From NCBI RefSeq assembly GCF_900091515.1, contig NZ_LT607410.1, forward strand, positions 186,001-250,000: 64,000 nucleotides of DNA, given 5' to 3'. Source of the stretch: Micromonospora purpureochromogenes (GTDB lineage Bacteria > Actinomycetota > Actinomycetes > Mycobacteriales > Micromonosporaceae). Shown here in pieces: positions 1-64,000 of the stretch. The translations under genes were made by a program, and so were the position numbers. The first letter of the stretch is position 1. Each line of letters begins with the position of its first letter. The notes beneath the pieces were generated by a model. It was not told where the DNA came from, did not search any database, and worked only from the letters and a program-made list of their open reading frames with translations.

Positions 1-1290
1 CCGCAGGTCGGCGACGCGAAACTCGCGAAGGTCCGTCCCGTCCCAGGTGATGCGCCCCCGCTCTGGGTCGTAGAAGCGGCAGAGCAACTTGATCACGGTG
101 CTCTTGCCGGCACCGTTCGCACCGACGACGCCCAACGCCTGTCCGACGGGGATCCGCAGATCGACGCCGCGCAGCACCCAGTCGCCGGAGGGGTGGTAGC
201 GGAACCACACGTCGTGGAACTCGATCGCGTCGCTGAGCGGAGGAGGCACCCGGGATCCGTCCGCGAGGTCCGGTTCCGCCCCGACGACCGCGCGGTAGTG
301 CCGGAACAGCCGTACTTCGCGCGCCGCCGAGGCGAGCTGGCTGACCGTACCCCCGAACGCGCCCTGCACCCCTACGACCGCCGCCACGAAGAGCACGACA
401 TCGCCGGCGCTGAGCGACCCCGTGGCGGCCCGGTAGACCACGGCCATCGCTCCCGCAGCCGCCAGCGCCGTGCCGACCAGCGCGTACCCGCTCTGGGTGA
501 GCGCCGCGCGTTGCTCCATCCGCAGCTCGCGGCCGCTCGTCTCGCGAAGACCGGCGACCATCCGGTCGTGAAACAGCCCCCCGAGCCCGTACAGCCGGAT
601 CTCTTTGACAGCGGCGAGGTTCGTGAGCAGCGACTGGTACGAGAAGCGCCGGCGGTGCATCGCCATCGTCGCCTCAGTGACGCCGGCCTGCTCGCGGGCC
701 AGGGCGAACTGCGCCCAGACCGAGGCGGCGCCGACGATCAGCAACAGCACCGCCATCGGCCACCACACGGTGGCCACCACGCCCAGGAAACCGGTGGTCA
801 CCACCATCACCCGTACGATCGCCAGCAGGAACCCCGAGACGCTGGAGGGTGCGGCGGCAGCCGACTGCTCGGCAAGGCGGAGCCGGTCCTGAAAGTCGGG
901 GTCCTCGAACCGGGCCAGGCCGGGGAGCCGGTTGACGGCGCCGTACAGCTCGCTCTCGACTCGCAGGGCGATGGCCCGCTGCTGGGCTGCCGTCGCGAGG
1001 CTGGCCAGATAGCCCAGCACCGTGCCGATGCCGCCGAGGGCCAGGGTGAGGCCAGCAATCATGACGAGCCCACCGGCGTGGGCCGTCCGCGCGCCTGTCA
1101 GACCGTCGACGAGCAGCTTGCTCGCCCAGGCGGACGCGGCCGGCGTCAGCCCGCTGAGCGCCATCACCCCGAGCCCGGCCAGGCAGGCCGCGGGAGAGGC
1201 CGCCCAGCCGAGCCGGAGCGCCTGCCCGGCGAGCGCCAGGTGCGTCCGCGGTGGCAGCTCCGCGCCGTCCGCGTCGGGACGCTCGGTCAC
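1..1290 (-). CDS. ABC transporter, fused permease and ATPase (3' end outside window)
   Basis: Probable exporter half-transporter. The 430 residues visible start at a GTG (1288-1290) and give a hydrophobic six-helix-type domain to about residue 330, then a nucleotide-binding domain with Walker A GANGAGKST near residue 390. The signature motif and Walker B lie beyond the window edge. I see no N-terminal C39 peptidase domain, so it would not cleave a double-glycine leader itself. Its start overlaps the stop of the upstream MauD-like gene by 4 bp (GTGA), so the two are translationally coupled. The operon begins with a Cys-rich peptide gene, which makes this the likely exporter of that peptide (inference). 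The fold call is firm, the substrate is not. Confidence 0.85.
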   Translation of the reverse strand, partial: MTERPDADGAELPPRTHLALAGQALRLGWAASPAACLAGLGVMALSGLTPAASAWASKLLVDGLTGARTAHAGGLVMIAGLTLALGGIGTVLGYLASLATAAQQRAIALRVESELYGAVNRLPGLARFEDPDFQDRLRLAEQSAAAAPSSVSGFLLAIVRVMVVTTGFLGVVATVWWPMAVLLLIVGAASVWAQFALAREQAGVTEATMAMHRRRFSYQSLLTNLAAVKEIRLYGLGGLFHDRMVAGLRETSGRELRMEQRAALTQSGYALVGTALAAAGAMAVVYRAATGSLSAGDVVLFVAAVVGVQGAFGGTVSQLASAAREVRLFRHYRAVVGAEPDLADGSRVPPPLSDAIEFHDVWFRYHPSGDWVLRGVDLRIPVGQALGVVGANGAGKSTVIKLLCRFYDPERGRITWDGTDLREFRVADLR

Positions 1291-1829
1291 GCTCGTCCTC
1301 CGGCGCCGGCCGGCTCGGCGGCGGCGAGCCGGTTCGACGCGAACGCGACGGCACCGTCCACGATGCGCAGCACCGCCGGGTACGCAGTCACCCCGAACGC
1401 CTCGGCCACGGTGGTGTCGCCGGTGCCCACCACCACCACGCGGGCTCGTTCAGGCAGATCGGACAGGACCTCCCGGGTCTCCGTCTCGGCCACGTCGCCG
1501 AGCACGAAGACGATCAGCGGCCCCGGGTCCGCCGGGGCGGCGTGCAGGGCGCGGAGCACCTCGGCGCACGGCCCGCAGCCGGGCATCAGGAACACGGCGA
1601 GTGACGACCCGGAGTGGAAGTCCTCGTCGTGGACCTGCCCGCCGTCGAGCGTGGGCAGAGCGAACGGCCCGATCCGACGACCGGTCGCCGGCAGTGCGCT
1701 GTCGGGCTCGGTCCGGCGGCCCGACTCCAGTTCGCGGAGCCGCCGCACGACGGCGAGGGTCAGGGCGACGTTGCCGAGCAGGACAAGGGACATGACCGCC
1801 ACGACGGCGCCCAGAATGGTTGTGCCCAC
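1287..1829 (-). CDS. MauD/TlpA-like membrane-anchored thioredoxin
   Basis: 180 residues. An N-terminal membrane anchor (about residues 3-28) is followed by a redoxin domain with the CGPC pair at C85 and C88 and a cis-Pro loop YP at 150-151. The start is the GTG at 1829, preceded by a GAGAGGA ribosome site; longer frames upstream lack one. MauD proteins of methylamine-utilisation operons are thioredoxin-like proteins needed, with MauE, to form the many disulfides of the small dehydrogenase subunit. Here the gene sits between an 8-Cys peptide gene and an ABC exporter, with a MauE-like gene close by on the other strand, so a role in oxidising or isomerising disulfides of that peptide outside the membrane is likely (inference). 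Confidence 0.8.
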   Translation of the reverse strand: MGTTILGAVVAVMSLVLLGNVALTLAVVRRLRELESGRRTEPDSALPATGRRIGPFALPTLDGGQVHDEDFHSGSSLAVFLMPGCGPCAEVLRALHAAPADPGPLIVFVLGDVAETETREVLSDLPERARVVVVGTGDTTVAEAFGVTAYPAVLRIVDGAVAFASNRLAAAEPAGAGGRA

Positions 1830-1936
1830 CTTCGGTCCTCTCCCGCGGCCGGCCCCGCCGTGCCGCGATCTGGGATGGCCCCGCGGAGAGCGGCCGACTA
1901 GCCGCCCACCGCGGAGGCGCTTGGTCGAGCCGTTGC

Positions 1937-2161
1937 TCAGCAGCTGCTCTGGGTCTCCCGGCAGGTGCCGTAGCAGTTGTAGGTCCACTTGTAGTAGCTG
2001 TAGTAGCAGTAGTACGGGTCGCAGCCGATGAAGTACCGCTTGCACGCGCACTGCTGCCCGCTCTCGGGGATGCAGGCGCCGGCCTCGGTGCGGGGCACCA
2101 TGAGCGCGATAACATCGGCGACGGCGTGGCGTAGTGGTCGGGCCTTGAGAAGTGTCCTCAC
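1937..2161 (-). CDS. 74-residue Cys/Tyr-rich peptide, candidate secreted disulfide peptide or RiPP precursor
   Basis: Starts at GTG 2161 behind a perfect AGGAGG (2167-2172, 5-nt spacer), so translation is well supported. Residues 1-29 form a leader with basic residues and a hydrophobic stretch (AVADVIALMV); a processing point near GA (28-29) is possible. The C-terminal 45 residues carry eight cysteines (30, 38, 40, 47, 52, 63, 67, 74) and nine tyrosines, with YY pairs flanking C52. I recognise no family. The even Cys count and the neighbouring thioredoxin, MauE-like protein and ABC exporter suggest an exported peptide with up to four disulfides, or a modified peptide. Alternatives: a small amine-dehydrogenase-like subunit or a metal-binding peptide. 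No LanM, radical SAM, YcaO or other modifying enzyme is visible, though the operon continues off the left edge. Confidence 0.75.
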   Translation of the reverse strand: MRTLLKARPLRHAVADVIALMVPRTEAGACIPESGQQCACKRYFIGCDPYYCYYSYYKWTYNCYGTCRETQSSC

Positions 2162-2403
2162 CCTGTCCTCCTAACGGTCGGTGAGGGCGTCGGCGGCTGC
2201 GGCGTAGCGGCGTCGCAGCCGCGCCCTCCTGGTGAGCCGAAAGCTACGGAGTCCACACGGGCGGGCAAAGAGTCGGCGACCGTGATGGCGGAAGACCGCC
2301 AACCGTTCCACCGCGCGTGACCGGGTCAGTACGGATCGACCCGGAACGATAACCTGTCGTTCATTCTTCCTCTGCTCAATCCGGGGACGGGCTGGGGGTT
2401 CGG
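2162..2403. promoter_or_regulatory. Divergent control region between the Cys-rich peptide and HTH genes
   Basis: 242 bp separating two divergent transcription units. The only clear element is AGGAGG (2167-2172), the ribosome site of the peptide gene. Near 2340-2375 the DNA is less GC-rich than its surroundings (gataacctgtcgttcattct), which would suit a promoter for the HTH gene. I see no palindrome strong enough to call an operator. Confidence 0.4.
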
Positions 2404-2712
2404 ATGACCGATGTGAGCGTTACGGCGGCCGCAGGGCACGACGCCACGGAACCTGAGGACGGTGCGGCCGACGTGCAGCTCGTCCAGATCCTCGGCCTGC
2501 TCGCGCAGGGACTCACCGACGCGGCGGTCGCCCGGCAACTGCACATCGGGCAACGGACGGTGGAGCGACGGATCGCCGCCCTCATGGCGCGCCACGGCAT
2601 CCACAGCCGGATCCAGCTCGGCGTGCTGGCGGCCCGTCGCGGCTGGATCGAGGGCCATCCGGTGCCGCAGGTGGAGATGCTTCCCCTGCCCCGACCCGAC
2701 GGGGCGGTCTAG
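2404..2712 (+). CDS. Small LuxR/GerE-type helix-turn-helix regulator
   Basis: 102 residues beginning at ATG 2404. Apart from a short acidic N-terminus it is almost entirely one HTH unit (about residues 25-90: LAQGLTDAAVARQLHIGQRT then VERRIAALM), with no receiver or ligand domain. That is the C-terminal DNA-binding half of LuxR-type proteins on its own. It ends 2 bp before the MauE-like gene, so the pair is an operon, divergent from the Cys-rich peptide genes. It is the obvious candidate regulator of this locus (inference). Confidence 0.75.
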   Translation: MTDVSVTAAAGHDATEPEDGAADVQLVQILGLLAQGLTDAAVARQLHIGQRTVERRIAALMARHGIHSRIQLGVLAARRGWIEGHPVPQVEMLPLPRPDGAV

Positions 2713-2714
2713 CC

Positions 2715-3263
2715 ATGACCTACCTGGACGTGTTCCTCCGCGCCATGCTGATCACCGTCTTCGGGCTCGCCGCCGTCGGGAAGCTCCGTAGCCGGGCCGC
2801 GTTCACCTCGTTCGCCGACTCGCTGGCCTCCGTCGGGGTCGGCACCCGGCGACGCCGTGACCTGGCGGCGGCGATGGTGGCCGTGACCGAGACGGCGATC
2901 GTGGCCGGTCTGGCCGTGCCGGCCACCGTGACCGACGGGTACGCCCTGGCGCTGCTCACCCTGGCCGTCTTCACCGCCGCGGTCGGCCGGGCCCTGCACA
3001 GCGGCCGGGTCGTTCGCTGCCGTTGCTTCCTCGGGGACGGTGGCGAGATGAACCGGGGGCACCTGCTCCGCAACGCAGTGCTGGCCGGCGCTGCCGCAGC
3101 CGGGCTGATGCTGCGGTGGACCGCCCAGCCCGCCGCCACCGTGGACGTGGCCGCCGGGCTCGCCGGGCTCGCCGGGCTCGTCGTCGGGCTCGGTGTCACC
3201 CACTGGGACGACCTGACTCATCTGTTTCGTCCGGTGGAGGCGGCAGCCGCTAGGAGACGCTGA
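2715..3263 (+). CDS. MauE/DoxX-like redox membrane protein
   Basis: 182 residues, about four membrane segments, with a Cys pair CRCF (C102, C104) in a loop, the hallmark of MauE-family proteins (methylamine utilisation MauE, PF07291-like). MauE acts with MauD to supply or shuffle disulfides in the small methylamine dehydrogenase subunit, but no dehydrogenase gene is visible here. The start ATG 2715 lies 2 bp after the HTH gene. The C-terminal AGLAGLAGL run comes from a GCCGGGCTC repeat in the DNA. A redox partner role for the MauD-like protein and the 8-Cys peptide across the divergent promoter is inferred from context. Confidence 0.75.
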   Translation: MTYLDVFLRAMLITVFGLAAVGKLRSRAAFTSFADSLASVGVGTRRRRDLAAAMVAVTETAIVAGLAVPATVTDGYALALLTLAVFTAAVGRALHSGRVVRCRCFLGDGGEMNRGHLLRNAVLAGAAAAGLMLRWTAQPAATVDVAAGLAGLAGLVVGLGVTHWDDLTHLFRPVEAAAARRR

Positions 3264-3305
3264 CTGCATGCGGTGCCGGTCCCCACCCGGCCGGAGACCG
3301 GACGG

Positions 3306-4283
3306 TCAGCTGACCCCGGCGTACGAGTGCAGGCCGGTGAAGAAGAAGTTCACCCCGAACAGGTTCATCAGCATGGTCAGGAAGCCGAGCACGGCGACCC
3401 AGGTGGCCACGTTGCGCTTCACGCTCGGCGTCGCCCGGGCGTGCAGGTAGCCGGCGTAGACCACCCACGAGATGAACGCCCAGGTCTCCTTCGGGTCCCA
3501 GCCCCACGCCCGACCCCAGGCCGCCTCGGCCCAGATCGCGCCGGCGATCACCGCGAAGGTGAAGACCGGGAACGCGAAGGCGTGCAGCGCGAAGGTCAGC
3601 CGTTCCAGGCCGGCCGCCGCGGGCAGCCGCCGGGCCAGCGTGTACGGGAAGCTCCGCTTGCCCTGCTCGTACCCGTTGCGGATCAGGAACGCCATCGCCG
3701 GCACCACGCCCAGCAGGAAGATGCCGGAGCTGAACACGATCGTCGACACGTGGACGATGAACCAGTACGACTGGAGCGCCGGCATCAGCGGCACCACCTG
3801 GACGTAGAGCTTCAGCTCGGCGAAGGCGAGCAGCAGCACCATCACCAGGGTGAGGAAGAGCCCCAGCCGGCGCAGCGCGGGGCGCTTGACGAGCACCGCC
3901 AGCCAGGCCGCCGTGCCGATCCAGGTGACCGTCAGCACGAACTCGTACATGTTGCCCCAGGGCATCCGCTCGGCGGCGATGCCCCGGGTGACCAGCGCCC
4001 CGAGGTGCAGCGCGGCGGCCAGCACGGTGATCCCGGTGGCGATCCGCCCGGCCAGCCGGGCCCGCTGCGCCGACCGGCTGCGCCGGGCCTCGGCGGCCAC
4101 CGGGGCGGCGGGGGCGTCGACCGGGCCGCCGGTGGCGCCCACTGCGGCGCCGACCAGCTCACGGGCGGGGGCGGCCGACACCGCGCGGACGTTGCCCAGC
4201 GCGTACTCGACGGCGTGGCTGATCATCGCGATCAGGTACGCCAGGATCGCGAACGTCACCAGCTGGTCGGAGACTGCGGACAT
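3306..4283 (-). CDS. ccsB: Cytochrome c biogenesis protein CcsB/ResC
   Basis: About 325 residues, a polytopic membrane protein of the CcsA/ResC family, which with ResB carries heme across the membrane and attaches it to apocytochrome c (system II). The family's tryptophan-rich heme motif appears as WGWDPKETWAFISW near residue 255, with potential axial histidines in neighbouring segments. Its ATG (4281-4283) overlaps the stop of resB as TGATG, so it is coupled to it; a GTG one codon upstream is an alternative start. It is the last gene of the hemL/phosphatase/resA/ccdA/resB series and is followed by a short hairpin before the convergent MauE-like gene. Confidence 0.93.
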   Translation of the reverse strand: MSAVSDQLVTFAILAYLIAMISHAVEYALGNVRAVSAAPARELVGAAVGATGGPVDAPAAPVAAEARRSRSAQRARLAGRIATGITVLAAALHLGALVTRGIAAERMPWGNMYEFVLTVTWIGTAAWLAVLVKRPALRRLGLFLTLVMVLLLAFAELKLYVQVVPLMPALQSYWFIVHVSTIVFSSGIFLLGVVPAMAFLIRNGYEQGKRSFPYTLARRLPAAAGLERLTFALHAFAFPVFTFAVIAGAIWAEAAWGRAWGWDPKETWAFISWVVYAGYLHARATPSVKRNVATWVAVLGFLTMLMNLFGVNFFFTGLHSYAGVS

Positions 4284-5908
4284 CACTCGACTCCCTCTCG
4301 CGCCCGCCCGTCGGTCCGCCCGTCGCCGCTGACCGCGGCGACGACCTGCGCGAACTCGTCGGCGAACCCTGGATGCTCGGTGCGCGGCAGCCCACCGGCC
4401 TCCACCAAACTACTACCGTTCGTCGGAGATCCACTGGCGGGGTCGACGGGGGTCACCCGGAACCAGACCCGCCGGCGCCGGGCGAAGAGCGAACCCATCA
4501 GCCCGCCCAGCAGCACCACGCAGGCGCCGAGCATCAGCGTCTGGCCGGGGGCGTGCCGCACCGAGAGCGTGATGTACGGCCTGGTGCCCACGAACTCCAG
4601 GCTGCTGCCGTCGTCCAGGGTCCACTTCTCCCCGATGCCCAGCTTCTTCTGGCCGATCTCCTTGAGCTTGCCGCTGGTCACCTGGCGCTGGTCGAGCTGG
4701 TAGACCGAGCCGGGGATGCCGGCGTCCAGCCCCAGGTTGCCCCGGTAGGCGGTCAGCACCACCGCCGGGTTCCGCTCGGTCGGGTACTTCGACTCGACGA
4801 AGGGCGCGCTGTCCGGCGCGGTCGGCAGGTAGAGCCCGTCGAAGGCGACCTGCTGGTCGGCGGCGCGCCTGCCGGTCTTCGGGTCGACGTTGGCGTCCGG
4901 GAAGGCGGCCACGCCCTCGCTGGTGAGGTTGGCGTCCCCGGAGGTCAGGAACGGCACCGTGCTGGTCTGGCTGCGCCCGTACCGGTCGGTGTACTTCAGG
5001 ATCGGGGCGTATCCGTGGCCGAGCAGGTAGACGTTGGCGGGGCCGAGCCGCAGCGGCGAGTTGACCGAGAAGTCGGCCGCCCGCTTCGTGCCGTCCGGCT
5101 CGTCCACGGTCACCGAGGCCCGGTAGCGCTCCGGCTGGCCGGAGGGGAGGAACCGGGCGTCGAAGGTGTCCAGGGTCAGGCAGAACCCGGGCAGGTCGGC
5201 GCTGTCCACCCGCGGGCCGAGCGATGCCTCGGCGTACTGCTGGCGGGTGTTGCAGAAGGCGTTCTCCTCGCCGGCGACCAGCAGCTTGTTGCCGTGCCAG
5301 CCGTACCAGGAGCCGAGCGCGACCCCGATCAGCACGGCGACCAGCGAGGTGTGGAAGAGCAGGTTGCCGGTCTCCTTGAGGTAGCCCTTCTCGGCGGAGA
5401 CCTCGTTGCCGCGTACCTCGACCCGCCAACGGCGCCGGCGCAGCACGGCGGCGATCGCCGCCGGGTCGGTGGGCGCGTGCGCCGGCAGCACCGCGTGCTG
5501 CGGCAGCCGCTCCAGCCGCTTCGGCGCGGCCGGCGGCCGGGAGCGCAGCGCGCGCAGGTGGTCGCGCATCCGGGGCAGGACGCAGCCGACCAGCGAGGTG
5601 AACAGCAACAGGTAGATCGCGGAGAACCAGACCGAGCCGAAGACCTCGAAAGCGCCGATCCGGTCGAGTTGCGGGGCCAGCTCCGGGTGCGCCCGAAAGT
5701 ACTCGTTCACCTTCTCCGGGTTGACGCCGCGCTGCGGCAGCACCGAGCCGGGGATGGCGGCGACCGCGAGCAGGAACAACAGCACCAGGGCGGTACGCAT
5801 GCTGGTGAGCTGCCGCCACGAGTTGCGCACCAGGGCCAGCACCGGGTTGGGCCGCCGCCGGGGCGCCTCGGCCGGTGGGGTGGCCGGCCGGTCGTCCACG
5901 GTCGTCAT
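4283..5908 (-). CDS. resB: Cytochrome c biogenesis protein ResB
   Basis: 541 residues from ATG 5908, which forms TGATG with the stop of ccdA; this coupling argues against the longer frame that extends into ccdA. Typical ResB layout: an N-terminal cytosolic stretch, membrane helices (residues about 40-60 and 100-120), a large extracytoplasmic domain with a Cys near GFCLTLDTF, and a last helix near residue 475 (LMLGACVVLLGGLMGSL). ResB works with CcsB/ResC in heme delivery and ligation to c-type cytochromes. Operon context is complete on both sides. Confidence 0.93.
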   Translation of the reverse strand: MTTVDDRPATPPAEAPRRRPNPVLALVRNSWRQLTSMRTALVLLFLLAVAAIPGSVLPQRGVNPEKVNEYFRAHPELAPQLDRIGAFEVFGSVWFSAIYLLLFTSLVGCVLPRMRDHLRALRSRPPAAPKRLERLPQHAVLPAHAPTDPAAIAAVLRRRRWRVEVRGNEVSAEKGYLKETGNLLFHTSLVAVLIGVALGSWYGWHGNKLLVAGEENAFCNTRQQYAEASLGPRVDSADLPGFCLTLDTFDARFLPSGQPERYRASVTVDEPDGTKRAADFSVNSPLRLGPANVYLLGHGYAPILKYTDRYGRSQTSTVPFLTSGDANLTSEGVAAFPDANVDPKTGRRAADQQVAFDGLYLPTAPDSAPFVESKYPTERNPAVVLTAYRGNLGLDAGIPGSVYQLDQRQVTSGKLKEIGQKKLGIGEKWTLDDGSSLEFVGTRPYITLSVRHAPGQTLMLGACVVLLGGLMGSLFARRRRVWFRVTPVDPASGSPTNGSSLVEAGGLPRTEHPGFADEFAQVVAAVSGDGRTDGRAREGVE

Positions 5909-6762
5909 CAGATGCTCACCTCGCCCACGCCCACGGTCGTCTGCAGCCAGATCACGAAGTTCTGCCACCCGCCGGTGACCAGCGCCAGGCCGATCAGGAT
6001 CAGCAGGGCGCCGCCGATGCGGGTCACCCAGCGGCTGTTTCGCCGCACGGCGCGGAAGACCCCGAGCATGCGGTGGAAGCCCAGCCCGAAGGCGACGAAC
6101 GGTACCCCCAGGCCGAGGCAGTAGGCCACGGCCAGCACCACGGCCCGGTCGGTCTTGCCGGCCGCCGTGGCCATGCCGAGCACCGCGCCGAGCGTCGGGC
6201 CGGTGCAGGGCAGCCAGCTCAGCGCGAAGACCGCGCCGAGGACCGGCGCACCGAGCAGCCCGGCGGCGGGCAGCCGCTGGATGCGGAACTCCCGCTGCAT
6301 GCCGGGGACGACGCCCAGGTAGCTCAGCCCGAGCAGCACGACCAGCGCGCCGATGACGATCTCCAGCGTCCGCTCGTGGTCGAAGAAGACCCGGCCGAAG
6401 CTGGCGAAGAGGATCGCGGTGGCGGTGAAGACGACGGTGAAGCCGGCGATGAAGAGCAGCGTCCCGGCGAGCACCCGCCCCTTGACCGCGGCCACCGGCC
6501 GGGCGGCCACGGGCGTCGCGACGGCCACCCCGCCGCCGGCCGCGCCCGCGTCACCGGGGGCCGCGCCGCCGGCCGGGGACTTTTCGGCCCGCGCCCGCCC
6601 CTCCAGGTCCGCGCCGGCGAGCCCGGTCACGTACGACAGGTAGCCGGGCATCAGCGGCAGCACGCACGGGGAGAGGAAGCTGACCAGCCCGGCGAGCGCC
6701 GCCGCCCCGATCGCCAGCAGCAGCGGCCCCGACTCGGCGACCTGGCGGAACGTCTCGCCCAT
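5908..6762 (-). CDS. ccdA: CcdA, cytochrome c biogenesis thiol transporter
   Basis: 284 residues, six or more membrane segments. The two family cysteines sit in proline-bracketed membrane motifs: SPCVLPLMPG (C33) and LPCTGP (C186). CcdA passes electrons from cytosolic thioredoxin outward to keep ResA and apocytochrome cysteines reduced. An Ala/Gly/Pro-rich loop (about residues 55-95) is longer than in Bacillus CcdA. The start ATG 6762 overlaps the resA-like stop as TGATG, and its own stop overlaps resB the same way. Confidence 0.94.
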   Translation of the reverse strand: MGETFRQVAESGPLLLAIGAAALAGLVSFLSPCVLPLMPGYLSYVTGLAGADLEGRARAEKSPAGGAAPGDAGAAGGGVAVATPVAARPVAAVKGRVLAGTLLFIAGFTVVFTATAILFASFGRVFFDHERTLEIVIGALVVLLGLSYLGVVPGMQREFRIQRLPAAGLLGAPVLGAVFALSWLPCTGPTLGAVLGMATAAGKTDRAVVLAVAYCLGLGVPFVAFGLGFHRMLGVFRAVRRNSRWVTRIGGALLILIGLALVTGGWQNFVIWLQTTVGVGEVSI

Positions 6763-7334
6763 CAGCGGGAACCGGCGGCCGGCTGCTCGGCCGCGATCCG
6801 CTCGACGATCGGTTGCAGGCCGTCCTGCTTGACGGCCGCCCGGATCACGGTGGCGACCCGGCCGTCGCGGTCGAGCACGACGGTGGCCGGGACGGTGTTC
6901 GGCGGGATCTCCAGGGCGAGCGCCAGCCGGCTCGCCGGGTCGAACAGGCTCGGGTAGGTGACCCGGCCCTCCTCGAAGGCGACCGCCTTGTCCCGGCTGT
7001 CCTGCACGTTGATGCCGAGGAAGGTCACCCCGGCGGCCTTGGTGGCCTGGTAGGTGGCCTCCAGGTCGTCGGCCTCGGCTCGACAGGGCGCGCACCACGA
7101 GCCCCAGAAGTTGAGCACGACCACCTGGCCACGGGCCTCGGCGACGTCGTACCGGCCGCCGGTGAGCAGCTCACCGGCGATCTTCGGGGCGGCCGAGCGC
7201 TGGTCCGGCGCGCACGCGACGATGCCGCCGTCGTTGGCGCAGCGGCTCTCGCCGTTCTCGGCGGAGCAGCCGACCAGCGCCGTACCGGCGGTGACGGCGG
7301 CGAGCAGGACGGCGATCGGCCTCCGGGAACGCAT
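6762..7334 (-). CDS. resA: ResA/TlpA-like lipoprotein thiol-disulfide oxidoreductase
   Basis: 190 residues. Lipoprotein signal with LVGC lipobox (C23), then a thioredoxin fold with WCAPC (C81, C84) and the VPATVVLD cis-Pro region near residue 145. ResA reduces the CXXCH cysteines of apocytochrome c outside the membrane and is recharged by CcdA, encoded next. ATG 7334 overlaps the stop of the phosphatase gene as TGATG. An extra Cys pair (C32, C41) just after the lipobox is not part of the core family and could form a disulfide. Confidence 0.9.
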   Translation of the reverse strand: MRSRRPIAVLLAAVTAGTALVGCSAENGESRCANDGGIVACAPDQRSAAPKIAGELLTGGRYDVAEARGQVVVLNFWGSWCAPCRAEADDLEATYQATKAAGVTFLGINVQDSRDKAVAFEEGRVTYPSLFDPASRLALALEIPPNTVPATVVLDRDGRVATVIRAAVKQDGLQPIVERIAAEQPAAGSR

Positions 7335-7981
7335 CAGGCCCCCTTGGCCGTCCGGGCTGTCGTCGACATCGCGATCAGGTGCGCGGCGGGCTCGCTGTAG
7401 CCGATCCCGGTGACCTTCGCGCCGTCGAAGTGGAACGAGGTGAGGCTGGCCAGGCCGCACTGCCGGCGGCGCGGGTCGTGCCAGAGCCGCTTGCGCTCGA
7501 CGTGGCGGCGCAGCGTCCAGATCGGCAGCTGGTGGGAGACCAGGACGGCCTCGCGCCCCTCGGCGGCGACCCGGGCGGCGTGCAGCGCGGCGAACATCCG
7601 CTCCGCGATGGCCTGGTAGGCCTCGCCCCACGAGGGGGTGACCGGGTCGCGCAGCACCCACCAGTTGCGCGGGTCGCGGAACGAGCCGTCGCCCGGCGAG
7701 ACCTTCTTGCCCTCGAACCAGTTGGCGCTCTCGATCAGCCGCTCGTCCACCCCGACGGGGAGCCCGAACTGGGCGGCGATCGGCTCGGCGGTCTGCTGGG
7801 CGCGCTCCAGGGGGCTCGCCACCACGTGCACGATCTCCCGCTCGGCGAGCGCCTCCGCCGCCGCCTTCGCCATCTGGATGCCCAGCTCCGACAGGCGGAA
7901 GCCGGGCAGCCGCCCGTACAGGATCTGGTCCGGGTTGTGCACCTCGCCGTGCCGCAGCACGTGGACAACCGTTGCGCTCAC
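7334..7981 (-). CDS. Histidine phosphatase (phosphoglycerate mutase-like) family protein
   Basis: 215 residues from GTG 7981, placing the phosphohistidine motif LRHGE at residues 9-13 (H11), as expected for the family; earlier in-frame starts would add an Arg/Gly-rich tail that overlaps hemL. The second catalytic His is in LVSHQLP. The substrate cannot be told from sequence. The gene lies 5 bp downstream of hemL and is coupled to the cytochrome c genes, so it belongs to that operon; this placement is often seen in actinobacteria but has no clear pathway meaning. Confidence 0.88.
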   Translation of the reverse strand: MSATVVHVLRHGEVHNPDQILYGRLPGFRLSELGIQMAKAAAEALAEREIVHVVASPLERAQQTAEPIAAQFGLPVGVDERLIESANWFEGKKVSPGDGSFRDPRNWWVLRDPVTPSWGEAYQAIAERMFAALHAARVAAEGREAVLVSHQLPIWTLRRHVERKRLWHDPRRRQCGLASLTSFHFDGAKVTGIGYSEPAAHLIAMSTTARTAKGA

Positions 7982-7986
7982 GTTCC

Positions 7987-9324
7987 CTACCCCCCGTGGC
8001 CCGCTGCTGCCGCCGCGTTCGCCGCTGTCGGCAGCGCGGCCGCGATCTGCTCCAGTGCGGCGTCGTCGATCGCCGCCGAGACGAACCACGACTCGAACGC
8101 GCTCGGCGGCAGGTAGACGCCGGCGGCGAGCATCGCGTGGAAGAACGCCTTGAAGGCGGGCACCTGCTGGGTGCGGGCGCTGTCGTAGTCGCGCACCTCG
8201 GCGTCGGTGAAGAAGATCGAGAACATGTTGCCCGCGTACGACAGGCGGTGCGGGACCCCGGCGGCGGTCAGCGCGTCGGCGGCGAGCCGGCCCACGGCGG
8301 CGGCCGTCTCGTCGAGCCGGCGGTAGAGCGCGTCGTCGGCGAGTCGCAGGGTGGCCAGGCCGGCGGCGCAGGCGAGCGGATTACCGGAGAGGGTGCCGGC
8401 TTGGTAGACCGGGCCGGCGGGGGCGAGTCGGGCCATGATCTCGGTGCGCCCGCCGAACGCGGCGGCGGGCAGCCCGCCGCCCATGACCTTCCCGTACGTC
8501 CACAGGTCGGCCTCGGACGGGTCGAGCCCGTGCCAGCCGGCGCGGGAGACCCGGAAGCCGGTCATCACCTCGTCGACGATGAGCAGCGCGCCCTCGGCGT
8601 GGGCGATCGCGGCGAGCCGCTGGTTGAAGCCGTCGCGCGGGGCGACGACGCCCATGTTGCCGGCGGCGGCCTCGGTGATCACCGCGGCGATGTGCCGGCC
8701 CTCGTCGGCGAAGACCTTCTCCACCGCCGTGATGTCGTTGTACGGCAGCACGATGGTGTCGCTCGCGGCCGCGCCGGTGACGCCGGGCGAGTCGGGCAGG
8801 CCGAGGGTGGCCACGCCCGAGCCGGCGGCGGCGAGCAGCCCGTCGGAGTGGCCGTGGTAGCAGCCGGAGAACTTGATGATCTTCGAACGGCCGGTGAAGC
8901 CGCGGGCCAGCCGGATCGCCGACATGGTGGCCTCGGTGCCGGAGTTGACCAGCCGGACCTGCTCGACCGGGGTGCGGTCGACGATCTCCGCGGCCAGTTC
9001 GACCTCGCCCGGCGTCGGCGTGCCGAAGCTGGTGCCCTTGCCGGCGGCCGCCCGGATGGCCTCGACCACCTCGGGGTGGGCGTGACCGAGGATCAGCGGG
9101 CCCCAGGAGCAGACCAGGTCGACGTAGCGCCGGCCGTCGGCGTCGTAGAGCCAGGGGCCCTCCCCCCGGACCATGAAGCGCGGGGTGCCACCGACGGCAC
9201 GGAAGGCGCGCACAGGGGAGTTCACCCCGCCCGGCACGATGGCCTTGGCGCGGTCGAACAGGGCCTCGGAGGCCGGCGCGTCGGCCGGGTAACGGCCGGA
9301 TCCGGCGGAAAATATGTCGGTCAC
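7987..9324 (-). CDS. hemL: Glutamate-1-semialdehyde 2,1-aminomutase
   Basis: 445 residues, normal family length. A PLP-dependent class III aminotransferase fold that converts glutamate-1-semialdehyde to 5-aminolevulinate in tetrapyrrole synthesis. Visible landmarks: VNSGTEA (phosphate cup, about 127-133), DEV (D251) contacting the PLP ring, and the Schiff-base lysine in YGKVMGGG (K279). It starts at GTG 9324 and heads the operon that continues into cytochrome c assembly, so heme supply and heme attachment are transcribed together. Confidence 0.96.
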
Positions 9325-9467
9325 GATGTCGCCATTGTGTCAGCGCCGAACGGCCAATCGGCAGCCACCCCGGGGCGGGGGTTACCAGACTCACCCCCGG
9401 TGCGCGTGCCCGTCGGCCGATGAGGTCTCACCGGGCCGGGGCGTCGAGATCGCGATAGGCTGACCGG

Positions 9468-9800
9468 GTGGATCGTGCCGAACTGTCCATCGCGGTACAC
9501 CGGACGGGCGATGAAGTGGTGCTTCGCCTGGCCGGTGAGATCGACATGCTCACGGCCGGCCAACTGTCGACCGTCGTCAACGAGGTGCTCACCGACCCCC
9601 CGCCGCGGATCGTGCTCGACCTGGGCGGCGTCACGTTCTGCGACTCCCAGGGGCTCGGCACCCTGGTCGTGCTCAGCCGCAAGGCCAGCCACGCGCGGAC
9701 CCTGCTGGTGCTCAGCAACGTCGGTGACTTCCTGCTCCGCGTCCTGGACATCACCGGCCTGCGCTCCGCCCTGATGATCCGCAACGAGACCGCCCCCTGA
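9468..9800 (+). CDS. STAS-domain anti-sigma factor antagonist
   Basis: 110 residues, a single STAS domain with the phosphorylation-site motif FCDSQGLG (S60), the pattern of SpoIIAA/RsbV/BldG proteins. The unphosphorylated form would bind an anti-sigma kinase and free its sigma factor. No anti-sigma gene is adjacent; candidate partners are the SpoIIE/HATPase proteins elsewhere in the window. GTG 9468 follows gataggct by only a few bases, so the transcript may be leaderless. A hairpin (9814-9849) closes it. Confidence 0.9.
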   Translation: MDRAELSIAVHRTGDEVVLRLAGEIDMLTAGQLSTVVNEVLTDPPPRIVLDLGGVTFCDSQGLGTLVVLSRKASHARTLLVLSNVGDFLLRVLDITGLRSALMIRNETAP

Positions 9801-9813
9801 CCGTCGCCGCGAC

Positions 9814-9849
9814 CGTGCGGTGGACGGCTCAGCCGCCGCCCACCGCACG
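9814..9849. terminator. Convergent-gene hairpin
   Basis: Perfect 10-bp stem (CGTGCGGTGG with its complement CCACCGCACG) around a 16-nt loop, between the STAS gene and the convergent ABC permease gene. There is no T-tract, so if it terminates it would do so by a long-stem mechanism on either strand. Confidence 0.6.
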
Positions 9850-9855
9850 ACCGGA

Positions 9856-11448
9856 TCAGATGGTGGGCACGTCGCGGCGGCGGAAGCCGGTCAGTCCCGC
9901 CCCGGCCAGCAGGACGGCCAGCGCGGTGAGGGCCAGCAGCGGGGTGGCGGTCCACGAGCCGCCGAGCACCTGCGGGGTGTGGGTGAACGGGGAGACGTCC
10001 AGCAGCCACTGGCTCAGCTCCAGCACCGCGCCGAGCTGACCGAGCAGCACGCACACCACCAGCACCCCCCAGGCCACCGGGGCGAAGCGGGGCAGCAGCC
10101 CGTAGAGCAGCACCGCCAGGCCGGCCAGCACCCAGGCCGCCGGCACCTGCGCCAGGCCCGCGCCGAGCATCCGGGGCAGCTGGCCCGGCACGTCACCCAC
10201 GCTCAGCCCGTAGGTGAGCCCGGTGGCGAGCCCGGAGACGGCCAGCACCACCACCGGCCCGACCAGGGCGAAGAGCAGGTGCGAGGCCAGCCAGCGGGAC
10301 CGGTGCACCCCGGTGGCCAGCAGCGGCTCCGCCCGGCCGGCCGCCTCCTCCGTACGCATCCGCAGCGCGGCGGCGATGCCGTAGCCGGCGGCGGCCAGGC
10401 CGACGAAGGCGAGCGTGCTGCCCAGGTACGCCTCGGCGAGCGCGGACGAACCGCCCAACCGGGCCATGATCTCCTCCAGCTGGGCGTTGCCCTCGACCGA
10501 CTTGCCGGCCGCCTCCGCCGCGCCGCCGAGGATCAGCCCGAGCAGCCCGAAGCCGACCGACCAGCCGAGCAGCGCGCCCCGGTGCAGTCGCCAGGCCAGC
10601 CCGAACGGCCCGGACAGCCCGCGCCCGGCGTACGCCGGCCCGAGCCGGGGCGGCAGCAGCCCGGCGCCCAGGTCGCGGCGCACCGACAGCGGGTACGCGA
10701 GCGCGCCGAGCAGCACGGTCAGCGCGACGGGCAGCGCCAGCACCCACCAGCGCTCGCCCTCGTACGCCCGGATGCGCGGCGCCCAGCCCAGCGGCGAGAG
10801 CCAGCTCGGCCAGTCCCGCTCCGCGGTGTCACCGGCGAGCCGGAGCGCGAAGGCCAGGCCGAGCACCCCGACGGCGATCCCCCGCGCGCCGCCGGCCGTC
10901 TCGGTGAGCTGGGCGGCGAGCCCCCCCACGGTGGCGAAGACGATCCCGACGAGCGCGGTCGACAGCCCGTAGGAGAGCGAGCCGGCCGCCGGCAGGCCGG
11001 TGGCGGTCAGGCCGGCCGCGGTGAGCAGGCCGAGCAGCAGGTTCGCCGCGTAGGTGACCGCCAGCGCGGCGGTCAGGCCGGCGTACCGGCCGAGCACGGT
11101 GGCACCGAGCAGCTCCCGGCGGCCGGCCTCCTCCTCGGTGCGGGTGTGCCGGATGACGGTGAGCAGGCTGACCAGCCCGACGATCAGGGTGAGGAAGCCG
11201 CCCCGCTGGGCGGTGAGCGCGCCGACGCTGTCGCCGTACACCGGGCCGAGCAGGGCGATGATCGAGGGATTCGTCGCGGTGCCGGTGGCGTACGCGGCCC
11301 GGTCGGCGGCGGTCGGGAAGAGCTCGAAGAAGCTCGTCGCGTACGTCACCGGGAGCACCGCCAGCACCAGCACCCAGAGCGGCAGCAGGACGCGGTCCCG
11401 GCGCAGGATCAGCCGGATGAGGTGCCGGGTGCCGGTGAGGGTGCTCAT
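9856..11448 (-). CDS. ABC-2 type transporter permease, about 12 membrane segments
   Basis: 530 residues from ATG 11448, overlapping the ATPase stop by 4 bp (ATGA). The protein is almost wholly hydrophobic and is built as two repeated halves, the layout of actinobacterial permeases often annotated as polyketide or multidrug exporters. The frame stays open far upstream opposite the ATPase gene, but that is overlap, not a fusion. The substrate is unknown. A divergent MarR/GbsR gene beyond the ATPase suggests control by an effector molecule. Confidence 0.88.
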
Positions 11449-12356
11449 CGGTTCGCCCCGGCCGACTCGTCGGCCGTCGTCCCGTAGTGCCGCAGGAACA
11501 GCTCCTCCAGCGTCGGCGGCTGGCTGACCAGGCTCCGTACGCCCAGCTCGGCCAGCCGGCGCAGCGCGGCGTCCAACGCCGGGTTGTCCACGTCGAAGCG
11601 CACCCGGCTGCCTTCCACCCGCAGGTCGTGCACGCCGGGCAGGTCCGCCAGGCCGTCCAGCGGGGCGGAGATCTCGGCGTCGATGGCGGTGCGGTGCAGG
11701 TGGCGCAGCTCGGTCAGCGTCCCGGTCTCCACGTTCCGCCCGTTGCGGATGATGGTGACCCGGTCGCAGAGCGCCTCCACCTCGGCGAGGATGTGGCTGG
11801 AGAGCAGCACCGTCCGGCCGTCCTGCTTGGCCCGGCGCACCCACTGCTGGAAGACCTCCTCCATCAGCGGGTCCAGTCCGGAGGTCGGCTCGTCGAGGAT
11901 GAGCAGTTCGACGTCGGAGGCGAGCGCGGCGACCAGGCCGACCTTCTGCCGGTTGCCCTTGGAGTAGGCCCGGCCCTTCTTGCGCGGGTCCAGCTCGAAG
12001 GACTCCAACAGCTCGGCGCGGCGCTTCGGGTCGAGACCGCCGCGCATCCGGCCGAGCAGGTCGATCACCTCGCCGCCGGAGAGATTGGGCCAGAGCGTCA
12101 CGTCGCCGGGGACGTACGCCAGCCGGCGGTGCAGCGCGACCGCGTCGCGCCACGGGTCGCCGCCGAGGAGTCGGACGGCCCCCGCGTCCGCCCGCAGCAG
12201 GCCGAGCAGCACCCGGATGGTGGTGGACTTGCCGGAGCCGTTGGGCCCGAGGAAGCCGTGCACCTCTCCGGCGCGGACGCTGAGGTCGAGGCCGTCGAGC
12301 GCCCGGATCCGGCCGTAGGTCTTGACCAGGCCGGTCACCGCGATGGGAGTTTCCAT
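11445..12356 (-). CDS. ABC transporter ATP-binding protein
   Basis: 303 residues. Walker [10 protein letters not shown] (37-45), a Q-loop region replaced by VPGD, a degenerate signature YSKGNRQK, Walker [14 protein letters not shown] and switch His in SSHIL; a C-terminal extension of about 85 residues follows, as in DrrA-like drug-resistance ATPases. Partner of the permease encoded downstream with a 4-bp overlap. ATG 12356 lies just downstream of the dyad-containing regulatory region shared with the divergent MarR/GbsR gene. Confidence 0.92.
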
Positions 12357-12362
12357 ACATCA

Positions 12363-12397
12363 GAAGCTACACTCGTTTCACAAAGTCGTGAAGCTAC
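12363..12397. promoter_or_regulatory. Probable operator of the MarR/GbsR regulator
   Basis: The 92-bp divergent gap holds an inverted repeat TTCAC-N6-GTGAA (12377-12392) framed by two direct copies of GAAGCTAC (12363-12370 and 12390-12397). It lies immediately upstream of the ABC ATPase start and 50 bp upstream of the regulator start, a position suited to repressing both. Binding is inferred, not shown. Confidence 0.55.
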
Positions 12398-12448
12398 TGA
12401 GGTCCGGGGCATAGTCGATGTCCGACCCGCAGTGAGGAGCACCCACCG

Positions 12449-12958
12449 ATGACCGACGACCGCCGTGCCGCCCCCGACGCCGAGGAGATCCACCTCTTCG
12501 TCGAACGGATGGCGATGGCCTTCGCCGAGGTCGGGTTCCCCCGGATGGCCGCCCGGGTGCTGTTCACGGTGATGAGCGCCGACGAGCCGCTGACCGCCGG
12601 CGAGATCGGCGAACGGCTGGGGGTGAGCGCGGCAGCCGTCTCCGGCGCCGTCCGCTACCTCACCCAGTTCGGCATGCTGCTGCGGGAGCCGGTGCCCCGC
12701 TCCCGCCGGGACCGCTACCGGGTGCCCGACAACCCCTGGTACGAGGCCACCATCACCAAGACCGGCATCTACAAGAACTTCATCGACGTCGCGACCGCCG
12801 GGGTCGACGCCCTGCACGGCCCGGCCACCCCGGGCGGCGAGCGGGTCGCCGAGATGCGCGACTTCTTCGTCTTCGTCCAGGAGGAGATCGACTCCCTCGG
12901 CGAACGCTGGCGCGCCCGCCGCGCCGCCACCGGCCACCTCCGCCCCACCGACACCTGA
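12449..12958 (+). CDS. GbsR/MarR-family transcriptional regulator
   Basis: 169 residues with a winged HTH (about 40-105: LTAGEIGERLGVSAAAVSGA, wing SRRDRYRV) and a C-terminal helical region for dimerisation. Families of this kind usually repress a divergent drug exporter and respond to its substrates. Here it is divergent from an ABC-2 exporter operon, with a dyad in the shared gap. Start ATG 12449. Confidence 0.88.
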   Translation: MTDDRRAAPDAEEIHLFVERMAMAFAEVGFPRMAARVLFTVMSADEPLTAGEIGERLGVSAAAVSGAVRYLTQFGMLLREPVPRSRRDRYRVPDNPWYEATITKTGIYKNFIDVATAGVDALHGPATPGGERVAEMRDFFVFVQEEIDSLGERWRARRAATGHLRPTDT

Positions 12959-12984
12959 CCCCCGCCCGGCCCCACCTGCACGCA

Positions 12985-13038
12985 CTTACCGAGAAAGAGT
13001 GGCCATCCGCGCGGGAATGGCCACTCTTTCTCGGTAAG
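12985..13038. terminator. 22-bp perfect inverted repeat between convergent genes
   Basis: Arms 12985-13006 and 13017-13038 are perfectly complementary over 22 bp around a 10-nt loop. The element lies between the MarR/GbsR gene and the convergent response regulator and has no T-tract. The 12-mer ggccactctttc in its right arm recurs at about 46044-46055 in another intergenic gap, so this belongs to a dispersed repeat type as well as being a likely bidirectional terminator. Confidence 0.75.
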
Positions 13039-13070
13039 AGCGTGGGTCTTCGGGGGTGGGGTGGGGTGGG

Positions 13071-13628
13071 TCAGGCGGTGTTGCCCCAGCGGGCCTGTTC
13101 CAGGATCTCCACCGCCCGGTCGCGGGTTTCCAGGTCGTCGTTGGCGCGCAGCAGCGAGGACGCCTCGTCCACCGCGTCGGTGAGCACCCGCCACTGGGCG
13201 TCCCGCTCCCGCACCAGGTCGGACTGCGCGGCGAGCTGCCGGGTCTTCACCCACAGCTCCACGAAGACCGACACCTTGGCCCGCAGCACCCACGGGTCGA
13301 AGGGCTTGGTGAGGTAGTCGACCGCGCCCACCGCGTAGCCGCGCAGGGCGAGCTGCGCGTCCTTGTCGGCGGCGGTGAGGAAGATGATCGGCACGTGCCG
13401 GGTCCGCTCCCGCCGCTTGATGTGGCTGGCGGTCTCGAACCCGTCCATGTCCGGCATCTGAGCGTCGAGCAGGATCACCGCGAAGTCGTCCACCAGCAAC
13501 TGCTTCAGCGCCGCCTCGCCGCTCTCCACGGCGACCGACTGCACCGGAAGCCCCTGGAGAATGGCCTCCAGGGCCATCAGGTTCTCCCGCCGGTCGTCCA
13601 CCAGCAGCGCCTTGGCTGTCTGCGTCAC
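13071..13628 (-). CDS. Response regulator, receiver domain with coiled tail
   Basis: 185 residues from GTG 13628, which overlaps the kinase stop by 4 bp (GTGA). Receiver domain residues 1-120 with acidic pair DD (11-12), phospho-acceptor D55 ([11 protein letters not shown]) and Lys in LTKPF. The rest is helical with no output domain, so it may act as a phosphorelay intermediate or bind a partner. Co-expression with the multi-HAMP hybrid kinase makes that kinase its likely donor. Confidence 0.9.
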
Positions 13629-16600
13629 GAACTCTCCTCGCCTCGGCTGCCGCTGATCCACGACGCCATCCGCTCGATCAACTCGTCCAGGTCGACCGGT
13701 TTGGTGATGTAGTCACTGCCCCCGGCCGCCAGTGCCGACTCCCGGTCACCCGGCATCGCCTTCGCCGTCAGGAAGACGATCGGCAGGTCCGCGAAGCGGT
13801 GGTTGCGGCGGATCTGCCTGGTGGTCTCGTATCCGTCCTGATCCGGCATCATCGCGTCCATCAACACGATGTCCACCTCCGGATGCTCGGCCAGCAGGCG
13901 GACACCATCCGCCCCGTTGTCCGAGTACAACACGGCCATGCCGTGCAACTCCAACGCGGAGGTCAGCGCGAACACGTTACGTACGTCGTCGTCGACGATC
14001 AGCACGGTGGCACCGTCGAGCTGCCGGGTGGCCGGGGCCTCCGGCGGCTGGGGCAGCAGCTCCATCGGCGGCATCAGCAACGACGAGGGCAGGCCCGCGC
14101 GCTGCGGCGACGGGGGCGGCGGCGCCACCACCGCGTCCGGCGCCAGCACGTCGGGTACGAAGAGCGTGAACGTCGAGCCCTGACCGGGCGCCGACGTGAC
14201 CGTGATCGTGCCGCCCAGCAGGCGGGCCAGGTCCCGGCTGATCGACAGCCCCAGCCCAGTGCCGCCGTAGCGGCGGCTGGTGGTGCCGTCGGCCTGCTGG
14301 AACGCCTCGAAGATCAGCGACAGCTTGTCGTCCGAGACCCCGATGCCGGTGTCGATCACGGTGAACGCGATCACCTGCCGGGCGTTGGTCAGCGCCGGCA
14401 CGTCGAACACGGCGTTCTCCGGCGCCGGCGCGATCCGCAACGTCACCGCCCCGTTGTCGGTGAACTTGATCGCGTTGGAGAGCAGGTTGCGCAGGACCTG
14501 CTGCAACCGCTGGGCGTCGGTGACCAGCGCCGGCGGCAGCTCCTTGGCCACCCGTACCTGGAAGTCCAGGCCCTTCTCCTCGGCCTGCGGGGCGAACGCC
14601 TGCTCGACGTACCCGCGGATCTCGTCGAACCGGATCTCGGTCGGCTGGACGTCCATCCGGCCCGCCTCGATCTTGGACAGGTCCAGGATGTCGTCGATCA
14701 GGGAGAGCAGGTCGGAGCCGGCGCTGTGGATGGTGCGGGCGAACTCGATCTGCTTGCGGCTGAGGTTCTGCTCCGAGTTCTCGGCCAGCAGGCGGGCCAG
14801 CAGCAGCAGCGAGTTCAGCGGCGTCCGCAGCTCGTGGCTCATGTTGGCCAGGAACTCCGACTTGTACGCCGAGGCCCGGGTGAGCTGCTGCGCCTTCTCC
14901 TCCAGGCCAAGCCGGGCCAGCTCGATCTCGCGGTTCTTGGTCTCGATGTTGCCCTTCTGCTCGGAGAGCAGCTTGGCCTTGTCCTCCAGCTCGGCGTTGG
15001 TGCGCTGCAACTCCGCCGACTGGTCCTGCAGCTCCAGGGCCAGCCGCTGCGACTGCGCCAGCAGCTCCTCGGTGCGCCGGTTGGCCTGGATGGTGTTGAC
15101 CGCGATGCCGGTGGTCAGCACCAGCCGCTCCAGGAAGGCCAGGTGCAGCTCGGAGAAGCGGGCCACGCTGGCGAACTCGATCACGCCGAGCAGCTCGCCC
15201 TCGAAGAGGACCGGGAGCACGACCAGGTCGGCCGGGGGCGTCTCGGCCAACCCGGAGCGCAGGGTGAGCCGCCCGTCGGGCAGCGCGTTGACCCGGATCG
15301 TGCGGCGGGACAGCGCCGCCTGACCGACCAGCCCCTCCCCGGGCCCGAAGGTCACGTCGTGGCCGCGTGCCACGTAGCCGTACGAGGCGGTCAGCCGCAG
15401 CCGCATCACGCCCTCGGAGGTGTCCGCCAGGAAGAACGCGCCCAGTTGCGCGTCGACCAGCGGGGTCACCTCCATCATGATCATGCGGCAGACCTCGCCG
15501 AGGTCCCGCTGGCCCTGAAGGAGGCCGCCGATCCGGGCCAGGTTGGAGTCGAGCCAGCCCTGCTCGGCGTTCTTCTTGGTCGTCTCCCGGAGGGTGACGA
15601 TCATCTGGTTGATGTTGTCCTTCAGCTCGGCGACCTCGCCCTGCGCCTTGACCGCGATCCGCTGGGTCAGGTCGCCCCGGGTTACCGAGGTGGACACCTG
15701 GGCGATCGCCCGGAGCTGGGTGGTGAGCGTCGAGGCGAGCTGGTTGACGTTCTCGGTCAGGTCGCGCCACGTACCCGAGACGCCCTTGACCTGCGCCTGA
15801 CCACCCAGCTTGCCCTCGATGCCGACCTCGCGGGCCACCCGGGTGACCTCGTCGGCGAACGACGACAGCTGGTCCACCATCGTGTTCACCGTCGACTTCA
15901 GCTCCAGGATCTCGCCCTGCGCGTCCACCGTGATCTTCTGGGAGAGATCGCCCTTCGCCACCGCCGTGGTGACCGAGGCGATGTTGCGCACCTGCGAGGT
16001 CAGGTTCGACGCCATCGAGTTCACGTTGTCGGTCAGGTCCCGCCACGTACCCGAGACGCCCTTGACCTGCGCCTGACCACCCAGCTTGCCCTCGGTGCCC
16101 ACCTCGCGGGCCACCCGGGTCACCTCGTCGGCGAACGACGACAGCTGGTCCACCATCGTGTTCACCGTCGACTTCAGCTCCAGGATCTCGCCCTGCGCGT
16201 CGACGGTGATCTTCTGCGACAGGTCACCCTTGGCGACGGCGGTGGAGACCTGGGCGATGTTGCGCACCTGGGCGGTCAGGTTCGACGCCATCGAGTTCAC
16301 GTTGTCGGTCAGGTCCCGCCAGGTGCCGGCCACGCCGCGCACCTGGGCCTGGCCGCCGAGCTTGCCCTCGGTGCCCACCTCGCGGGCCACCCGGGTGACC
16401 TCGTCGGCGAACGACGACAGCTGGTCCACCATCGTGTTCACCGTCGACTTCAGCTCCAGGATCTCGCCCCGGGCATCCACCGTGATCTTCTGCGACAGGT
16501 CACCCTTCGCCACCGCCGTGGTGACCGAGGCGATGTTGCGCACCTGCGAGGTCAGGTTCGACGCCATCGAGTTCACGTTGTCGGTCAGGTCCCGCCACGT

Positions 16601-17995
16601 ACCCGAGACGCCCTTGACCTGCGCCTGACCACCCAGCTTGCCCTCGGTGCCCACCTCGCGGGCCACCCGGGTCACCTCGTCGGCGAACGACGACAGCTGG
16701 TCCACCATCGTGTTGACGGTGTTCTTCAGCTCCAGGATCTCGCCCTGCGCGTCGACGGTGATCTTCTGGCTCAGGTCGCCCTTCGCGACCGCGGTGGAGA
16801 CCTGCGAGATGTTGCGGACCTGGCTGGTCAGGTTGCCGGCGAGCTGGTTGACGTTCTCGGTGAGGTCGCGCCAGGTGCCGGAAACCCCGCGCACCTGGGC
16901 CTGGCCACCCAGCTTGCCCTCGATGCCCACCTCGCGGGCCACCCGGGTCACCTCGTCGGCGAACGAGGAGAGCTGGTCCACCATCGTGTTGACGGTGTCC
17001 TTCAGCTCCAGGATCTCGCCCTGCGCCGCCACGGTGATCTTCTGCGACAGGTCACCCCGGGCCACCGCCGTGGAGACCTGCGCGATGTTGCGCACCTGGG
17101 CGGTCAGGTTCGACGCCATCGAGTTGACGCTGTCGGTCAGGTCCTTCCAGGTGCCGGCGACGTTCGGCACCTCCGCCTGACCGCCGAGCTTGCCCTCGGT
17201 GCCCACCTCGCGGGCCACCCGGGTCACCTGCTCGGCGAAGAGCCGCAGGGTGTCGGTGAGGGAGTTCATCGTGTCGGCCAGCTCGGCCACCTCGCCGCGC
17301 GCCCCGACGGTGATCTTCTGCGACAGGTCGCCCTTGGCCACCGCCGTCGCCACCTGCGAGATCGACCGCACCTGGCCGGTCAGGTTCGACGCCATGGTGT
17401 TCACCGAGTCGGTGAGGTCCTTCCAGGTGCCGGCGACGCCCCGGACGTCGGCCTGGCCGCCGAGCTTGCCCTCGGTGCCCACCTCGCGGGCCACCCGGGT
17501 CACCTCGTTGGAGAAGGACGACAGCTGGTCGACCATCGTGTTGACCGTGCGGCCGATGCGCAGGTACTCACCGCGCAGCGGGCGACCGTCGATCTCCAGC
17601 GCCATGTGCTGGGAGAGGTCGCCGTCGGCCACCGCCACGATCACCCGGGCGATCTCGGTGGTCGGCCGCCCCAGGTCGTCGATCAGCGAGTTGATCGCCC
17701 GCTGCCCCTCCGCCCAGGAACCGTCGAACCCCTCCTCGTCGAGGCGTTCGGTGAGCCGGCCGTCCCGGCCGACGATGCGGCTGATCCGGCGCAGGTCCAG
17801 GTGCTGCCGCTCCTGGATCGACACCACGTCGTTGAAGACGTCCGCCACCTCACCGGCCGCACCCGCCCGCCGGGGCAGCCGGACCTTGAAGTCGCCGCCC
17901 CGTACCCGGCGCAGCGCCTCCGCCAGCTCGACGAGAAGCGCCGAGTGCTCGGAAGCGGACGGATCCGCGGTCACCGACTGTTTCGCGCTCATCAT
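13625..17995 (-). CDS. Multi-HAMP hybrid histidine kinase with GAF and receiver domains
   Basis: About 1456 residues, no transmembrane segment. Order: an N-terminal HAMP-like part (to about 145), seven consecutive 92-residue HAMP repeats (about 160-800), GAF (about 830-1000), coiled coil, HisKA with [17 protein letters not shown], HATPase with N-box NLLSNAIKF and G-boxes, and a C-terminal receiver with acceptor Asp in [11 protein letters not shown]. Poly-HAMP soluble kinases of this type are known in actinobacteria and resemble fungal group III osmosensors in design. The start is uncertain (ATG at 17995 or 17992, both near GAGGA; an upstream frame adds 18 residues). Operon with the downstream receiver gene; divergent from a SpoIIE phosphatase. 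Confidence 0.9.
15584..17516 (-). repeat. Seven tandem 276-bp HAMP-coding units
   Basis: Marker sequence gccacccgggt recurs at 15834, 16110, 16386, 16662, 16938, 17214 and 17490, exactly 276 bp apart each time, so every unit encodes 92 residues with no indel. The fourth and sixth protein units differ at one residue (DARGE against DAQGE). The outer units (first, second, seventh) are more diverged. This suggests unit-level duplication or gene conversion in the middle of the array. Confidence 0.92.
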
Positions 17996-18166
17996 TCCTC
18001 GCTCAGCTCGGGGCCTCCGGCGCTTGCCGACACGCCGCCATCCCATCATTGTGCCCGCGCGGGTGTCGATGCCACGGACGCGAAGTGCGCCGCGCGCCCG
18101 GTGTGGCGCCGTCCGTGCCGCGCCGTCCGGCTTGGCACCCGCCCGGCGGCGATGGAGGATACGAGG

Positions 18167-20239
18167 GTGTCAGCGGAGACGGGGCCCGCGTCGAACGGGG
18201 GCCGGGATGAGCACGTCCGGCGCGTCCGGCTGCCCGCCGACCGGCGTACGCCCGCCGCCGCACGGGCGCTGGTCCGCTCGGTGCTGGCCGAGTCCGACCT
18301 CGACGAGCTGCTCAACGAGGCGCTGCTGCTGACCACCGAACTCTCCACCAACGCGGTGGAGCATGCCCGCACCGAACTGGACATCGAGGTCGTCGCCGAC
18401 CCGGTCGGGCTCACCGTGACCGTCTCCGACTTCGCCACCGGCCCGGTGGACGAGCTGGTGGTCGGCATCCGCAGCGACACCGAGGACATCGACGAGGTCT
18501 CCGAGCGGGGCCGGGGGCTGCTGCTCGTCGACCACTTCGCCAGCCGCTGGGGGACGACCTACCTGCCCACCGGCAAGGGGGTCTGGTTCCGGCTGGACCG
18601 CCCCGGCGGCACCGTGCCGGCCGGCCCGATCGCGATGGAGCACGTCCCCGCGAACGGCGGGGACGGCACCGTGGCGGCGAGTTCCGCGCCGAGCGCCGCC
18701 GCGATGAGCGAGCTGACCCAGACCAGCCCCGACCCGAACGCCGACGACCCGCTGCCCGATTTCGCCGCCGACCTGCTCACCCGGGTCGCCGAGATGGTGG
18801 GCGCGGCCGGCGGCGTGATCCGGCTGGACCGGGGCGACGGGCAGGGCACCCAGCCGCTGGCCCGGTACGGCCGCCAACCCCGCCCCGGCAACGAACTGCT
18901 CCAGGTGCCGTTGGCGGTGCACCGCCCGTACGCCGGGGAGCTGGAGCTCGACGCGGCCCCCTCGGCGTACGCCCGACCGCTCGCCGTGCTCGCCGCCGAA
19001 CGACTGTCGCTGCACCTGGAGAACGACCGGCTGCGCCGGGCGGACGTCCGCCGGCAGGCCTGGCTGACCTTCCTCGCCGAGGCGAGCGAGCTGCTCGCCC
19101 AGTCGCTGGACGTCGAGCTGACCATGGCGCTGATCCCGCAGCTGGTGGTGCCCCGGCTCGGCCAGTGGTGCGCCGTGCACACCACCGACGAGTGGGGCCG
19201 GCTGCGGCTGGCCGCCTCCAGCCACGCCGACGAGTCGATGCTGCCCCAGCTGCACAAGGTGCTCCAGGAGGTCGGCCCGGACTCCGTCCAGGCCCGGCTG
19301 CGGGAGGCGTCCCGCAGCGCCGCGCAGGTGCCGCTGGGCCCCCCGATGGAGGGCTTCGCCGTGCCGTTGATCGCCCGCGGCCAGCGGCTGGGCACCCTGG
19401 CGGTCGGGCGGCACCTGCGGCACCGGCACGACCCGGACGAGATCGCCGTGCTGGAGGACGTGGCCCGCCGGGCCGCCCTCGCCATCGAGAACGCCCGGAT
19501 CCACGCCGAGCGGCGCCGGGTGGCGCAGACCCTCCAGCAGTCGCTGCTCCCGCCGGTGCTGCCGGTGGTCGAGGGGATCGGCTTCGCCGCCGAGTACGTC
19601 CCGACCGGCGACGACGCCGAGGTCGGCGGCGACTTCTACGACGTGCTGCCGCTGCCCGACGGGCGCTGGCTGGTGGTGATCGGCGACGTCTCCGGCAAGG
19701 GCGTGCAGGCGGCGGCGGTCACCGGGCTGGTGCGGGACGTGATCCGGGTGCTGGTCGGCGACGGCAAGCCGCTGCCCGAGGTGCTGGCCCGGCTGAACGA
19801 GACCCTGGTGGAGCGCGGCGGCGGGCGTTACTGCACCCTCGCGCTCGCCGCCGTCCGGCCGGGCCGGTACGGGCAGCTCGACGTCTCGCTGCACCTGGCC
19901 GGCCACGACCGCCCGGTGCTGCTGCGCGGCACCGGGGGCGCCGCGTTCGTCGGCACCGGCGGCACCGCGCTGGGGCTGATCGACACGATCACCTCGCCGA
20001 CGGCGGAGATCCCCCTCGCGGCCGGCGACTCGCTGGTCTTCTACACCGACGGGGTGACCGAGCGCCGGCGCGGCCGGGAACTGTTCGGCGTCGACCGGCT
20101 CCGGGACGCGGCCGCCCCGCTGGCCGGGTACTCGGCCGACGTGGTCGCCGCCCGGCTGCGCGCCACCGCGATCAACTTCTCGGTGGAGGCGCCCCGGGAC
20201 GACATCGCCATCCTGGTGCTCCGCAACGACGCCCTCTGA
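18167..20239 (+). CDS. SpoIIE-type phosphatase with RsbW-like kinase and GAF domains
   Basis: 690 residues. N-terminal HATPase of the RsbW type (about 1-145, N-box ELSTNAVEHA), GAF-like regions (about 190-300 and 310-450), then a PP2C/SpoIIE phosphatase (about 460-690) with metal ligands in VGGDFYD and GDVSGKG. Such proteins dephosphorylate STAS antagonists and so control alternative sigma factors; the fused HATPase may itself phosphorylate or sequester. GTG 18167 is chosen because GGAGGA lies 7 nt upstream; ATG 18152 would place that motif inside the gene. It is divergent from the HAMP kinase. Confidence 0.88.
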   Translation: MSAETGPASNGGRDEHVRRVRLPADRRTPAAARALVRSVLAESDLDELLNEALLLTTELSTNAVEHARTELDIEVVADPVGLTVTVSDFATGPVDELVVGIRSDTEDIDEVSERGRGLLLVDHFASRWGTTYLPTGKGVWFRLDRPGGTVPAGPIAMEHVPANGGDGTVAASSAPSAAAMSELTQTSPDPNADDPLPDFAADLLTRVAEMVGAAGGVIRLDRGDGQGTQPLARYGRQPRPGNELLQVPLAVHRPYAGELELDAAPSAYARPLAVLAAERLSLHLENDRLRRADVRRQAWLTFLAEASELLAQSLDVELTMALIPQLVVPRLGQWCAVHTTDEWGRLRLAASSHADESMLPQLHKVLQEVGPDSVQARLREASRSAAQVPLGPPMEGFAVPLIARGQRLGTLAVGRHLRHRHDPDEIAVLEDVARRAALAIENARIHAERRRVAQTLQQSLLPPVLPVVEGIGFAAEYVPTGDDAEVGGDFYDVLPLPDGRWLVVIGDVSGKGVQAAAVTGLVRDVIRVLVGDGKPLPEVLARLNETLVERGGGRYCTLALAAVRPGRYGQLDVSLHLAGHDRPVLLRGTGGAAFVGTGGTALGLIDTITSPTAEIPLAAGDSLVFYTDGVTERRRGRELFGVDRLRDAAAPLAGYSADVVAARLRATAINFSVEAPRDDIAILVLRNDAL

Positions 20240-20319
20240 GCCGTCGCCCTGGCCGCCGCCGCCCTGCAGATCAGCGGCGGGGGACGTCGCACGTATGTCG
20301 ATGCGAGTACGGTGACCGC

Positions 20320-20751
20320 ATGTCGGATGTCGTGGGTGTCAGTGAGGAACGCCGCCCGCGGGTCGGCGTCATCCTCACCGGGCACCTCGTGCTCGCCGGG
20401 GCGCTCGTCGTGCCGGCGGCGGCCTACCTGGGTCGGATGGCCAGTGCCGGGGTGGGCCCCGCGGACATGGTCACCGGCCAGTACGACCCGAAGGACATGG
20501 TGCCGTTCGGGATGAGCGGGGCGAACCCGTTCGCCTGGCTCTACCTGGCCGTGTCCCTGCTGTATCTCGCGGGAGTCGTGCTCGGGCCGGCGCTGGCCCT
20601 CTACACCGCGGCGGTGCTGGCCCGGGAGCGGGACCGGCAGCCGCCGCGCGCCCGGGCCCTGCTGCTCGCCGCCACGCTCACCACGCTCGCGCTGACGGTG
20701 CTGCGCTTCACCCCGGCGCTGCACGACATGCAGCGGTGGTGGCTGGACTGA
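20320..20751 (+). CDS. Small integral membrane protein, unknown function
   Basis: 143 residues from ATG 20320. Three or four hydrophobic segments (about 17-40, 70-105, 115-133), no enzyme motif. It lies about 80 bp after the SpoIIE gene, in a gap containing an imperfect dyad (tcgcacgtatgtcgatgcga) that may belong to its promoter. I do not recognise the family. Confidence 0.7.
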   Translation: MSDVVGVSEERRPRVGVILTGHLVLAGALVVPAAAYLGRMASAGVGPADMVTGQYDPKDMVPFGMSGANPFAWLYLAVSLLYLAGVVLGPALALYTAAVLARERDRQPPRARALLLAATLTTLALTVLRFTPALHDMQRWWLD

Positions 20752-20761
20752 CCGCCGGCGC

Positions 20762-22141
20762 TCACAGCCCGCCGGGCAGGCGGCCCGGGGCGAGCCGCCG
20801 GTGCGGGTCGAGATGCTCCTTCGCCGCCCGGAGCCGGGGAATCACCGCCGCCTCACCCCACACGTCGACGGCCTGCCGGACGGGCTCGGGCGCGTTGACC
20901 ACCACGCACCGCCCCCGCCGGGCGAGCAGCACCCCGCGGACGGCGGCGAGGATCGAGGCGACCCGGTCGCCGGGCAGCGCCCCGGGCAGGGCCGCGTGCA
21001 CCACGCCCAGGCCGGCGGAGCCGCGCACCGGGACCGGGGCGCCGGCCGCGTCCCGCAGCGCGTAGACCGCGGCGTGCAGGTCGGTGATCGGCACCTCGAT
21101 GCGCAACGCGGTGTCGCCCGGTCCGAACGGGTAGCGCCGCCACCACGGCGGGGCCGCGTCCAGCACGCTCGCCTGGCCCTCGAAGAGCGTCACCAGCCGC
21201 TCGGCCCGCTCGGTGACGTCGGCCGGGCCCCCCTCCAGCAGCACCGCCAGGGTGCCGGCGCCGCCGCGCACCGCCGGCTGCTCGCCCCGCCGCCCGGCCA
21301 TCGAGGGGTGGTTGGCGCGGGCCGCCGCCAGCGACGGGTGCACCGGCCGGTGCGACCGGGACCCGGCGGCGGGCAGGTCGAGCTCGACGGCGGCCGGGTC
21401 GAGGCGGGCGGCGAGCACCGCGCACACCAGGTCGTGCACCTCCAGCGGCGTCCACACCGGCCGGGTCACCCAGACCCGGCTGGCCGGCACGGCCTGCACC
21501 CGCAGCGTGGCCGAGACCAGCACCCCGAGCCCGCCCTGCGAGCCGCAGAGCAGCCGGCCCACGTCGAGCCCGACCGGCGCCGGCCCGGCCGGCGGCTCGG
21601 CCGCACCCGCGCTGACCAGCTCACCGTCGGCGTCCAGCCAGCGCAGGCCGATCAGTTGCTCGCAGGCGGTGCCGTACCGGTGGCGCAGCGGGCCGGCCTC
21701 GTCGGCGGCGAGCACCCCGCCGAGGGTGGCACCGGGCGAGGACGGATCCAGCGGCAGCCGCCGGCCGGTGCGCTCCAGGATGGACTGCACCGCGCGCAGC
21801 GGGGTGCCGGCGCCGATCTCGGCCACCGGCGAGCCGACCGGCTGGTGGCCGAGGCCGGCGAGCCGGCCGGTGTCGAGCATGACGTCGACCCGGGCCGGTG
21901 CCGCACCCCAGTCGATCTTCGTGCCGGCGCCCCGCGGCACCACGCTCAGGTCGTGCCGGGCGGCCAGCCGCAGCACCTCGGCGGCGGCCTCGGTGCCGCC
22001 GGGCACCGCCACCCAGCGGGCGGCTCGCCCGGCGACCTCGTCGGCCGCCCCGGCGAAGCGGGCGAAGGAGGGACCGCAGATCGCGGTGAGCCGTCGGGTG
22101 ATCTCCATTGCGCCGGTGGATCGTGCTGCTGCTGCCGCCAT
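20762..22141 (-). CDS. FAD-binding oxidoreductase, GlcE/PCMH type
   Basis: About 459 residues. FAD-binding PCMH fold: VVPRGAGTKIDWG and PGATLGGVLAADEAG are the flavin-contacting loops, and the layout matches the glycolate-oxidase GlcE subunit family. The substrate is unknown and no GlcD or GlcF partner is adjacent. Start: ATG 22141 has a -10-like TACGAT 7 nt upstream, fitting a leaderless transcript; ATG 22108 is an alternative closer to the conserved region. A LexA-like box (22150-22165) overlaps that -10, so damage control is possible. Confidence 0.82.
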   Translation of the reverse strand: MAAAAARSTGAMEITRRLTAICGPSFARFAGAADEVAGRAARWVAVPGGTEAAAEVLRLAARHDLSVVPRGAGTKIDWGAAPARVDVMLDTGRLAGLGHQPVGSPVAEIGAGTPLRAVQSILERTGRRLPLDPSSPGATLGGVLAADEAGPLRHRYGTACEQLIGLRWLDADGELVSAGAAEPPAGPAPVGLDVGRLLCGSQGGLGVLVSATLRVQAVPASRVWVTRPVWTPLEVHDLVCAVLAARLDPAAVELDLPAAGSRSHRPVHPSLAAARANHPSMAGRRGEQPAVRGGAGTLAVLLEGGPADVTERAERLVTLFEGQASVLDAAPPWWRRYPFGPGDTALRIEVPITDLHAAVYALRDAAGAPVPVRGSAGLGVVHAALPGALPGDRVASILAAVRGVLLARRGRCVVVNAPEPVRQAVDVWGEAAVIPRLRAAKEHLDPHRRLAPGRLPGGL

Positions 22142-22149
22142 GCCGGTCA

Positions 22150-22165
22150 TCGTACACATGTTCGA
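22150..22165. promoter_or_regulatory. LexA-like SOS box (copy 1)
   Basis: TCGTACACATGTTCGA differs by one base per half-site from the Gram-positive/actinobacterial CGAAC-N4-GTTCG consensus. The identical 16-mer occurs at 40520-40535. It overlaps a TACGAT -10-like element of the minus-strand FAD oxidoreductase and lies 68 bp upstream of the plus-strand oligopeptidase start. Confidence 0.6.
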
Positions 22166-22233
22166 AAGACCTGGCGGCGGGTCGGGCGAAGAGGCCCGCT
22201 CCCGGGCGCTGCCCGGCCGGTAACGTGACGCCC

Positions 22234-24330
22234 GTGACCAAGAAGACCTCCGCGCCCGTCGCGAACCGGGTGCCCGCCGAGCGCACCCACCACGGCGACA
22301 TCGTCATCGACGAGTACGCCTGGCTCGCCGCCAAGGACGACCCGGCGACGATCGCCCACCTGACCGCCGAGAACGCGTACACCGAGGCCCGCACGGCGCA
22401 CCTGGAGGGGCTCCGCGCCGAGCTGTTCGAGGAGACCCGCCGGCGCACCCAGGAGACCGACCTGTCGGTGCCCAGCCGCAAGGGCGGCTACTGGTACTAC
22501 ACCCGCACGGTCGAGGGCCAGCAGTACGGCGTGCACTGCCGCCGGGCGGTCCGCGACGGCGAGACCGTGCCCCCGGTCAGCGCGGACGGCGCCCCGCTCG
22601 ACGGCGAGGAGGTGCTGCTCGACGGCAACCTGCTCGCCGAGGGGCACGACTTCTTCGCCCTCGGCGCGTTCGACGTCAGCCCGGACGGGCGCTGGCTGGC
22701 GTACTCGACGGACTTCGCCGGCGACGAGCGGTTCACCCTGCGGATCAAGGACCTGACCACCGGCGAGGTGCTCGCCGACGAGGTGCCCGGCACCTTCTAC
22801 GGCACCGCCTGGTCGGCGGACGCCTCGATGCTCTTCTACGTCACCGTGGACGAGGCGTGGCGGCCCAACCGGGTGTGGCGGCACGCCGTCGGCACCCCGT
22901 CGACCGAGGACGTGGTGGTGCACCAGGAGGACGACGAGCGGTTCTGGGTCGGCGTCGACCTGACCCGCTCCGAGCGCTTCGTGGTCATCGACATCCACAG
23001 CAAGGTGACCAGCGAGGTCCGGGTCGTCCCGGCCGGCAACCCCACCGGCGAGCCGGCCGTGATCGCCGCGCGCCGGCAGGGGATCGAGTACACGGTCGAG
23101 CACCACGGCCACCGTTTCCTGATCCTGCACAACGACGGCGCGGAGGACTTCGCGCTGGCGTACACCTCGGCGGACGCGCCGGGCGACTGGGTGCCGCTGA
23201 TCGAGCACTCCCCCGGCACCCGGCTGGAGTCGGTCGACGCGTTCTCCGACCACCTGGTCGTCTCGCTGCGCAGCAACGGCCTCACCGGCCTGCGGGTCAT
23301 CCCGGTCGGCGACGGCGACGCCCACGACATCGACTTCCCGGAGCCGATCTACAGCGTCGGCCTGGACGCCAACCCGGAGTACCGCACCCGGGAGATCCGG
23401 CTGCGCTACACCTCCCTGGTCACCCCGGACTCGGTGTACGACTACGACCTCGTCACCCGCCAGATGGTGCTGCGCCGGCGCAAGCCGGTCCGGCCGGGGC
23501 CGGACGGGCGGGCGTACGACCCGGCCGACTACGAGCAGCACCGCGACTGGGCGCTCGCCGACGACGGCACCCGGGTGCCGATCTCGCTGGTCTGCCGCGC
23601 CGGTACGCCGAAGGACGGCTCGGCCCCCTGCGTGATCTACGGGTACGGCTCGTACGAGGCCAGCATGGACCCGTGGTTCTCCATCGCCCGGCTCTCCCTG
23701 CTCGACCGGGGCGTCGTCTTCGCCGTGGCGCACATCCGCGGCGGCGGCGAACTGGGCCGGCGCTGGTACGACGAGGGCAAGCTGCTGGCCAAGAAGAACA
23801 CCTTCACCGACTTCGTGGCCTGCGCCCGCCACCTGGTCAAGGCCGGCTGGACGGCCGCCGACCGGCTGGTCGCCCGGGGCGCCTCGGCCGGCGGGCTGCT
23901 GATGGGCGCGGTCGCCAACCTGGCCCCGGACGCGTTCGCCGGGATCGTGGCGCAGGTGCCCTTCGTGGACGCGCTCACCTCGATCCTCGACCCGTCGCTG
24001 CCGCTGACCGTCACCGAGTGGGAGGAGTGGGGCAACCCGCTCGCCGACCCGGAGGTGTACGCGTACATGAAGTCGTACACCCCGTACGAGAACGTGGCGA
24101 CCGTGGACTACCCGGCCATCCTCGCGGTGACCAGCCTCAACGACACCCGGGTGCTCTACCACGAGCCGGCGAAGTGGATCGCCCGGCTGCGGGCGATCGC
24201 CCCGCAGGGCGACTACCTGCTCAAGACCGAGATGGGCGCCGGGCACGGCGGCCCGAGCGGCCGGTACGACTCCTGGCGGGAGGAGGCGTTCATCAACGCC
24301 TGGATCCTCGACAAGCTCGGCCGCGCCTGA
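22234..24330 (+). CDS. ptrB: Oligopeptidase B (S9A prolyl oligopeptidase family)
   Basis: 698 residues, usual length for protease II. An N-terminal beta-propeller (about 70-400) caps an alpha/beta-hydrolase domain with the nucleophile in GASAGG and the catalytic His in GAGHGGPSGRY; the family cleaves after Arg/Lys in short peptides in the cytosol. Start GTG 22234 is chosen (a GTG three codons upstream is possible); TAACGT just upstream could be a -10 for a leaderless message. No obvious operon partner. Confidence 0.93.
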   Translation: MTKKTSAPVANRVPAERTHHGDIVIDEYAWLAAKDDPATIAHLTAENAYTEARTAHLEGLRAELFEETRRRTQETDLSVPSRKGGYWYYTRTVEGQQYGVHCRRAVRDGETVPPVSADGAPLDGEEVLLDGNLLAEGHDFFALGAFDVSPDGRWLAYSTDFAGDERFTLRIKDLTTGEVLADEVPGTFYGTAWSADASMLFYVTVDEAWRPNRVWRHAVGTPSTEDVVVHQEDDERFWVGVDLTRSERFVVIDIHSKVTSEVRVVPAGNPTGEPAVIAARRQGIEYTVEHHGHRFLILHNDGAEDFALAYTSADAPGDWVPLIEHSPGTRLESVDAFSDHLVVSLRSNGLTGLRVIPVGDGDAHDIDFPEPIYSVGLDANPEYRTREIRLRYTSLVTPDSVYDYDLVTRQMVLRRRKPVRPGPDGRAYDPADYEQHRDWALADDGTRVPISLVCRAGTPKDGSAPCVIYGYGSYEASMDPWFSIARLSLLDRGVVFAVAHIRGGGELGRRWYDEGKLLAKKNTFTDFVACARHLVKAGWTAADRLVARGASAGGLLMGAVANLAPDAFAGIVAQVPFVDALTSILDPSLPLTVTEWEEWGNPLADPEVYAYMKSYTPYENVATVDYPAILAVTSLNDTRVLYHEPAKWIARLRAIAPQGDYLLKTEMGAGHGGPSGRYDSWREEAFINAWILDKLGRA

Positions 24331-24340
24331 GGCCGCCGGC

Positions 24341-24568
24341 TTGACCAGTCACGACGAGGGCCGGGCGGACGAGGAGCCGCCCGGTCCGGACGTACCGGAA
24401 CCGGAGCCGGGCGCAGAGCCGGGAGCGGGAGCGGCACCGGGCGTGGCCCGGCGCGGGCCGGCCTGGCTGATCGTCGGCGTGGTCGTCGCCACCCTGCTGA
24501 TCTGCTGCTGCTCGGCGGTGGTCGGTCTGGCCGTCTCCTGGTCCGCCGGCCTCCTCGACTCCCGCTGA
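24341..24568 (+). CDS. Small single-pass membrane protein
   Basis: 75 residues from TTG 24341, 10 bp after the oligopeptidase stop. An acidic, Pro/Glu/Gly-rich N-terminal half is followed by one membrane helix carrying three adjacent cysteines (LLICCCSAVVGLAV). Function unknown. Spacing suggests co-transcription with ptrB. The unusual start codon lowers confidence slightly. Confidence 0.55.
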   Translation: MTSHDEGRADEEPPGPDVPEPEPGAEPGAGAAPGVARRGPAWLIVGVVVATLLICCCSAVVGLAVSWSAGLLDSR

Positions 24569-24587
24569 CCCCACCGTTCCAGGGCGG

Positions 24588-26714
24588 TCAGCGCGAGCGA
24601 CCGGGCGGGGCCGCGCCGACCAGCGCCGCCGCCTCGCCGGTGCGGACCATCCGCTGCCAGCGCAGCCGGTTGCCGATCACCGCGGTGACCGCCGACTGCA
24701 CCACCACCAGGTACATCACCTGCCGGTAGACCAGTTGCTGCAACGGCAGCGCCCACAGCGGGCCGAAGCCCTCCCGGTCCAGTCGCAGCGCGTACGCGGC
24801 GGTCAGCCCCTGGAGCAGGAGCAGCCCCAGCCAGGCCAGCACGAGCGTCGACCAGGGCAGGAAGAGCAGGCCGTAGACGGCGTACACGTCGACCGCCGGG
24901 GCGGCCAGCGGCAGCACGATCTGGAACACCGTCAGGTACGGCAGGCCCCGCCGGCCCAGCTTGCCCCCGGCCCCCGGCTCGCGCAGCGCGTGCCGGTGCT
25001 TCCACATCGCCTGCATGGTGCCGTAGCACCAGCGGTAGCGCTGCCGCCAGAGCTGGCGCAGCGAGGAGGGCGCCTCGGTCCAGGCGATCGCCGCCTCCTC
25101 GTACACCACCCGCCAGCCGGCCCGGAGCACCTGCATGGTCAGGTCGGTGTCCTCGGCGAGGGTGTCCGAGGGGACGCCGCCGACGGCGAGCAGCACCTCG
25201 CGGCGGAACGCGCCGATCGCGCCGGGGATGGTCGGCATGCACTCCAGCACGTCGTACATCCGGCGGTCGAGGTTGAAGCCGATCACGTACTCCAGGTGCT
25301 GCCAGCGGCCCAGCAGCCGGCGCCGGTTGGCGACCTTGGTGTTGCCGGAGATCGCCCCGACGGTGCGGTCGGCGAAGCCCTGCACCAGCCGGTACACGGT
25401 GTCCGGCTGGAAGACGGTGTCGCCGTCGACCAGCACCAGCAGGTCGGCCCGGGCGGCCCGGATGCCGGTGTTCAGCGCGGCCGGCTTGCCGGCGTTGGCC
25501 TGCCGGATGACCCGCACCCCGCGCAGGCCCATCCGCTCGACGATGTCGGCGGTGCCGTCGCTGGAGCCGTCGTCCACCACGATCACCTCCAGCGTCGGGT
25601 ACGCGCTGGCCACCAGCGACCGCACCGTCGCCGCGATGTTCGCCGCCTCGTTGTACGCGGGCACGATCACCGAGACCGGCGCGGTGACCGGCGGCCGGGG
25701 GTGCCGGGGCCGGCGCACCCGGCGGACGTGCAGCTGCGCGCAGGCCACCTGCACGGCGAGCCGGGCGACGCCGAGCACCAGCGCGACGGCGAGCAGGATG
25801 TTCATCGCGGTGGCCGCCCACTCGGCCCCGGTCTGGGTCCAGCGCAGCGCGTGGCCGCTCAGCCGGGTGCCGGCGCCGGCCGGGACGGTCGACGGCGGTG
25901 CGTCGACGCCCTCGGAGACGGTGGTGAACCGGTAGCCCTGCTTCGACAGCCGGGTGAGCAGCTGGTCCACGGCCGCCACGGTCTGGCCGCGGTCACCGCC
26001 GCCGTCGTGCATGAGCACCACCGCGCCCCGCCCCGGCTGCGGGGTCGCCGCCCGGACGATCGCCGGTACGCCGGGGCGCTGCCAGTCCTTGGCGTCCAGG
26101 TCGGCGAGCACGGCCACGTGCCCGCTGCCGGCGGCGGCGCGCAGCGCGTCGTACCCGGCGGCGGTCAGCGTCGGGGTGGTGGACGAGAAGGGGGGCCGAA
26201 GCAGGGTGACCTCCCGGCCGGTGGCCGCGGCGATCGCCTTGCGGGTCAGCGACAGCTCCAGCTCGGCCCGCCGGTCGGAGACCGTGGCGAGGTCGGCGTG
26301 GGTGTAGGTGTGCGAGCCGAGCTCGTGCCCCTCGTCGAGGATCCGCCGAACCAGCTCGGGATGCGCGTTGACCCGGGAGCCGACCACGAAGAAGGTGGCG
26401 TGCGCCCCGTGCCGGCGCAGCACGTCGAGCACCTCGGGCGTCCACCGCGGGTCCGGCCCGTCGTCGAAGGTGAGCGCCAGCGTGCCGTCCGGCATCCGCC
26501 GGCTGACCGGTTCAGGCTGGTCCAGCCGCAGCACCGGCCCGCCGCCGGTGACCGTCCTCGGCGCTGGCACGTCCGGGGCGGCGGACGGCCCGGAGCCGCC
26601 GGCGAGCCCGGTGACCAGCCCGTTGACGGTCAGCGCGGCGAGCAGCAGGAACAGGCCGAGCAGGAGCAGCACCCAGTGGGCCCGCGGGTCGCGGCGGGCT
26701 ACGTGACGCGCCAC
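24588..26714 (-). CDS. Polysaccharide deacetylase fused to family 2 glycosyltransferase
   Basis: 708 residues. One N-terminal helix (about 15-35); NodB deacetylase domain (about 75-270) with TFDDGPD, GSHTYTH and RPPF motifs; a membrane helix near 305; GT2 domain (about 340-580) with IVPAYNE, VDGD, AEDTD and QRYRW, the processive beta-glycosyltransferase signature; then 3-4 helices. The GT2 part resembles NodC/hyaluronan-synthase enzymes, so a secreted or cell-surface beta-linked polymer that is partly de-N-acetylated is plausible. The deacetylase should face outward and the GT inward. GTG 26714 follows the upstream small protein by one base. Confidence 0.9.
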   Translation of the reverse strand: MARHVARRDPRAHWVLLLLGLFLLLAALTVNGLVTGLAGGSGPSAAPDVPAPRTVTGGGPVLRLDQPEPVSRRMPDGTLALTFDDGPDPRWTPEVLDVLRRHGAHATFFVVGSRVNAHPELVRRILDEGHELGSHTYTHADLATVSDRRAELELSLTRKAIAAATGREVTLLRPPFSSTTPTLTAAGYDALRAAAGSGHVAVLADLDAKDWQRPGVPAIVRAATPQPGRGAVVLMHDGGGDRGQTVAAVDQLLTRLSKQGYRFTTVSEGVDAPPSTVPAGAGTRLSGHALRWTQTGAEWAATAMNILLAVALVLGVARLAVQVACAQLHVRRVRRPRHPRPPVTAPVSVIVPAYNEAANIAATVRSLVASAYPTLEVIVVDDGSSDGTADIVERMGLRGVRVIRQANAGKPAALNTGIRAARADLLVLVDGDTVFQPDTVYRLVQGFADRTVGAISGNTKVANRRRLLGRWQHLEYVIGFNLDRRMYDVLECMPTIPGAIGAFRREVLLAVGGVPSDTLAEDTDLTMQVLRAGWRVVYEEAAIAWTEAPSSLRQLWRQRYRWCYGTMQAMWKHRHALREPGAGGKLGRRGLPYLTVFQIVLPLAAPAVDVYAVYGLLFLPWSTLVLAWLGLLLLQGLTAAYALRLDREGFGPLWALPLQQLVYRQVMYLVVVQSAVTAVIGNRLRWQRMVRTGEAAALVGAAPPGRSR

Positions 26715-26715
26715 G

Positions 26716-27138
26716 TCAGTGGGGCCTGCCGGGCGAGCGGCTGGGCTTGGCGGTACGCCGCACGTCGCCCTGGCCGGGCACGCTGGTGGACGGCTGGGGC
26801 CCCGGTCGCGCGGTCGTGGTGACGGACGGGCCGGCCGTCCCGGTGGGCGTCGGCGCGGCGGTGCTGGTCACCGGCGACGGTTGCGACGAGGCCGCCGGGC
26901 TGCCCGGCTGACTGAGATCCTCCGGGGTGTCCACGCCCGCTTCGATCGGTGGCCGCGCCCGGGGGTCGGTCCAGCCCGGCAGCGGGACGGTGCTGTCGCC
27001 GAAGAGCCCGGCCAGGACCAGTCCGATGCTGGTGAGCAGGCCGAGCCCCATCGCGGTGCCGGCGATCGTCATGAGCCGGCGCCGCTTTCCGGTCCGGTCG
27101 ACGAACACCGGCGGCGCACCGCCCGGCTGGTTGTGCAT
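26716..27138 (-). CDS. Membrane-anchored Pro/Thr/Ser-rich protein
   Basis: 140 residues. ATG 27138 follows a GGGAGA ribosome site. A basic N-terminus, one helix (about 23-45), then a long low-complexity Pro/Ser/Thr/Gly tail likely outside the membrane. No domain recognised. It is directly upstream of the deacetylase-glycosyltransferase (1-bp gap), so it probably assists surface polysaccharide assembly; that is inference from position only. Confidence 0.7.
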   Translation of the reverse strand: MHNQPGGAPPVFVDRTGKRRRLMTIAGTAMGLGLLTSIGLVLAGLFGDSTVPLPGWTDPRARPPIEAGVDTPEDLSQPGSPAASSQPSPVTSTAAPTPTGTAGPSVTTTARPGPQPSTSVPGQGDVRRTAKPSRSPGRPH

Positions 27139-27230
27139 CTGGTGATCTCCCTGCCCCGCCGCCCGCGGTTCCACCCCCGCTGGCGGGCTTCCGGATCACA
27201 AGCGCCGTGGCCGTCCCGGGTGTTACACGG

Positions 27231-28754
27231 TCAGGCCGTGCGCAGCTCCTCGACCGCGGTGCTGGCCCGCAGGAGGAGCAGGCCGACCGCGACCGTCACC
27301 AGCACCGCGATCAGGGCGCCGGCGCCGACCAGGGCCAACTGCCCCAGCGGTACGCCGGGCGTCACCGTCACCTCGGGCACCCACCCGGTCCGCAGGTACT
27401 GCCCCCGGGTCGCCGGGTCCGCGCAGAGCGACTCGGCGCCGTCGCAGAACTCGGTGGAGTAGCCGCCACCGGTCACCGCGTCACCGGCGACGCCGCGGCT
27501 GAGCAGCAGGCCCACGGTGAGCGCGAGCCCCACCGCCGGCACCGCCGGCGCCAGCGCCTGCCAGGCGATCGACCGGGCGAGCGTACCCCGGGGCACCCCG
27601 GTGGCGACCAGCGCCGCGTACGCCCGCCGCCGGGCGACGATCCCCTCGACCAGGGCGACGATCAGCCCGCCGGCGGCGATCGCCATGGCCACGCCGACCG
27701 CCAGGTCGACGAGGTCCACCGTGCGCAGGTAGAAGCCGTCGCTGCCGCCTCGGTCCTGGCCGGTGAGCCGTTCGATCTCGGCGTGGGCCTCGAACGAGGC
27801 TCGCATCCCGGCCGCGCCGCCACCCACGATCACCGCGGCCAGCAGGGCGGCGAAGGTGCGGCTGCCGGCCCACGGGTCGCTGGTCAACCGCCGGGACGCC
27901 AGCAGCGCGGCCGGTCGCCGGGCGTACCGGTGCAGCAGCCGACCGGAGGTGTACGACAGCCAGCCGGTGCCGACCACCACCCCGGTCAGCGCGGCGAGCC
28001 CGCCGCCGAGCAGCAGCAGCGGCGGTAGCAGCAGCGGGGGTTCCCGGTGGTGGTCCTGATACCAGTCGAGCACCGGGTCCAGGGCGGCGAAGGCGGCGAG
28101 GCCGCCGACGATCAGCAGGCCGGCCCACGGCCCGGGCGCGCGTTCCCGGCGGACCTTGCGCACCACGCCGAACGGGGTGGCGGTGACCCGGCGCAGCAGC
28201 ACCGCGCCGACCAGCGCCGCCGCCAGCGGCAGCCCGAGCACCACCGCCACGATCACTCCGGTGGCCGGGAGCACGTCGGTGGGGAGCGGGAGCCGCCCCC
28301 GCGCGTCCGGCGCGTCGAGCAGCCGCCGGCCGACGAGGAAGACGGCCAGCCCGAGGAGGGTCCCGAGCAGGCTGGCCAGGCCGGTCTCCAGCACCGCGAG
28401 CCGGGTCACCTGGCCGGGGGTGGCGCCGGCCAGGCGCAGGGCGGCGAGCCGCCGGTCCCGGGCGGGCGCGCCGAGCCGGGCGCACTGCCCGGCCAGCGCC
28501 AGCACCGGGACGGTGAGCAGCAGCAGCGCGATCGCGGTGCCGCCGCGCAGGCCGGGTTCGCGGAGCAGGGCGTTGCCGTACTGCTCCGAGATGTTGCGGC
28601 CGTCGCAGCAGGGCGGGGTGGGGATGGCCAGCACGGTGAGCGCGGCCAGGCCGGCGAGGGTGGCCAGGGCGGCGCTGAGCGCGGTCAGCACCACCCGGGC
28701 GGTGTCGGTGCGGTTGCCGGCCAGGGCGAGCCGGAGCAGGACGGCGGGCGTCAC
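27231..28754 (-). CDS. FtsX-type ABC transporter permease
   Basis: 507 residues, with two MacB/FtsX-like blocks of hydrophobic helices (about 15-240 and 300-500) and a Cys-containing outer loop (FCDGAESLC) before the last helices. Its GTG 28754 overlaps the ATPase stop by 4 bp. These systems act as mechanotransmitters or lipid/peptide exporters rather than classical importers; the substrate is unknown. Last gene of the PadR operon. Confidence 0.87.
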   Translation of the reverse strand: MTPAVLLRLALAGNRTDTARVVLTALSAALATLAGLAALTVLAIPTPPCCDGRNISEQYGNALLREPGLRGGTAIALLLLTVPVLALAGQCARLGAPARDRRLAALRLAGATPGQVTRLAVLETGLASLLGTLLGLAVFLVGRRLLDAPDARGRLPLPTDVLPATGVIVAVVLGLPLAAALVGAVLLRRVTATPFGVVRKVRRERAPGPWAGLLIVGGLAAFAALDPVLDWYQDHHREPPLLLPPLLLLGGGLAALTGVVVGTGWLSYTSGRLLHRYARRPAALLASRRLTSDPWAGSRTFAALLAAVIVGGGAAGMRASFEAHAEIERLTGQDRGGSDGFYLRTVDLVDLAVGVAMAIAAGGLIVALVEGIVARRRAYAALVATGVPRGTLARSIAWQALAPAVPAVGLALTVGLLLSRGVAGDAVTGGGYSTEFCDGAESLCADPATRGQYLRTGWVPEVTVTPGVPLGQLALVGAGALIAVLVTVAVGLLLLRASTAVEELRTA

Positions 28755-29452
28755 CGGGCACCACCGGCGAACGGCAGGTCGAGCCCGAGCCCGCTGGCGT
28801 CGACCGCCCCGTCGCGGAGCATCACCTCCCGGTCGGCGTACGCGGCGATCCGAGGCTCGTGGGTGACCAGCACGACGCTGGTGCGGTGCTGCCGGGCGAG
28901 CCGGACCAGCTGGGTGAGCACCTGCTCGCCGCCGAGCGTGTCCAGCGCGCCGGTCGGCTCGTCGGCGAAGAGCACCCGGGGCTCGGTGACCAGGGCCCGG
29001 GCGGTGGCGCACCGCTGCTGCTGCCCGCCGGACAGCTCGCCGGGCCGGACGTCGGCCACCTCGGCCACGCCGAGCCGGTCCAGCCAGCCGAGGGCCGCCA
29101 CCCGCGCTTCTCGCCGCCCCGTGCCGGCGAGAAGCAGCGGGAGGGCGACGTTCTCCGCCGCGGTCAGCTCGGCGACGAGCTGGCCGAACTGGAAGAGCAC
29201 CCCGAACTCGGTGCGCCGCAGCCGGGACCGGTCCGCCTCCGACCAGGTGTCGATCCGCTCGCCGCGCCAGCTGACCTGGCCCGCGTCCGGGCGGAGGATC
29301 CCGGCCAGGCAGTGCAGCAGGGTGGATTTGCCGCAGCCGCTGGGGCCGGTGACGGCGACGATCTCGCCCTCGGCGACGTCGAGGGTGACGCCGCGCAGGG
29401 CGGGTGTCGGCCCGTACGCCTTCACCACGCCGCGAGCCTGGAGTTGCGTCAC
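28751..29452 (-). CDS. ABC transporter ATP-binding protein (LolD/MacB type)
   Basis: 233 residues. Walker A GPSGCGKST, signature LSGGQQQR, Walker B VLFADEPTGALD and His-loop VTHEP are all present. GTG 29452 overlaps the PadR stop (GTGA) and its own stop overlaps the permease start, so regulator, ATPase and permease form one coupled operon. Confidence 0.93.
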   Translation of the reverse strand: MTQLQARGVVKAYGPTPALRGVTLDVAEGEIVAVTGPSGCGKSTLLHCLAGILRPDAGQVSWRGERIDTWSEADRSRLRRTEFGVLFQFGQLVAELTAAENVALPLLLAGTGRREARVAALGWLDRLGVAEVADVRPGELSGGQQQRCATARALVTEPRVLFADEPTGALDTLGGEQVLTQLVRLARQHRTSVVLVTHEPRIAAYADREVMLRDGAVDASGLGLDLPFAGGAR

Positions 29453-29985
29453 GAGTGCACCTCCCGGTGCCAGTCGGCGACCCGGTCCAGGGTGGTCCGC
29501 AGCCACCTCAGGTCGGCGTCGAGGTGGGCGATGGCGTAGTCGGCCGAGACCACGTCGTCGAGGGTGGCCGAGGGCGCCGTCTTGACGGCGGTGAGTTCGC
29601 GCAGCCGGTCGGTGTGCGCCCGCCCCTGCGCGACCAGGTACGACCGGGCGGCGCTGACGTCGGCGACCAGCAGCGCCACCACCACCTTGGCGAAGAGCGC
29701 GCTGGTGACGTACGGCGCGGGGGGCTCGACGGTGCCCAGCCACCGGTCCAGTGCCTCGCGGCCCTGGCCGGTGAGCTGGTAGGCCGTCCGGTCCGGGCCG
29801 GCCTCGCGCTCCTGCCCGGTGGCGACCACCAGACCGTCGCGCGCCAACCGGCCCAGGGTCGCGTAGACCTGCCCGAACGCCAGCGGCTTCGCCCGGGGCA
29901 GCCGGGCGTCGTGGGCACGCTTCAGCTCGTACCCGTGCCGGTTCCCGGCGGCGAGCAGCCCCAGCAGGACGTGCGACGTGGACAC
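29449..29985 (-). CDS. PadR-family transcriptional regulator
   Basis: 178 residues. PadR winged HTH (about 1-75, VLLGLLAAGNRHGYEL, wing DRTAYQLT) and a C-terminal helical Vir-type domain. I choose GTG 29985: the GTG at 30000 would place the start inside a 19-bp palindrome that is better read as operator. The operon design (regulator first, then ABC transporter) and the palindrome at its own promoter imply autoregulation. Confidence 0.87.
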   Translation of the reverse strand: MSTSHVLLGLLAAGNRHGYELKRAHDARLPRAKPLAFGQVYATLGRLARDGLVVATGQEREAGPDRTAYQLTGQGREALDRWLGTVEPPAPYVTSALFAKVVVALLVADVSAARSYLVAQGRAHTDRLRELTAVKTAPSATLDDVVSADYAIAHLDADLRWLRTTLDRVADWHREVHS

Positions 29986-29992
29986 CCGGCCA

Positions 29993-30011
29993 CTATTCAC
30001 TCAGTGAATAG
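29993..30011. promoter_or_regulatory. Perfect 19-bp palindrome, probable PadR operator
   Basis: CTATTCACT-C-AGTGAATAG, with 9-bp arms and a single central base, lies 7 bp upstream of the PadR start codon. It is AT-rich against its surroundings, as a core promoter would be. It is the only element in the 52-bp gap to the next gene. Confidence 0.75.
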
Positions 30012-30037
30012 CTGGTGTCAAGCGTCGTCGATGCGGT

Positions 30038-30604
30038 TCAGCGGCTCCAGGCAGGGTCGCGGCCGGCGCGGCCGAGCAGGCGGTCCAGCTCGGTGCAGTC
30101 CGGGCCGGTCGTCACCTCCGGACCGAAGGCGCCCATCTGGCGGCCCATCGGGCCCATCTCGTCCAGGAACCGGTGACCGGCGGCGGTGACCTCGGGCGCC
30201 GGCTGATACGGCTGACCGGTGGCCCGGGCCAGGTCCCAACCGTGCACGGCCAGGTCGATGACCCCCATCAGGCCGACCGTCTCCTGGGGCAGCCCCATGC
30301 CGGGCGAGGCGCCCTCCTCGGCGGCCGGGTCGGCCCACACCTCGACCAGCCGGGTGGTCTCGTCGGCGAACCGGTCCCGCCACCCCTCGGTCAGGTGGTC
30401 CGTCTTCGCCGACCAGTCCACCTCGCGCCGCCGGGCCAGCGTCTGGAAGTTGACCACCACGTCGTACAGGTGGTTGGCCAGGTCCCGGACGGTGTAGTCC
30501 GGGCACGGCGTGGGCAGGTCCAGCTGATCGTCGGTGATCGCCCGGACCACCGCCACGGTTCGCGGTGCGGCGGCGGCCAGCAGATCGCTAGTCTTCGTTC
30601 CCAT
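30038..30604 (-). CDS. TIGR03086-type DinB-like metal-binding protein
   Basis: 188 residues from ATG 30604. Helical-bundle fold of the mycothiol-dependent maleylpyruvate isomerase/DinB superfamily: PTPCPDYTVRDLANHL in the N-terminal half and DLAVHGWDLARATG in the middle supply the usual metal-binding histidines. Members are mycothiol- or metal-dependent transferases in actinobacteria; the substrate is not deducible. Divergent from the AraC regulator gene (31-bp gap). Confidence 0.85.
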   Translation of the reverse strand: MGTKTSDLLAAAAPRTVAVVRAITDDQLDLPTPCPDYTVRDLANHLYDVVVNFQTLARRREVDWSAKTDHLTEGWRDRFADETTRLVEVWADPAAEEGASPGMGLPQETVGLMGVIDLAVHGWDLARATGQPYQPAPEVTAAGHRFLDEMGPMGRQMGAFGPEVTTGPDCTELDRLLGRAGRDPAWSR

Positions 30605-30635
30605 AGGGCCAGCGTACGAAGGCGGTCTTGAACGA

Positions 30636-31451
30636 ATGCGACAGCCACGCGGGGACAACCGGGGCATCCTCGACCCGGAACGGCTGCGCCGGGAGGTGCG
30701 GTTTCGCCGGCACCTGCCGGCCCCCGCGCTGCGCCCCTGGGTCGAGCACTACTGGCTGATCGACTGGGCGCTGAGCGCGCCGTTCGCGCAGCAGCTGGTG
30801 CCGCACCCGGCGGTCAACGTCGTCTTCCAGCGCGTCGAGGGCGGCCCGGAGACCGCCGAGATCGCCGGCGTCGGGCAGCGGCTCTTCTCGATCACCCTGA
30901 CCGGCACCGGCCGGGTCAGCGGGATCCAGTTCCGCCCCGGCGGCTTCCGGCCGTTCTGGCGACGCCCGGTCGCCGAGTTGACCGGCGAGCGCCGGCCGCT
31001 CGCCGAGGTCCCCGACGCCGCCCGGGCCGCCGCCGGCTCCGGGGCGGACAAGGGCCACTGCGCGGGTACGGACACCGAGCGCCGCCGCGCGCTGGACGCC
31101 TTCCTGACCGCCTGGGCGCCGGAGCCGGACCCGGCGGCCACCGAGGCGATGGCGCTGGCCGAGGCGATCCGCACCGACCGCGGTGTGCTGCGGGTGGACG
31201 ACCTTGCGCGCCGGCACGGCAGCTCCACCCGCCGATTGCAGCGCCTCTTCCTGGACCACGTCGGGGTCGGTCCGAAGTGGGTGATCCGCCGCTACCGGCT
31301 CCAGGAGGCGATCGAGCGGGCCGCCGAGGGGCCACCCGACTGGTCCGCGCTCGCCGCCGACCTCGGCTACAGCGACCAGGCCCATCTGGTCCGCGACTTC
31401 ACCGCCGTCACCGGCGTCTCCCCCACGGCCTACGTCCGCTCCCTGCGCTGA
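30636..31451 (+). CDS. AraC-family transcriptional regulator
   Basis: 271 residues. An N-terminal DUF6597-like cupin-type sensor part (about 20-115, PHPAVNVVF) and a C-terminal double-HTH AraC domain (about 165-270, DDLARRHGSSTRRLQRLF and LGYSDQAHLVRDF). ATG 30636 has no ribosome site, consistent with a leaderless message. Likely target: the divergent DinB-like gene. Confidence 0.87.
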   Translation: MRQPRGDNRGILDPERLRREVRFRRHLPAPALRPWVEHYWLIDWALSAPFAQQLVPHPAVNVVFQRVEGGPETAEIAGVGQRLFSITLTGTGRVSGIQFRPGGFRPFWRRPVAELTGERRPLAEVPDAARAAAGSGADKGHCAGTDTERRRALDAFLTAWAPEPDPAATEAMALAEAIRTDRGVLRVDDLARRHGSSTRRLQRLFLDHVGVGPKWVIRRYRLQEAIERAAEGPPDWSALAADLGYSDQAHLVRDFTAVTGVSPTAYVRSLR

Positions 31452-31767
31452 CCCGACCGCGCCCCCATCCGGCAGCGACTCCTCACCACACCTCACCCAC
31501 CGTCACTGCACCCGCGCCCCCAGAGGCCGACTCCGCATCCTTTGCTCTGCTGCCGCCCACGCAACACAAGCGGAGAGTCACCGTTCCGCGGAGGCCCACT
31601 CCCGGCGGGGATTCCCATGTTCGCTCGTCAGAGCGGTGTTGCGGATGAGGCAGCAGAGCAAAGGATGTGAAGGGGTGGTGGGGAGGATCCAGTCGTGTCG
31701 CTCTGCGTGAGGACGGCCGTAGGTCACTCTTCGTGCCACCCCTGCGTGCCGGGAAAGAGCCGTGCGG
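31452..31767. repeat. 316-bp gap with long composite inverted repeat
   Basis: No credible gene. Outer arms 31536-31554 and 31649-31667 are perfect 19-bp complements; inner arms 31560-31567 and 31636-31643 add 8 bp, separated by 5-nt internal loops, with about 68 nt in the loop. It sits between convergent genes (AraC and receiver-SpoIIE), so a bidirectional terminator is the simplest role, but the extended structured loop is larger than a terminator needs. Confidence 0.75.
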
Positions 31768-33309
31768 TCAGCGGCGGCGGCGGACGGCGACCACGGCGAC
31801 GTCGTCGTGGATCTCCGGCGGGGCCAGCTCGACCAGCAGGCGATGGCAGAACCGGTCGAGGTCGTCGTCCACCCGGGCGGCACACGCGGCCAGCGCGGCC
31901 AGCCCCTCGTCGATGGTGGCGTCCCGACGCTCGATCAGGCCGTCGGTGTAGAGCACCAGCGTCGCGCCGGCCGGCAGGACGAACTCCAGGTCGTCGGGGC
32001 GCTCGGCCCGTACGCCCAGCAGGGGCGCCGACTGCTGGACGAAGTCCACCCGGCCGTCGACGCTCACCAACGCCGGCAGGTGCCCGGCGCTGGCCAGCCG
32101 GATCCGACCGCTGGGCGGGTGCAGCAGCAGGATGCAGAGGGTTGCCAGCTCGTTGCGGAGCAGCGTGCGCATCAGCTCGTTGAGCCGGTCCAGGATCACC
32201 CCCGGCTGGTGCCCCTCCACCGCGTACGCCCGCACGGCGTGCCGCAGCTCGGCCATCACCGTGGCGGCGTGCAGCGAGTGGCCGGCCACGTCACCGATCG
32301 CCACCAGCAGGTGGCCGTCGAGCATCACCAGTTCGTAGAAGTCGCCACCCACCTCGGTCTGCGCGCTGGCCGGCTCGTACCGGACGGCCAGGTCCAGTCC
32401 GGCGACCTCGGGCAGCCGCCGGGGCAGCAGGCTCCGTTGCAGGGTGACGGCGATCCGGTGCTCCTCGTCGAACGACCGCTGCGCCTCCACGGCCGCGGCG
32501 ACCGCCTGGGCGAGCTGCACCAGCACCGGCGTGCGCGCGGTCTGGGTCGCGGACGGCACCACCACGTAGAGCGGAGCGCGATCCTCGCGCAGCCGGGCGG
32601 CGGCCACCGTCACCGTGTCCCCCGCCGGCCAGGGCACCAGGCCCCACTCGGCCGGGTCGTTCACCCGTACGGTGGACCCGGTCGGTACGCCGGTGTCGTC
32701 CACCACCCAGGGCACGATCGTCGGCTTCGCGCCCGGTCCGGTGGCGATCCCGGCCAGGCAGTCGCCGTCGAAGGTCTCGGCGATCACCGCCGCCGGGCTC
32801 TTGAAGATGTCGGCCGCGCCCGCCGCCGCCGCTTCCAGCAGGCGGGCGAAGTTCGGGGCGGCGTGCACCGCGACGGTGGTGTCGGCCAGCCCGGTGAGTC
32901 GCTCGGCGAGCAACTCCGCGCGCTGCCGCGCCTGGTAGTAGCGCAGCACCGCGTGGGCGGTGGCGACCAGTTCCTCCGGCTCGATCGGCTCGGCCAGGTA
33001 GGCGTCCGCGCCCCGGGTCAGCCCCTGCGCCCGGTCCACCACGTCGACCGCGTGCGCGGACACGTGGATCACCGGCATCGCCGGGTGGTCCGCCTTGATC
33101 CGCTCGCAGACGTCGAAGCCGCTCAGGTCGGGCAGCCGCACGTCGAGCACCACCAGGTCGATCGGGTCCGTCGCGACCCGTTCCAGCGCCTCGGTGCCGG
33201 TCTCCGCCTCACGGACCACGAAGCCCGCCCGGGTCAGCCAGCTGACCAGCAGGTAACGCTTGGTGCGACTGTCGTCGACCACCAGCACCGTCGCCTGGTC
33301 GCCGACCAT
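31768..33309 (-). CDS. Receiver domain fused to SpoIIE-type phosphatase
   Basis: 513 residues. Receiver (1-125; VVDDSRTKRY, acceptor Asp in VLDVRLPDLSG), a GAF-like middle (about 140-270), and a PP2C/SpoIIE phosphatase (about 285-513; VGGDFYE, GDVAGHS, YTDGLIERR). RsbU-like in role: a phosphorelay from the kinase encoded 2 bp upstream would tune dephosphorylation of a STAS antagonist. Last gene of the stressosome operon; ATG 33309. Confidence 0.92.
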   Translation of the reverse strand: MVGDQATVLVVDDSRTKRYLLVSWLTRAGFVVREAETGTEALERVATDPIDLVVLDVRLPDLSGFDVCERIKADHPAMPVIHVSAHAVDVVDRAQGLTRGADAYLAEPIEPEELVATAHAVLRYYQARQRAELLAERLTGLADTTVAVHAAPNFARLLEAAAAGAADIFKSPAAVIAETFDGDCLAGIATGPGAKPTIVPWVVDDTGVPTGSTVRVNDPAEWGLVPWPAGDTVTVAAARLREDRAPLYVVVPSATQTARTPVLVQLAQAVAAAVEAQRSFDEEHRIAVTLQRSLLPRRLPEVAGLDLAVRYEPASAQTEVGGDFYELVMLDGHLLVAIGDVAGHSLHAATVMAELRHAVRAYAVEGHQPGVILDRLNELMRTLLRNELATLCILLLHPPSGRIRLASAGHLPALVSVDGRVDFVQQSAPLLGVRAERPDDLEFVLPAGATLVLYTDGLIERRDATIDEGLAALAACAARVDDDLDRFCHRLLVELAPPEIHDDVAVVAVRRRR

Positions 33310-33311
33310 CG

Positions 33312-34664
33312 TCAGGCCCCGCTCGCCGGTAGGACGACGGTGAAGGTGCTGCCCCGGCCGGGCTCGCTGGTCAGCTCCAGCGTCCCACCGAGCAGGGTCA
33401 CCAACCGCCGCGCGTACGGCAGGCCGAGGCCGGTGCCGCCGACCCGGCTGGCCCCCGGCACCTGATAGAACTCCTCGAAGATCCGTTCGTGCAGCTCCGG
33501 GCGGATGCCGACGCCGGTGTCGGAGACCGACAGGCGCCACCGCTCGTCGTCCCGCTGCGCGGTCATCCGCACCTCGCCGCGCTCGGTGAACTTGAGCGCG
33601 TTGTGCAGCAGGTTGCGCAGCACCTGGGAGAGCAGCACCTCGTCCGAGCGGAGCACGGCCGGCGCCGGCGGCTCCTCCACCACCAACTCGACGGCCGACC
33701 GGTTGGTCAGCGCCCGCAGGGTGCCGCGCAGCTGGCCGAAGACCGCCCGCAGGTCGACGTCGGCCCACTCCGGCTCGATCCGCCCGGACTCCGCCTTGGC
33801 CAGATCCAGCAGGGCGTTGACCAGGGAGAGCAGATCGGCCGCCGAGGCCCGGATCAGCTCCACCTGCTCGGACTGCTCGGGGGTGAGCGGGTCGGAGGCG
33901 GCGTCGGTGAGCAGCCGCCCCAACCCGATGATCGCGGTCACCGGGGCGCGCAGCTCGTGGCTGACGTTGGCCAGGAAGCGGCTCTTCGACTCGCTCGCCG
34001 TCCGCAGCTGCGCCGACTTCTCGTCCAGCTCGGCGTAGAGCGCCACCACGCCGCGGTTGGTCTCCTCCAACTCCTCGGAGAGCTGGGTGTAGAGCGCCAT
34101 CACGCCCCGGTTGGTCTCCTCCAGCTCGGCGTTGAGCACCGCCAGCTCGTCGCGCTGGCTGCGGACCTCGTCCAGCGCGGCGATGAGCTGCTCGTTCTGG
34201 GTGGCGAGCTCGTCCAGGGCACTGCCGGGCGCGCTGTGCCCGAGCTCGGCGCGCAGCTCGGCCAGCCGCGCCTCGGTCAGCGCCTGGGCGGCGGCCGGGA
34301 CACGTCGGGACATCCTCACGACCGTATCCCCCTCCTCGCTGATCACCCCCAGTGTGTCCACCAAACGCGCCACCGCGCCCGACTGTGGCTCGTACCGGCC
34401 GCCGGGCAGCGGGCTGGCCGGCGTGAGGTCGACACGCAGCGCGCGGCGGCCGTCCCGGCCGTGCACCACATGGAAGGCGACGTCCGCGCCGCCGACGGTA
34501 CGCAGCAGATCACGGGCGACCTCACTGAGCGCGGTGGCGAGCCGGACCTGGTCCTGGTGCTCCAGACCGACGGCGGCGGCGACCTCCCGGCCGCGTTGGC
34601 GGACGAGGAAGATGTCCTGCTCCACCCGCAGCGCCATCTGCAGCAGCGGCTCGCCCGCGCTCAT
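33312..34664 (-). CDS. Soluble sensor histidine kinase
   Basis: 450 residues. The N-terminal 110 residues look like a degenerate RsbW/HATPase or sensor unit, then a coiled coil with an internal duplication (ELEETNRGVMALYTQL and ELEETNRGVVALYAEL), HisKA (FLANVSHELRAPVTAIIG) and HATPase (NLLHNALKF, GTGLGLPY). No membrane segment. Starts at ATG 34664 in a 4-bp overlap with the phosphatase gene upstream. Likely phosphorylates the receiver-SpoIIE protein. Confidence 0.92.
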   Translation of the reverse strand: MSAGEPLLQMALRVEQDIFLVRQRGREVAAAVGLEHQDQVRLATALSEVARDLLRTVGGADVAFHVVHGRDGRRALRVDLTPASPLPGGRYEPQSGAVARLVDTLGVISEEGDTVVRMSRRVPAAAQALTEARLAELRAELGHSAPGSALDELATQNEQLIAALDEVRSQRDELAVLNAELEETNRGVMALYTQLSEELEETNRGVVALYAELDEKSAQLRTASESKSRFLANVSHELRAPVTAIIGLGRLLTDAASDPLTPEQSEQVELIRASAADLLSLVNALLDLAKAESGRIEPEWADVDLRAVFGQLRGTLRALTNRSAVELVVEEPPAPAVLRSDEVLLSQVLRNLLHNALKFTERGEVRMTAQRDDERWRLSVSDTGVGIRPELHERIFEEFYQVPGASRVGGTGLGLPYARRLVTLLGGTLELTSEPGRGSTFTVVLPASGA

Positions 34665-35677
34665 GACGGTGTCCTCGCCGCCAGGACGCAGGCGTCGTCA
34701 CGGCGGACGCCGGCGTCCCGCAGCAGCGTCGCGGCGAGCACCAGCGGAGATCGCCCGGTCAGCCCGGGGTAGTCGCCGATCCGCCACCGGTCGACCACGC
34801 CGTCGCTGTGCATGACCAGGGTCGCCTCCGGCGGGAAGGCGTAGTCGTACTCCCGGACGGACGGTCGCTGGTGCCCGGCGATGCCGGGCAGCGAGACCAG
34901 GCCCCGCCGCTCGTCGGCGGCCCCGAGGACGACGCCGGTGATGTTGCCCAGCCCGGCGTACCGGAGCACGCCGGCCGACGGGTCCAGCTCGGCCACGGCC
35001 AGGGCCGCGCCCCGGGTGTGCGTCATCGCGCGGTGCAGGTGCTGCACCACGGTGGCGGGTGGCGCGGCCGGCGCGGTACGGAAGGCGGCCAGTGCGGCGT
35101 CGGCGGCCGCGCCCGCCAGCGCCCCGTGCCCGAGGCCGTCGCAGACCAGCACCTGGTACCGGCCCTCGATCACCCGTGCGGCGTGCCCGTCGCCGCTGAC
35201 CTGCTCGCCACTGATCGGCCGGGTCAGCCCGGCCGCCCAGGCGGGGCGCACCGGCGCGGCCTTCGGCCACACCTGCACGGCGAGGACGGTGCCCTTGCCC
35301 GGCCGGGACCAGGCGTCGTACCAGCTCGCCTGGCGGCTGATCGCGCCCAGGCCGATGCCGAGGGTGCCGGTGGTGGAGTGGCCGTCCCGGGAGGAGACGG
35401 TCAGGTCCGCCATGCCGGGGCCGGAGTCGATCGCGATCAGCTCCACGCCGGCCTGGTCGCCGTCGCGGACCGGCCGCAGCAGCAGCAGTCCTTCCTCGGC
35501 GTGCTTGACCAGGTTGCTGGTCAGCTCGGCGGCGACGATGGCGAGTTCGGCGACCCGGTTGGGGTCGAGGCCGAGCTGCTCACCGAGGCGTTCGGCGGCC
35601 CGTCGCACCGAGCTGGCGGCGCTGCTGTTCTCGACCCGGAACCAGCTGCCGGGATCGGGAACAGCGTGGCTGCTCAC
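34661..35677 (-). CDS. RsbT-like ATPase fused to PP2C phosphatase (RsbX-like)
   Basis: 338 residues. N-terminal HATPase (about 15-135; ELTSNLVKHA, GTLGIGLGA) joined to a minimal PP2C domain (about 140-338; VCDGLGHG, MHSDGVVDRW). In Bacillus, RsbX is the feedback phosphatase acting on RsbS and RsbR of the stressosome, and this fusion is placed right after RsbT as expected for such a role. GTG 35677 overlaps the RsbT stop (GTGA). Confidence 0.88.
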   Translation of the reverse strand: MSSHAVPDPGSWFRVENSSAASSVRRAAERLGEQLGLDPNRVAELAIVAAELTSNLVKHAEEGLLLLRPVRDGDQAGVELIAIDSGPGMADLTVSSRDGHSTTGTLGIGLGAISRQASWYDAWSRPGKGTVLAVQVWPKAAPVRPAWAAGLTRPISGEQVSGDGHAARVIEGRYQVLVCDGLGHGALAGAAADAALAAFRTAPAAPPATVVQHLHRAMTHTRGAALAVAELDPSAGVLRYAGLGNITGVVLGAADERRGLVSLPGIAGHQRPSVREYDYAFPPEATLVMHSDGVVDRWRIGDYPGLTGRSPLVLAATLLRDAGVRRDDACVLAARTPS

Positions 35678-36090
35678 CGGGACCACTTGGTGACGGTGAT
35701 CCGGGTGCCCTCGCCGACGACGGTCTGGATGTCGAAGTCGTCGACCAGGCGTCGGGCCCCGCTGAGTCCCAGGCCGAGGCCGCCGCCGGTGGTGTAGCCG
35801 TCGGTCAGCGCGAGGTCGAGGTCGGGGATGCCGGGGCCGGTGTCGGCGAAGACCACCCGTACGCCCCGGCGCCGGCCGTCCTCCACCACCGTCACCTCGG
35901 CACCGCCGCCCCCGCCGTAGATCAGCGTGTTGCGGGCCAGCTCGCTCGCCGCCGTGACGAGCTTCGTCTGGTCGACCAGGGAGAGCTTGGCGGCCACCGC
36001 GACCGTACGCACCAGCTGCCGGACGCGGACGACGTCCTCGTCGCTGCCGATCGCCTGTGCTTTCGGGCCCAGGTCGACGCCCGCGGTCAT
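35674..36090 (-). CDS. rsbT: Serine/threonine kinase RsbT (stressosome switch kinase)
   Basis: 138 residues, a GHKL ATPase with N-box ASELARNTLIYG and DTGPGIPD, GLGLGLSGARRL loops. RsbT phosphorylates RsbS and RsbR in the stressosome and on release activates a SpoIIE phosphatase. ATG 36090 overlaps the rsbS stop (ATGA). Confidence 0.93.
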   Translation of the reverse strand: MTAGVDLGPKAQAIGSDEDVVRVRQLVRTVAVAAKLSLVDQTKLVTAASELARNTLIYGGGGGAEVTVVEDGRRRGVRVVFADTGPGIPDLDLALTDGYTTGGGLGLGLSGARRLVDDFDIQTVVGEGTRITVTKWSR

Positions 36091-36509
36091 GGTGATGTCG
36101 CCGCCGTTCCTGACTCCACGCCCTCCGGATCGTCGTCGAACCCGAAGTCGTCGTCAGCCCGGCTCGCCGCGATCAGCTCCATGCCGCGCTCGACGTTCAG
36201 CGCGGTCCGGATGCCGTGCAGCGACAGGCCCAGCTCGACCAGCGTGATGGCGACCGCGGGACGCATCCCGACGACCACCGTCTCGGCGTCGAGCACCTTG
36301 GAGATCGAGGCGATGGTGGAGAGCATCCGCCCGACGAAGGAGTCGACGATGTCCAGCGCCGTGATGTCGATGATCACGCCGTGCGAGCCGGTGGCCACGA
36401 TCCGCTCGGCCAGGTCCTCCTGGAGGGCGACGGCCGTCTGATCGGACATGTCGATCTGGATGGAGACCAGCAGGATGTCGCCGATCTTCAGGATCGGCAC
36501 CCGCTCCAT
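36087..36509 (-). CDS. rsbS: RsbS stressosome STAS protein
   Basis: 140 residues; a STAS domain with the phosphorylatable Ser in DIVDSFVGRM and an acidic C-terminal tail of about 25 residues (DDDFGFDDDPEG) beyond the usual RsbS length. ATG 36509 forms TGATG with the rsbR stop; the codon before it is GTG, but coupling favours the ATG. Forms the core of the stressosome with RsbR. Confidence 0.93.
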   Translation of the reverse strand: MERVPILKIGDILLVSIQIDMSDQTAVALQEDLAERIVATGSHGVIIDITALDIVDSFVGRMLSTIASISKVLDAETVVVGMRPAVAITLVELGLSLHGIRTALNVERGMELIAASRADDDFGFDDDPEGVESGTAATSP

Positions 36510-37369
36510 CACGCCTCCCGGCGCGGGTGGCGGCGAGCGGTCTCGACGCCGGTGAGCCGCAGCACGTGCCGCAGCGCGTCAGCGAGGCTGGCCTTGGTGG
36601 CGATGTCCCCGAACTCGATGCCGAGCGCGACGATGGTCTGCGCGATCTGCGGCCGGATGCCGGAGATGATGCAGTCGGCGCCCATCAGCCGGGCGGCCAC
36701 CACCGTCTTGAGGATGTGCTGGGCGACCTGCGTGTCGACCGCCGGCACGCCGGTGATGTCGATGATCGCGTACGGCGAGCCGGTGTCGACCAGGGTCTGC
36801 AGCAGCCGCTCCATCACCACCTGGGCGCGGGCCGAGTCGAGCGTGCCGACCAGCGGCACGGCGACCACGCCGTCCCAGATCTTGACCACCGGGGTGGAGA
36901 GTTCGAGCAGCTGCTCGGCCTGGTCGGCGATCAGGCCCTCGCGGGCCCGCACGTACGTCTCGAAGGTGGACAGGCCCATCTGGTCGACCACGTCGTTGAA
37001 GGCGAGGACGTCGCGCAGCGACAGTTCGCTGTCGGCGGCGTCGGCCAGCTCGACGAGCACCTGCTTGAGCGCGTAGATGCTGACCGCGGTCTCGGTGGCG
37101 GAGAAGCCCTGCCGGGCCCGATTGCGCGACAGCTCACCGAGCACCGCCCGCAGTTCGGCGGCCGACTCGGAGGAAATGTCCGCGAGCCCTCGGGCACTCG
37201 CATTGATCATGCTACGGTGCAGCTCCTGCACCTGAAGGCGCAGTTCCGCCTGGCTGAGCCGGCCACGCAACGAGGTCGCGACCAGCTCCGTCCAGCGCTG
37301 GACGATCCGCTCGGCATGCTCAGTAAGCAGGCCGGCGAGCCGGTCACCCTCTTCCGTGGTCATCGCCAT
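36509..37369 (-). CDS. rsbR: RsbR-type stressosome sensor (RsbRD_N plus STAS)
   Basis: 286 residues. A helical N-terminal sensor of the RsbRD type (about 5-150) and a C-terminal STAS domain (about 160-275) with the conserved Thr region VDTQVAQHI and SGIRPQIAQT. Start ATG 37369 sits directly behind AGAGGAGGT, an excellent ribosome site, which rules out the longer open frame upstream. First gene of the six-gene stressosome operon. Confidence 0.93.
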   Translation of the reverse strand: MAMTTEEGDRLAGLLTEHAERIVQRWTELVATSLRGRLSQAELRLQVQELHRSMINASARGLADISSESAAELRAVLGELSRNRARQGFSATETAVSIYALKQVLVELADAADSELSLRDVLAFNDVVDQMGLSTFETYVRAREGLIADQAEQLLELSTPVVKIWDGVVAVPLVGTLDSARAQVVMERLLQTLVDTGSPYAIIDITGVPAVDTQVAQHILKTVVAARLMGADCIISGIRPQIAQTIVALGIEFGDIATKASLADALRHVLRLTGVETARRHPRREA

Positions 37370-37528
37370 GGTTACCTCCTCTGAGCTGGGCCGGCCGGAC
37401 TCTATCACCGCCGACTGGCGCGGTACTTGCCACGAGGCAAAGAAATGATCAGGCACACCGGATCGCACTCCCGTTCTGCGTGTTCGGGCCTTCGTGGGAT
37501 ACCGTTCCACCGATAACAGGAGGTCCGA

Positions 37529-37885
37529 ATGTCCTTGACGGTGCACACGGAACAGCGCGGCGACGTGGTCGTCGTCTCGGTCGCGGGCGAGCTCGACATG
37601 GCGACCGCACCGCAGCTGCAGGACCAGATCACCGACCTGCTCGACAAGGGCCGCAGCCGTCTCGTGTTCGACCTGGCCGACGTGTCGTTCTGCGACTCGA
37701 CCGGCCTGTCGGTCTTCGTGCGCGCGAAGAACAGCTGCGACGAGGCCGGTGGCGTGGTCCGGCTGGCCGCCCCGCAGCGCGGCGTGCTGCGCATCCTCGA
37801 GGTCAGCGGTCTGGTCGAGGTGCTGCACACGTACCCGACGGTCGAGCAGGCCGTGGCGGGCGACCCGACACCGGCCTCCTCCTGA
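37529..37885 (+). CDS. STAS anti-sigma factor antagonist (RsbV/BldG-like)
   Basis: 118 residues; STAS domain with phospho-site FCDSTGLS. ATG 37529 behind AGGAGG. Divergent from the rsbR operon, so it is the probable substrate of the SpoIIE phosphatases encoded there and the output of the switch; no anti-sigma kinase or sigma gene is next to it. Upstream gtgttcgggccttcgtggga followed by tac could be a SigB/SigF-type promoter, at low confidence. Confidence 0.92.
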   Translation: MSLTVHTEQRGDVVVVSVAGELDMATAPQLQDQITDLLDKGRSRLVFDLADVSFCDSTGLSVFVRAKNSCDEAGGVVRLAAPQRGVLRILEVSGLVEVLHTYPTVEQAVAGDPTPASS

Positions 37886-37894
37886 CAATTCTCC

Positions 37895-39220
37895 TCAGCG
37901 CTCGTCCTCGATGAACCGGGGACGAGCGATCACCATGCCCGCGGTCGTCTGCACGGCCAGCGCGGCGACCAGGAACCCGAGCGGGGCCGTCCAGCCTCCG
38001 GTCGCCTCGTAGAGGATGCCGACCAGCAGCGGCCCGAGGGCCGCGATCACGTAACCGGTGCTCTGCGCGAAGGCGGAGAGCGCCACCGTGCCCTCGGCGG
38101 TCCGGGCCCGCAGGCCGATGGTGGTCAGGATCAGCGGGAACGCGCCCTGACCCAGGGCGAGCAGCAGGACCCAGAGCGGCGCGAGGCCGTGCGGCGCCAC
38201 GGCCAGACCGAGGTACGCGGCCGTGGAGAAGGCGGTCAGCGCCAGCACCAACGGTCGTAGCGTCCGCAGCCGGCCGGCCAGGGTCGGCATCATCAGCGCG
38301 ACCGGCACGCCGAGCGCGGTCACCCCGGCGAGCAGCAGTCCGGCGGCCTCGGGGCGGTAGCCGGCGTCGCGGAAGAGCTGGGCCAGCCAGCCCATGATCG
38401 CGTATCCGCTGAGCGACTGCGCGCCGAAGTAGACCGCCATCGCCCAGCCGAGCCGGGTGCGTTCCGGCCGGATCCGCACCCGCACGGCGGGGGCCGCCGT
38501 CGGGGCCGCGGCCCGCCGGGCGGCGCGGGCCCGCAGCGCCAGCGGCACCCACGGGAATACGGCCACCGCGGCCAGCCCGGCCCAGACGCCGAGCCCGGCC
38601 CGCCAGGAGCCGAAGGCGTGCGCGACGGGCACCGCGGAAGCGGCGGCCACCGTCGTGCCCACCGTCAGAGCCATCGTGTACGCCCCGGTGACCAGCCCGG
38701 TGCGGTGCGGGAAGTGCTGCTTGACCAGCATCGGCAGCAGGATGTTCGCCACCGCGATGCCGGCCAGCGCGAGCGCGCTGGTGAGCACGAAGACCAGCGC
38801 GGAGTCGGTGGCCACCCGGAGCACCTGCCCCACGGTGAGGGCGAGCATCGCCACCACCAGCACCCGGGCCGGCGGGTAGCGGCGGACCAGCCACGGGGTG
38901 AGCGCGCCGAGACCGGCGAAGGCGATCGTCGGCAGGGTGGTGACGAAACCGGCCATCGTGCCGGAGAGCGCCAGTCCGGTGCGTACCTCGTCGAGGAGGG
39001 CGCCCAGGCTGGTCACCGCGGCGCGGAGGTTGAGCGCGACCAGCAGCATCCCGACCAGCACCAGCGCACCGCCGCGGGCCGCTGAGGGCCGGCCGGCCGG
39101 GGGCACGACGGCGGCCGGCGCGGGCCCGGGCGACACGTCGGCGGTGGGCGCGCCCGGGTCGGCGACGGACCGGTCGGCGGCGGGGGCCTCGGCCTCGGTG
39201 CAGGTGGGTGGCGGGGTCAT
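37895..39220 (-). CDS. MFS transporter, CynX/NimT-like
   Basis: 441 residues, 12 membrane segments after a Pro/Ala-rich cytosolic N-terminus of about 50 residues. First helix region LVGMLLVALNLRAAVTSLG is typical of the cyanate/nitroimidazole (CynX/NimT) subfamily. The substrate is unknown. ATG 39220 follows GAGGTC. Divergent from a GntR regulator that probably controls it. Confidence 0.88.
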   Translation of the reverse strand: MTPPPTCTEAEAPAADRSVADPGAPTADVSPGPAPAAVVPPAGRPSAARGGALVLVGMLLVALNLRAAVTSLGALLDEVRTGLALSGTMAGFVTTLPTIAFAGLGALTPWLVRRYPPARVLVVAMLALTVGQVLRVATDSALVFVLTSALALAGIAVANILLPMLVKQHFPHRTGLVTGAYTMALTVGTTVAAASAVPVAHAFGSWRAGLGVWAGLAAVAVFPWVPLALRARAARRAAAPTAAPAVRVRIRPERTRLGWAMAVYFGAQSLSGYAIMGWLAQLFRDAGYRPEAAGLLLAGVTALGVPVALMMPTLAGRLRTLRPLVLALTAFSTAAYLGLAVAPHGLAPLWVLLLALGQGAFPLILTTIGLRARTAEGTVALSAFAQSTGYVIAALGPLLVGILYEATGGWTAPLGFLVAALAVQTTAGMVIARPRFIEDER

Positions 39221-39269
39221 GACCTCGAACCTACAATCATGGGATGAATTTCGGCAGCAGGTGTAACCG
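39221..39269. promoter_or_regulatory. Divergent promoter of MFS and GntR genes
   Basis: 49-bp gap. TACAAT (39232-39237) is a good -10 for the GntR gene. Next to it, ATCAT-GGG-ATGAAT is an imperfect dyad that could be the operator; it does not match the FadR TGGTNNNACCA pattern. Confidence 0.4.
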
Positions 39270-39953
39270 GTGACACCCACCGTCGATTCCGTCGCCGTGC
39301 CCCCGCGCGGCCACCGGGTACGCCAGACGATCGAGCAGCTCAGGGAGCGGATCCTCGGCGGCGAGTGGCCGGTCGGCGGGCGGATCCCGACCGAACCGCA
39401 GCTGGTCGCGGCGCTCGGGGTGGGGCGGAACACCGTCCGCGAGGCGGTCCGCGCGCTGGTGCACGCCGGGGTGCTGGAGTGCCGGCAGGGCTCCGGGACG
39501 TACGTGGTCTCCACCGACGAACTGGCCCCGGTGGTGGCCCGCCGGCTCACCGACGACCGGATGGCCGAGGTGATCGAGGTCCGGCGCGCCTTCGAGGTGG
39601 AGGCCGCCCGGCTGGCCGCGCTGCGGCGTACCCCGGCGGACCTGGCGGCGCTCGACGCGGCGCTCGCCATCCGGGAGGCCGCCTGGCGCTCGGGCCGGGT
39701 GACGGAGTTCGTGGAGGCCGACGCGGCGCTGCACATCGCGGTGGTGGCCGCCGCCCACAACGGCATGCTCGCCGAGCTCTACGCCTCGGTCGGCACGGCG
39801 CTGCGCAGCACGGTCGCCCAGGCCATGGGGGACGCGCTGGAGCCCGAGCGGTACGTCGACCACGGTCGACTCGTCGCCGCGATCCGGGACGGCGATCCGG
39901 CCCGCGCGGCGATCGAGGCCGGTGCTTTCCTGGAGCCGCCCCCGGGGGCATAG
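39270..39953 (+). CDS. GntR/FadR-family transcriptional regulator
   Basis: 227 residues from GTG 39270. Winged HTH (about 15-80; RIPTEPQLVAALGVGRNTVR) and a FadR-type helical FCD ligand domain (about 100-225) with metal-type residues spaced through EVDAALHIAV and VDHGRLVAAI. Probable regulator of the divergent MFS exporter. Confidence 0.9.
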   Translation: MTPTVDSVAVPPRGHRVRQTIEQLRERILGGEWPVGGRIPTEPQLVAALGVGRNTVREAVRALVHAGVLECRQGSGTYVVSTDELAPVVARRLTDDRMAEVIEVRRAFEVEAARLAALRRTPADLAALDAALAIREAAWRSGRVTEFVEADAALHIAVVAAAHNGMLAELYASVGTALRSTVAQAMGDALEPERYVDHGRLVAAIRDGDPARAAIEAGAFLEPPPGA

Positions 39954-39992
39954 GTTGTCCCGGACGCAGAATCGGACAGCACGGGAGTACGG

Positions 39993-40466
39993 ATGCTCAA
40001 GGGCTTCAAAGACTTCATCATGCGCGGCAACGTCGTCGACCTCGCGGTCGGTGTCGTCATCGGTGCCGCGTTCACGGGCGTGGTCACGCAACTGACCAAA
40101 TCGTTCCTCGAACCGTTGATCCGGGTGATCGTCCTGCTGCTCACCGGCAGCGACAAGGGCCTCGCGGGCACCGCTCCCACGTTCCGGGGGATCGCCTTCG
40201 ACTGGATCGCCTTCGTCAACGCCGTGATCACCTTCCTGCTCACCGCGGCGGCGCTCTACTTCCTCGTCGTCTTCCCGATGAACCGGCTCGCGGAGCGCCG
40301 CAAGCGGGGCGAGGAGCCGCCGCCCTCGGCGCCGAGCGAGGAGGTCAAGCTGCTGACCGAGATCCGGGACGCCCTGGTCGTCGGCGGGCACACCACCCCG
40401 GCGCAGCAGCGGGGCGCGCTCGACGACGTGCTCGGTCGGCGTACGGAGCCGCCCGCGCCGCGCTGA
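39993..40466 (+). CDS. mscL: Large-conductance mechanosensitive channel MscL
   Basis: 157 residues. N-terminal amphipathic helix and TM1 (MLKGFKDFIMRGNVVDLAVG) carry the MscL signature; TM2 about 68-95; a charged C-terminal helix binds the pentamer. An inner-membrane emergency valve for hypo-osmotic shock. Followed by a strong hairpin. Confidence 0.96.
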   Translation: MLKGFKDFIMRGNVVDLAVGVVIGAAFTGVVTQLTKSFLEPLIRVIVLLLTGSDKGLAGTAPTFRGIAFDWIAFVNAVITFLLTAAALYFLVVFPMNRLAERRKRGEEPPPSAPSEEVKLLTEIRDALVVGGHTTPAQQRGALDDVLGRRTEPPAPR

Positions 40467-40483
40467 CGCGACCGCATGCACAT

Positions 40484-40512
40484 CGGCCCCTGTGGGAATC
40501 CCACAGGGGCCG
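40484..40512 (+). terminator. mscL terminator
   Basis: 13-bp perfect GC-rich stem (CGGCCCCTGTGGG and its complement) with a 3-nt loop, 17 bp after mscL. No T-run follows. It also insulates the LexA-controlled gene that starts 36 bp further on. Confidence 0.8.
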
Positions 40513-40519
40513 TCCCGTG

Positions 40520-40535
40520 TCGTACACATGTTCGA
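40520..40535. promoter_or_regulatory. LexA-like SOS box (copy 2)
   Basis: TCGTACACATGTTCGA, identical to the box at 22150-22165. Directly after it comes TAGAGT (40536-40541), then 6 nt, then the ATG of the next gene: the geometry of a LexA site lying just upstream of the -10 of a leaderless promoter. Confidence 0.7.
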
Positions 40536-40547
40536 TAGAGTCCGGCC

Positions 40548-40805
40548 ATGGAACAGCGCAAGCACTGGTGGAACGGCAAATGGGGGCGGCTGGCCCGGCG
40601 GGACGTCTTCCTCCGGGTGGACGCCGACCGCTGGCACGTCGAGCAGCGGGCCGGCGGTGCGGAGGGCGTCTCCCAGTTCTACGAGTACGGCAGCGCGGAG
40701 GAGGCCGAGGAGACCGTCCGGGCCCTGCTCGAGGGGACCGACGGCTGGCGGGAGCTCTCCCCGCGCCCGCCGAGCGCCTGGGCCCCGCCGAGCACCGGCG
40801 TTTAG
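40548..40805 (+). CDS. 85-residue protein, probably DNA-damage inducible
   Basis: Basic, Trp-rich N-terminus (RKHWWNGKWGRLARRDVFLR), then a short alpha/beta-looking stretch and an acidic helix (SAEEAEETVRALLEG). I recognise no family with confidence. ATG 40548 is preceded by a -10-like element with leaderless spacing and a LexA-like box, so regulation by the SOS response is the best functional hint. Confidence 0.75.
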   Translation: MEQRKHWWNGKWGRLARRDVFLRVDADRWHVEQRAGGAEGVSQFYEYGSAEEAEETVRALLEGTDGWRELSPRPPSAWAPPSTGV

Positions 40806-40834
40806 CGGCGCGCCGGCCCGGGAACCGCCCGGGA

Positions 40835-41209
40835 ATGAAGCAGCAGGGCACCGAGCAGCAGGCGGCCATCTCCCGCGTCACCACCGGCATGCGGGTCATC
40901 GACACGGCCGGCGTCGAGGTCGGCACCGTCGACCTCGTGCAGCGGGGTGACCCGAACGCGGTGACCGTGCAGGCGCCGACCGCCGACCCGGGCGGCAGCC
41001 TCGACGAGCTGATCGAGTCGGCCGCGGTGGAGGAGCCGGACCTGCCCGCCGACCTCGCCGCCCGGCTGCTGCGTACCGGCTACCTCAAGGTCTCCACCGA
41101 GCTGGCCCGCACCGGCGCGGTCTACGTGCTGGCCGACCAGATCGCCGCCGTCACCGACGGCCAGGTACGCCTCGGCGTCGGCGTCGGCGACCTCCCCCCG
41201 GAAGAGTGA
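40835..41209 (+). CDS. PRC-barrel/DUF2171-like protein
   Basis: 124 residues. An N-terminal PRC-barrel-type segment (TGMRVIDTAGVEVGTVDLVQ) is followed by a poorly characterised region ending in an acidic tail. Such proteins usually act as small adaptor or stress-associated beta-barrels. ATG 40835 is 29 bp after the LexA-box gene, so it may share the transcript. Confidence 0.65.
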   Translation: MKQQGTEQQAAISRVTTGMRVIDTAGVEVGTVDLVQRGDPNAVTVQAPTADPGGSLDELIESAAVEEPDLPADLAARLLRTGYLKVSTELARTGAVYVLADQIAAVTDGQVRLGVGVGDLPPEE

Positions 41210-41469
41210 CCGCCCACTCGCGGTGACGTGGGGACGTGACGACCGACCGGGCCTCGGGCTGATGCGACCACCACCGGTGTGGTCGACGCGCTACAGACCT
41301 GATGACGTGAACGACTCAAGGCTGGTCTCCGGCGTCCGACACCCGGTGAATCGTTCACGTCATCAGGTCGATAGCCCATTCGGTAGGCACTCGGCACCCG
41401 AGGCTGCCCCGCCTCGACCCGCGCGCCGTGCCGACGTGCGGTTGCGGGTGATGGCGGTGGACGTGAGAG
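41210..41469. repeat. 260-bp gap with 18-bp inverted repeat
   Basis: Between convergent genes. Arms 41297-41314 and 41351-41368 (ACCTGATGACGTGAACGA and its exact complement) with a 36-nt loop. No gene seen. Likely a bidirectional terminator of the long-stem class found at other convergent junctions in this window. Confidence 0.75.
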
Positions 41470-42792
41470 TCAGCGCCTCGTGACCTCGCCGGCCTCGGCC
41501 CGCACGCCCCCATCCGACCCGCTCCCGTCCGAGCCGACCTGACCCGATCCGGTGTCGGCCGAGCCGGCCGGACCCGATCCGTTCTCCGCCGCGCGGGAGG
41601 GCGCCGGCACCGTGGCCGGCGCGGTCGGGCCGGCCGGCGGCGACGCGGCACGCCGGCGGAAGAGCACCAGCATCAGCCAGCCGGCGAGCAGGCCCCAGAA
41701 CGCGCCGGCCACCCCGAGCAGGCTCACCCCCGACGCGGTGACCACGAAGGTCACCACCGCCGGCTCCCGGCTCTCCGGCTCGGCGACCGCCGCGGCGACC
41801 GCCGTGGCCAGCGCGCCGAGCAGCGCCAGCCCGGCCACCGCCTTGATCAACACCGGCGGGGAGAGCAGCACCAGCGCGGTCGCCACCCCCGCTCCCAGCC
41901 CGAGCAGCGCCAGCCCCAGGCCGGCGGTGACCGAGGCGATCCAGCGGCGCTCCGGGTCCGGGTGGGCATCCGGCCCGGCCGCCAGGGCGGCGCTGATCGC
42001 CGCGAGGTTGACCGCGTGCCCGCCGAAGGTCGCGCCGAGCGCGCTGGCCAGCCCGGTCACCCGCAGCGCCGCGTTCAGCGGCGGCTGGTAGCCGTAGCCG
42101 CGCAGCACCGCCGTACCGGGGACGTTCTGGGCGGCCATGGTGACCAGGAAGAGCGGCAGTGCCAGCCCGACCAGCGCCGGCACGGTGAACGCCGGCGCGG
42201 TCAGCTCGACCACCGGCCGGAACCCGCCGACGCCCCCGGCCGGCGAGGTGAGCGCGATCGTCACCGCGGCCACCACCAGCGCCGCCGGCACGGCCCAGCG
42301 CCGGGCGAACCGGTGCAGCACCAGCCAGGTGACGATCACGGGTACGGCCAGCCGGGGCACCTCGACCAGCGCCCGCACCGGGGCGGTGCAGAGCGGCAGC
42401 AGCACCCCGGCCAGCATCGCCGCAGCCACCGGGCCCGGGATCGCGGCGACCGCCCGACCCAGCACGGGAAAGAGACCCGCGGCCACGATGAGCACCCCAC
42501 AGAGCAGGAACGCGCCGACCGCCGCGGGCCAGCCGCCGGGGACCGGGCCGGTGGCGACCAGCAGTGCCGCGCCCGGGGTGGACCAGGCGATCGCGATCGG
42601 CATCCGGTGCCGCAGCCCCAACCAGAGGGCGCAGAGCCCGGACGCGACGCTGACCGCGAGCAGCCCGGAGGCGGCCTGGGCCTCGTCGGCGCCCACCGCC
42701 CGCAGCCCCGCCAGCACCACTGTGAACGAACTGGCGAAGCCGACCAGGGCGGTCACCACGCCGGCCAGCACCGGTTGCAGCCGTCGCGCCAT
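41470..42792 (-). CDS. Benzoate/H+ symporter BenE-family transporter
   Basis: 440 residues, 11-12 membrane segments with the BenE-type start (FASSFTVVLAGLRAVGA) and the MAAQNVPG and GGHAVNLAAISAA motifs. The last 55 residues are a low-complexity Gly/Ser/Asp/Pro tail (GSADTGSGQVGSDGSGSDGG) not usual for the family. No aromatic catabolism genes are nearby, so the substrate is uncertain. ATG 42792; GTG one codon upstream is possible. Confidence 0.87.
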   Translation of the reverse strand: MARRLQPVLAGVVTALVGFASSFTVVLAGLRAVGADEAQAASGLLAVSVASGLCALWLGLRHRMPIAIAWSTPGAALLVATGPVPGGWPAAVGAFLLCGVLIVAAGLFPVLGRAVAAIPGPVAAAMLAGVLLPLCTAPVRALVEVPRLAVPVIVTWLVLHRFARRWAVPAALVVAAVTIALTSPAGGVGGFRPVVELTAPAFTVPALVGLALPLFLVTMAAQNVPGTAVLRGYGYQPPLNAALRVTGLASALGATFGGHAVNLAAISAALAAGPDAHPDPERRWIASVTAGLGLALLGLGAGVATALVLLSPPVLIKAVAGLALLGALATAVAAAVAEPESREPAVVTFVVTASGVSLLGVAGAFWGLLAGWLMLVLFRRRAASPPAGPTAPATVPAPSRAAENGSGPAGSADTGSGQVGSDGSGSDGGVRAEAGEVTRR

Positions 42793-42909
42793 CACCGCAC
42801 CCCCCGTCGTCGCGGCCACCCTAGCGGCGGCCCACCAGCACGCCGCGCCCGTCCACCCGGCCCGCCCAGGAGGCGGGAGCGGGGAGGCGGGGGCAGGCGA
42901 CCGGACCGC

Positions 42910-43938
42910 TCAGCCCAGCCGGCGGGACGGGACGCGGTGCCGTACCGCCCACAGCGCCGCCTCCGTGCGCGACGCCGAGCCCGTCTTGCGCAGCAGATTC
43001 GACACGTGCACGGTGACCGTGCGGACCGAGATGCCGAGCGCGCGGGCCGCCTGCTTGTTGGACATCCCGGCGACCAGGCAGCCGAGCACCTCCACCTCCC
43101 GGCCGGTCAGCTCGGCGTCGGGCGGGGCGGCCGGGCGGGGCGCCGGCGGCCGCAGATGCTCCGGCAGCGGCCGCTCGGCCAACGCCTCGAGGCCCCGGCC
43201 GGCGTGCGCGGCGAGCAGCTCGGTGAGCGCGTACGGGTTGCCGCCGGTGCGCCGCCAGACGGCGGTGGCGATCCGGTCGGTGGGGCGGGTGCCGTCGTAC
43301 ACCTGGGTCAGCACCTCGGCCACCTCGGCCACCCCGAGCGGCCCGAGGTGCTGGCGCACGGCGCCGCGTACCCCGCAGAGCCGGGACAGGACGCGGACGG
43401 CGAGGTCCGGCGCGACCGCGTCGGCCGGCGGCCGGCTCGCCACCACCAGCAGGGCCGGCAGGTCACCGGCGGTGGCCAGCTCGCCGACCAGGTTGAGGCT
43501 GGCCGGGTCGAGGGCGTGCAGGTCCTCCACCACCAGCACGGCCGGGCCGGCGCCTACCAGCCGCCGGACGGTCCGCACGGCCAGCCGCAGCAGGGTGCCC
43601 GGGGCGTAGCGCTCGCGCGGCGCGGTGGGCTGCTGGGCGAGCCAGGCCAGCGCGTCCGGCGGCAGATCGAGACCGCTGGTGTCGCGGCCGCTGAGCACCG
43701 CCGCCAGCCAGTCGTACGGGGCCGGGTCGTGCAGCCGGGCGGCGCCGGACAGGGCCACCGCCGGGCGGGGCGAGAAGCCCTCCACAGCCGCCGCGACCAG
43801 CAGACTCTTGCCGACCCCGGCCGCCCCGGTGATCACCGTGACGGCGGGCGACGGACGGCCCGCGTCGACCACGGTGGACCACGCCCGGTCGAGCTCGGCA
43901 CGCTCGCCGGCGCGTCCGACCATGGACACCGGCATCAT
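42910..43938 (-). CDS. LuxR-type regulator with AAA/STAND ATPase domain
   Basis: 342 residues. ATPase with Walker A GAAGVGKS, Walker B LVVEDLHAL, and a C-terminal LuxR HTH (about 275-340; LTGREVEVLGCLVAGMSNKQ). Much shorter than typical LAL regulators: the long TPR sensor is missing, leaving ATPase plus HTH. An 18-bp palindrome lies 10 bp upstream of its start. Confidence 0.87.
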   Translation of the reverse strand: MMPVSMVGRAGERAELDRAWSTVVDAGRPSPAVTVITGAAGVGKSLLVAAAVEGFSPRPAVALSGAARLHDPAPYDWLAAVLSGRDTSGLDLPPDALAWLAQQPTAPRERYAPGTLLRLAVRTVRRLVGAGPAVLVVEDLHALDPASLNLVGELATAGDLPALLVVASRPPADAVAPDLAVRVLSRLCGVRGAVRQHLGPLGVAEVAEVLTQVYDGTRPTDRIATAVWRRTGGNPYALTELLAAHAGRGLEALAERPLPEHLRPPAPRPAAPPDAELTGREVEVLGCLVAGMSNKQAARALGISVRTVTVHVSNLLRKTGSASRTEAALWAVRHRVPSRRLG

Positions 43939-43948
43939 TTCTGCCACC

Positions 43949-43966
43949 CTACGCACTAGTGCGTAG
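43949..43966. promoter_or_regulatory. Perfect 18-bp palindrome, operator candidate
   Basis: CTACGCACTAGTGCGTAG is self-complementary over all 18 bp. It lies 10 bp upstream of the LuxR-ATPase start and 35 bp upstream of the divergent PP2C gene. Its form resembles TetR/PadR-class operators rather than LuxR sites, so the binder may be encoded elsewhere. Confidence 0.65.
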
Positions 43967-44001
43967 AGACGGATCAAGGGTGTTCTTGGCAAGCTTGTGG
44001 C

Positions 44002-44721
44002 ATGACGCTGATCCTCCGCTCGGCCATCCTCAACGACGTCGGCCTGGTCCGCACCAACAACGAGGACTCCGCCCTCGCCGGTGACCGCCTGGTGGCGGTC
44101 GCGGACGGCATGGGTGGGCTCCCCGCCGGTGAGGTGGCGAGCGAGATCGTCATCCGCATTCTGGACGAGCTGGACCCGCCGACCGCCGCCGACGAGGCCG
44201 CCGAGGCGCTGCGCGCCGTGGTCGCCACCGCCAACCAACGCATCCGCGCCGCCATCTCCGCCGATCCGACGCGCGACGGCATGGGTACGACGCTGACTGC
44301 CGGCCTGCTCGCCGAGGACATCCTGGTCCTCGCCCAGGTCGGCGACTCCCGCTGCTACCTGCTGCGCGACGGCGAACTGACCCAGCTCACCCGGGACGAC
44401 ACCTTCGTGCAGGCGCTGGTCGACCAGGGCGCGCTCTCCCCCGACCAGGCCCGGCACCACCCGCAACGGTCGCTGGTGACCCGCGCCGTGCAGGGCGCGG
44501 ACGCCCCACCGGCGATCGGGGTGCTGACCATGTTCGTCGGCGACCGGCTGCTGCTGTGCAGCGACGGCCTCTCCGACTATGTGGAGGACGCCGCGATCCA
44601 CGCCGCGCTGACCACGTACGGCGACCGCCAGCTCTGCGGCGAACAGCTGGTCAAGCTCGCCCACCAGGCCGGCGCGCCGGACAACGTCACCGTGGTCGTC
44701 TCCGACCTGACGGAGGCCTGA
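44002..44721 (+). CDS. PP2C-family Ser/Thr protein phosphatase
   Basis: 239 residues, a bacterial PstP/PrpC-type catalytic domain only: RTNNEDSA, VADGMGG, GMGTTLTAG, QVGDSRCYL, CSDGLSDYV and PDNVTVVV cover the metal-binding motifs in order. Unlike PstP it has no membrane helix. No Ser/Thr kinase gene is adjacent. ATG 44002. Confidence 0.93.
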   Translation: MTLILRSAILNDVGLVRTNNEDSALAGDRLVAVADGMGGLPAGEVASEIVIRILDELDPPTAADEAAEALRAVVATANQRIRAAISADPTRDGMGTTLTAGLLAEDILVLAQVGDSRCYLLRDGELTQLTRDDTFVQALVDQGALSPDQARHHPQRSLVTRAVQGADAPPAIGVLTMFVGDRLLLCSDGLSDYVEDAAIHAALTTYGDRQLCGEQLVKLAHQAGAPDNVTVVVSDLTEA

Positions 44722-44771
44722 ACCGGACCAATCGGGTTGCGGCGGACCGCCGGCCGGGTTGGGATGGACGG

Positions 44772-45956
44772 ATGCTCATCCGTCGCCTGGCCGCCGAGGA
44801 ACGCCTGACCACCAGCTTCCCGCTCCAGGCGTACGCCTTCGAGGCGTCCCCGCTGAGCAGCGAACGGGTGGAGGCGTTCCACCGGTACCTGCCGTACAAC
44901 AAGGGCAACCGGACGCTCGTCGTCGACGAGGGCGGTGAGACGCAGGCGGCGGCGAGCGCCATCCCGATGCGGCAGAACCTGCGCGGGCGGGTGCTGCCGA
45001 TGGCCGGCGTGGCCGGAGTGGCCACCCACCCGCTGGCCCGCCGGCGGGGTCACGTCCGGGCGCTGCTGCACCAGCTCCTCGACGAGATGCGCGACGAGGG
45101 GCACCCGCTGACCGCGCTGTACCCGTTCCGGGCCGGCTTCTACGAGCGCTTCGGCTACGTCGGGCTGCCCCGGGCGCGTACCGCCCGGTTCTCCCCCGCC
45201 GACCTGGACCCGCTGCTCCGGGCCGAACTGCCCGGCGAGGTGACCTGGGAGCGGATCGGCGCCGGCTACCCCGGCTACCGGGCGTTCACCGAACGCTGCG
45301 TACGGGAGCGGCACGGCTTCGCGATCTTCCCGGAGTTCCGCGCCGTCGGGCTGCGCGACCGCGACGACCGCTGGCTGGTCACGGCCCGGATCGACGGTAC
45401 GACGATGGGCGCGCTCACCTACCGCATCGACGATCACGGCGGCGAGCTGCAGGGCGACGACCTGCTCGTCAGCGACCCGTACGCCCGGGCGCTGCTGCTG
45501 CAGTTCCTCGCCCGGCACGTCGACCAGGTCGACCGGATCACCCTCCAGGTGCCCGCCGACGAGCTGCCCGAACTCTGGCTGACCGACCTGGCCGTACACG
45601 TCGAGGCGCGGGTCTCCCGCCCGGGCTCGCCCGCCCCGATGGCCCGCCTGCTGTCGCTGGACGCGCTCGCCGGCCTCCCCGCCGGCCCGGGCCGGGTCCG
45701 GGTCGAGCTGGTCGGCGACCGCTGGCTGGCCGGCACCCACCTGCTCGACGGCACCACCGGCCACCTGGCGCTGACCACCGGCGGCCCGGCGCCGTCGGCG
45801 ACCCTCACCGCCGCCGGGCTCTCCGCCCTCGCGTACGGGGTCCTGGACCCGGCCGAGGTGGCCGTCCGAGGGCTGGGCTCGATCGGCCCGGAGGCTGCCG
45901 CCGAACTACGCCGCCTCTTCCCCCGCCACCTCCCCTACCTCTTCGCCGACTTCTAA
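44772..45956 (+). CDS. Eis-like GNAT N-acetyltransferase with SCP2-type C-terminus
   Basis: 394 residues. GNAT domain with acetyl-CoA loop (VATHPLARRRGHVRALL), a second degenerate GNAT half, and a C-terminal sterol-carrier-like domain (about 290-394), the three-part layout of Eis proteins. The C-terminal F is present, as in Eis, where the terminal carboxylate is the catalytic acid. Eis enzymes acetylate aminoglycosides and other amines; the role here is unknown. ATG 44772 lies 50 bp after the PP2C gene. Confidence 0.88.
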   Translation: MLIRRLAAEERLTTSFPLQAYAFEASPLSSERVEAFHRYLPYNKGNRTLVVDEGGETQAAASAIPMRQNLRGRVLPMAGVAGVATHPLARRRGHVRALLHQLLDEMRDEGHPLTALYPFRAGFYERFGYVGLPRARTARFSPADLDPLLRAELPGEVTWERIGAGYPGYRAFTERCVRERHGFAIFPEFRAVGLRDRDDRWLVTARIDGTTMGALTYRIDDHGGELQGDDLLVSDPYARALLLQFLARHVDQVDRITLQVPADELPELWLTDLAVHVEARVSRPGSPAPMARLLSLDALAGLPAGPGRVRVELVGDRWLAGTHLLDGTTGHLALTTGGPAPSATLTAAGLSALAYGVLDPAEVAVRGLGSIGPEAAAELRRLFPRHLPYLFADF

Positions 45957-46011
45957 CCCCACCTCGCGGCCTTGCGCCGCCCCCCGCGCCGGGCGTCAAG
46001 ATCCGCACAGC

Positions 46012-46063
46012 TTCAGAGAAAGCGGGCTCATCACGCGGCCGGAGGCCACTCTTTCAGAGAAAG
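46012..46063. repeat. Direct and inverted repeats in 214-bp gap
   Basis: TTCAGAGAAAG occurs twice (46012-46022 and 46053-46063), the second as part of CTTTC-AGA-GAAAG, a small hairpin. The neighbouring ggccactctttc (46044-46055) also occurs in the convergent hairpin at 12985-13038. Looks like a decayed member of a dispersed intergenic repeat. The remaining gap up to 46170 shows nothing else. Confidence 0.55.
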
Positions 46064-46170
46064 TGCGCGCCCCTGGGGCACGCCGGTCGGTCGGTCCGGT
46101 GGGCGGGGTGGGGCGGTGATATTGGTGCGATGCGGTTTTCGGGTCGGGGGGGTCGGGTACCGTCCGCCAG

Positions 46171-46920
46171 GTGCCGGAGTGGTTGCAAGCGGGTGCCTGG
46201 GGTCTGCTGGCCGGTTCGGCACTCCTGATCGGGGCGGTCGTCGGGTTCTTCGCCCGGGTGCCCCGCAAGATGATCGCCTCGGTCATGGCCTTCGGCGCGG
46301 GCGTGCTGCTCTCCGCCGTCTCCTTCGAACTGATCGCCGAGTCGCACGCGCAGGGCGGGCTGCTGCCGACCGTGATCGGGGCGGCCGGCGGGGCGCTGGC
46401 GTACACCGGGGCGAACCTGCTGCTGGCCCGGCGCGGTGCCCGGCACCGCAAGCGCTCCGGCGACGAGCAGCCGACGGAACAGGAACAGCCCGGCTCGGGG
46501 TCGGCGATCGCGGTGGGCGCGCTGCTGGACGGCGTACCCGAGTCGGTGGTGATCGGCGCGAGCCTGCTCGCCGGCGGCCCGGTCAGCCTGGTGACGGTGG
46601 TGGCGGTCTTCCTGAGCAACGTCCCGGAAGGGCTGTCCAGCGCCGCCGGCATGCGCCAGGCCGGCCGCTCCCGGCGGTACGTCTTCTTGCTCTGGACGGC
46701 GATCGCGCTGGTCAGCGGCGCGGCGGCGCTCGCCGGCTACACGCTGCTCGGCGGGGCGCCGCCGGAGGTGCTGGCCACCATCTCCGCGCTCGCCGCCGGC
46801 GCCATCCTCGCGATGATCACCGACACCATGGTGCCGGAGGCGTTCGAGGACGCCCATCTGCTGGTCGGCCTGATCACGGTCCTCGGCTTCCTGGCCGCCT
46901 TCGCCCTCTCCCACGCCTGA
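46171..46920 (+). CDS. ZIP-family metal transporter
   Basis: 249 residues, about eight membrane segments with a charged loop (about 90-110, RHRKRSGDEQPTEQ) after TM3. The paired helix motifs DGVPES and SNVPEGLSSA are the ZIP metal-path signatures, though the usual His of HNxPEG is replaced. Substrate Zn, Mn or Fe cannot be told. GTG 46171. Confidence 0.82.
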   Translation: MPEWLQAGAWGLLAGSALLIGAVVGFFARVPRKMIASVMAFGAGVLLSAVSFELIAESHAQGGLLPTVIGAAGGALAYTGANLLLARRGARHRKRSGDEQPTEQEQPGSGSAIAVGALLDGVPESVVIGASLLAGGPVSLVTVVAVFLSNVPEGLSSAAGMRQAGRSRRYVFLLWTAIALVSGAAALAGYTLLGGAPPEVLATISALAAGAILAMITDTMVPEAFEDAHLLVGLITVLGFLAAFALSHA

Positions 46921-46934
46921 CCACCCGTCGGCGG

Positions 46935-46954
46935 CTCGCCGTCCGCGAGGCGAG
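46935..46954 (+). terminator. Small hairpin after the ZIP gene
   Basis: CTCGCC and GGCGAG form a 6-bp stem with an 8-nt loop, 14 bp past the stop codon. Short and without a T-tract. Confidence 0.35.
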
Positions 46955-47042
46955 TGGATCAACCGACGCAGCGCGGGTTAGCGGTGGGTTAAGCCTCGGC
47001 GGAGGAATCGCCGCGGACCGCCCACGCCTCTAGCATCGGCGG

Positions 47043-48238
47043 GTGCGCGTGAGATCCCTTGTCCGCCTGCTCGCCCTCGGCGTCGCCACCGCCACCCTGC
47101 CCGCCTGCGGCGGGAGCGGGGACGGCGCGGCCCCGGTCGCGCGGTCCACCGTGGAGGCTGCCGCCCCGACGGCGAGCCCGTCGGGCGGACCGACGGCCCG
47201 CAGCGGCCTGGGCGGGCCGGGAAAGAGCGCGTCCCCGAGGCCGTCGAAGACCGCTGGCTCGCCACTGCGGGCGGGCAACCCGAACGGCGGCGCCACGGTC
47301 CCGGCCGAGGCGCGGGCGGTGGCCATCTCCCGTCCGACCAGGACGGTGGGTACGGGTTCCCCGGCGAGCTGTACCTCGGACGCGGTGGTGCGGTCGGTTG
47401 CGGCGGGCGGGATCATCACCTTCGACTGCGGCCCCGACCCGGTGACGATCCGGATGAAGGCCACCGCGAAGGTCCGTAACAAGGTCGGCGCCCGGACCGT
47501 GCTCGACGGCGGCGGCAAGGTCACCCTCTCCGGCGGCGGCGAGCGGCGCATCCTCTACATGAACACCTGCGACGCTGCCCAGGGCTTCACCACCTCGCAC
47601 TGCCAGAACCAGGACCACCCGCAGCTCACGGTGCAGAACCTGACCTTCGCCGACGGCAACTCCACCGGCGAGCGGACCGAGGGCGGCGGGGGCGGCGCGA
47701 TCTTCGTACGCGGCGGTCGGGTCAAGGTGGTCAACTCCCGCTTCACCGGCAACCGTTGCGACCGGACCGGCCCCGACCTGGGCGGCGCGGCGCTGCGGGT
47801 GCTCAGCCAGTACGACAACAAGCCGGTGTACGTGGTGAACAGCACCTTCACGGCGGGGTCTGCGCCAACGGGGCGGCGCTGAGCAGCATCGGCGTCTCCT
47901 GGACGGTGCTGAACAGCGTCTTCACCGGCAACAGGGCGGTCGGCAGCGGCGCCAACCCGGCCCGGTCGGGCACCCCCGGCGGCGGCAGCGGCGGCGCGAT
48001 CTACTGCGACGGCAACGAGTTCACCGTGCGCATCGCCGGCACCCTCATCGAGAACAACCACGCCAACGAGGGCGGCGGCGCGATCTTCTTCGTCAGCAAC
48101 AACCGCACCGGCACCATGCGTATCGAAGGTTCGACCCTCCGCCGCAACCCCAGCGACGGCTTCGAGACCCAGGGCCTCCCCGGCATCTTCTTCCTGGGCG
48201 CCCGCCCACCCACCACCACCTCCTCCCGCCTGAGCTGA
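47043..48238 (+). pseudogene. Secreted right-handed beta-helix lipoprotein, frameshifted
   Basis: Starts at GTG 47043 with a lipoprotein signal (LPACGG), a Ser/Pro-rich linker to about residue 100, and then beta-helix coils with polymorphic-protein motifs (GGGGAIFVRGG, NSRFTGNRC, NSVFTGNRA, GGGAIF). The first frame stops at 47882, while the same beta-helix pattern continues in the frame ending at 48238. The break is near 47850-47856, where acggcggggtctgc would read T-G-G-V-C if one more G were present. So a single-base deletion, or a sequencing error in a G/C run, splits the gene. The total length would be about 398 residues. Function unknown; such proteins are extracellular. Confidence 0.75.
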
Positions 48239-48240
48239 CC

Positions 48241-48311
48241 CGCCCGTCGATCATGAAGTTGTTGCCCGCCGCACCGGCGTGTCGTGACAACAACTTCATG
48301 ATCAACGGGCG
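48241..48311. terminator. 24-bp inverted repeat between convergent genes
   Basis: Arms 48241-48264 and 48288-48311 pair over 24 bp with one mismatch (C opposite A) around a 23-nt loop. Core gatcatgaagttgttg. It starts 2 bp after the beta-helix gene and ends 22 bp before the convergent epimerase stop. Bidirectional terminator candidate. Confidence 0.75.
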
Positions 48312-48333
48312 GTGGAGTGGGAGGAAGGACTGA

Positions 48334-49416
48334 TCAGTAGGGGTTGCCGTGGCCGGGGAGGCGGGTTTTGAGGAGGGCGGCGGGGCGGCCGGGGAGGTCG
48401 GGGGCGGTGGACATGGGTGGGGCGGTGGTGCCGGCGCGGGCGGCCATGCCGGCGAAGAGGTCCTTGAGGGCGGTGAGGGCGTCCACGTTCGGGTGCCAGC
48501 CGAGCTTGGTCTCGGCGCGCTCGCTGGACATCAGCGGCGCGTTCAGGGCCAGCTCCACCCAGCCGACGTCGACGGGTTGCAGTCGGAACCGCCAGCTCAG
48601 CGCGGCGGCGGCGCGCAGCACCGGGGCGGCCACCGGGATCGTCCAGCCCTTGAAGTGCCGGGCCACCAGCTCCGGAGTCAGCACCGGGTCCGCGGCGACG
48701 TTGAAGGCGCCGCGCGCCTCACCCAGAACCGCCCTGGCGTACGCGTCGGCGACATCATCGGCGTGCACCGCCTGCATCCGCAGCCGGCGGTTCGCGGGTA
48801 CGACCGGGATGCGCCCGAAGCGCAGCAGCCGGACCGGGGCGAGCGGCCCGAGGAAGTACCGGGCGATCTCGGTGCCCGCGTCGCGCTGGAAGATCAGCCC
48901 GGGCCGCAGCCGCACCACCCGCACGGTCGGGTGCTCGGATTCGAGGCGGTCGAGCATCGCCTCGACCTCGGCCTTGTCCCGGCTGTACGACGATCCAGGC
49001 ACCCCGGTCGCCGGCCAGCGCTCGCTGATCGGGTGGTCCTTCGGGCCGGGCGCGTACGTGCCGACCGACGAGGCGTACACCAGGCTGGGAACGCCGGCCC
49101 GGACGATGCCCTCGATCACCGCGCGGCTGCCGCCGACGTTGGTCCGGTAGAGCGTGCGCTGGTCGTGGCTGGGCTGGATCTGCCAGGCCAGGTGCACGAC
49201 GGCGTCGGCACCGGCGAAGAGCGCGGCGAGTTTCCCGTCCGCGCCCGGCGCCCCGATGTCGCAGGAGTGCCACTCCACCCGGTCGTACGGCTCACCGGCG
49301 TCCGGGCCGGGCAGTCGCCGAGCCACGCCGACCAGTTCCAGCCCCGACTCCGGGCGCAGCCGGCGCAGCAGCGCCGTCCCCACGTTGCCACTGGCACCCA
49401 CGATGACGATCCGCAT
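48334..49416 (-). CDS. NAD-dependent epimerase/dehydratase family protein
   Basis: 360 residues from ATG 49416, which places the Rossmann motif VGASGNVG at residues 6-13; the longer frame upstream has no support. Active-site pattern SSVGTY and YSRDK. Extended SDR family, acting on a nucleotide sugar or similar; the substrate is unknown. Confidence 0.87.
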   Translation of the reverse strand: MRIVIVGASGNVGTALLRRLRPESGLELVGVARRLPGPDAGEPYDRVEWHSCDIGAPGADGKLAALFAGADAVVHLAWQIQPSHDQRTLYRTNVGGSRAVIEGIVRAGVPSLVYASSVGTYAPGPKDHPISERWPATGVPGSSYSRDKAEVEAMLDRLESEHPTVRVVRLRPGLIFQRDAGTEIARYFLGPLAPVRLLRFGRIPVVPANRRLRMQAVHADDVADAYARAVLGEARGAFNVAADPVLTPELVARHFKGWTIPVAAPVLRAAAALSWRFRLQPVDVGWVELALNAPLMSSERAETKLGWHPNVDALTALKDLFAGMAARAGTTAPPMSTAPDLPGRPAALLKTRLPGHGNPY

Positions 49417-49460
49417 GCGGGCTGCCGTACCCGTTGAACCGGACTCCAACCCCGCAACGG

Positions 49461-49760
49461 TCAGGGGCGGGGCGACTGGCGTACCCAACTCTTCTCCTGC
49501 TTGCGACGGCCCTGGGTGGCGGCCAGGCAGCGCGGGCAGATGAAGCCGACCGGGTCGGCCTCGGTGAGCACGTCGGTCGAGGTGTAGTCGAACGGCACGT
49601 GCGGGAAGCGGCGCAGCCGGGTACGGCTGAGCTGGAGCCCGCAGACGGTGGCGTTCTGGCCGGGCTGCCAGGCGTGCACCTCACCGCCCGGCACCCGTGT
49701 CCCGTCCGGCCCGGTCTCCTCGCTCGACGCCGCCACGGCCGGGGTGCTGCTCATCCTCAT
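49461..49760 (-). CDS. Small Cys/His-containing protein (zinc-ribbon-like)
   Basis: 99 residues (ATG 49760; ATG 49754 possible). Contains HAWQPGQNATVCGL and, later, ICPRCLAA, a His/Cys and CxxC pair that could bind zinc; the spacing repeats a pattern seen in small actinobacterial proteins of unknown role. Basic C-terminus. Confidence 0.6.
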   Translation of the reverse strand: MRMSSTPAVAASSEETGPDGTRVPGGEVHAWQPGQNATVCGLQLSRTRLRRFPHVPFDYTSTDVLTEADPVGFICPRCLAATQGRRKQEKSWVRQSPRP

Positions 49761-49866
49761 CCCGTCCCGATTCCCCCCTCCCGCCGTTTCAGACCCGCCC
49801 GGTTGATCGACTCCGTTTCGCCGACATCGCGCCGTCCCACCCACCCCTCGCCGGACCCGGCGTGGA

Positions 49867-50349
49867 TCACGCGGCGCGCCGGGACACGAGGGCGGCCACC
49901 AGGCAGGCGAAGGCGGCGACGCTGGTCACCGTGCGGACCAGGTTCCACCGCACCCAGGTCGCCTCGAACCTCTCCCGCACCGCCGCCAGGTCGGCGATCC
50001 GGTCCACCGGCCCGGCCGCGTCCAGCCGGTCGTTGAGCGGCACGTTGCACCGCATGGTGATCAGCAGCGTCGCACCGTAGAGCACCAGCGCGGCGACCAT
50101 CCAGGCCAGCACCCGGCCGCCGGCGGTGAGGTGCAGCGCCACCGCCAGGGCGATCAGCAGCACCGCGCCGAGGAAGGCCGCCAGGAACCAGCCGTTGAGG
50201 ATCCGCCGGTTGATCGACTGCATGGTCCCGACGAAGGTCCGGTCATCGACCGCGGCCAGGCCCGGCATGACCGAACACGAGTACGCGAAGAAGAGCCCCG
50301 CCATGAGGCCGGTGACCCCGGTGGCGGCGGCGAGGGAGATCGTTCTCAT
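49867..50349 (-). CDS. DUF1772/anthrone oxygenase-like membrane protein
   Basis: 160 residues, four membrane helices (about 5-27, 52-72, 82-100, 138-155). Motifs GLFFAYSCSVMPGL and VPLNDRLD match the DUF1772 family, which includes fungal anthrone oxygenases. The bacterial role is unknown. ATG 50349. Confidence 0.8.
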   Translation of the reverse strand: MRTISLAAATGVTGLMAGLFFAYSCSVMPGLAAVDDRTFVGTMQSINRRILNGWFLAAFLGAVLLIALAVALHLTAGGRVLAWMVAALVLYGATLLITMRCNVPLNDRLDAAGPVDRIADLAAVRERFEATWVRWNLVRTVTSVAAFACLVAALVSRRAA

Positions 50350-50496
50350 GCCTGTCAGCCTCACCCGGCGCGCCCCTGTTGACCATGGTCGAGAGGCTCG
50401 GGGGCATGCGTGGGCGTCTGGGGTTGTGCGGGGCATCGACGGGCGGGCCGGAAGCCGGAAGGCCTCGCCGGCCAAGGTCCGGTAGCCTGAGGGCTC

Positions 50497-50541
50497 GGGC
50501 CGCTAGCTCAATGGCAGAGCTGTGGACTTTTAATCCGCAGG
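50497..50541 (+). tRNA. tRNA-Lys(UUU), 5' half only
   Basis: GGGCCGC acceptor 5' strand (50497-50503), TA, a D-arm GCTC-AATGGCA-GAGC (50506-50520), and an anticodon arm GTGGA-CTTTTAA-TCCGC (50522-50538) with anticodon TTT, then AGG. After that no T-arm (no GGTTCGA-type loop) and no acceptor 3' strand follow; the sequence changes to aatacgccctcg. So the gene is cut in the variable loop. I find no 3' half elsewhere in the window. It marks a junction with the accessory block to its right. Confidence 0.8.
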
Positions 50542-50953
50542 AATACGCCCTCGTTTCTGAGGTAGACCGTCGCCAAGCAGCCAAAACACTGACACCAGTT
50601 GTCCACTGTGGAAAACAGGCGCTCGATGGGTGCTCATCTGTTTCGGAGCGGTCGAGTGTGGCCACGTCCACCCGGATGCAGTGTTGTCCGACGGTGTCCA
50701 CAGGGACAGGCCGCCCGAGAAGTTGGCGAGTGGTCGAGCCGCGCGCGGACCCCAAGATTCTTCGTAGGATCCGGGGTGCGGTTTCGGGGTGCCGTCCCGA
50801 CGATCAAACCTTCTGATCCGTGGACGACAGGTCAGAGGGTCCAGCTCGGAGCCTTGATCAATCACTGCAACGCGCCCGAGTGCAAGCGCGGCGTGACTGT
50901 CAAGAAGATTCTGACTCCTGTCTGATCGAACGAAACCGATTGCTCTTCCCATC
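50542..50953. other. 412-bp junction DNA without a convincing gene
   Basis: Visibly less GC-rich and different in word use from the flanks (ccaaaacactgacaccagtt, tgtggaaaacag). Open frames on both strands overlap each other here, have poor starts and carry no domain. Probably remnant or flank of an inserted element. No integrase, no IS ends and no second tRNA part seen. Confidence 0.6.
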
Positions 50954-51115
50954 TCAGCTCCCCGACCTGGCTGCAGCCTTCTGCAACTGCTTGAGCCGGC
51001 GCAGCCGCCGGGCCAGTCCGGCCGCGATCTCGTCCGGGTGAATCCCGTCCGCGATCCGGTCCACCACCGCTTGCCGAAGTTCCCGGACCAACAGATCTCG
51101 CACGTCCTCGGACAT
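50954..51115 (-). CDS. 53-residue helical protein of the CHAT/caspase block
   Basis: ATG 51115 with GGGGTCG upstream, 11 bp after the inactive CHAT gene. Acidic N-terminal helix (SEDVRDLLVREL) and a strongly basic C-terminal helix (RRLRRLKQLQKAA), a charged two-helix unit. No family recognised. The end of the operon, next to the junction DNA. Could be an adaptor or a cleavable partner; inference only. Confidence 0.55.
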   Translation of the reverse strand: MSEDVRDLLVRELRQAVVDRIADGIHPDEIAAGLARRLRRLKQLQKAAARSGS

Positions 51116-51126
51116 GTCGACCCCGA

Positions 51127-54075
51127 TCAGCGGCCGCTGTAGGCCAGCGCCGCCCACAGGGCCGGCCGGGTCAGGTCGGTCGCGGTGACGGTGCTCAGGT
51201 GGGCGCCGGGCAGGTAGGGCGGGACGATCCGATCGGGGTCAAGCATCCACCGTTGCACCACGCCGACCGCCTCCGCCGGTGGTCGCCGACCGTCGACGAG
51301 CTCCAGGTGGACCAGGAAGAGCGCGAGCGCGGCGAACGACGCCGGCACAGCCCAACGCCAGCCGATCACCCCGGTGAACCCGACGTCGAGCAGCGCCGGC
51401 ACGAGGTCCGACCCGCCCGGGGCGGAGAGGACGACCAGGCCACGGGCACCGCTGACCGACGCCAGGTCGAGCACTTCTCCGCCGGCCAGTTGCAGGGCCG
51501 TCCCGTCCAGTCCGCACGCGAGATGCAGGACGGACGCTGCGGCCAGGTGCTTGCGTACGTCCTCCGGCCCACCCACCGCGTCGACCGGCTCCAATGCTCG
51601 GCCGAGACAGACCGACCTCGGGTAGAACAGCCGCCGCAGAACCATGACCTCAGCCATCGCGGCGTCCCGGTCGCCGCGCGGGTTGACCACGAACACCGGC
51701 TCGTCCGTCAGCGGCGGAACGGACCGCGCGGCCAACCGGACGACGTGTGTGCCGGACGGGACGTCGGTGATGCCGATCTGCTGGCCCAGTCGACGGCCGT
51801 CCCCGGCGCACACCGCACCCAGGCCCACCCGGCTCAGTCCGCCCGTCGCGGCCACCAGGAGGCGCCCGGCGGTCCACCGGCCGAGGATCGCCGGCCAACC
51901 GGGATCGTCCGAGACGAGCGGATCGGTAACCGGGAGGTTCGCGAGCACGTCGAGCTGACCGGTCGCCGGATCGAGGCAGAGCACCCCGGCGGTCAGCCCG
52001 GCATCGTCGGTCGAGTGCACATAGAGCAGGGCACCCGCGCCGATCTCGCGGACCGCGGCGGCGACCTCGGCCGGAGTGGGCACGCTCGCGATCGGCGCCT
52101 CAGGCGGCACGACTCCGACGAGGACCGCCAGCACGTCGCGGGTCAGCGAGTCGGCCCCGGCCCGCTTCGGTGCGACCGCGGCGATCTCCAACGCGGTGAA
52201 CGCCTCCGCCCCCCGGCCCTCCGCGAGCATCCATCCGGCGAAACGGGCCGCGTCGGCCGGGTCGACGTCCGGGCCGTCCAGCGCGTTCCGGCCGGCGTCC
52301 CGGCACCGTTCGGTGTCGCCGGCGGCACCCCGCCGCCGGTACGCCTCGGCGAGCCGCCACCAGGTCCGGGTGCGTAGGCCGCCCTCGTCCAGCAGCCGAA
52401 CGACACCGGCCAGCAGGGTGATCGCGCGGTCGGGGTCGTCGCCCAGGCGTAGGCGAGCCGCGGCGAGAACGGCCCGGGTCGGTGGTGACGACCGGTCGGC
52501 GGCGGCGTCGAGAGCCATCCGGAGATCGGCCGGATCGTGACGAAGCAGCGCATCGAGCACCGCGGTGAGATCGCCGCCACTGCCCGCGCTGCCCGCGGCC
52601 GGGGAGCAGTTGTGCACCGCGGCGGCGAGCCGGGCGTGCGCGGCGGCCGTACCGAGCGGGCCCCGCCAGGGATGACCGGCCGGCAGGGCGGCCACGGCGG
52701 CGAGTGGGTCCGGATGGCTCAGGCTACCGGAGTGCAGCGCGGTCACCGTCCGGCACAGTTCGGCGAGCGCGCTCACCACGGGCGGCCGGGATTCGATCCG
52801 TTCCGCGTACGACAGCAGGTCGTCCGCGATCTCGGCGATGGCGCCCGACAGCGGCCGGGTCTCGTCCAGCAGACCACCGGCCGCTTCCACGATCGTGACC
52901 GCGGCGGGATGGCCGGGTGGTACGTCCCTCATCGCGGCCAGGAGGTGTCGCGCGGCGACCCGGCGGGCGTCGCCGCCGGCGTCCTCGTCGTCCCAGCCGC
53001 TGCCGTCGCGCCGCTCGCGAAGGCACAGCCCGACCACCGACAGCAGCCGGTCGAGGCCCAGTTCGACCGGGTCCCCACCATCCTGCGCGTCGACCGCGCT
53101 GGCCGTCGCCCCGACGAAGGCGTCCAGGGCGGCGGGCTCGATCTCGTCCGGACCGGCCAGCAGCATCGTCAGGGCCTGCTCCCAGACCGGCCGTTCGCGG
53201 TCGAGGGCCAGCGCCGCGAGTTGCTCCCGGGCGACCCGGCGGGCGAAGGCCGGCTGCGTGCTGGTTGCCGCTGCGGTCGCCGTCGGCGTCCCGGTCGCCG
53301 GAGTGGGGCGTCGTGGCGGCACCACCGGGGCGGACTGTCCGTCGCCGCGCATGACGGTGACCGGATAGTCCAGCGGATCGGCCATGTTCGCCTGGTTCCA
53401 CAGGTTGATCGGCAGGCCGTTGCGCTGCAGGTCCTGCAGCCGGGACATGGCGTCGATGATCCTGCTCAAGTCGAAGTTGGCGACGTCACCGCCGAGCAGC
53501 GGGTGGATCGACTCGGCCACGACCAGCATGGTGCGGACCATGCTGGTGACGTCGGTGCTCAGGACCGGCCCGGCGAGCAGTTCCCGGAACAGCCGCGCCG
53601 CCTCGTCGGCATCCTGGGCCGCGCCCGACAACCCCCCACCGAGGAAGCCGCTGCGCGCGGCAGCCGGGCTCATCGCCTCCGTGGCCCGGGCCAGGTGTAG
53701 CTGACCCAACGCGATGCGAGCCATGGCTGCCTGCATCGGTGGCAGGTTGGTGAACCTGGTCGCCTCGGTGAGCACGAAGATGCCGGTGTCCCGGTCCCTC
53801 GGCCCGCTGCCGTGCGCACTGTGCCGGGCCGACAGTAGCCAGCCGAGCTGGACGGCCACCTGGCCGCGGGCCGGGTCGCCGGGGTCGACCAGCCGGTAGG
53901 CCTCGTCCCACGCCTCGATCGCGGCGGACAGGAGACCGAGTGCCGCGGGCCGCCCCGGTCCGGTCCGCCAGTAGTTCGTGGCCAGCGCCTGCCCGAGCTG
54001 GGTCAGCTTCGGCAGCCGGGCCGGGCCGGTGACCCGGGACAGCTCGTCCCGGAGCCGCTCGATGGAGTCCTGCAT
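51127..54075 (-). CDS. CHAT-domain protein lacking catalytic His and Cys
   Basis: 982 residues. A long helical, TPR-like N-terminal and middle part (to about 680), then a CHAT-like domain (about 690-982). The histidine motif, normally LHLASHG, reads LHLACGLDG (about 848-856), and the cysteine motif, normally LSACxTG, reads LSAPGGSD (about 881-888). Both active residues are replaced, so this should be a pseudoprotease. A low-complexity Thr/Ala linker (TPTATAAATSTQ) near 265 separates two helical parts. It follows the active CHAT gene by 22 bp. A scaffold or regulator of the active protease is plausible. Confidence 0.8.
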   Translation of the reverse strand: MQDSIERLRDELSRVTGPARLPKLTQLGQALATNYWRTGPGRPAALGLLSAAIEAWDEAYRLVDPGDPARGQVAVQLGWLLSARHSAHGSGPRDRDTGIFVLTEATRFTNLPPMQAAMARIALGQLHLARATEAMSPAAARSGFLGGGLSGAAQDADEAARLFRELLAGPVLSTDVTSMVRTMLVVAESIHPLLGGDVANFDLSRIIDAMSRLQDLQRNGLPINLWNQANMADPLDYPVTVMRGDGQSAPVVPPRRPTPATGTPTATAAATSTQPAFARRVAREQLAALALDRERPVWEQALTMLLAGPDEIEPAALDAFVGATASAVDAQDGGDPVELGLDRLLSVVGLCLRERRDGSGWDDEDAGGDARRVAARHLLAAMRDVPPGHPAAVTIVEAAGGLLDETRPLSGAIAEIADDLLSYAERIESRPPVVSALAELCRTVTALHSGSLSHPDPLAAVAALPAGHPWRGPLGTAAAHARLAAAVHNCSPAAGSAGSGGDLTAVLDALLRHDPADLRMALDAAADRSSPPTRAVLAAARLRLGDDPDRAITLLAGVVRLLDEGGLRTRTWWRLAEAYRRRGAAGDTERCRDAGRNALDGPDVDPADAARFAGWMLAEGRGAEAFTALEIAAVAPKRAGADSLTRDVLAVLVGVVPPEAPIASVPTPAEVAAAVREIGAGALLYVHSTDDAGLTAGVLCLDPATGQLDVLANLPVTDPLVSDDPGWPAILGRWTAGRLLVAATGGLSRVGLGAVCAGDGRRLGQQIGITDVPSGTHVVRLAARSVPPLTDEPVFVVNPRGDRDAAMAEVMVLRRLFYPRSVCLGRALEPVDAVGGPEDVRKHLAAASVLHLACGLDGTALQLAGGEVLDLASVSGARGLVVLSAPGGSDLVPALLDVGFTGVIGWRWAVPASFAALALFLVHLELVDGRRPPAEAVGVVQRWMLDPDRIVPPYLPGAHLSTVTATDLTRPALWAALAYSGR

Positions 54076-54097
54076 GGCGCTACCGCCCTTCGGTCGG

Positions 54098-56500
54098 TCA
54101 CTGTCCCCAGTGGGTGAAGCCGGCCCACGCCACCACCCGCGCCGGGTCGGTGTCCGCGAGCATGCGACGCAACGGGCGCGGCATGGTTCGGGGCGGCTGC
54201 CGATCGCCGTCGAGCATCCACATCTGCGCCCGGCGCAGTGCGTCCCAGACAGCGCGGTGCTCGGTCGTCAGGAAATGGTGGAACATGTACATGAGCAGCG
54301 AGGTGTCCTGATCGGGAATGCTCCACTGGGTGGAGAGCACCGAGCGGGCGCCCGCGGCCAGAAACATGGTGCCCAGGCTGTACGCCTCGTCGTACCCGTG
54401 GATCGAGCGGCCGGTGTGGCAGGCGGCGAGCACGACCAGCGCGATCGGGTGCCGGTCCGGACCGGCCAGCAGCGCGATCAACTCGTCCGCGGTGAGGTCC
54501 CCGCCGGCCAACAGCAGACGCGACGACGCCGAGGCACGAGCCGTCTCGATCACGCCGTGCGACGCGAGGTGCAGCATCGTGCCGGCCTGGGCGTCGTCGG
54601 CGAGCAGCCAGGAGCGTACGTCGTCGGGCGTGCCCGCCCCGGAGGGGCTGACCTTTCCGTTCGGCCACCGGCCGAAGTAGGTGGCCGCGGGATAGAACGA
54701 CTGGTGGATCCCGTAGGCCTCGAGACGCGCCGAGCGCAGGTCGGCCGCGCGCCGGCCGGTGTCCGGGTCGGCCAGCACCATGCCGCCCGAGCTCAACCGG
54801 ACCGGCTCGGCCGCGGCCGTGTCGCAGAACATCCGGGCGGACGCGGCCTGGGAGAGTGCAACCCGCTCCACCAGGTAGGTCCCGCCCGGGTCGCGGGCCG
54901 CCTGCCATGGCACCCGGGCCAGGTCGCCCATCGGGATGAGCACGAGACGTGGCACGCGATCGGCGCCGAGGAACGGCTTGACCAGCGGCCCCATCGCGGC
55001 CTTCCACGCCCAGCCACACAGCGCGTCGACCCGGTCCGCGAACTCGGCCGGATCGTCCACCCCGACCTCTCGCGTCGTCAGTTCGGGGGAGCGGCTGGCC
55101 ACAGCAGTCAGGTACCGCTCGACATCGGTGCCTTCGCCGACGGTGAGATTCGGCAGGGCCAGGAACCACGGTTCGCCCTCGGCCGGGGCGATCACCGCCC
55201 AGCCCGGTGCCGGCGGGTCGGCCGGTACGAGATAGGCCAGCGCGTCCACGCCGAGCCGGCGTAGGGCGTCCCGGATCTCGTCGAGGCCGGGCGGGTCGAG
55301 CAGCCCGGTGTCGCGTGCCAGGACCTGCAGGACATCCTCCCGTAGCCGGGGGTCCGGGGTGTCCGTCGCCCGCCACCGGGCGGCCAGTTCCGGGTGGCCG
55401 GCCGCGGTGAGCCGCGTGCCCGGGTCGCGCAGCTCCGTCGCGGCGAACAGCATCAGGGCGCGTCCGCCGTCCAGCGCCCGGAGCGCGTCCTCGGGCTGCT
55501 GGTCCACCAGGCATCGGCCGGCGGCGGCGATCGCCTCGGTGGCCGCCTGCCGGGCGACGGCGCGCGCGGTGGCCGGGTCGGGCTCCAGCAGCACCCGCCA
55601 GGCGTATCCGCGCAGCCCCTCGAGCGTGGCGAGCCGGGCGGGCGACGCCTCGCCGATTCGGCGCCGCAACTGGCCGAGCAGGCCGGTGATGTACGACCAG
55701 TACTGGTTTTCCGGACCACCGGCCAGTTCCCGCGCCCGCTCCAGTACGGTGACCGCCTCGCCCACGTCGGACAGCGAGCCGGTGACCTCCGAGCGGTGGT
55801 TCAGGCCCAGCGCCAGCGACGCCAGGTGGAAGACGTGATCCGGATGGTGGTCCAGGGTGAGAGACACCGCCTCGCGCAGATCGGCGATCGCCGCGGCGAT
55901 CCTGGCCGGGTCCCGTTCGTCGCCCATCCGCAGGGTCGTGCCGCCCCGGGCGTTCAGGTAGACGGCACGTTCCGCGTCCGAGGACCCGGCGCGCGGCGGC
56001 GGCAACGCGCTCGCCTCACCACGCGATGCCGCCTGCAGTGCCTGCAGCATCGGCATGATCTCGGCCACCGACTCGCGCAGCAGGTTGCCCTGCGGCAGTT
56101 CGTTCATCCGGCCCGCCAGGTCGACGAGCATCGCCATGGCGGTCTCGGTATCCCCGCCCTGTTGGATCTGTAAGGCGTTCAGGTAGTCCGGCAGCAGTCC
56201 GAGAAGCTGGTTGCCCTCCGGGTGGCCGGCAAGCATCTCGCCCAGCTCGGTCAGCGACGCACGGAGCCGGCTCCCGTCGCCGATCGTGTATCCGGCGGCC
56301 AGTTCCAGGCCGTTGCGGGCGGCCTCGGCCAGCGCCTTGACGTGGGGGTCACCGCTGTGTTCCGCGATTACCCCGTCGATCTCGGCCATGGCCGCCCGGG
56401 GGTCGGTCATGGTCCGGTCCGCGGCGGCCTGCAGCACCCGCTGGACCCGGGCGATCCCGCGCATCCGTCGGGCGACGTTCGTCTCCTCCGGCCGGCTCAT
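54098..56500 (-). CDS. TPR-like/CHAT-domain cysteine protease
   Basis: 800 residues. Helical repeat region (about 1-350), linker, and a CHAT domain (about 420-800) with intact catalytic motifs LHLASHG (His near 647) and LAACHTG (Cys near 693). CHAT proteases are caspase-clan (CD) enzymes, including the Csx29 protease of type III-E CRISPR and activators of bacterial gasdermins, where cleavage of a partner triggers the response. ATG 56500 with a purine-rich GGAGGGAGG stretch upstream. It lies 27 bp after the sigma-like gene. Confidence 0.9.
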   Translation of the reverse strand: MSRPEETNVARRMRGIARVQRVLQAAADRTMTDPRAAMAEIDGVIAEHSGDPHVKALAEAARNGLELAAGYTIGDGSRLRASLTELGEMLAGHPEGNQLLGLLPDYLNALQIQQGGDTETAMAMLVDLAGRMNELPQGNLLRESVAEIMPMLQALQAASRGEASALPPPRAGSSDAERAVYLNARGGTTLRMGDERDPARIAAAIADLREAVSLTLDHHPDHVFHLASLALGLNHRSEVTGSLSDVGEAVTVLERARELAGGPENQYWSYITGLLGQLRRRIGEASPARLATLEGLRGYAWRVLLEPDPATARAVARQAATEAIAAAGRCLVDQQPEDALRALDGGRALMLFAATELRDPGTRLTAAGHPELAARWRATDTPDPRLREDVLQVLARDTGLLDPPGLDEIRDALRRLGVDALAYLVPADPPAPGWAVIAPAEGEPWFLALPNLTVGEGTDVERYLTAVASRSPELTTREVGVDDPAEFADRVDALCGWAWKAAMGPLVKPFLGADRVPRLVLIPMGDLARVPWQAARDPGGTYLVERVALSQAASARMFCDTAAAEPVRLSSGGMVLADPDTGRRAADLRSARLEAYGIHQSFYPAATYFGRWPNGKVSPSGAGTPDDVRSWLLADDAQAGTMLHLASHGVIETARASASSRLLLAGGDLTADELIALLAGPDRHPIALVVLAACHTGRSIHGYDEAYSLGTMFLAAGARSVLSTQWSIPDQDTSLLMYMFHHFLTTEHRAVWDALRRAQMWMLDGDRQPPRTMPRPLRRMLADTDPARVVAWAGFTHWGQ

Positions 56501-56527
56501 CGATGTCCGCCTCCCTCCGTTCGCCTC

Positions 56528-57541
56528 CTACGGTTCTGACGGACGATTGCGCCGACCGAGCAGGTCGACGATGGTCGCGACGATGTGGTCCAACCGCTTC
56601 CGGTCGCTGATGAGGGCGGCTACCCGGTCCGGGTCGACCGGGTCCTCGCCCGGGGAACGGCCCAGATCATGCTCGGTGGTCAGCTCGCCGAAGACCGTGG
56701 TCAGCACGTCCGTGACCAGGATGTGAAGGTCCTCGCCGGCCTTCATCCGCCGTTCCAGGAGATCGATCGCGCGGGCGGCCAGCTCCTGCAACAGCGAGTC
56801 GTCCTTTTCGTGTTGGGCCACCAGAGCGAGCGGCTCGGACTCCGGGTGACCGGCCGAGAATGAAACCGGTGCCTGCTTGCGGCCGAGCGGTGCTTCCACC
56901 GTCCGCTCGTACCATCCGGGTCGGCGCCGCATCGCGGCCAGGACGACCTCCACCTCGGCGGAGACCGCCGACTCGCCGCCGTGGTGGTCGCCAGTGAACC
57001 CGGCACGCCGCTCGGCCCAGGCGGCCAGCGGCCACAGTGAACCGCCGGCGCTGGTGTCGGTGCCGACCCAGTCGAGGATCAGTCTGGCCAACTCGACCAA
57101 CCACGGATCGTCGCCGAGCGCGGTGACCAGGCACTTGGGCACGCGCGGACGTTGCGGAGCCCCGCGCTCGCCCCGGCGCCGGCGGTAGCCGTCGACGGTG
57201 GCGCGCTGCATCCACCGGACCAGCCAGCCTTCGAGGTTTTCGATCGGCACGTCGGCGTGGGCGAAGAGGTCGTCCAGGACCGCCTCGACATCGTGGTGAA
57301 ACCGGTCGAGGCAGTCCGGGGCGAGCCAGGGCACGCCCTTGGCGCACACGTGGTGGCGCCTGCGCTCGATCGGTTGGGTGATCCGCAGGAAGACGAGCTG
57401 CCAGGCGATCTCGAAGGCGCCGGTGCGGAGCAGTCGGCGCTCCTCGGCGGACGCGTTCCAGAAGTACTGGGCCAGCCGTCCCTGTCGAGCCAGCTCGCGG
57501 ACCCGGTCCGCGTTGGCGGACTGCTTCTGGGAATCTGCCAC
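56528..57541 (-). CDS. Sigma-region-2-like protein, paralogue A
   Basis: 337 residues from GTG 57541 behind AGGAGG. Residues about 40-135 resemble sigma-70 region 2: helical, ending in EGWLVRWMQRATVDGYRRRR, like the ECF region 2.4 pattern. No region 4 HTH is visible; instead there is a unique domain with PLGRKQAPV (about 220) and a helical C-terminus. A paralogue starts beyond 64000. It may be a divergent sigma factor or an adaptor derived from one. Moderate confidence in the fold, low in the function. Confidence 0.7.
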   Translation of the reverse strand: MADSQKQSANADRVRELARQGRLAQYFWNASAEERRLLRTGAFEIAWQLVFLRITQPIERRRHHVCAKGVPWLAPDCLDRFHHDVEAVLDDLFAHADVPIENLEGWLVRWMQRATVDGYRRRRGERGAPQRPRVPKCLVTALGDDPWLVELARLILDWVGTDTSAGGSLWPLAAWAERRAGFTGDHHGGESAVSAEVEVVLAAMRRRPGWYERTVEAPLGRKQAPVSFSAGHPESEPLALVAQHEKDDSLLQELAARAIDLLERRMKAGEDLHILVTDVLTTVFGELTTEHDLGRSPGEDPVDPDRVAALISDRKRLDHIVATIVDLLGRRNRPSEP

Positions 57542-57633
57542 GACAACCCTCCTACCTCGACCTTTGCCCCGATGTTCGGGGCCGGAGCGAGGCGCGGGGA
57601 GGTGCCGGCGGCGAGATACCAGAGATTACGTAC

Positions 57634-57662
57634 GGCGGCCCGCACGATACGTACGGGCCGCC
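57634..57662 (-). terminator. Hairpin between the 74-residue gene and the sigma-like gene
   Basis: GGCGGCCCG and CGGGCCGCC form a 9-bp stem with an 11-nt loop, 9 bp downstream of the small gene's stop. It would separate the small protein, and perhaps the caspase, from the sigma-like/CHAT genes as a terminator or attenuator. No T-run. Confidence 0.5.
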
Positions 57663-57670
57663 GGTGGGAC

Positions 57671-57895
57671 TCAGGACATCTGGCTGGGACGCGGCTCTCC
57701 GTGCGGGTCGAACACCACGAAGGCCGCGGCGGCACCGTTGAGGTAGACGGTGACCGGCCGCCGCTCCTTGTCGTAGAGGCGGAGCTGGACCGTGGTGCGG
57801 TTGACCATCGCGTCCTCGACGGCACCGGACACGGCGAGCGCATCCTCGTCCGCGACCGACCACTCGGACTGGTCGATGATGAGCTTCTTGTCCAT
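57671..57895 (-). CDS. 74-residue protein between caspase and sigma-like genes
   Basis: ATG 57895 with GGAAGG upstream. Acidic N-terminal half (SEWSVADEDALAVSGAVED), then a beta-rich half (TVQLRLYD, PVTVYLNG, AAFVVFD). Small enough to be one domain; no Cys. I do not recognise it. The constant position among protease and sigma-like genes suggests a partner, inhibitor or substrate. Confidence 0.65.
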   Translation of the reverse strand: MDKKLIIDQSEWSVADEDALAVSGAVEDAMVNRTTVQLRLYDKERRPVTVYLNGAAAAFVVFDPHGEPRPSQMS

Positions 57896-57934
57896 GCGGT
57901 TTGGATCCTTCCGGTGATGTGGATGGGTGTACGG

Positions 57935-60421
57935 TCAGGTCACCTCGTCGACGGTGAACGTGAACGAGAAGTCCTGCGGATGCCGCTCGTGGCGGCCGAT
58001 GCCGAACTGCTCCTGGGCCAGCAGCGAGGTGCGGTACAGCCCGATGCTCGGGCCCACCACGCCGGTGAGCAGCTCGTAGGCGGTGTTGACCAGGACCGCT
58101 CCGGCGCCCGCCACGGCGACCGCCACGGCCGCGTGCGGGGCGGTCAGCGCCAGCTCGGCCACCCGGAGACCGGCACCCTGCACCGCCGGGCTCGTGAGCC
58201 GCTGCTCGAGCAGCGCGCTGAGGGCGAGGCTGCCGCTGGTGTCGCGGGAGACCCACACCGCGATGTCGAGGAAGTCGACCGCCGGACCGTGGTAGATCAG
58301 CACGTTGTCGAGCGGGAGCCGCTCGTTGTCCCGTACGTTGCTGAACCGCATCGTCGCCGCCCGGTAGACCGGCTGCGTACCCGATCCGCCGGTGAGCACG
58401 ACCGCGTCCACCCGAACATCGGCGCTGCCCAGGGCTCGGTTACGGTGCACAATCAGGTCGGCGATGCGGACCGCCACCTGGATCGGCGTCGTGCCGCGCG
58501 GCGCCAACAACCGGATCGGCTGGGCTGGGCGGTCGTCGACGAGGAACGTCGCCCGCTCGGTGATCGGTGGGGGGGTCGGGCTGACGGTGAAGTCGATCGG
58601 CTGAATCGCGTAGCGGACCTGGGACGCGGGTGCGTCGCCGATCTCGCGGCTCACCCCGTAGGCGATCTGGGCGAGCAGGTTCTCCAGCCCCGACCGGACC
58701 CGACCGTCGCGGAGCCCCCGCTGCTGGAACACCGAGACGTCCACCGGACCGTCACTGATAAGCACCAGGACCGTCTCGGGTCGTGGTACCGCCGGATCGA
58801 TACTGTCCGGCCAGGTCATCGGCACACCGGTCAACAGCCGCCGGTCGGAGTTCCAGCCGTGGGTGTAGGACGCACCTGGCGCCAGCCTGATGCCGCCGGG
58901 GTCGGACTGGGTCAGAACGGCGATCCGGGAGGAGATGCCAATGTCGATCAGCGACACGTACACCGCGCGGTCGCCCTCGTTACGCAGCCGGAACCAGATG
59001 CGTTCGTGGGACTGGGTGAACAGCAGGCTCCCGGTGAGCTCGAGTGGCTCCTCCCGCCCGTCGCGCACCCGCCCCCACTCGACGCGTACGTCGTGCCGGA
59101 GCGGCCGGTCCGGGTCGCCGGTCAACCGCCGCAGCGCGCTGGCCTGGGCGATCCGCTGGAGGTTGGTGGCGATCGCGGCGATGTCGGCGCGGGTCGCCGG
59201 TCGGGGCGCGTGCAGCGGGCCGTAGTCGTCGCGGATGACGAGCCGGCCCTGCTCGTCCGCCACCACCTCGACGGCCGGCCGGGTGTCCGGGTCGGCCGGT
59301 CGCAGCATGGTCCGGGCGGCCAGCGCCTCGATCAGGTCGGCGGTCGCCGGGTGGTCGGCCGGCAGGCGTACCGGCATGGCGGGCGCGGCCGCGCGGACCC
59401 GGCGCGCCCGCGCGCCCGGCGGCAGGGGCTGCCCGGCGATCTCGGGCGGCAGCTCGGCGACCGCCGCGGTGGGCAGCAGTCGGGTGACCGAGACCATCCC
59501 GAGGTCCGCGCCGTCGGCGCCGATCGCGAACTCGTCGCCGACCTCGACCCCGAGCAGCGGCGCGCCGAGAAGCTGGATCCGGGCCGTACCGTCGGCCGTC
59601 ACCGGCAGCGTGTCCAGCGGATCCAGTTCGGTCACCTCGAACGGCACCCGGCTCGACGGCCCCTCGGCCTCGGGTCGCTGGGTGAAGGCGATCGCCTGCA
59701 CCTGGCGACGCACGGCTTCCATCAGGGTCGACCAGTTGACCCGTAGCCCGTCCGCCTCACGCAACGCCCGGGTCAGCGCGTCGGTGAGCAGCCCCATCTG
59801 GACGCCGTCGCGGTTGGTGTCCTCGAACGCCGCCTCGGTCGGCGCGCACGCGACCACCCGGACCGCCCGGTCGCTGCCGATCAGCGGGCGTCGGTCGATC
59901 GGCAGGCCGCCGGCGATGAGTCCGTGGACGTGCCGCTCGACGCTCTCGTACGTCGGCTGCCACTGTCCCGGCGCCGCCCGAAGCAGCGCCCGCACCCGTG
60001 GCCCGGACTGCCGGGACATGTGAGCGGCGTGACAGCAGTCCAGCACCACGGTGACGTTCGGTGCGCGTTCGGTCAGCCGGGCAAGCAGCACGGACAATTC
60101 GGGGTCGGTGATGCCCCGGAAGTCGTCGTCGTTGGAGTCCGAGTAGTCGTCCGGGACGATGAACTGGATGATTCGTCCGTCCGCCCCCTGGATGCGGCCG
60201 CCGTGGCCGCTGTAGTAGACGACGAACGCTTCGTCCGGGGCGGCGTCGGCGATGAGCTTCTCGTACGCGTCGAGGATTCCCGCCCGGGTGGCCTACGGCG
60301 TCACCAGCGGCTGGACGGCGAAGCCGCGCGCCCTCAGGGTCTGCGCCATCGCCTCGACATCGTTGCGGACTCCGGTGAGACCGTGGGTCGCTGCGCCAAT
60401 CAGGAGTGCCTTACCCGTCAT
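57935..60421 (-). pseudogene. Caspase-like (C14) protease with one in-frame TAG
   Basis: Reading from ATG 60421 gives 42 residues (KALLIGAATHGLTGVRND, the first strand and helix of a caspase fold), a TAG at 60295-60293, and then 785 uninterrupted codons. The catalytic His (YYSGHGG, about 73) and Cys (LDCCHAAH, about 130) are both after the TAG and intact. No ATG, GTG or TTG lies between the TAG and codon 109, so a downstream start would lose the His. After the protease domain come a DUF4384-like beta domain (about 455-540) and a C-terminal part with an Ala/Val-rich segment (about 765-790). Either a nonsense mutation, a sequencing error, or amber readthrough. Confidence 0.8.
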
Positions 60422-60461
60422 GCCCATCTCTGACGGACAGCCCGTGGCCGGGCTTGAGTGC

Positions 60462-63320
60462 TCAGTCGAAGAAGTGTTCCTCGCGGGCCCGGGTAATCGC
60501 CTCGACGGCGGTGTGCACATCGAGTTTCTTGTACACCCGGGCCAACTGGGTCTCGGCCGTCCGCTTCGCCACGCCCCGCTGGCTCGCGATCCGGGCCACG
60601 TCACTGCCCTGATAGAGCAGGCGGAGAGTGTGCAGCTCGGCGGGGGTCAGGTTGTACGGAAGCCGAGCGGGCGCGGGGCGATCGGCCAGGTCCAGGTCGG
60701 CTTTGCGGGCTAGCGTCCGCACCCGCTCGCGCAACGGGGTGGCACCGAGTTCCTTCGCCGTCTGGTAGGCGATGCGGGCCGGCTCCCGGGCCCCGGCCCG
60801 CTCGCCGGCCCGCAGCGCGGCCTCGGCCTGGCGCCACCGGGCGTACGCCGCCGGGAATCGTCGGTCCAGCGCCGCCCATCCGTCGGCCACCTGGCCCCAG
60901 ACCCGGGCGGTGTCGGTTCTGCGGATACGCCGGCGTTCCGCCGCCAGCAGCCTCGCCAGTTGGGTGGGTTCCTTCTCCACCGGTGCGCGCACGGCTTCGC
61001 CTGCCAGCAGGGCGAGTCGATCACCGACGTCCGCCGCCTCCTGGTCTGCCGCGCAGCGCATACCGACCGCGCACAACCGCAGCAGCTCCAGGGTGTTCTC
61101 ACCCTTGCGCACCGCGGCCAACCCCCGGGCCACCTCCGCCGCCGCGCGGGTCAGCTCGCCCTCCTCGATCGCCAGCTCGGCGCGGATCGCGTGCAGCGGC
61201 CCGAGGAATCGCGGGTCGGCGCCGTGCTCCACGTCGTCGATCGAGGCGAGCAACTCGCGCGCTCGCCGGAGATCGCCACGGTGCACCTGTATCTCGGCGA
61301 GCGTGAGGCGGGGATAGAGGCTTTCCGCCGGGCGCAGATCCTGGATCGCCTCCGTGATGATCCGTTCGGCGTCGTCCCACTCGCCCAGCAGCACCAGCGC
61401 GGCGCTGGCGTTGTTGGCGACGATGGTGCTCTGCCGGCTGCCGGTCAGGCCGAGCCGGCGTGCCTCGTCCAGCCCGTCCCGCGTCACTTCGGCGGAATCA
61501 CGCAGCCTCCCCGCGTGCTCCAGGATCAACCCCAGATTTCCGTAGGCCCGGAGAAGGTCCTCGATGTGCGCGGCCGACCGGGCGACCTCGATGGACCGGC
61601 GGAGCCGAACCTCGCCCTCGGGGTCACCCAGCATGCCGCGGGCGAGCCCGGAGACGTTGAGCGCGCGGCCCTCCTCGGCGTGCGCCCCCACCTCGATCGC
61701 CATGCTCAGCGCTTCGTCGGCGGTCTCTCTGCCCTCCTCGTAGCGGCCGGCTTGGAGATGGGCGAGGGCGATGCCGGCCAGCACCCGGACCTGCGCGGCC
61801 GACGGCGGTCGGTCGGCCAACAGGTGCGCCGCGTCGCGGAACGCCGCAGCGGAGTCGGCCCATCTGCCCGCCTCGGCCAGGTAGTTGGCCCGCCGCTCGT
61901 GCAGCTCGCCGAGCTGCCCCGGGTCGCCGCCGTGGTCCGGGGCGTCGATGGCCTGCTCGACCAGATCGACGGCTCGGTCGACACGCCCGGACCAGCGCGC
62001 GGCCTCGGCCGCCTCGGCGAGCAGTCGTGATCGGGTCATCCCGGCCCGCGCCTCGGCGTCGTCGACCCGATGCCACAGTTGCAGGGCCCGGTCGAACTGC
62101 AGATCCGCGGAGGAGAACGCCAGTGTGCGGGCGGCGGCCTGACCGGCCGTGACCGCGTACGTCAGCGCCTGCGGCCACACTCCCGCCCGGTACCAGTGGA
62201 TCGCCTGTTCGGCCGCGGCCGAGCTTTCGGTCACGCACATCCGGGAGTCGGCGGCCAGCGCCTCCGCCATCGCGACGTGCAGTTCGACGCGAACATCAGG
62301 GGCGGTCTCCTGCAGGACCGTCTCGCGCAGTAGTGCGTGGTGGAACCGGTACGTCCCCTGGCCAACGCTGAGTATCTGGTGGTCGACGCACTCATGCAGC
62401 GCGTCCCGCAGGGTTTCGGCAGGCATGCCGCTGACCGCGTGCAGCAGTTGCCGGCTCATCGCGCGACCGGCCACGGCCGCGGTCTGCAGTACCCGGAACG
62501 CGTCCTCGGTCAACTGGCTGAGGCGGCCGAGCATCATCGACCGGATGTCGGGCGGCAGCGCGATGTCCTCGTCCCCGCCGGCCAGTGCGCCGGTGGCCAT
62601 CAACTGTTCGGCGTAGAACGGAATCCCGTCGGACAGCCGCAGGCACCGCTCGGCCAGTCGGCGGTCGACCTCGCCGAGCAGTTCGCGCATCTCGTCGAGG
62701 GTGAAGGGCCGCAGCTCGAAGCGGTCCGTGCGGCGCATGAACGTGGCACCCCCGAACAGTCGCCACAACGGGTGCGCCCGCCCCACCGGCCGGTAGCTGC
62801 CGACCAGCAGCACCCGGCGATCCTCCGCGCGGGTCTGGGCGAGGTGCCGCACCAGGTCGAGCGTGGACGGGTCGGCCCAGTGCAGGTCCTCCAGGATCAA
62901 CACCACCGGGGCGTCCGTCGCGATGTGGTCCAGCATCCGGCGCACCGCGAGGAAGACCTGCAAGGGTACGCCCATCGAATCATTGCCGAGGTCGAAGAAG
63001 GCGGTCAGTTTCCGGTACGCCGGGCCGCCCAACTCGGTGGCCCCGCTCTCGCCGTACTCCAGGCCGAAGGTGTCCAGTGCCTCGATCAGCGGCCCGTACG
63101 GCATGGGATCGCCGAAGTGTTCCTCGCACGCCCCGGACAGCACGTGGATGCCGGTCACCCGGGCCCCGCGCAGAAACTCGCTCAGCAGCCGCGTCTTGCC
63201 GAGGCCCGGCCCGCCGCCGACCAGCACCGTCCGGGCAGCGCCGTCGCGGACCTCGGACAGCCGCCGCCTCAACCGTTCCAGCTCGTTCGGGCGGCCGACG
63301 AACGGCGACTCCTCTGTCAC
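60462..63320 (-). CDS. STAND ATPase with TPR-like repeats and LuxR HTH
   Basis: 952 residues (GTG 63320). ATPase with Walker A GGGPGLGKT (35-43) and Walker B LILEDLHWAD (about 150), helical repeats (about 350-860), and a C-terminal LuxR HTH (about 885-945; LTPAELHTLRLLYQGSDVA). A LAL/MalT-type signal-dependent activator. Its start overlaps the sigma-like paralogue B stop (GTGA) and it ends 40 bp before the caspase gene, so it is the likely sensor and transcription activator of the block. Confidence 0.9.
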   Translation of the reverse strand: MTEESPFVGRPNELERLRRRLSEVRDGAARTVLVGGGPGLGKTRLLSEFLRGARVTGIHVLSGACEEHFGDPMPYGPLIEALDTFGLEYGESGATELGGPAYRKLTAFFDLGNDSMGVPLQVFLAVRRMLDHIATDAPVVLILEDLHWADPSTLDLVRHLAQTRAEDRRVLLVGSYRPVGRAHPLWRLFGGATFMRRTDRFELRPFTLDEMRELLGEVDRRLAERCLRLSDGIPFYAEQLMATGALAGGDEDIALPPDIRSMMLGRLSQLTEDAFRVLQTAAVAGRAMSRQLLHAVSGMPAETLRDALHECVDHQILSVGQGTYRFHHALLRETVLQETAPDVRVELHVAMAEALAADSRMCVTESSAAAEQAIHWYRAGVWPQALTYAVTAGQAAARTLAFSSADLQFDRALQLWHRVDDAEARAGMTRSRLLAEAAEAARWSGRVDRAVDLVEQAIDAPDHGGDPGQLGELHERRANYLAEAGRWADSAAAFRDAAHLLADRPPSAAQVRVLAGIALAHLQAGRYEEGRETADEALSMAIEVGAHAEEGRALNVSGLARGMLGDPEGEVRLRRSIEVARSAAHIEDLLRAYGNLGLILEHAGRLRDSAEVTRDGLDEARRLGLTGSRQSTIVANNASAALVLLGEWDDAERIITEAIQDLRPAESLYPRLTLAEIQVHRGDLRRARELLASIDDVEHGADPRFLGPLHAIRAELAIEEGELTRAAAEVARGLAAVRKGENTLELLRLCAVGMRCAADQEAADVGDRLALLAGEAVRAPVEKEPTQLARLLAAERRRIRRTDTARVWGQVADGWAALDRRFPAAYARWRQAEAALRAGERAGAREPARIAYQTAKELGATPLRERVRTLARKADLDLADRPAPARLPYNLTPAELHTLRLLYQGSDVARIASQRGVAKRTAETQLARVYKKLDVHTAVEAITRAREEHFFD

Positions 63321-64000
63321 CTGTCACCTCCCGGCCCGGGTCCGTCCATTGTGCCCGCCGGCAGCACTTCCCAGACCACGGCCACGATCCGGTCCAGTTC
63401 GCCCGCGTCGCGCAGCACCAGCGCGAGCCGGTCGTCGTACGCCCGCCCGGTCGGCCCGCCCCCGGTGTCGGTGCCGAACACCGTGTTCAGCACCTCGGCC
63501 ACCACCGTGCGTGCCGGCTCACCCCGGGCCAGCCGGGCCCGGATCAGTTCGACGGCACTGTGTGCCAGGGCGGTGAGGAGCCGCTCGCGCTCGGCGTACG
63601 CGTCGGATGGCGTCTCGGTCCGGTCGTCGGCCTGCTCCGTCGAGGCGACCGGGGCCTGTTTGTGGCCGAGCGGCGTCTCGACGTACCGCTCGAACCACCG
63701 CGGCCGGCAGCCCATCGCCCGCAGCACGGCCCGGATGTCGGCCTGCACCTCGGCCTCCCCGTACGACCCGCCGGCGTGTCGTTCGCAGCGCCGCGCCACC
63801 CAGCTTTCGGTTGGCCACAGGTCGTGGCCGGCGGTGACCGGCGTGCCCACCCAGACGAGCATCTGGGTGGCCAGGTCGATCAGCCAGGCGTCGCCGTGCA
63901 ACTCGGCGGCGAGCCAGGCCGGCACCCGGGGTCGCTGAAGCGCGCCGTACGCGCCGCGCCGCCGACGATGTCCGTCGACGGTGGCCGGAACCAGCCGGCC
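63317..64000 (-). CDS. Sigma-region-2-like protein, paralogue B (5' end outside window)
   Basis: The C-terminal 227 residues are visible. At the window edge it reads ATVDGHRRRRGAYGALQRP, matching ATVDGYRRRRGERGAPQRP of paralogue A, followed by the shared LWP, PRWFERYVETPLGHKQAPV and helical tail. The end of the sigma-like region 2 is just at the edge. Overlaps the STAND-LuxR start by 4 bp. Two divergent copies in one block imply distinct partners or promoters. Confidence 0.75.
   Translation of the reverse strand, partial: GRLVPATVDGHRRRRGAYGALQRPRVPAWLAAELHGDAWLIDLATQMLVWVGTPVTAGHDLWPTESWVARRCERHAGGSYGEAEVQADIRAVLRAMGCRPRWFERYVETPLGHKQAPVASTEQADDRTETPSDAYAERERLLTALAHSAVELIRARLARGEPARTVVAEVLNTVFGTDTGGGPTGRAYDDRLALVLRDAGELDRIVAVVWEVLPAGTMDGPGPGGDR

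Follow-up and report, generated by a model that had tools for sequence, protein, structure and literature searches.

In type III-E CRISPR, the protease Csx29 is reported to cleave Csx30, an inhibitor of CASP-sigma (PMC10028731). The literature on NTPase-centered conflict systems describes an actinobacterial kinase-PP2C-vWA theme (Kaur et al. 2020, PMC7159879) and an ECF sigma factor that accompanies caspase (EACC2) systems (Kaur et al. 2021, PMC8195603); neither main text mentions CHAT domains. An earlier note on the window, by which we mean the whole 64,000-nucleotide stretch of DNA that was analyzed, had proposed a block of protease and sigma-like genes at 50497..64000 and stated that no described system with this exact set was known to its author. 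A literature search, with subscription papers and preprints outside its scope, likewise found no published description of this gene set. The named genes are all on the minus strand, with intergenic gaps of -4 to 39 nt and one exception of 129 nt, between S74 and SIG1. The features are as follows.

50954..51115, minus strand: S53, 53-aa helical protein after CHAT2, placed by homology
51127..54075, minus strand: CHAT2, 982-aa pseudoprotease (PF12770, 1.9e-10)
54098..56500, minus strand: CHAT1, 800-aa CHAT protease (PF12770, 4.6e-49), His and Cys kept
56528..57541, minus strand: SIG1, 337 aa, sigma-region-2-like at about residues 8 to 127 plus a helical C-terminal part
57633..57663, minus strand: hairpin, 14-bp inverted repeat between the two cassettes
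57671..57895, minus strand: S74, 74-aa DUF3107-like protein with a conserved C-terminal tail
57935..60427, minus strand: CASP, Peptidase_C14 gene of 830 codons with one in-frame TAG
60462..63320, minus strand: STAND-LuxR, 952 aa, AAA_16 plus TPR-like part plus GerE HTH (LAL type)
63317..64000, minus strand: SIG2, 335 aa, gene continuing 324 nt past the window edge

The genes, motifs, and tight spacing reported in the earlier note were borne out by these Pfam domains and gaps, and the minus-strand run of genes was also as described, but the extent of the block was not: it is taken to start at 50954, with S53, and continues beyond the window edge. The start was set at this position because no gene was called from 50350 to 51126 and S53 was placed there by homology. 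The full SIG2 gene corresponds to genome positions 249317-250324 (L004:318-1325) and is complete in locus L004 only; its stop overlaps the start of the STAND-LuxR gene by 4 nt. Beyond the window edge there are 13 kb more of the cluster, with eight further system families, referred to as cassette C. The hairpin in the gap between S74 and SIG1, with its 14-bp stem, is possibly a terminator or a processing site.

The earlier note had paired an active CHAT protease with an inactive paralogue. CHAT1 carries the motifs LASHG (His) and AACH (Cys) and is predicted to be active, while both residues are gone from CHAT2. This division recurs in the 19 system pairs, as CHAT1 retained His and Cys in all 19; 10 of the CHAT2 proteins have a CHAT domain lacking both residues (10 of the 10 domains in which the residues could be judged), 8 have no alignable CHAT domain, and 1 is cut by the end of its locus. 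In an additional tandem CHAT pair (L028), His and Cys are present in each of the two proteins, the second of which belongs to another CHAT subfamily. The genome also has a third CHAT gene, far from the block. Among the 120 SIG homologues listed, a single one, P0066, forms a fusion with the TPR-like N-terminal portion of CHAT1 (E = 4.9e-18).

The sole NCBIfam match of CHAT1 is Csx29 (E = 1.4e-5), and a sigma-like partner is encoded, as would be expected if the locus descended, as a non-CRISPR branch, from the lineage of type III-E Craspase, which combines TPR-CHAT with sigma. We consider such a descent very improbable, as the match scores 24.2 bits, below the model cutoff of 300, no CRISPR-associated NCBIfam match besides Csx29 was obtained for the 10 proteins scanned, and no repeat array was found in the 30 kb scanned (0 direct-repeat families of at least 21 bp, within 150 bp, in window positions 48000 to 64000 and L004 positions 1 to 14000). 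Csx30 was not recognized at this locus.

The caspase-like protease of the earlier note is present as a gene with a Peptidase_C14 domain and GHG and DCC motifs, but without an intact reading frame, as codon 45 is a TAG (60293-60295), which the earlier note did not mention. Both motifs lie 3' of this stop. There is no in-frame ATG, GTG, or TTG from the TAG to 60097, and because GHG falls within this start-less stretch, the downstream open reading frame (720 aa) is without the catalytic His. Searching the genome through stop codons recovered Peptidase_C14 at 1.9e-20 with one TAG, the separate pieces being under the Pfam cutoff, and this was the only caspase gene found in the window genome. In relatives that are 92 to 93% identical, the reading frame is unbroken at the site.

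The proposed STAND-LuxR ATPase was identified by matches to AAA_16 (1.5e-28) and LuxR GerE (8.4e-8), and both very small proteins of the earlier note, of 74 and 53 residues, were found to belong to families. S74 is DUF3107-like: 7 of 20 family members match DUF3107 at an E value of up to 1 (best, 0.011), which is below the Pfam cutoff, and the family has a conserved C-terminal tail of the RPS[EQ]MS or RPTEIS type. A genuine DUF3107 gene is present separately elsewhere in the genome. S53 comes from a helical family of SIG neighbors, and we regard it as a candidate SIG partner. After removal of the duplicates L007/G017 and L017/G060 (reducing SIG genes from 103 to 100 and small open reading frames from 65 to 62), 44 of the 62 small open reading frames of this family lay within 600 bp of SIG genes against 8.0 expected, a count from a profile that was grown on the same SIG-centered loci and favors nearby matches only to the extent that these were the loci searched. 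Homology of the S53 family to the C-terminal hairpin of SIG was rejected, the score of 14.3 being within the range of 60 column-shuffled controls (maximum, 15.8; mean, 9.3).

SIG1 and SIG2 were the only matches to the SIG profile in the genome, and these two paralogues account for the two sigma-region-2-like proteins noted before; in the predicted model the N-terminal domain has a sigma-region-2-like fold. SIG1 had no Pfam match, neither protein matched Sigma70_r2, and PF04542 was matched in 3 of 41 SIG members (best, 1.5e-5). Against 10 sigma factors of the same genome the SIG profile gave a weak alignment (E = 0.014; prob 3.1) that was in register and included a WL..R motif. Pfam, structure, and profile comparisons of SIG revealed no sigma region 4, the listed structure rows covering mainly residues 1 to 128. 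In the alignment, H63, C66, and C77 are invariant and lie where the first long helix ends and beyond it, and a strongly basic motif is kept after the sigma-2 helix. K222, which borders a linker modeled with low confidence (pLDDT below 50 at residues 227 to 239), is a possible cleavage site, but it is invariant in 41 of 41 aligned members, with proteases nearby or not.

Two candidate relationships of SIG were set aside. A likeness to ribosomal protein S8 (11 weak PDB sequence matches, all S8) was taken as chance, and support was not found for the 322-aa protein c4 as a SIG relative. The latter is an HTH-like protein and a divergent neighbor of SIG in protease-free loci. The SIG family is annotated almost solely as hypothetical in the sources seen.

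Gene order was surveyed in 75 gene-call sets (73 related loci, the window, and L004). The STAND-LuxR gene was directly followed on the same strand by the caspase gene in 22 call sets (median gap, 43 nt), the caspase gene by S74 in 21 (33 nt), and SIG by CHAT in 17 (43 nt), and two cassettes recur: A, made of STAND-LuxR, caspase, and S74, and B, made of SIG, CHAT1, and CHAT2. A small helical protein, S53/S64, is counted with cassette B. Locus L078 stops 122 nt past its caspase call, and S74 would lie outside the view there. Five Pseudonocardiales loci from five genera have one family order in common, with 13 families in all five and S74 called in four, and the window genome has all 14 families within about 25 kb. 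The system recurs in four orders (Micromonosporales, Pseudonocardiales, Propionibacteriales, and Catenulisporales); the check suggested earlier, conserved synteny of the 56528-57541 family with CHAT and caspase genes, returned a recurrent neighborhood. Across 81 Micromonosporaceae genomes, a caspase gene lay within 10 kb of 14 of the 27 SIG matches above 300 bits (those below 300 bits being left out), for which uniform placement expects 0.17. That these are unrelated genes, neighbors by chance, is refuted because the recurrence spans four orders; the SIG-caspase proximity, the S53-SIG linkage, the recurring gene order, and the co-occurrence of S74 with a coiled-coil protein (below) also count against it, leaving chance a negligible probability. 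We are almost certain that this is a real, dedicated system made of these parts.

The distribution of the system is patchy. In family surveys whose first pass scored the best candidates of each genome (up to 25 for SIG, 71 for S74, and 20 for the coiled coil), SIG was present in 21 of the 81 Micromonosporaceae genomes and S74 in 11. Nine of these 11 have strong S74 matches, all at about 7 kb or less from a SIG gene; the other two have one match by a caspase gene and one weak match elsewhere, respectively. Phylum-wide, S74 was present in 5 of 296 genomes, the two strong ones being the window genome and one congener. SIG occurred without any other query family (at least 30 bits) in 33 of 73 loci, and because it is alone in these loci, SIG is not tied to the proteases.

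Cassette C consists of genes for a Ser/Thr kinase, a coiled-coil protein, a Clp-like ATPase (AAA_2 and ClpB_D2-small in Pfam), an FHA protein, a radical-SAM enzyme, two membrane-like proteins (c33 and c39), and an OmpA-like protein; membrane-like, coiled coil, and, for the N-terminal part of CHAT1, TPR-like were judged by eye from sequence. It adjoins A/B in two of eight Micromonosporaceae stretches (G000 and G003). The coiled-coil protein was found in 6 of the 81 Micromonosporaceae genomes, and its five strong ones are all among the nine strong-S74 genomes. Genome G015 has a weak coiled-coil match, yet neither SIG nor S74, and a one-sequence query over the best 20 candidates per genome did not find the protein in G075, G017, or G060, all of which have A/B. 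With PADLOC, the Clp-like protein matched DolB (1.1e-19) and, weakly, mad8 (8.2e-4), and the kinase matched mad6 (1.8e-29).

The kinase/FHA and OmpA-like parts of a large, chromosomal system would suit a mycelial developmental or stress regulator outside conflict, in which the membrane proteins, kinase, and Clp protein would sense the state of the envelope or of nutrients, with the proteases acting as switches of gene expression. The genera named among the relatives, which we take to be filamentous, also count in favor of such a regulator. A core developmental module would be expected to be steadier than the SIG and S74 frequencies given above, both within the family and phylum-wide, and we consider this explanation distinctly improbable.

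We describe the locus as a patchily distributed chromosomal protease-signaling system of filamentous actinobacteria, composed of three cassettes (A, B, and C); it resembles an alarm or cell-fate system under protease control. The best overall explanation, to which we give a little less than an even chance, is a three-cassette protease-signaling system with a protease-gated SIG. Its basis is the recurrence, the cassette order, the active/inactive CHAT pair, the predicted sigma-2-like fold, the SIG-S53 linkage, and the co-occurrence of A/B with C. The single SIG-CHAT1 fusion and the Csx29-Csx30 relay known from CRISPR also speak for it, whereas the undetected region 4, the weak alignment to sigma factors, the loci with SIG alone, the frequent separation of cassette C from A/B, the L028 pair, and the interrupted caspase gene of this genome speak against it. 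The STAND protein, the membrane proteins with the kinase/FHA/Clp layer, or both would read a threat or stress signal, which would license a CHAT1-CHAT2 heteromer and the caspase; SIG, or its small partner, would then be cleaved, altering the access of SIG to RNA polymerase and thereby changing both transcription and what becomes of the hyphal compartment. The caspase may have S74 as its regulator or substrate. Proteolytic control of SIG is plausible, and a protease-gated sigma-like output is a tentative proposal that we hold to be somewhat less than evenly probable. The interpretation in the earlier note, that proteolysis releases a sigma-like regulator with the STAND ATPase as sensor, is partly supported.

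The same proteases could instead act in cell death. As an abortive effector, the system would be triggered through STAND or the kinase, CHAT1 and the caspase would cut many host proteins, and SIG, its sigma-2 fold borrowed, would serve as adaptor or scaffold rather than as a regulator of transcription. Two cysteine proteases with a STAND protein and a kinase/Clp layer fit the logic proposed for conflict systems by Kaur et al. 2020 (PMC7159879), and the position of the SIG gene directly before CHAT1, the single fusion to the CHAT1 N-terminal part, and the failure to find region 4 in SIG would all suit an adaptor. The basic motif kept after the sigma-2 helix, the LuxR DNA-binding domain of the STAND protein, and the regulator-like occurrence of SIG in many loci without proteases argue against it, and we judge this explanation a substantial but lesser possibility.

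For the protease-gated SIG, a CRISPR-independent relay can be envisaged, although as a complete scheme it is unlikely. A split SIG with sigma-2 only would be held by S53/S64 in an active/pseudo CHAT complex; this complex would be armed by the kinase, FHA, and Clp-like components, and proteolysis by CHAT1 would free SIG. The DNA-binding half would come from another protein, for example the LuxR domain of STAND or, in protease-free loci, c4. If this relay were true, protease-gated transcription would be a recurring design of filamentous bacteria rather than a peculiarity of CRISPR, that design would have a conserved pseudoprotease together with a small, dedicated partner protein, and the DUF3107-like protein and the sigma-2-like family, mostly annotated as hypothetical, would gain a functional context.

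Each component can be set against described relatives. SIG resembles ECF/sigma-70 factors in its predicted region 2 fold and the in-register WL..R motif but differs in the missing Pfam match of SIG1, the undetected region 4, and the invariant H63, C66, and C77. The STAND-LuxR protein has the AAA_16, TPR-like part, and C-terminal LuxR HTH of LAL-type (MalT-like STAND) regulators, whereas its gene here lies 34 nt ahead of a caspase gene. S74 differs from DUF3107/Rv3208A in falling under the Pfam cutoff and in its additional conserved C-terminal tail. The PADLOC matches link the Clp-like protein to Dodola (DolB) and the kinase and Clp-like protein to MADS (mad6 and mad8), but the likeness is one of domains, the ATPase and kinase folds concerned being common, and no other parts of these systems were seen among the 10 proteins scanned. 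STAND, caspase, kinases, and radical SAM are shared with the NTPase-centered conflict systems (VMAP/iSTAND/FtsH/GAP1-N2/EACC1) described in PMC7159879 and PMC8195603, whereas here CHAT1/CHAT2, SIG, S53, and S74 are the constant parts; Pfam scans of the locus proteins gave no vWA or MoxR match, and the MoxR-vWA pair of the systems of Kaur et al. was thus not found at this locus. Type III-E Craspase (Cas7-11/Csx29/Csx30/CASP-sigma) differs from this locus, which has STAND, caspase, pseudo-CHAT, and a kinase/Clp/rSAM cassette and no detected region 4 in SIG; what the two have in common, going by PMC10028731, is a TPR-CHAT protease beside a sigma-like gene and, possibly, protease control of transcription.

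The block lies on the minus strand of a genome comprising one 6.67-Mb contig (window coordinates G000:C1:186001-250000) and reads, 5' to 3' of the transcript, SIG2, a STAND-LuxR ATPase, a caspase, S74 (74 aa, DUF3107-like), SIG1 (56528-57541), the protease CHAT1, the pseudoprotease CHAT2 and S53 (53 aa, helical). The fold of the SIG proteins is predicted to be sigma-2-like; SIG2 is truncated by the window edge, and the genome's nearest named relatives by SIG1, among the homologues listed, are from Micromonospora. The tight spacing described in the earlier note was borne out, with gaps of -4 to 39 nt except before SIG1.

Intergenic gaps in the block
SIG2/STAND-LuxR, minus strand, -4 nt
STAND-LuxR/caspase, minus strand, 34 nt
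caspase/S74, minus strand, 39 nt
S74/SIG1, minus strand, 129 nt
SIG1/CHAT1, minus strand, 27 nt
CHAT1/CHAT2, minus strand, 22 nt
CHAT2/S53, minus strand, 11 nt

As a hairpin with a 14-bp stem (57633-57663) lies inside the 129-nt gap, STAND-caspase-S74 and SIG1-CHAT1-CHAT2-S53 may be two separate transcription units. Within residues 59-77 of SIG1, E59, H63, C66 and C77 are invariant across 41 homologues and perhaps form a metal or redox site. The third CHAT gene of this genome (G000:C1:2170777-2171634, within a 1375-aa frame) is distant from the cluster, and a true DUF3107 gene distinct from S74 (L154, G000:C1:1307857-1308075) is likely its housekeeping cousin.

The caspase-like protease reported earlier is present as a Peptidase_C14 gene with both catalytic motifs, the only one detected in the genome, but its reading frame is interrupted by one in-frame TAG at codon 45 (60293-60295, minus strand). 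Both motifs lie 3' of the TAG, and inspection of the frame revealed no start codon from there to a point past GHG. Micromonospora sp. NPDC050980 and NPDC049151 encode 828-aa proteins (92 to 93% identical) in which the pieces flanking the stop are continuous, and among the matches listed from 81 Micromonosporaceae genomes only one other, in G035, has an internal stop. The gene appears to be broken by the TAG, which may reflect either decay or a sequencing error.

A total of 264 SIG homologues were found with the sigma-like protein (120 listed), and a 41-row SIG profile yielded 73 loci in genomes (best 80 of 93 relative-encoding stretches). A codon-usage script supplied the gene calls, which were then clustered. 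Across 75 call sets (these loci, the window and L004, which continues past its edge), the neighbourhood proposed for the SIG1 family was found to recur, with adjacent, same-strand pairs numbering 22 for STAND>caspase, 21 for caspase>S74, 21 for CHAT>CHAT and 17 for SIG>CHAT. Using phmmer, STAND, caspase and S74 (cassette A) were found together in 18 of the 73 loci, CHAT1 (of cassette B, SIG>CHAT1>CHAT2 plus a small protein) in 24, the complete six-family core in 12, at least two of four cassette C families in 11, and SIG without other families in 33.

In five Pseudonocardiales loci (L064 Actinokineospora, L069 Amycolatopsis, L070 Lentzea, L073 Saccharothrix and L078 Actinocrispum), the order on one strand is c33 - OmpA-like - kinase - coiled coil - Clp - FHA - c39 - radical SAM - SIG - CHAT - CHAT - STAND - caspase - S74, where c33 and c39 are membrane-like; in L078, S74 was uncalled and the locus stops 122 nt past its caspase. 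Order membership was looked up for three of these genera, and we take the other two to belong as well. The window genome carries 14 of 14 families inside about 25 kb, in rearranged order. Its eight cassette C genes (FHA, Clp-like, coiled-coil, kinase, c39, radical-SAM, c33 and OmpA-like) lie beyond the window edge at L004:1771-13157 and belong to the same system as in the five other genera. Two further orders also carry core cassettes: Propionibacteriales, in Kribbella (L011), and Catenulisporales, in Catenulispora (L045).

Other genes were observed around SIG. Cluster c4 (27 loci; e.g., L021:8854-9822 and L055:8820-9788) encodes a protein of 322 aa that contains, as judged by eye, an HTH-like stretch, is divergent from SIG and at most 600 bp away in 22 of the 27, and gave no Pfam family above the cut-off in the one member scanned; it is a possible DNA-binding partner of SIG. 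A Crp-type regulator (cluster c7, cNMP_binding and HTH_Crp_2; e.g., L012:16344-17039) occurs in 16 loci, in 13 of them within 1 kb of SIG. In L028, L038, L052, L053 and L068, SIG lies near vWA, PP2C, kinase, radical-SAM (uncalled in L028) and Clp-like genes, a further regulatory context for the family.

Among the 81 Micromonosporaceae genomes, SIG was identified in 21, the caspase in 50, S74 in 11 and the cassette C coiled-coil protein in 6. A caspase gene lies within 10 kb of 14 of the 27 SIG matches above 300 bits, with 0.17 expected under uniform placement. All nine strong S74 matches lie about 7 kb or less from a SIG gene on the same contig; the tenth (G023) is <1 kb from a caspase gene, and the eleventh (G010) is weak and located elsewhere. 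Cassette C accompanies A and B even where unlinked, as all five strong coiled-coil matches (G000, G003, G018, G049 and G067) are in S74-bearing genomes, those of G049 and G067 at a different site, about 3 kb from CHAT genes. The sixth match is weak, in G015, which has neither SIG nor S74. In a draw of 296 genomes from the phylum, S74 was found in five, the two strong matches being the window genome and one congener.

The gene set, its order, the conserved pairing of a catalytic CHAT with one that has lost its catalytic residues, and the linkages are all observed, as is the sigma-2-like fold of the SIG model. By what is known of their families, STAND ATPases act as signal switches, FHA domains recognise phosphothreonine, Clp-type ATPases serve as protein remodellers, and CHAT proteases cleave specific partners. 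We propose that a signal would enter via STAND and/or the membrane-kinase-FHA-Clp layer and license CHAT1-CHAT2 and the caspase, and that proteolysis would alter SIG activity. The leading alternative is that the genes form a cell-death system, with SIG as an adaptor. The proteolytic control of SIG that we propose can be set beside type III-E, in which, by the account in PMC10028731, cutting of Csx30 by CHAT releases a sigma factor from inhibition.

Scans of 10 proteins against NCBIfam and PADLOC returned domain-level matches only. The systems of Kaur et al. 2020 and 2021 (PMC7159879, PMC8195603), as their main texts present them, follow a related logic with different constant parts; neither main text names the CHAT domain, whereas a CHAT pair is present here. 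The system is classed as a novel variation on NTPase-protease signalling systems, outside any single one of them.
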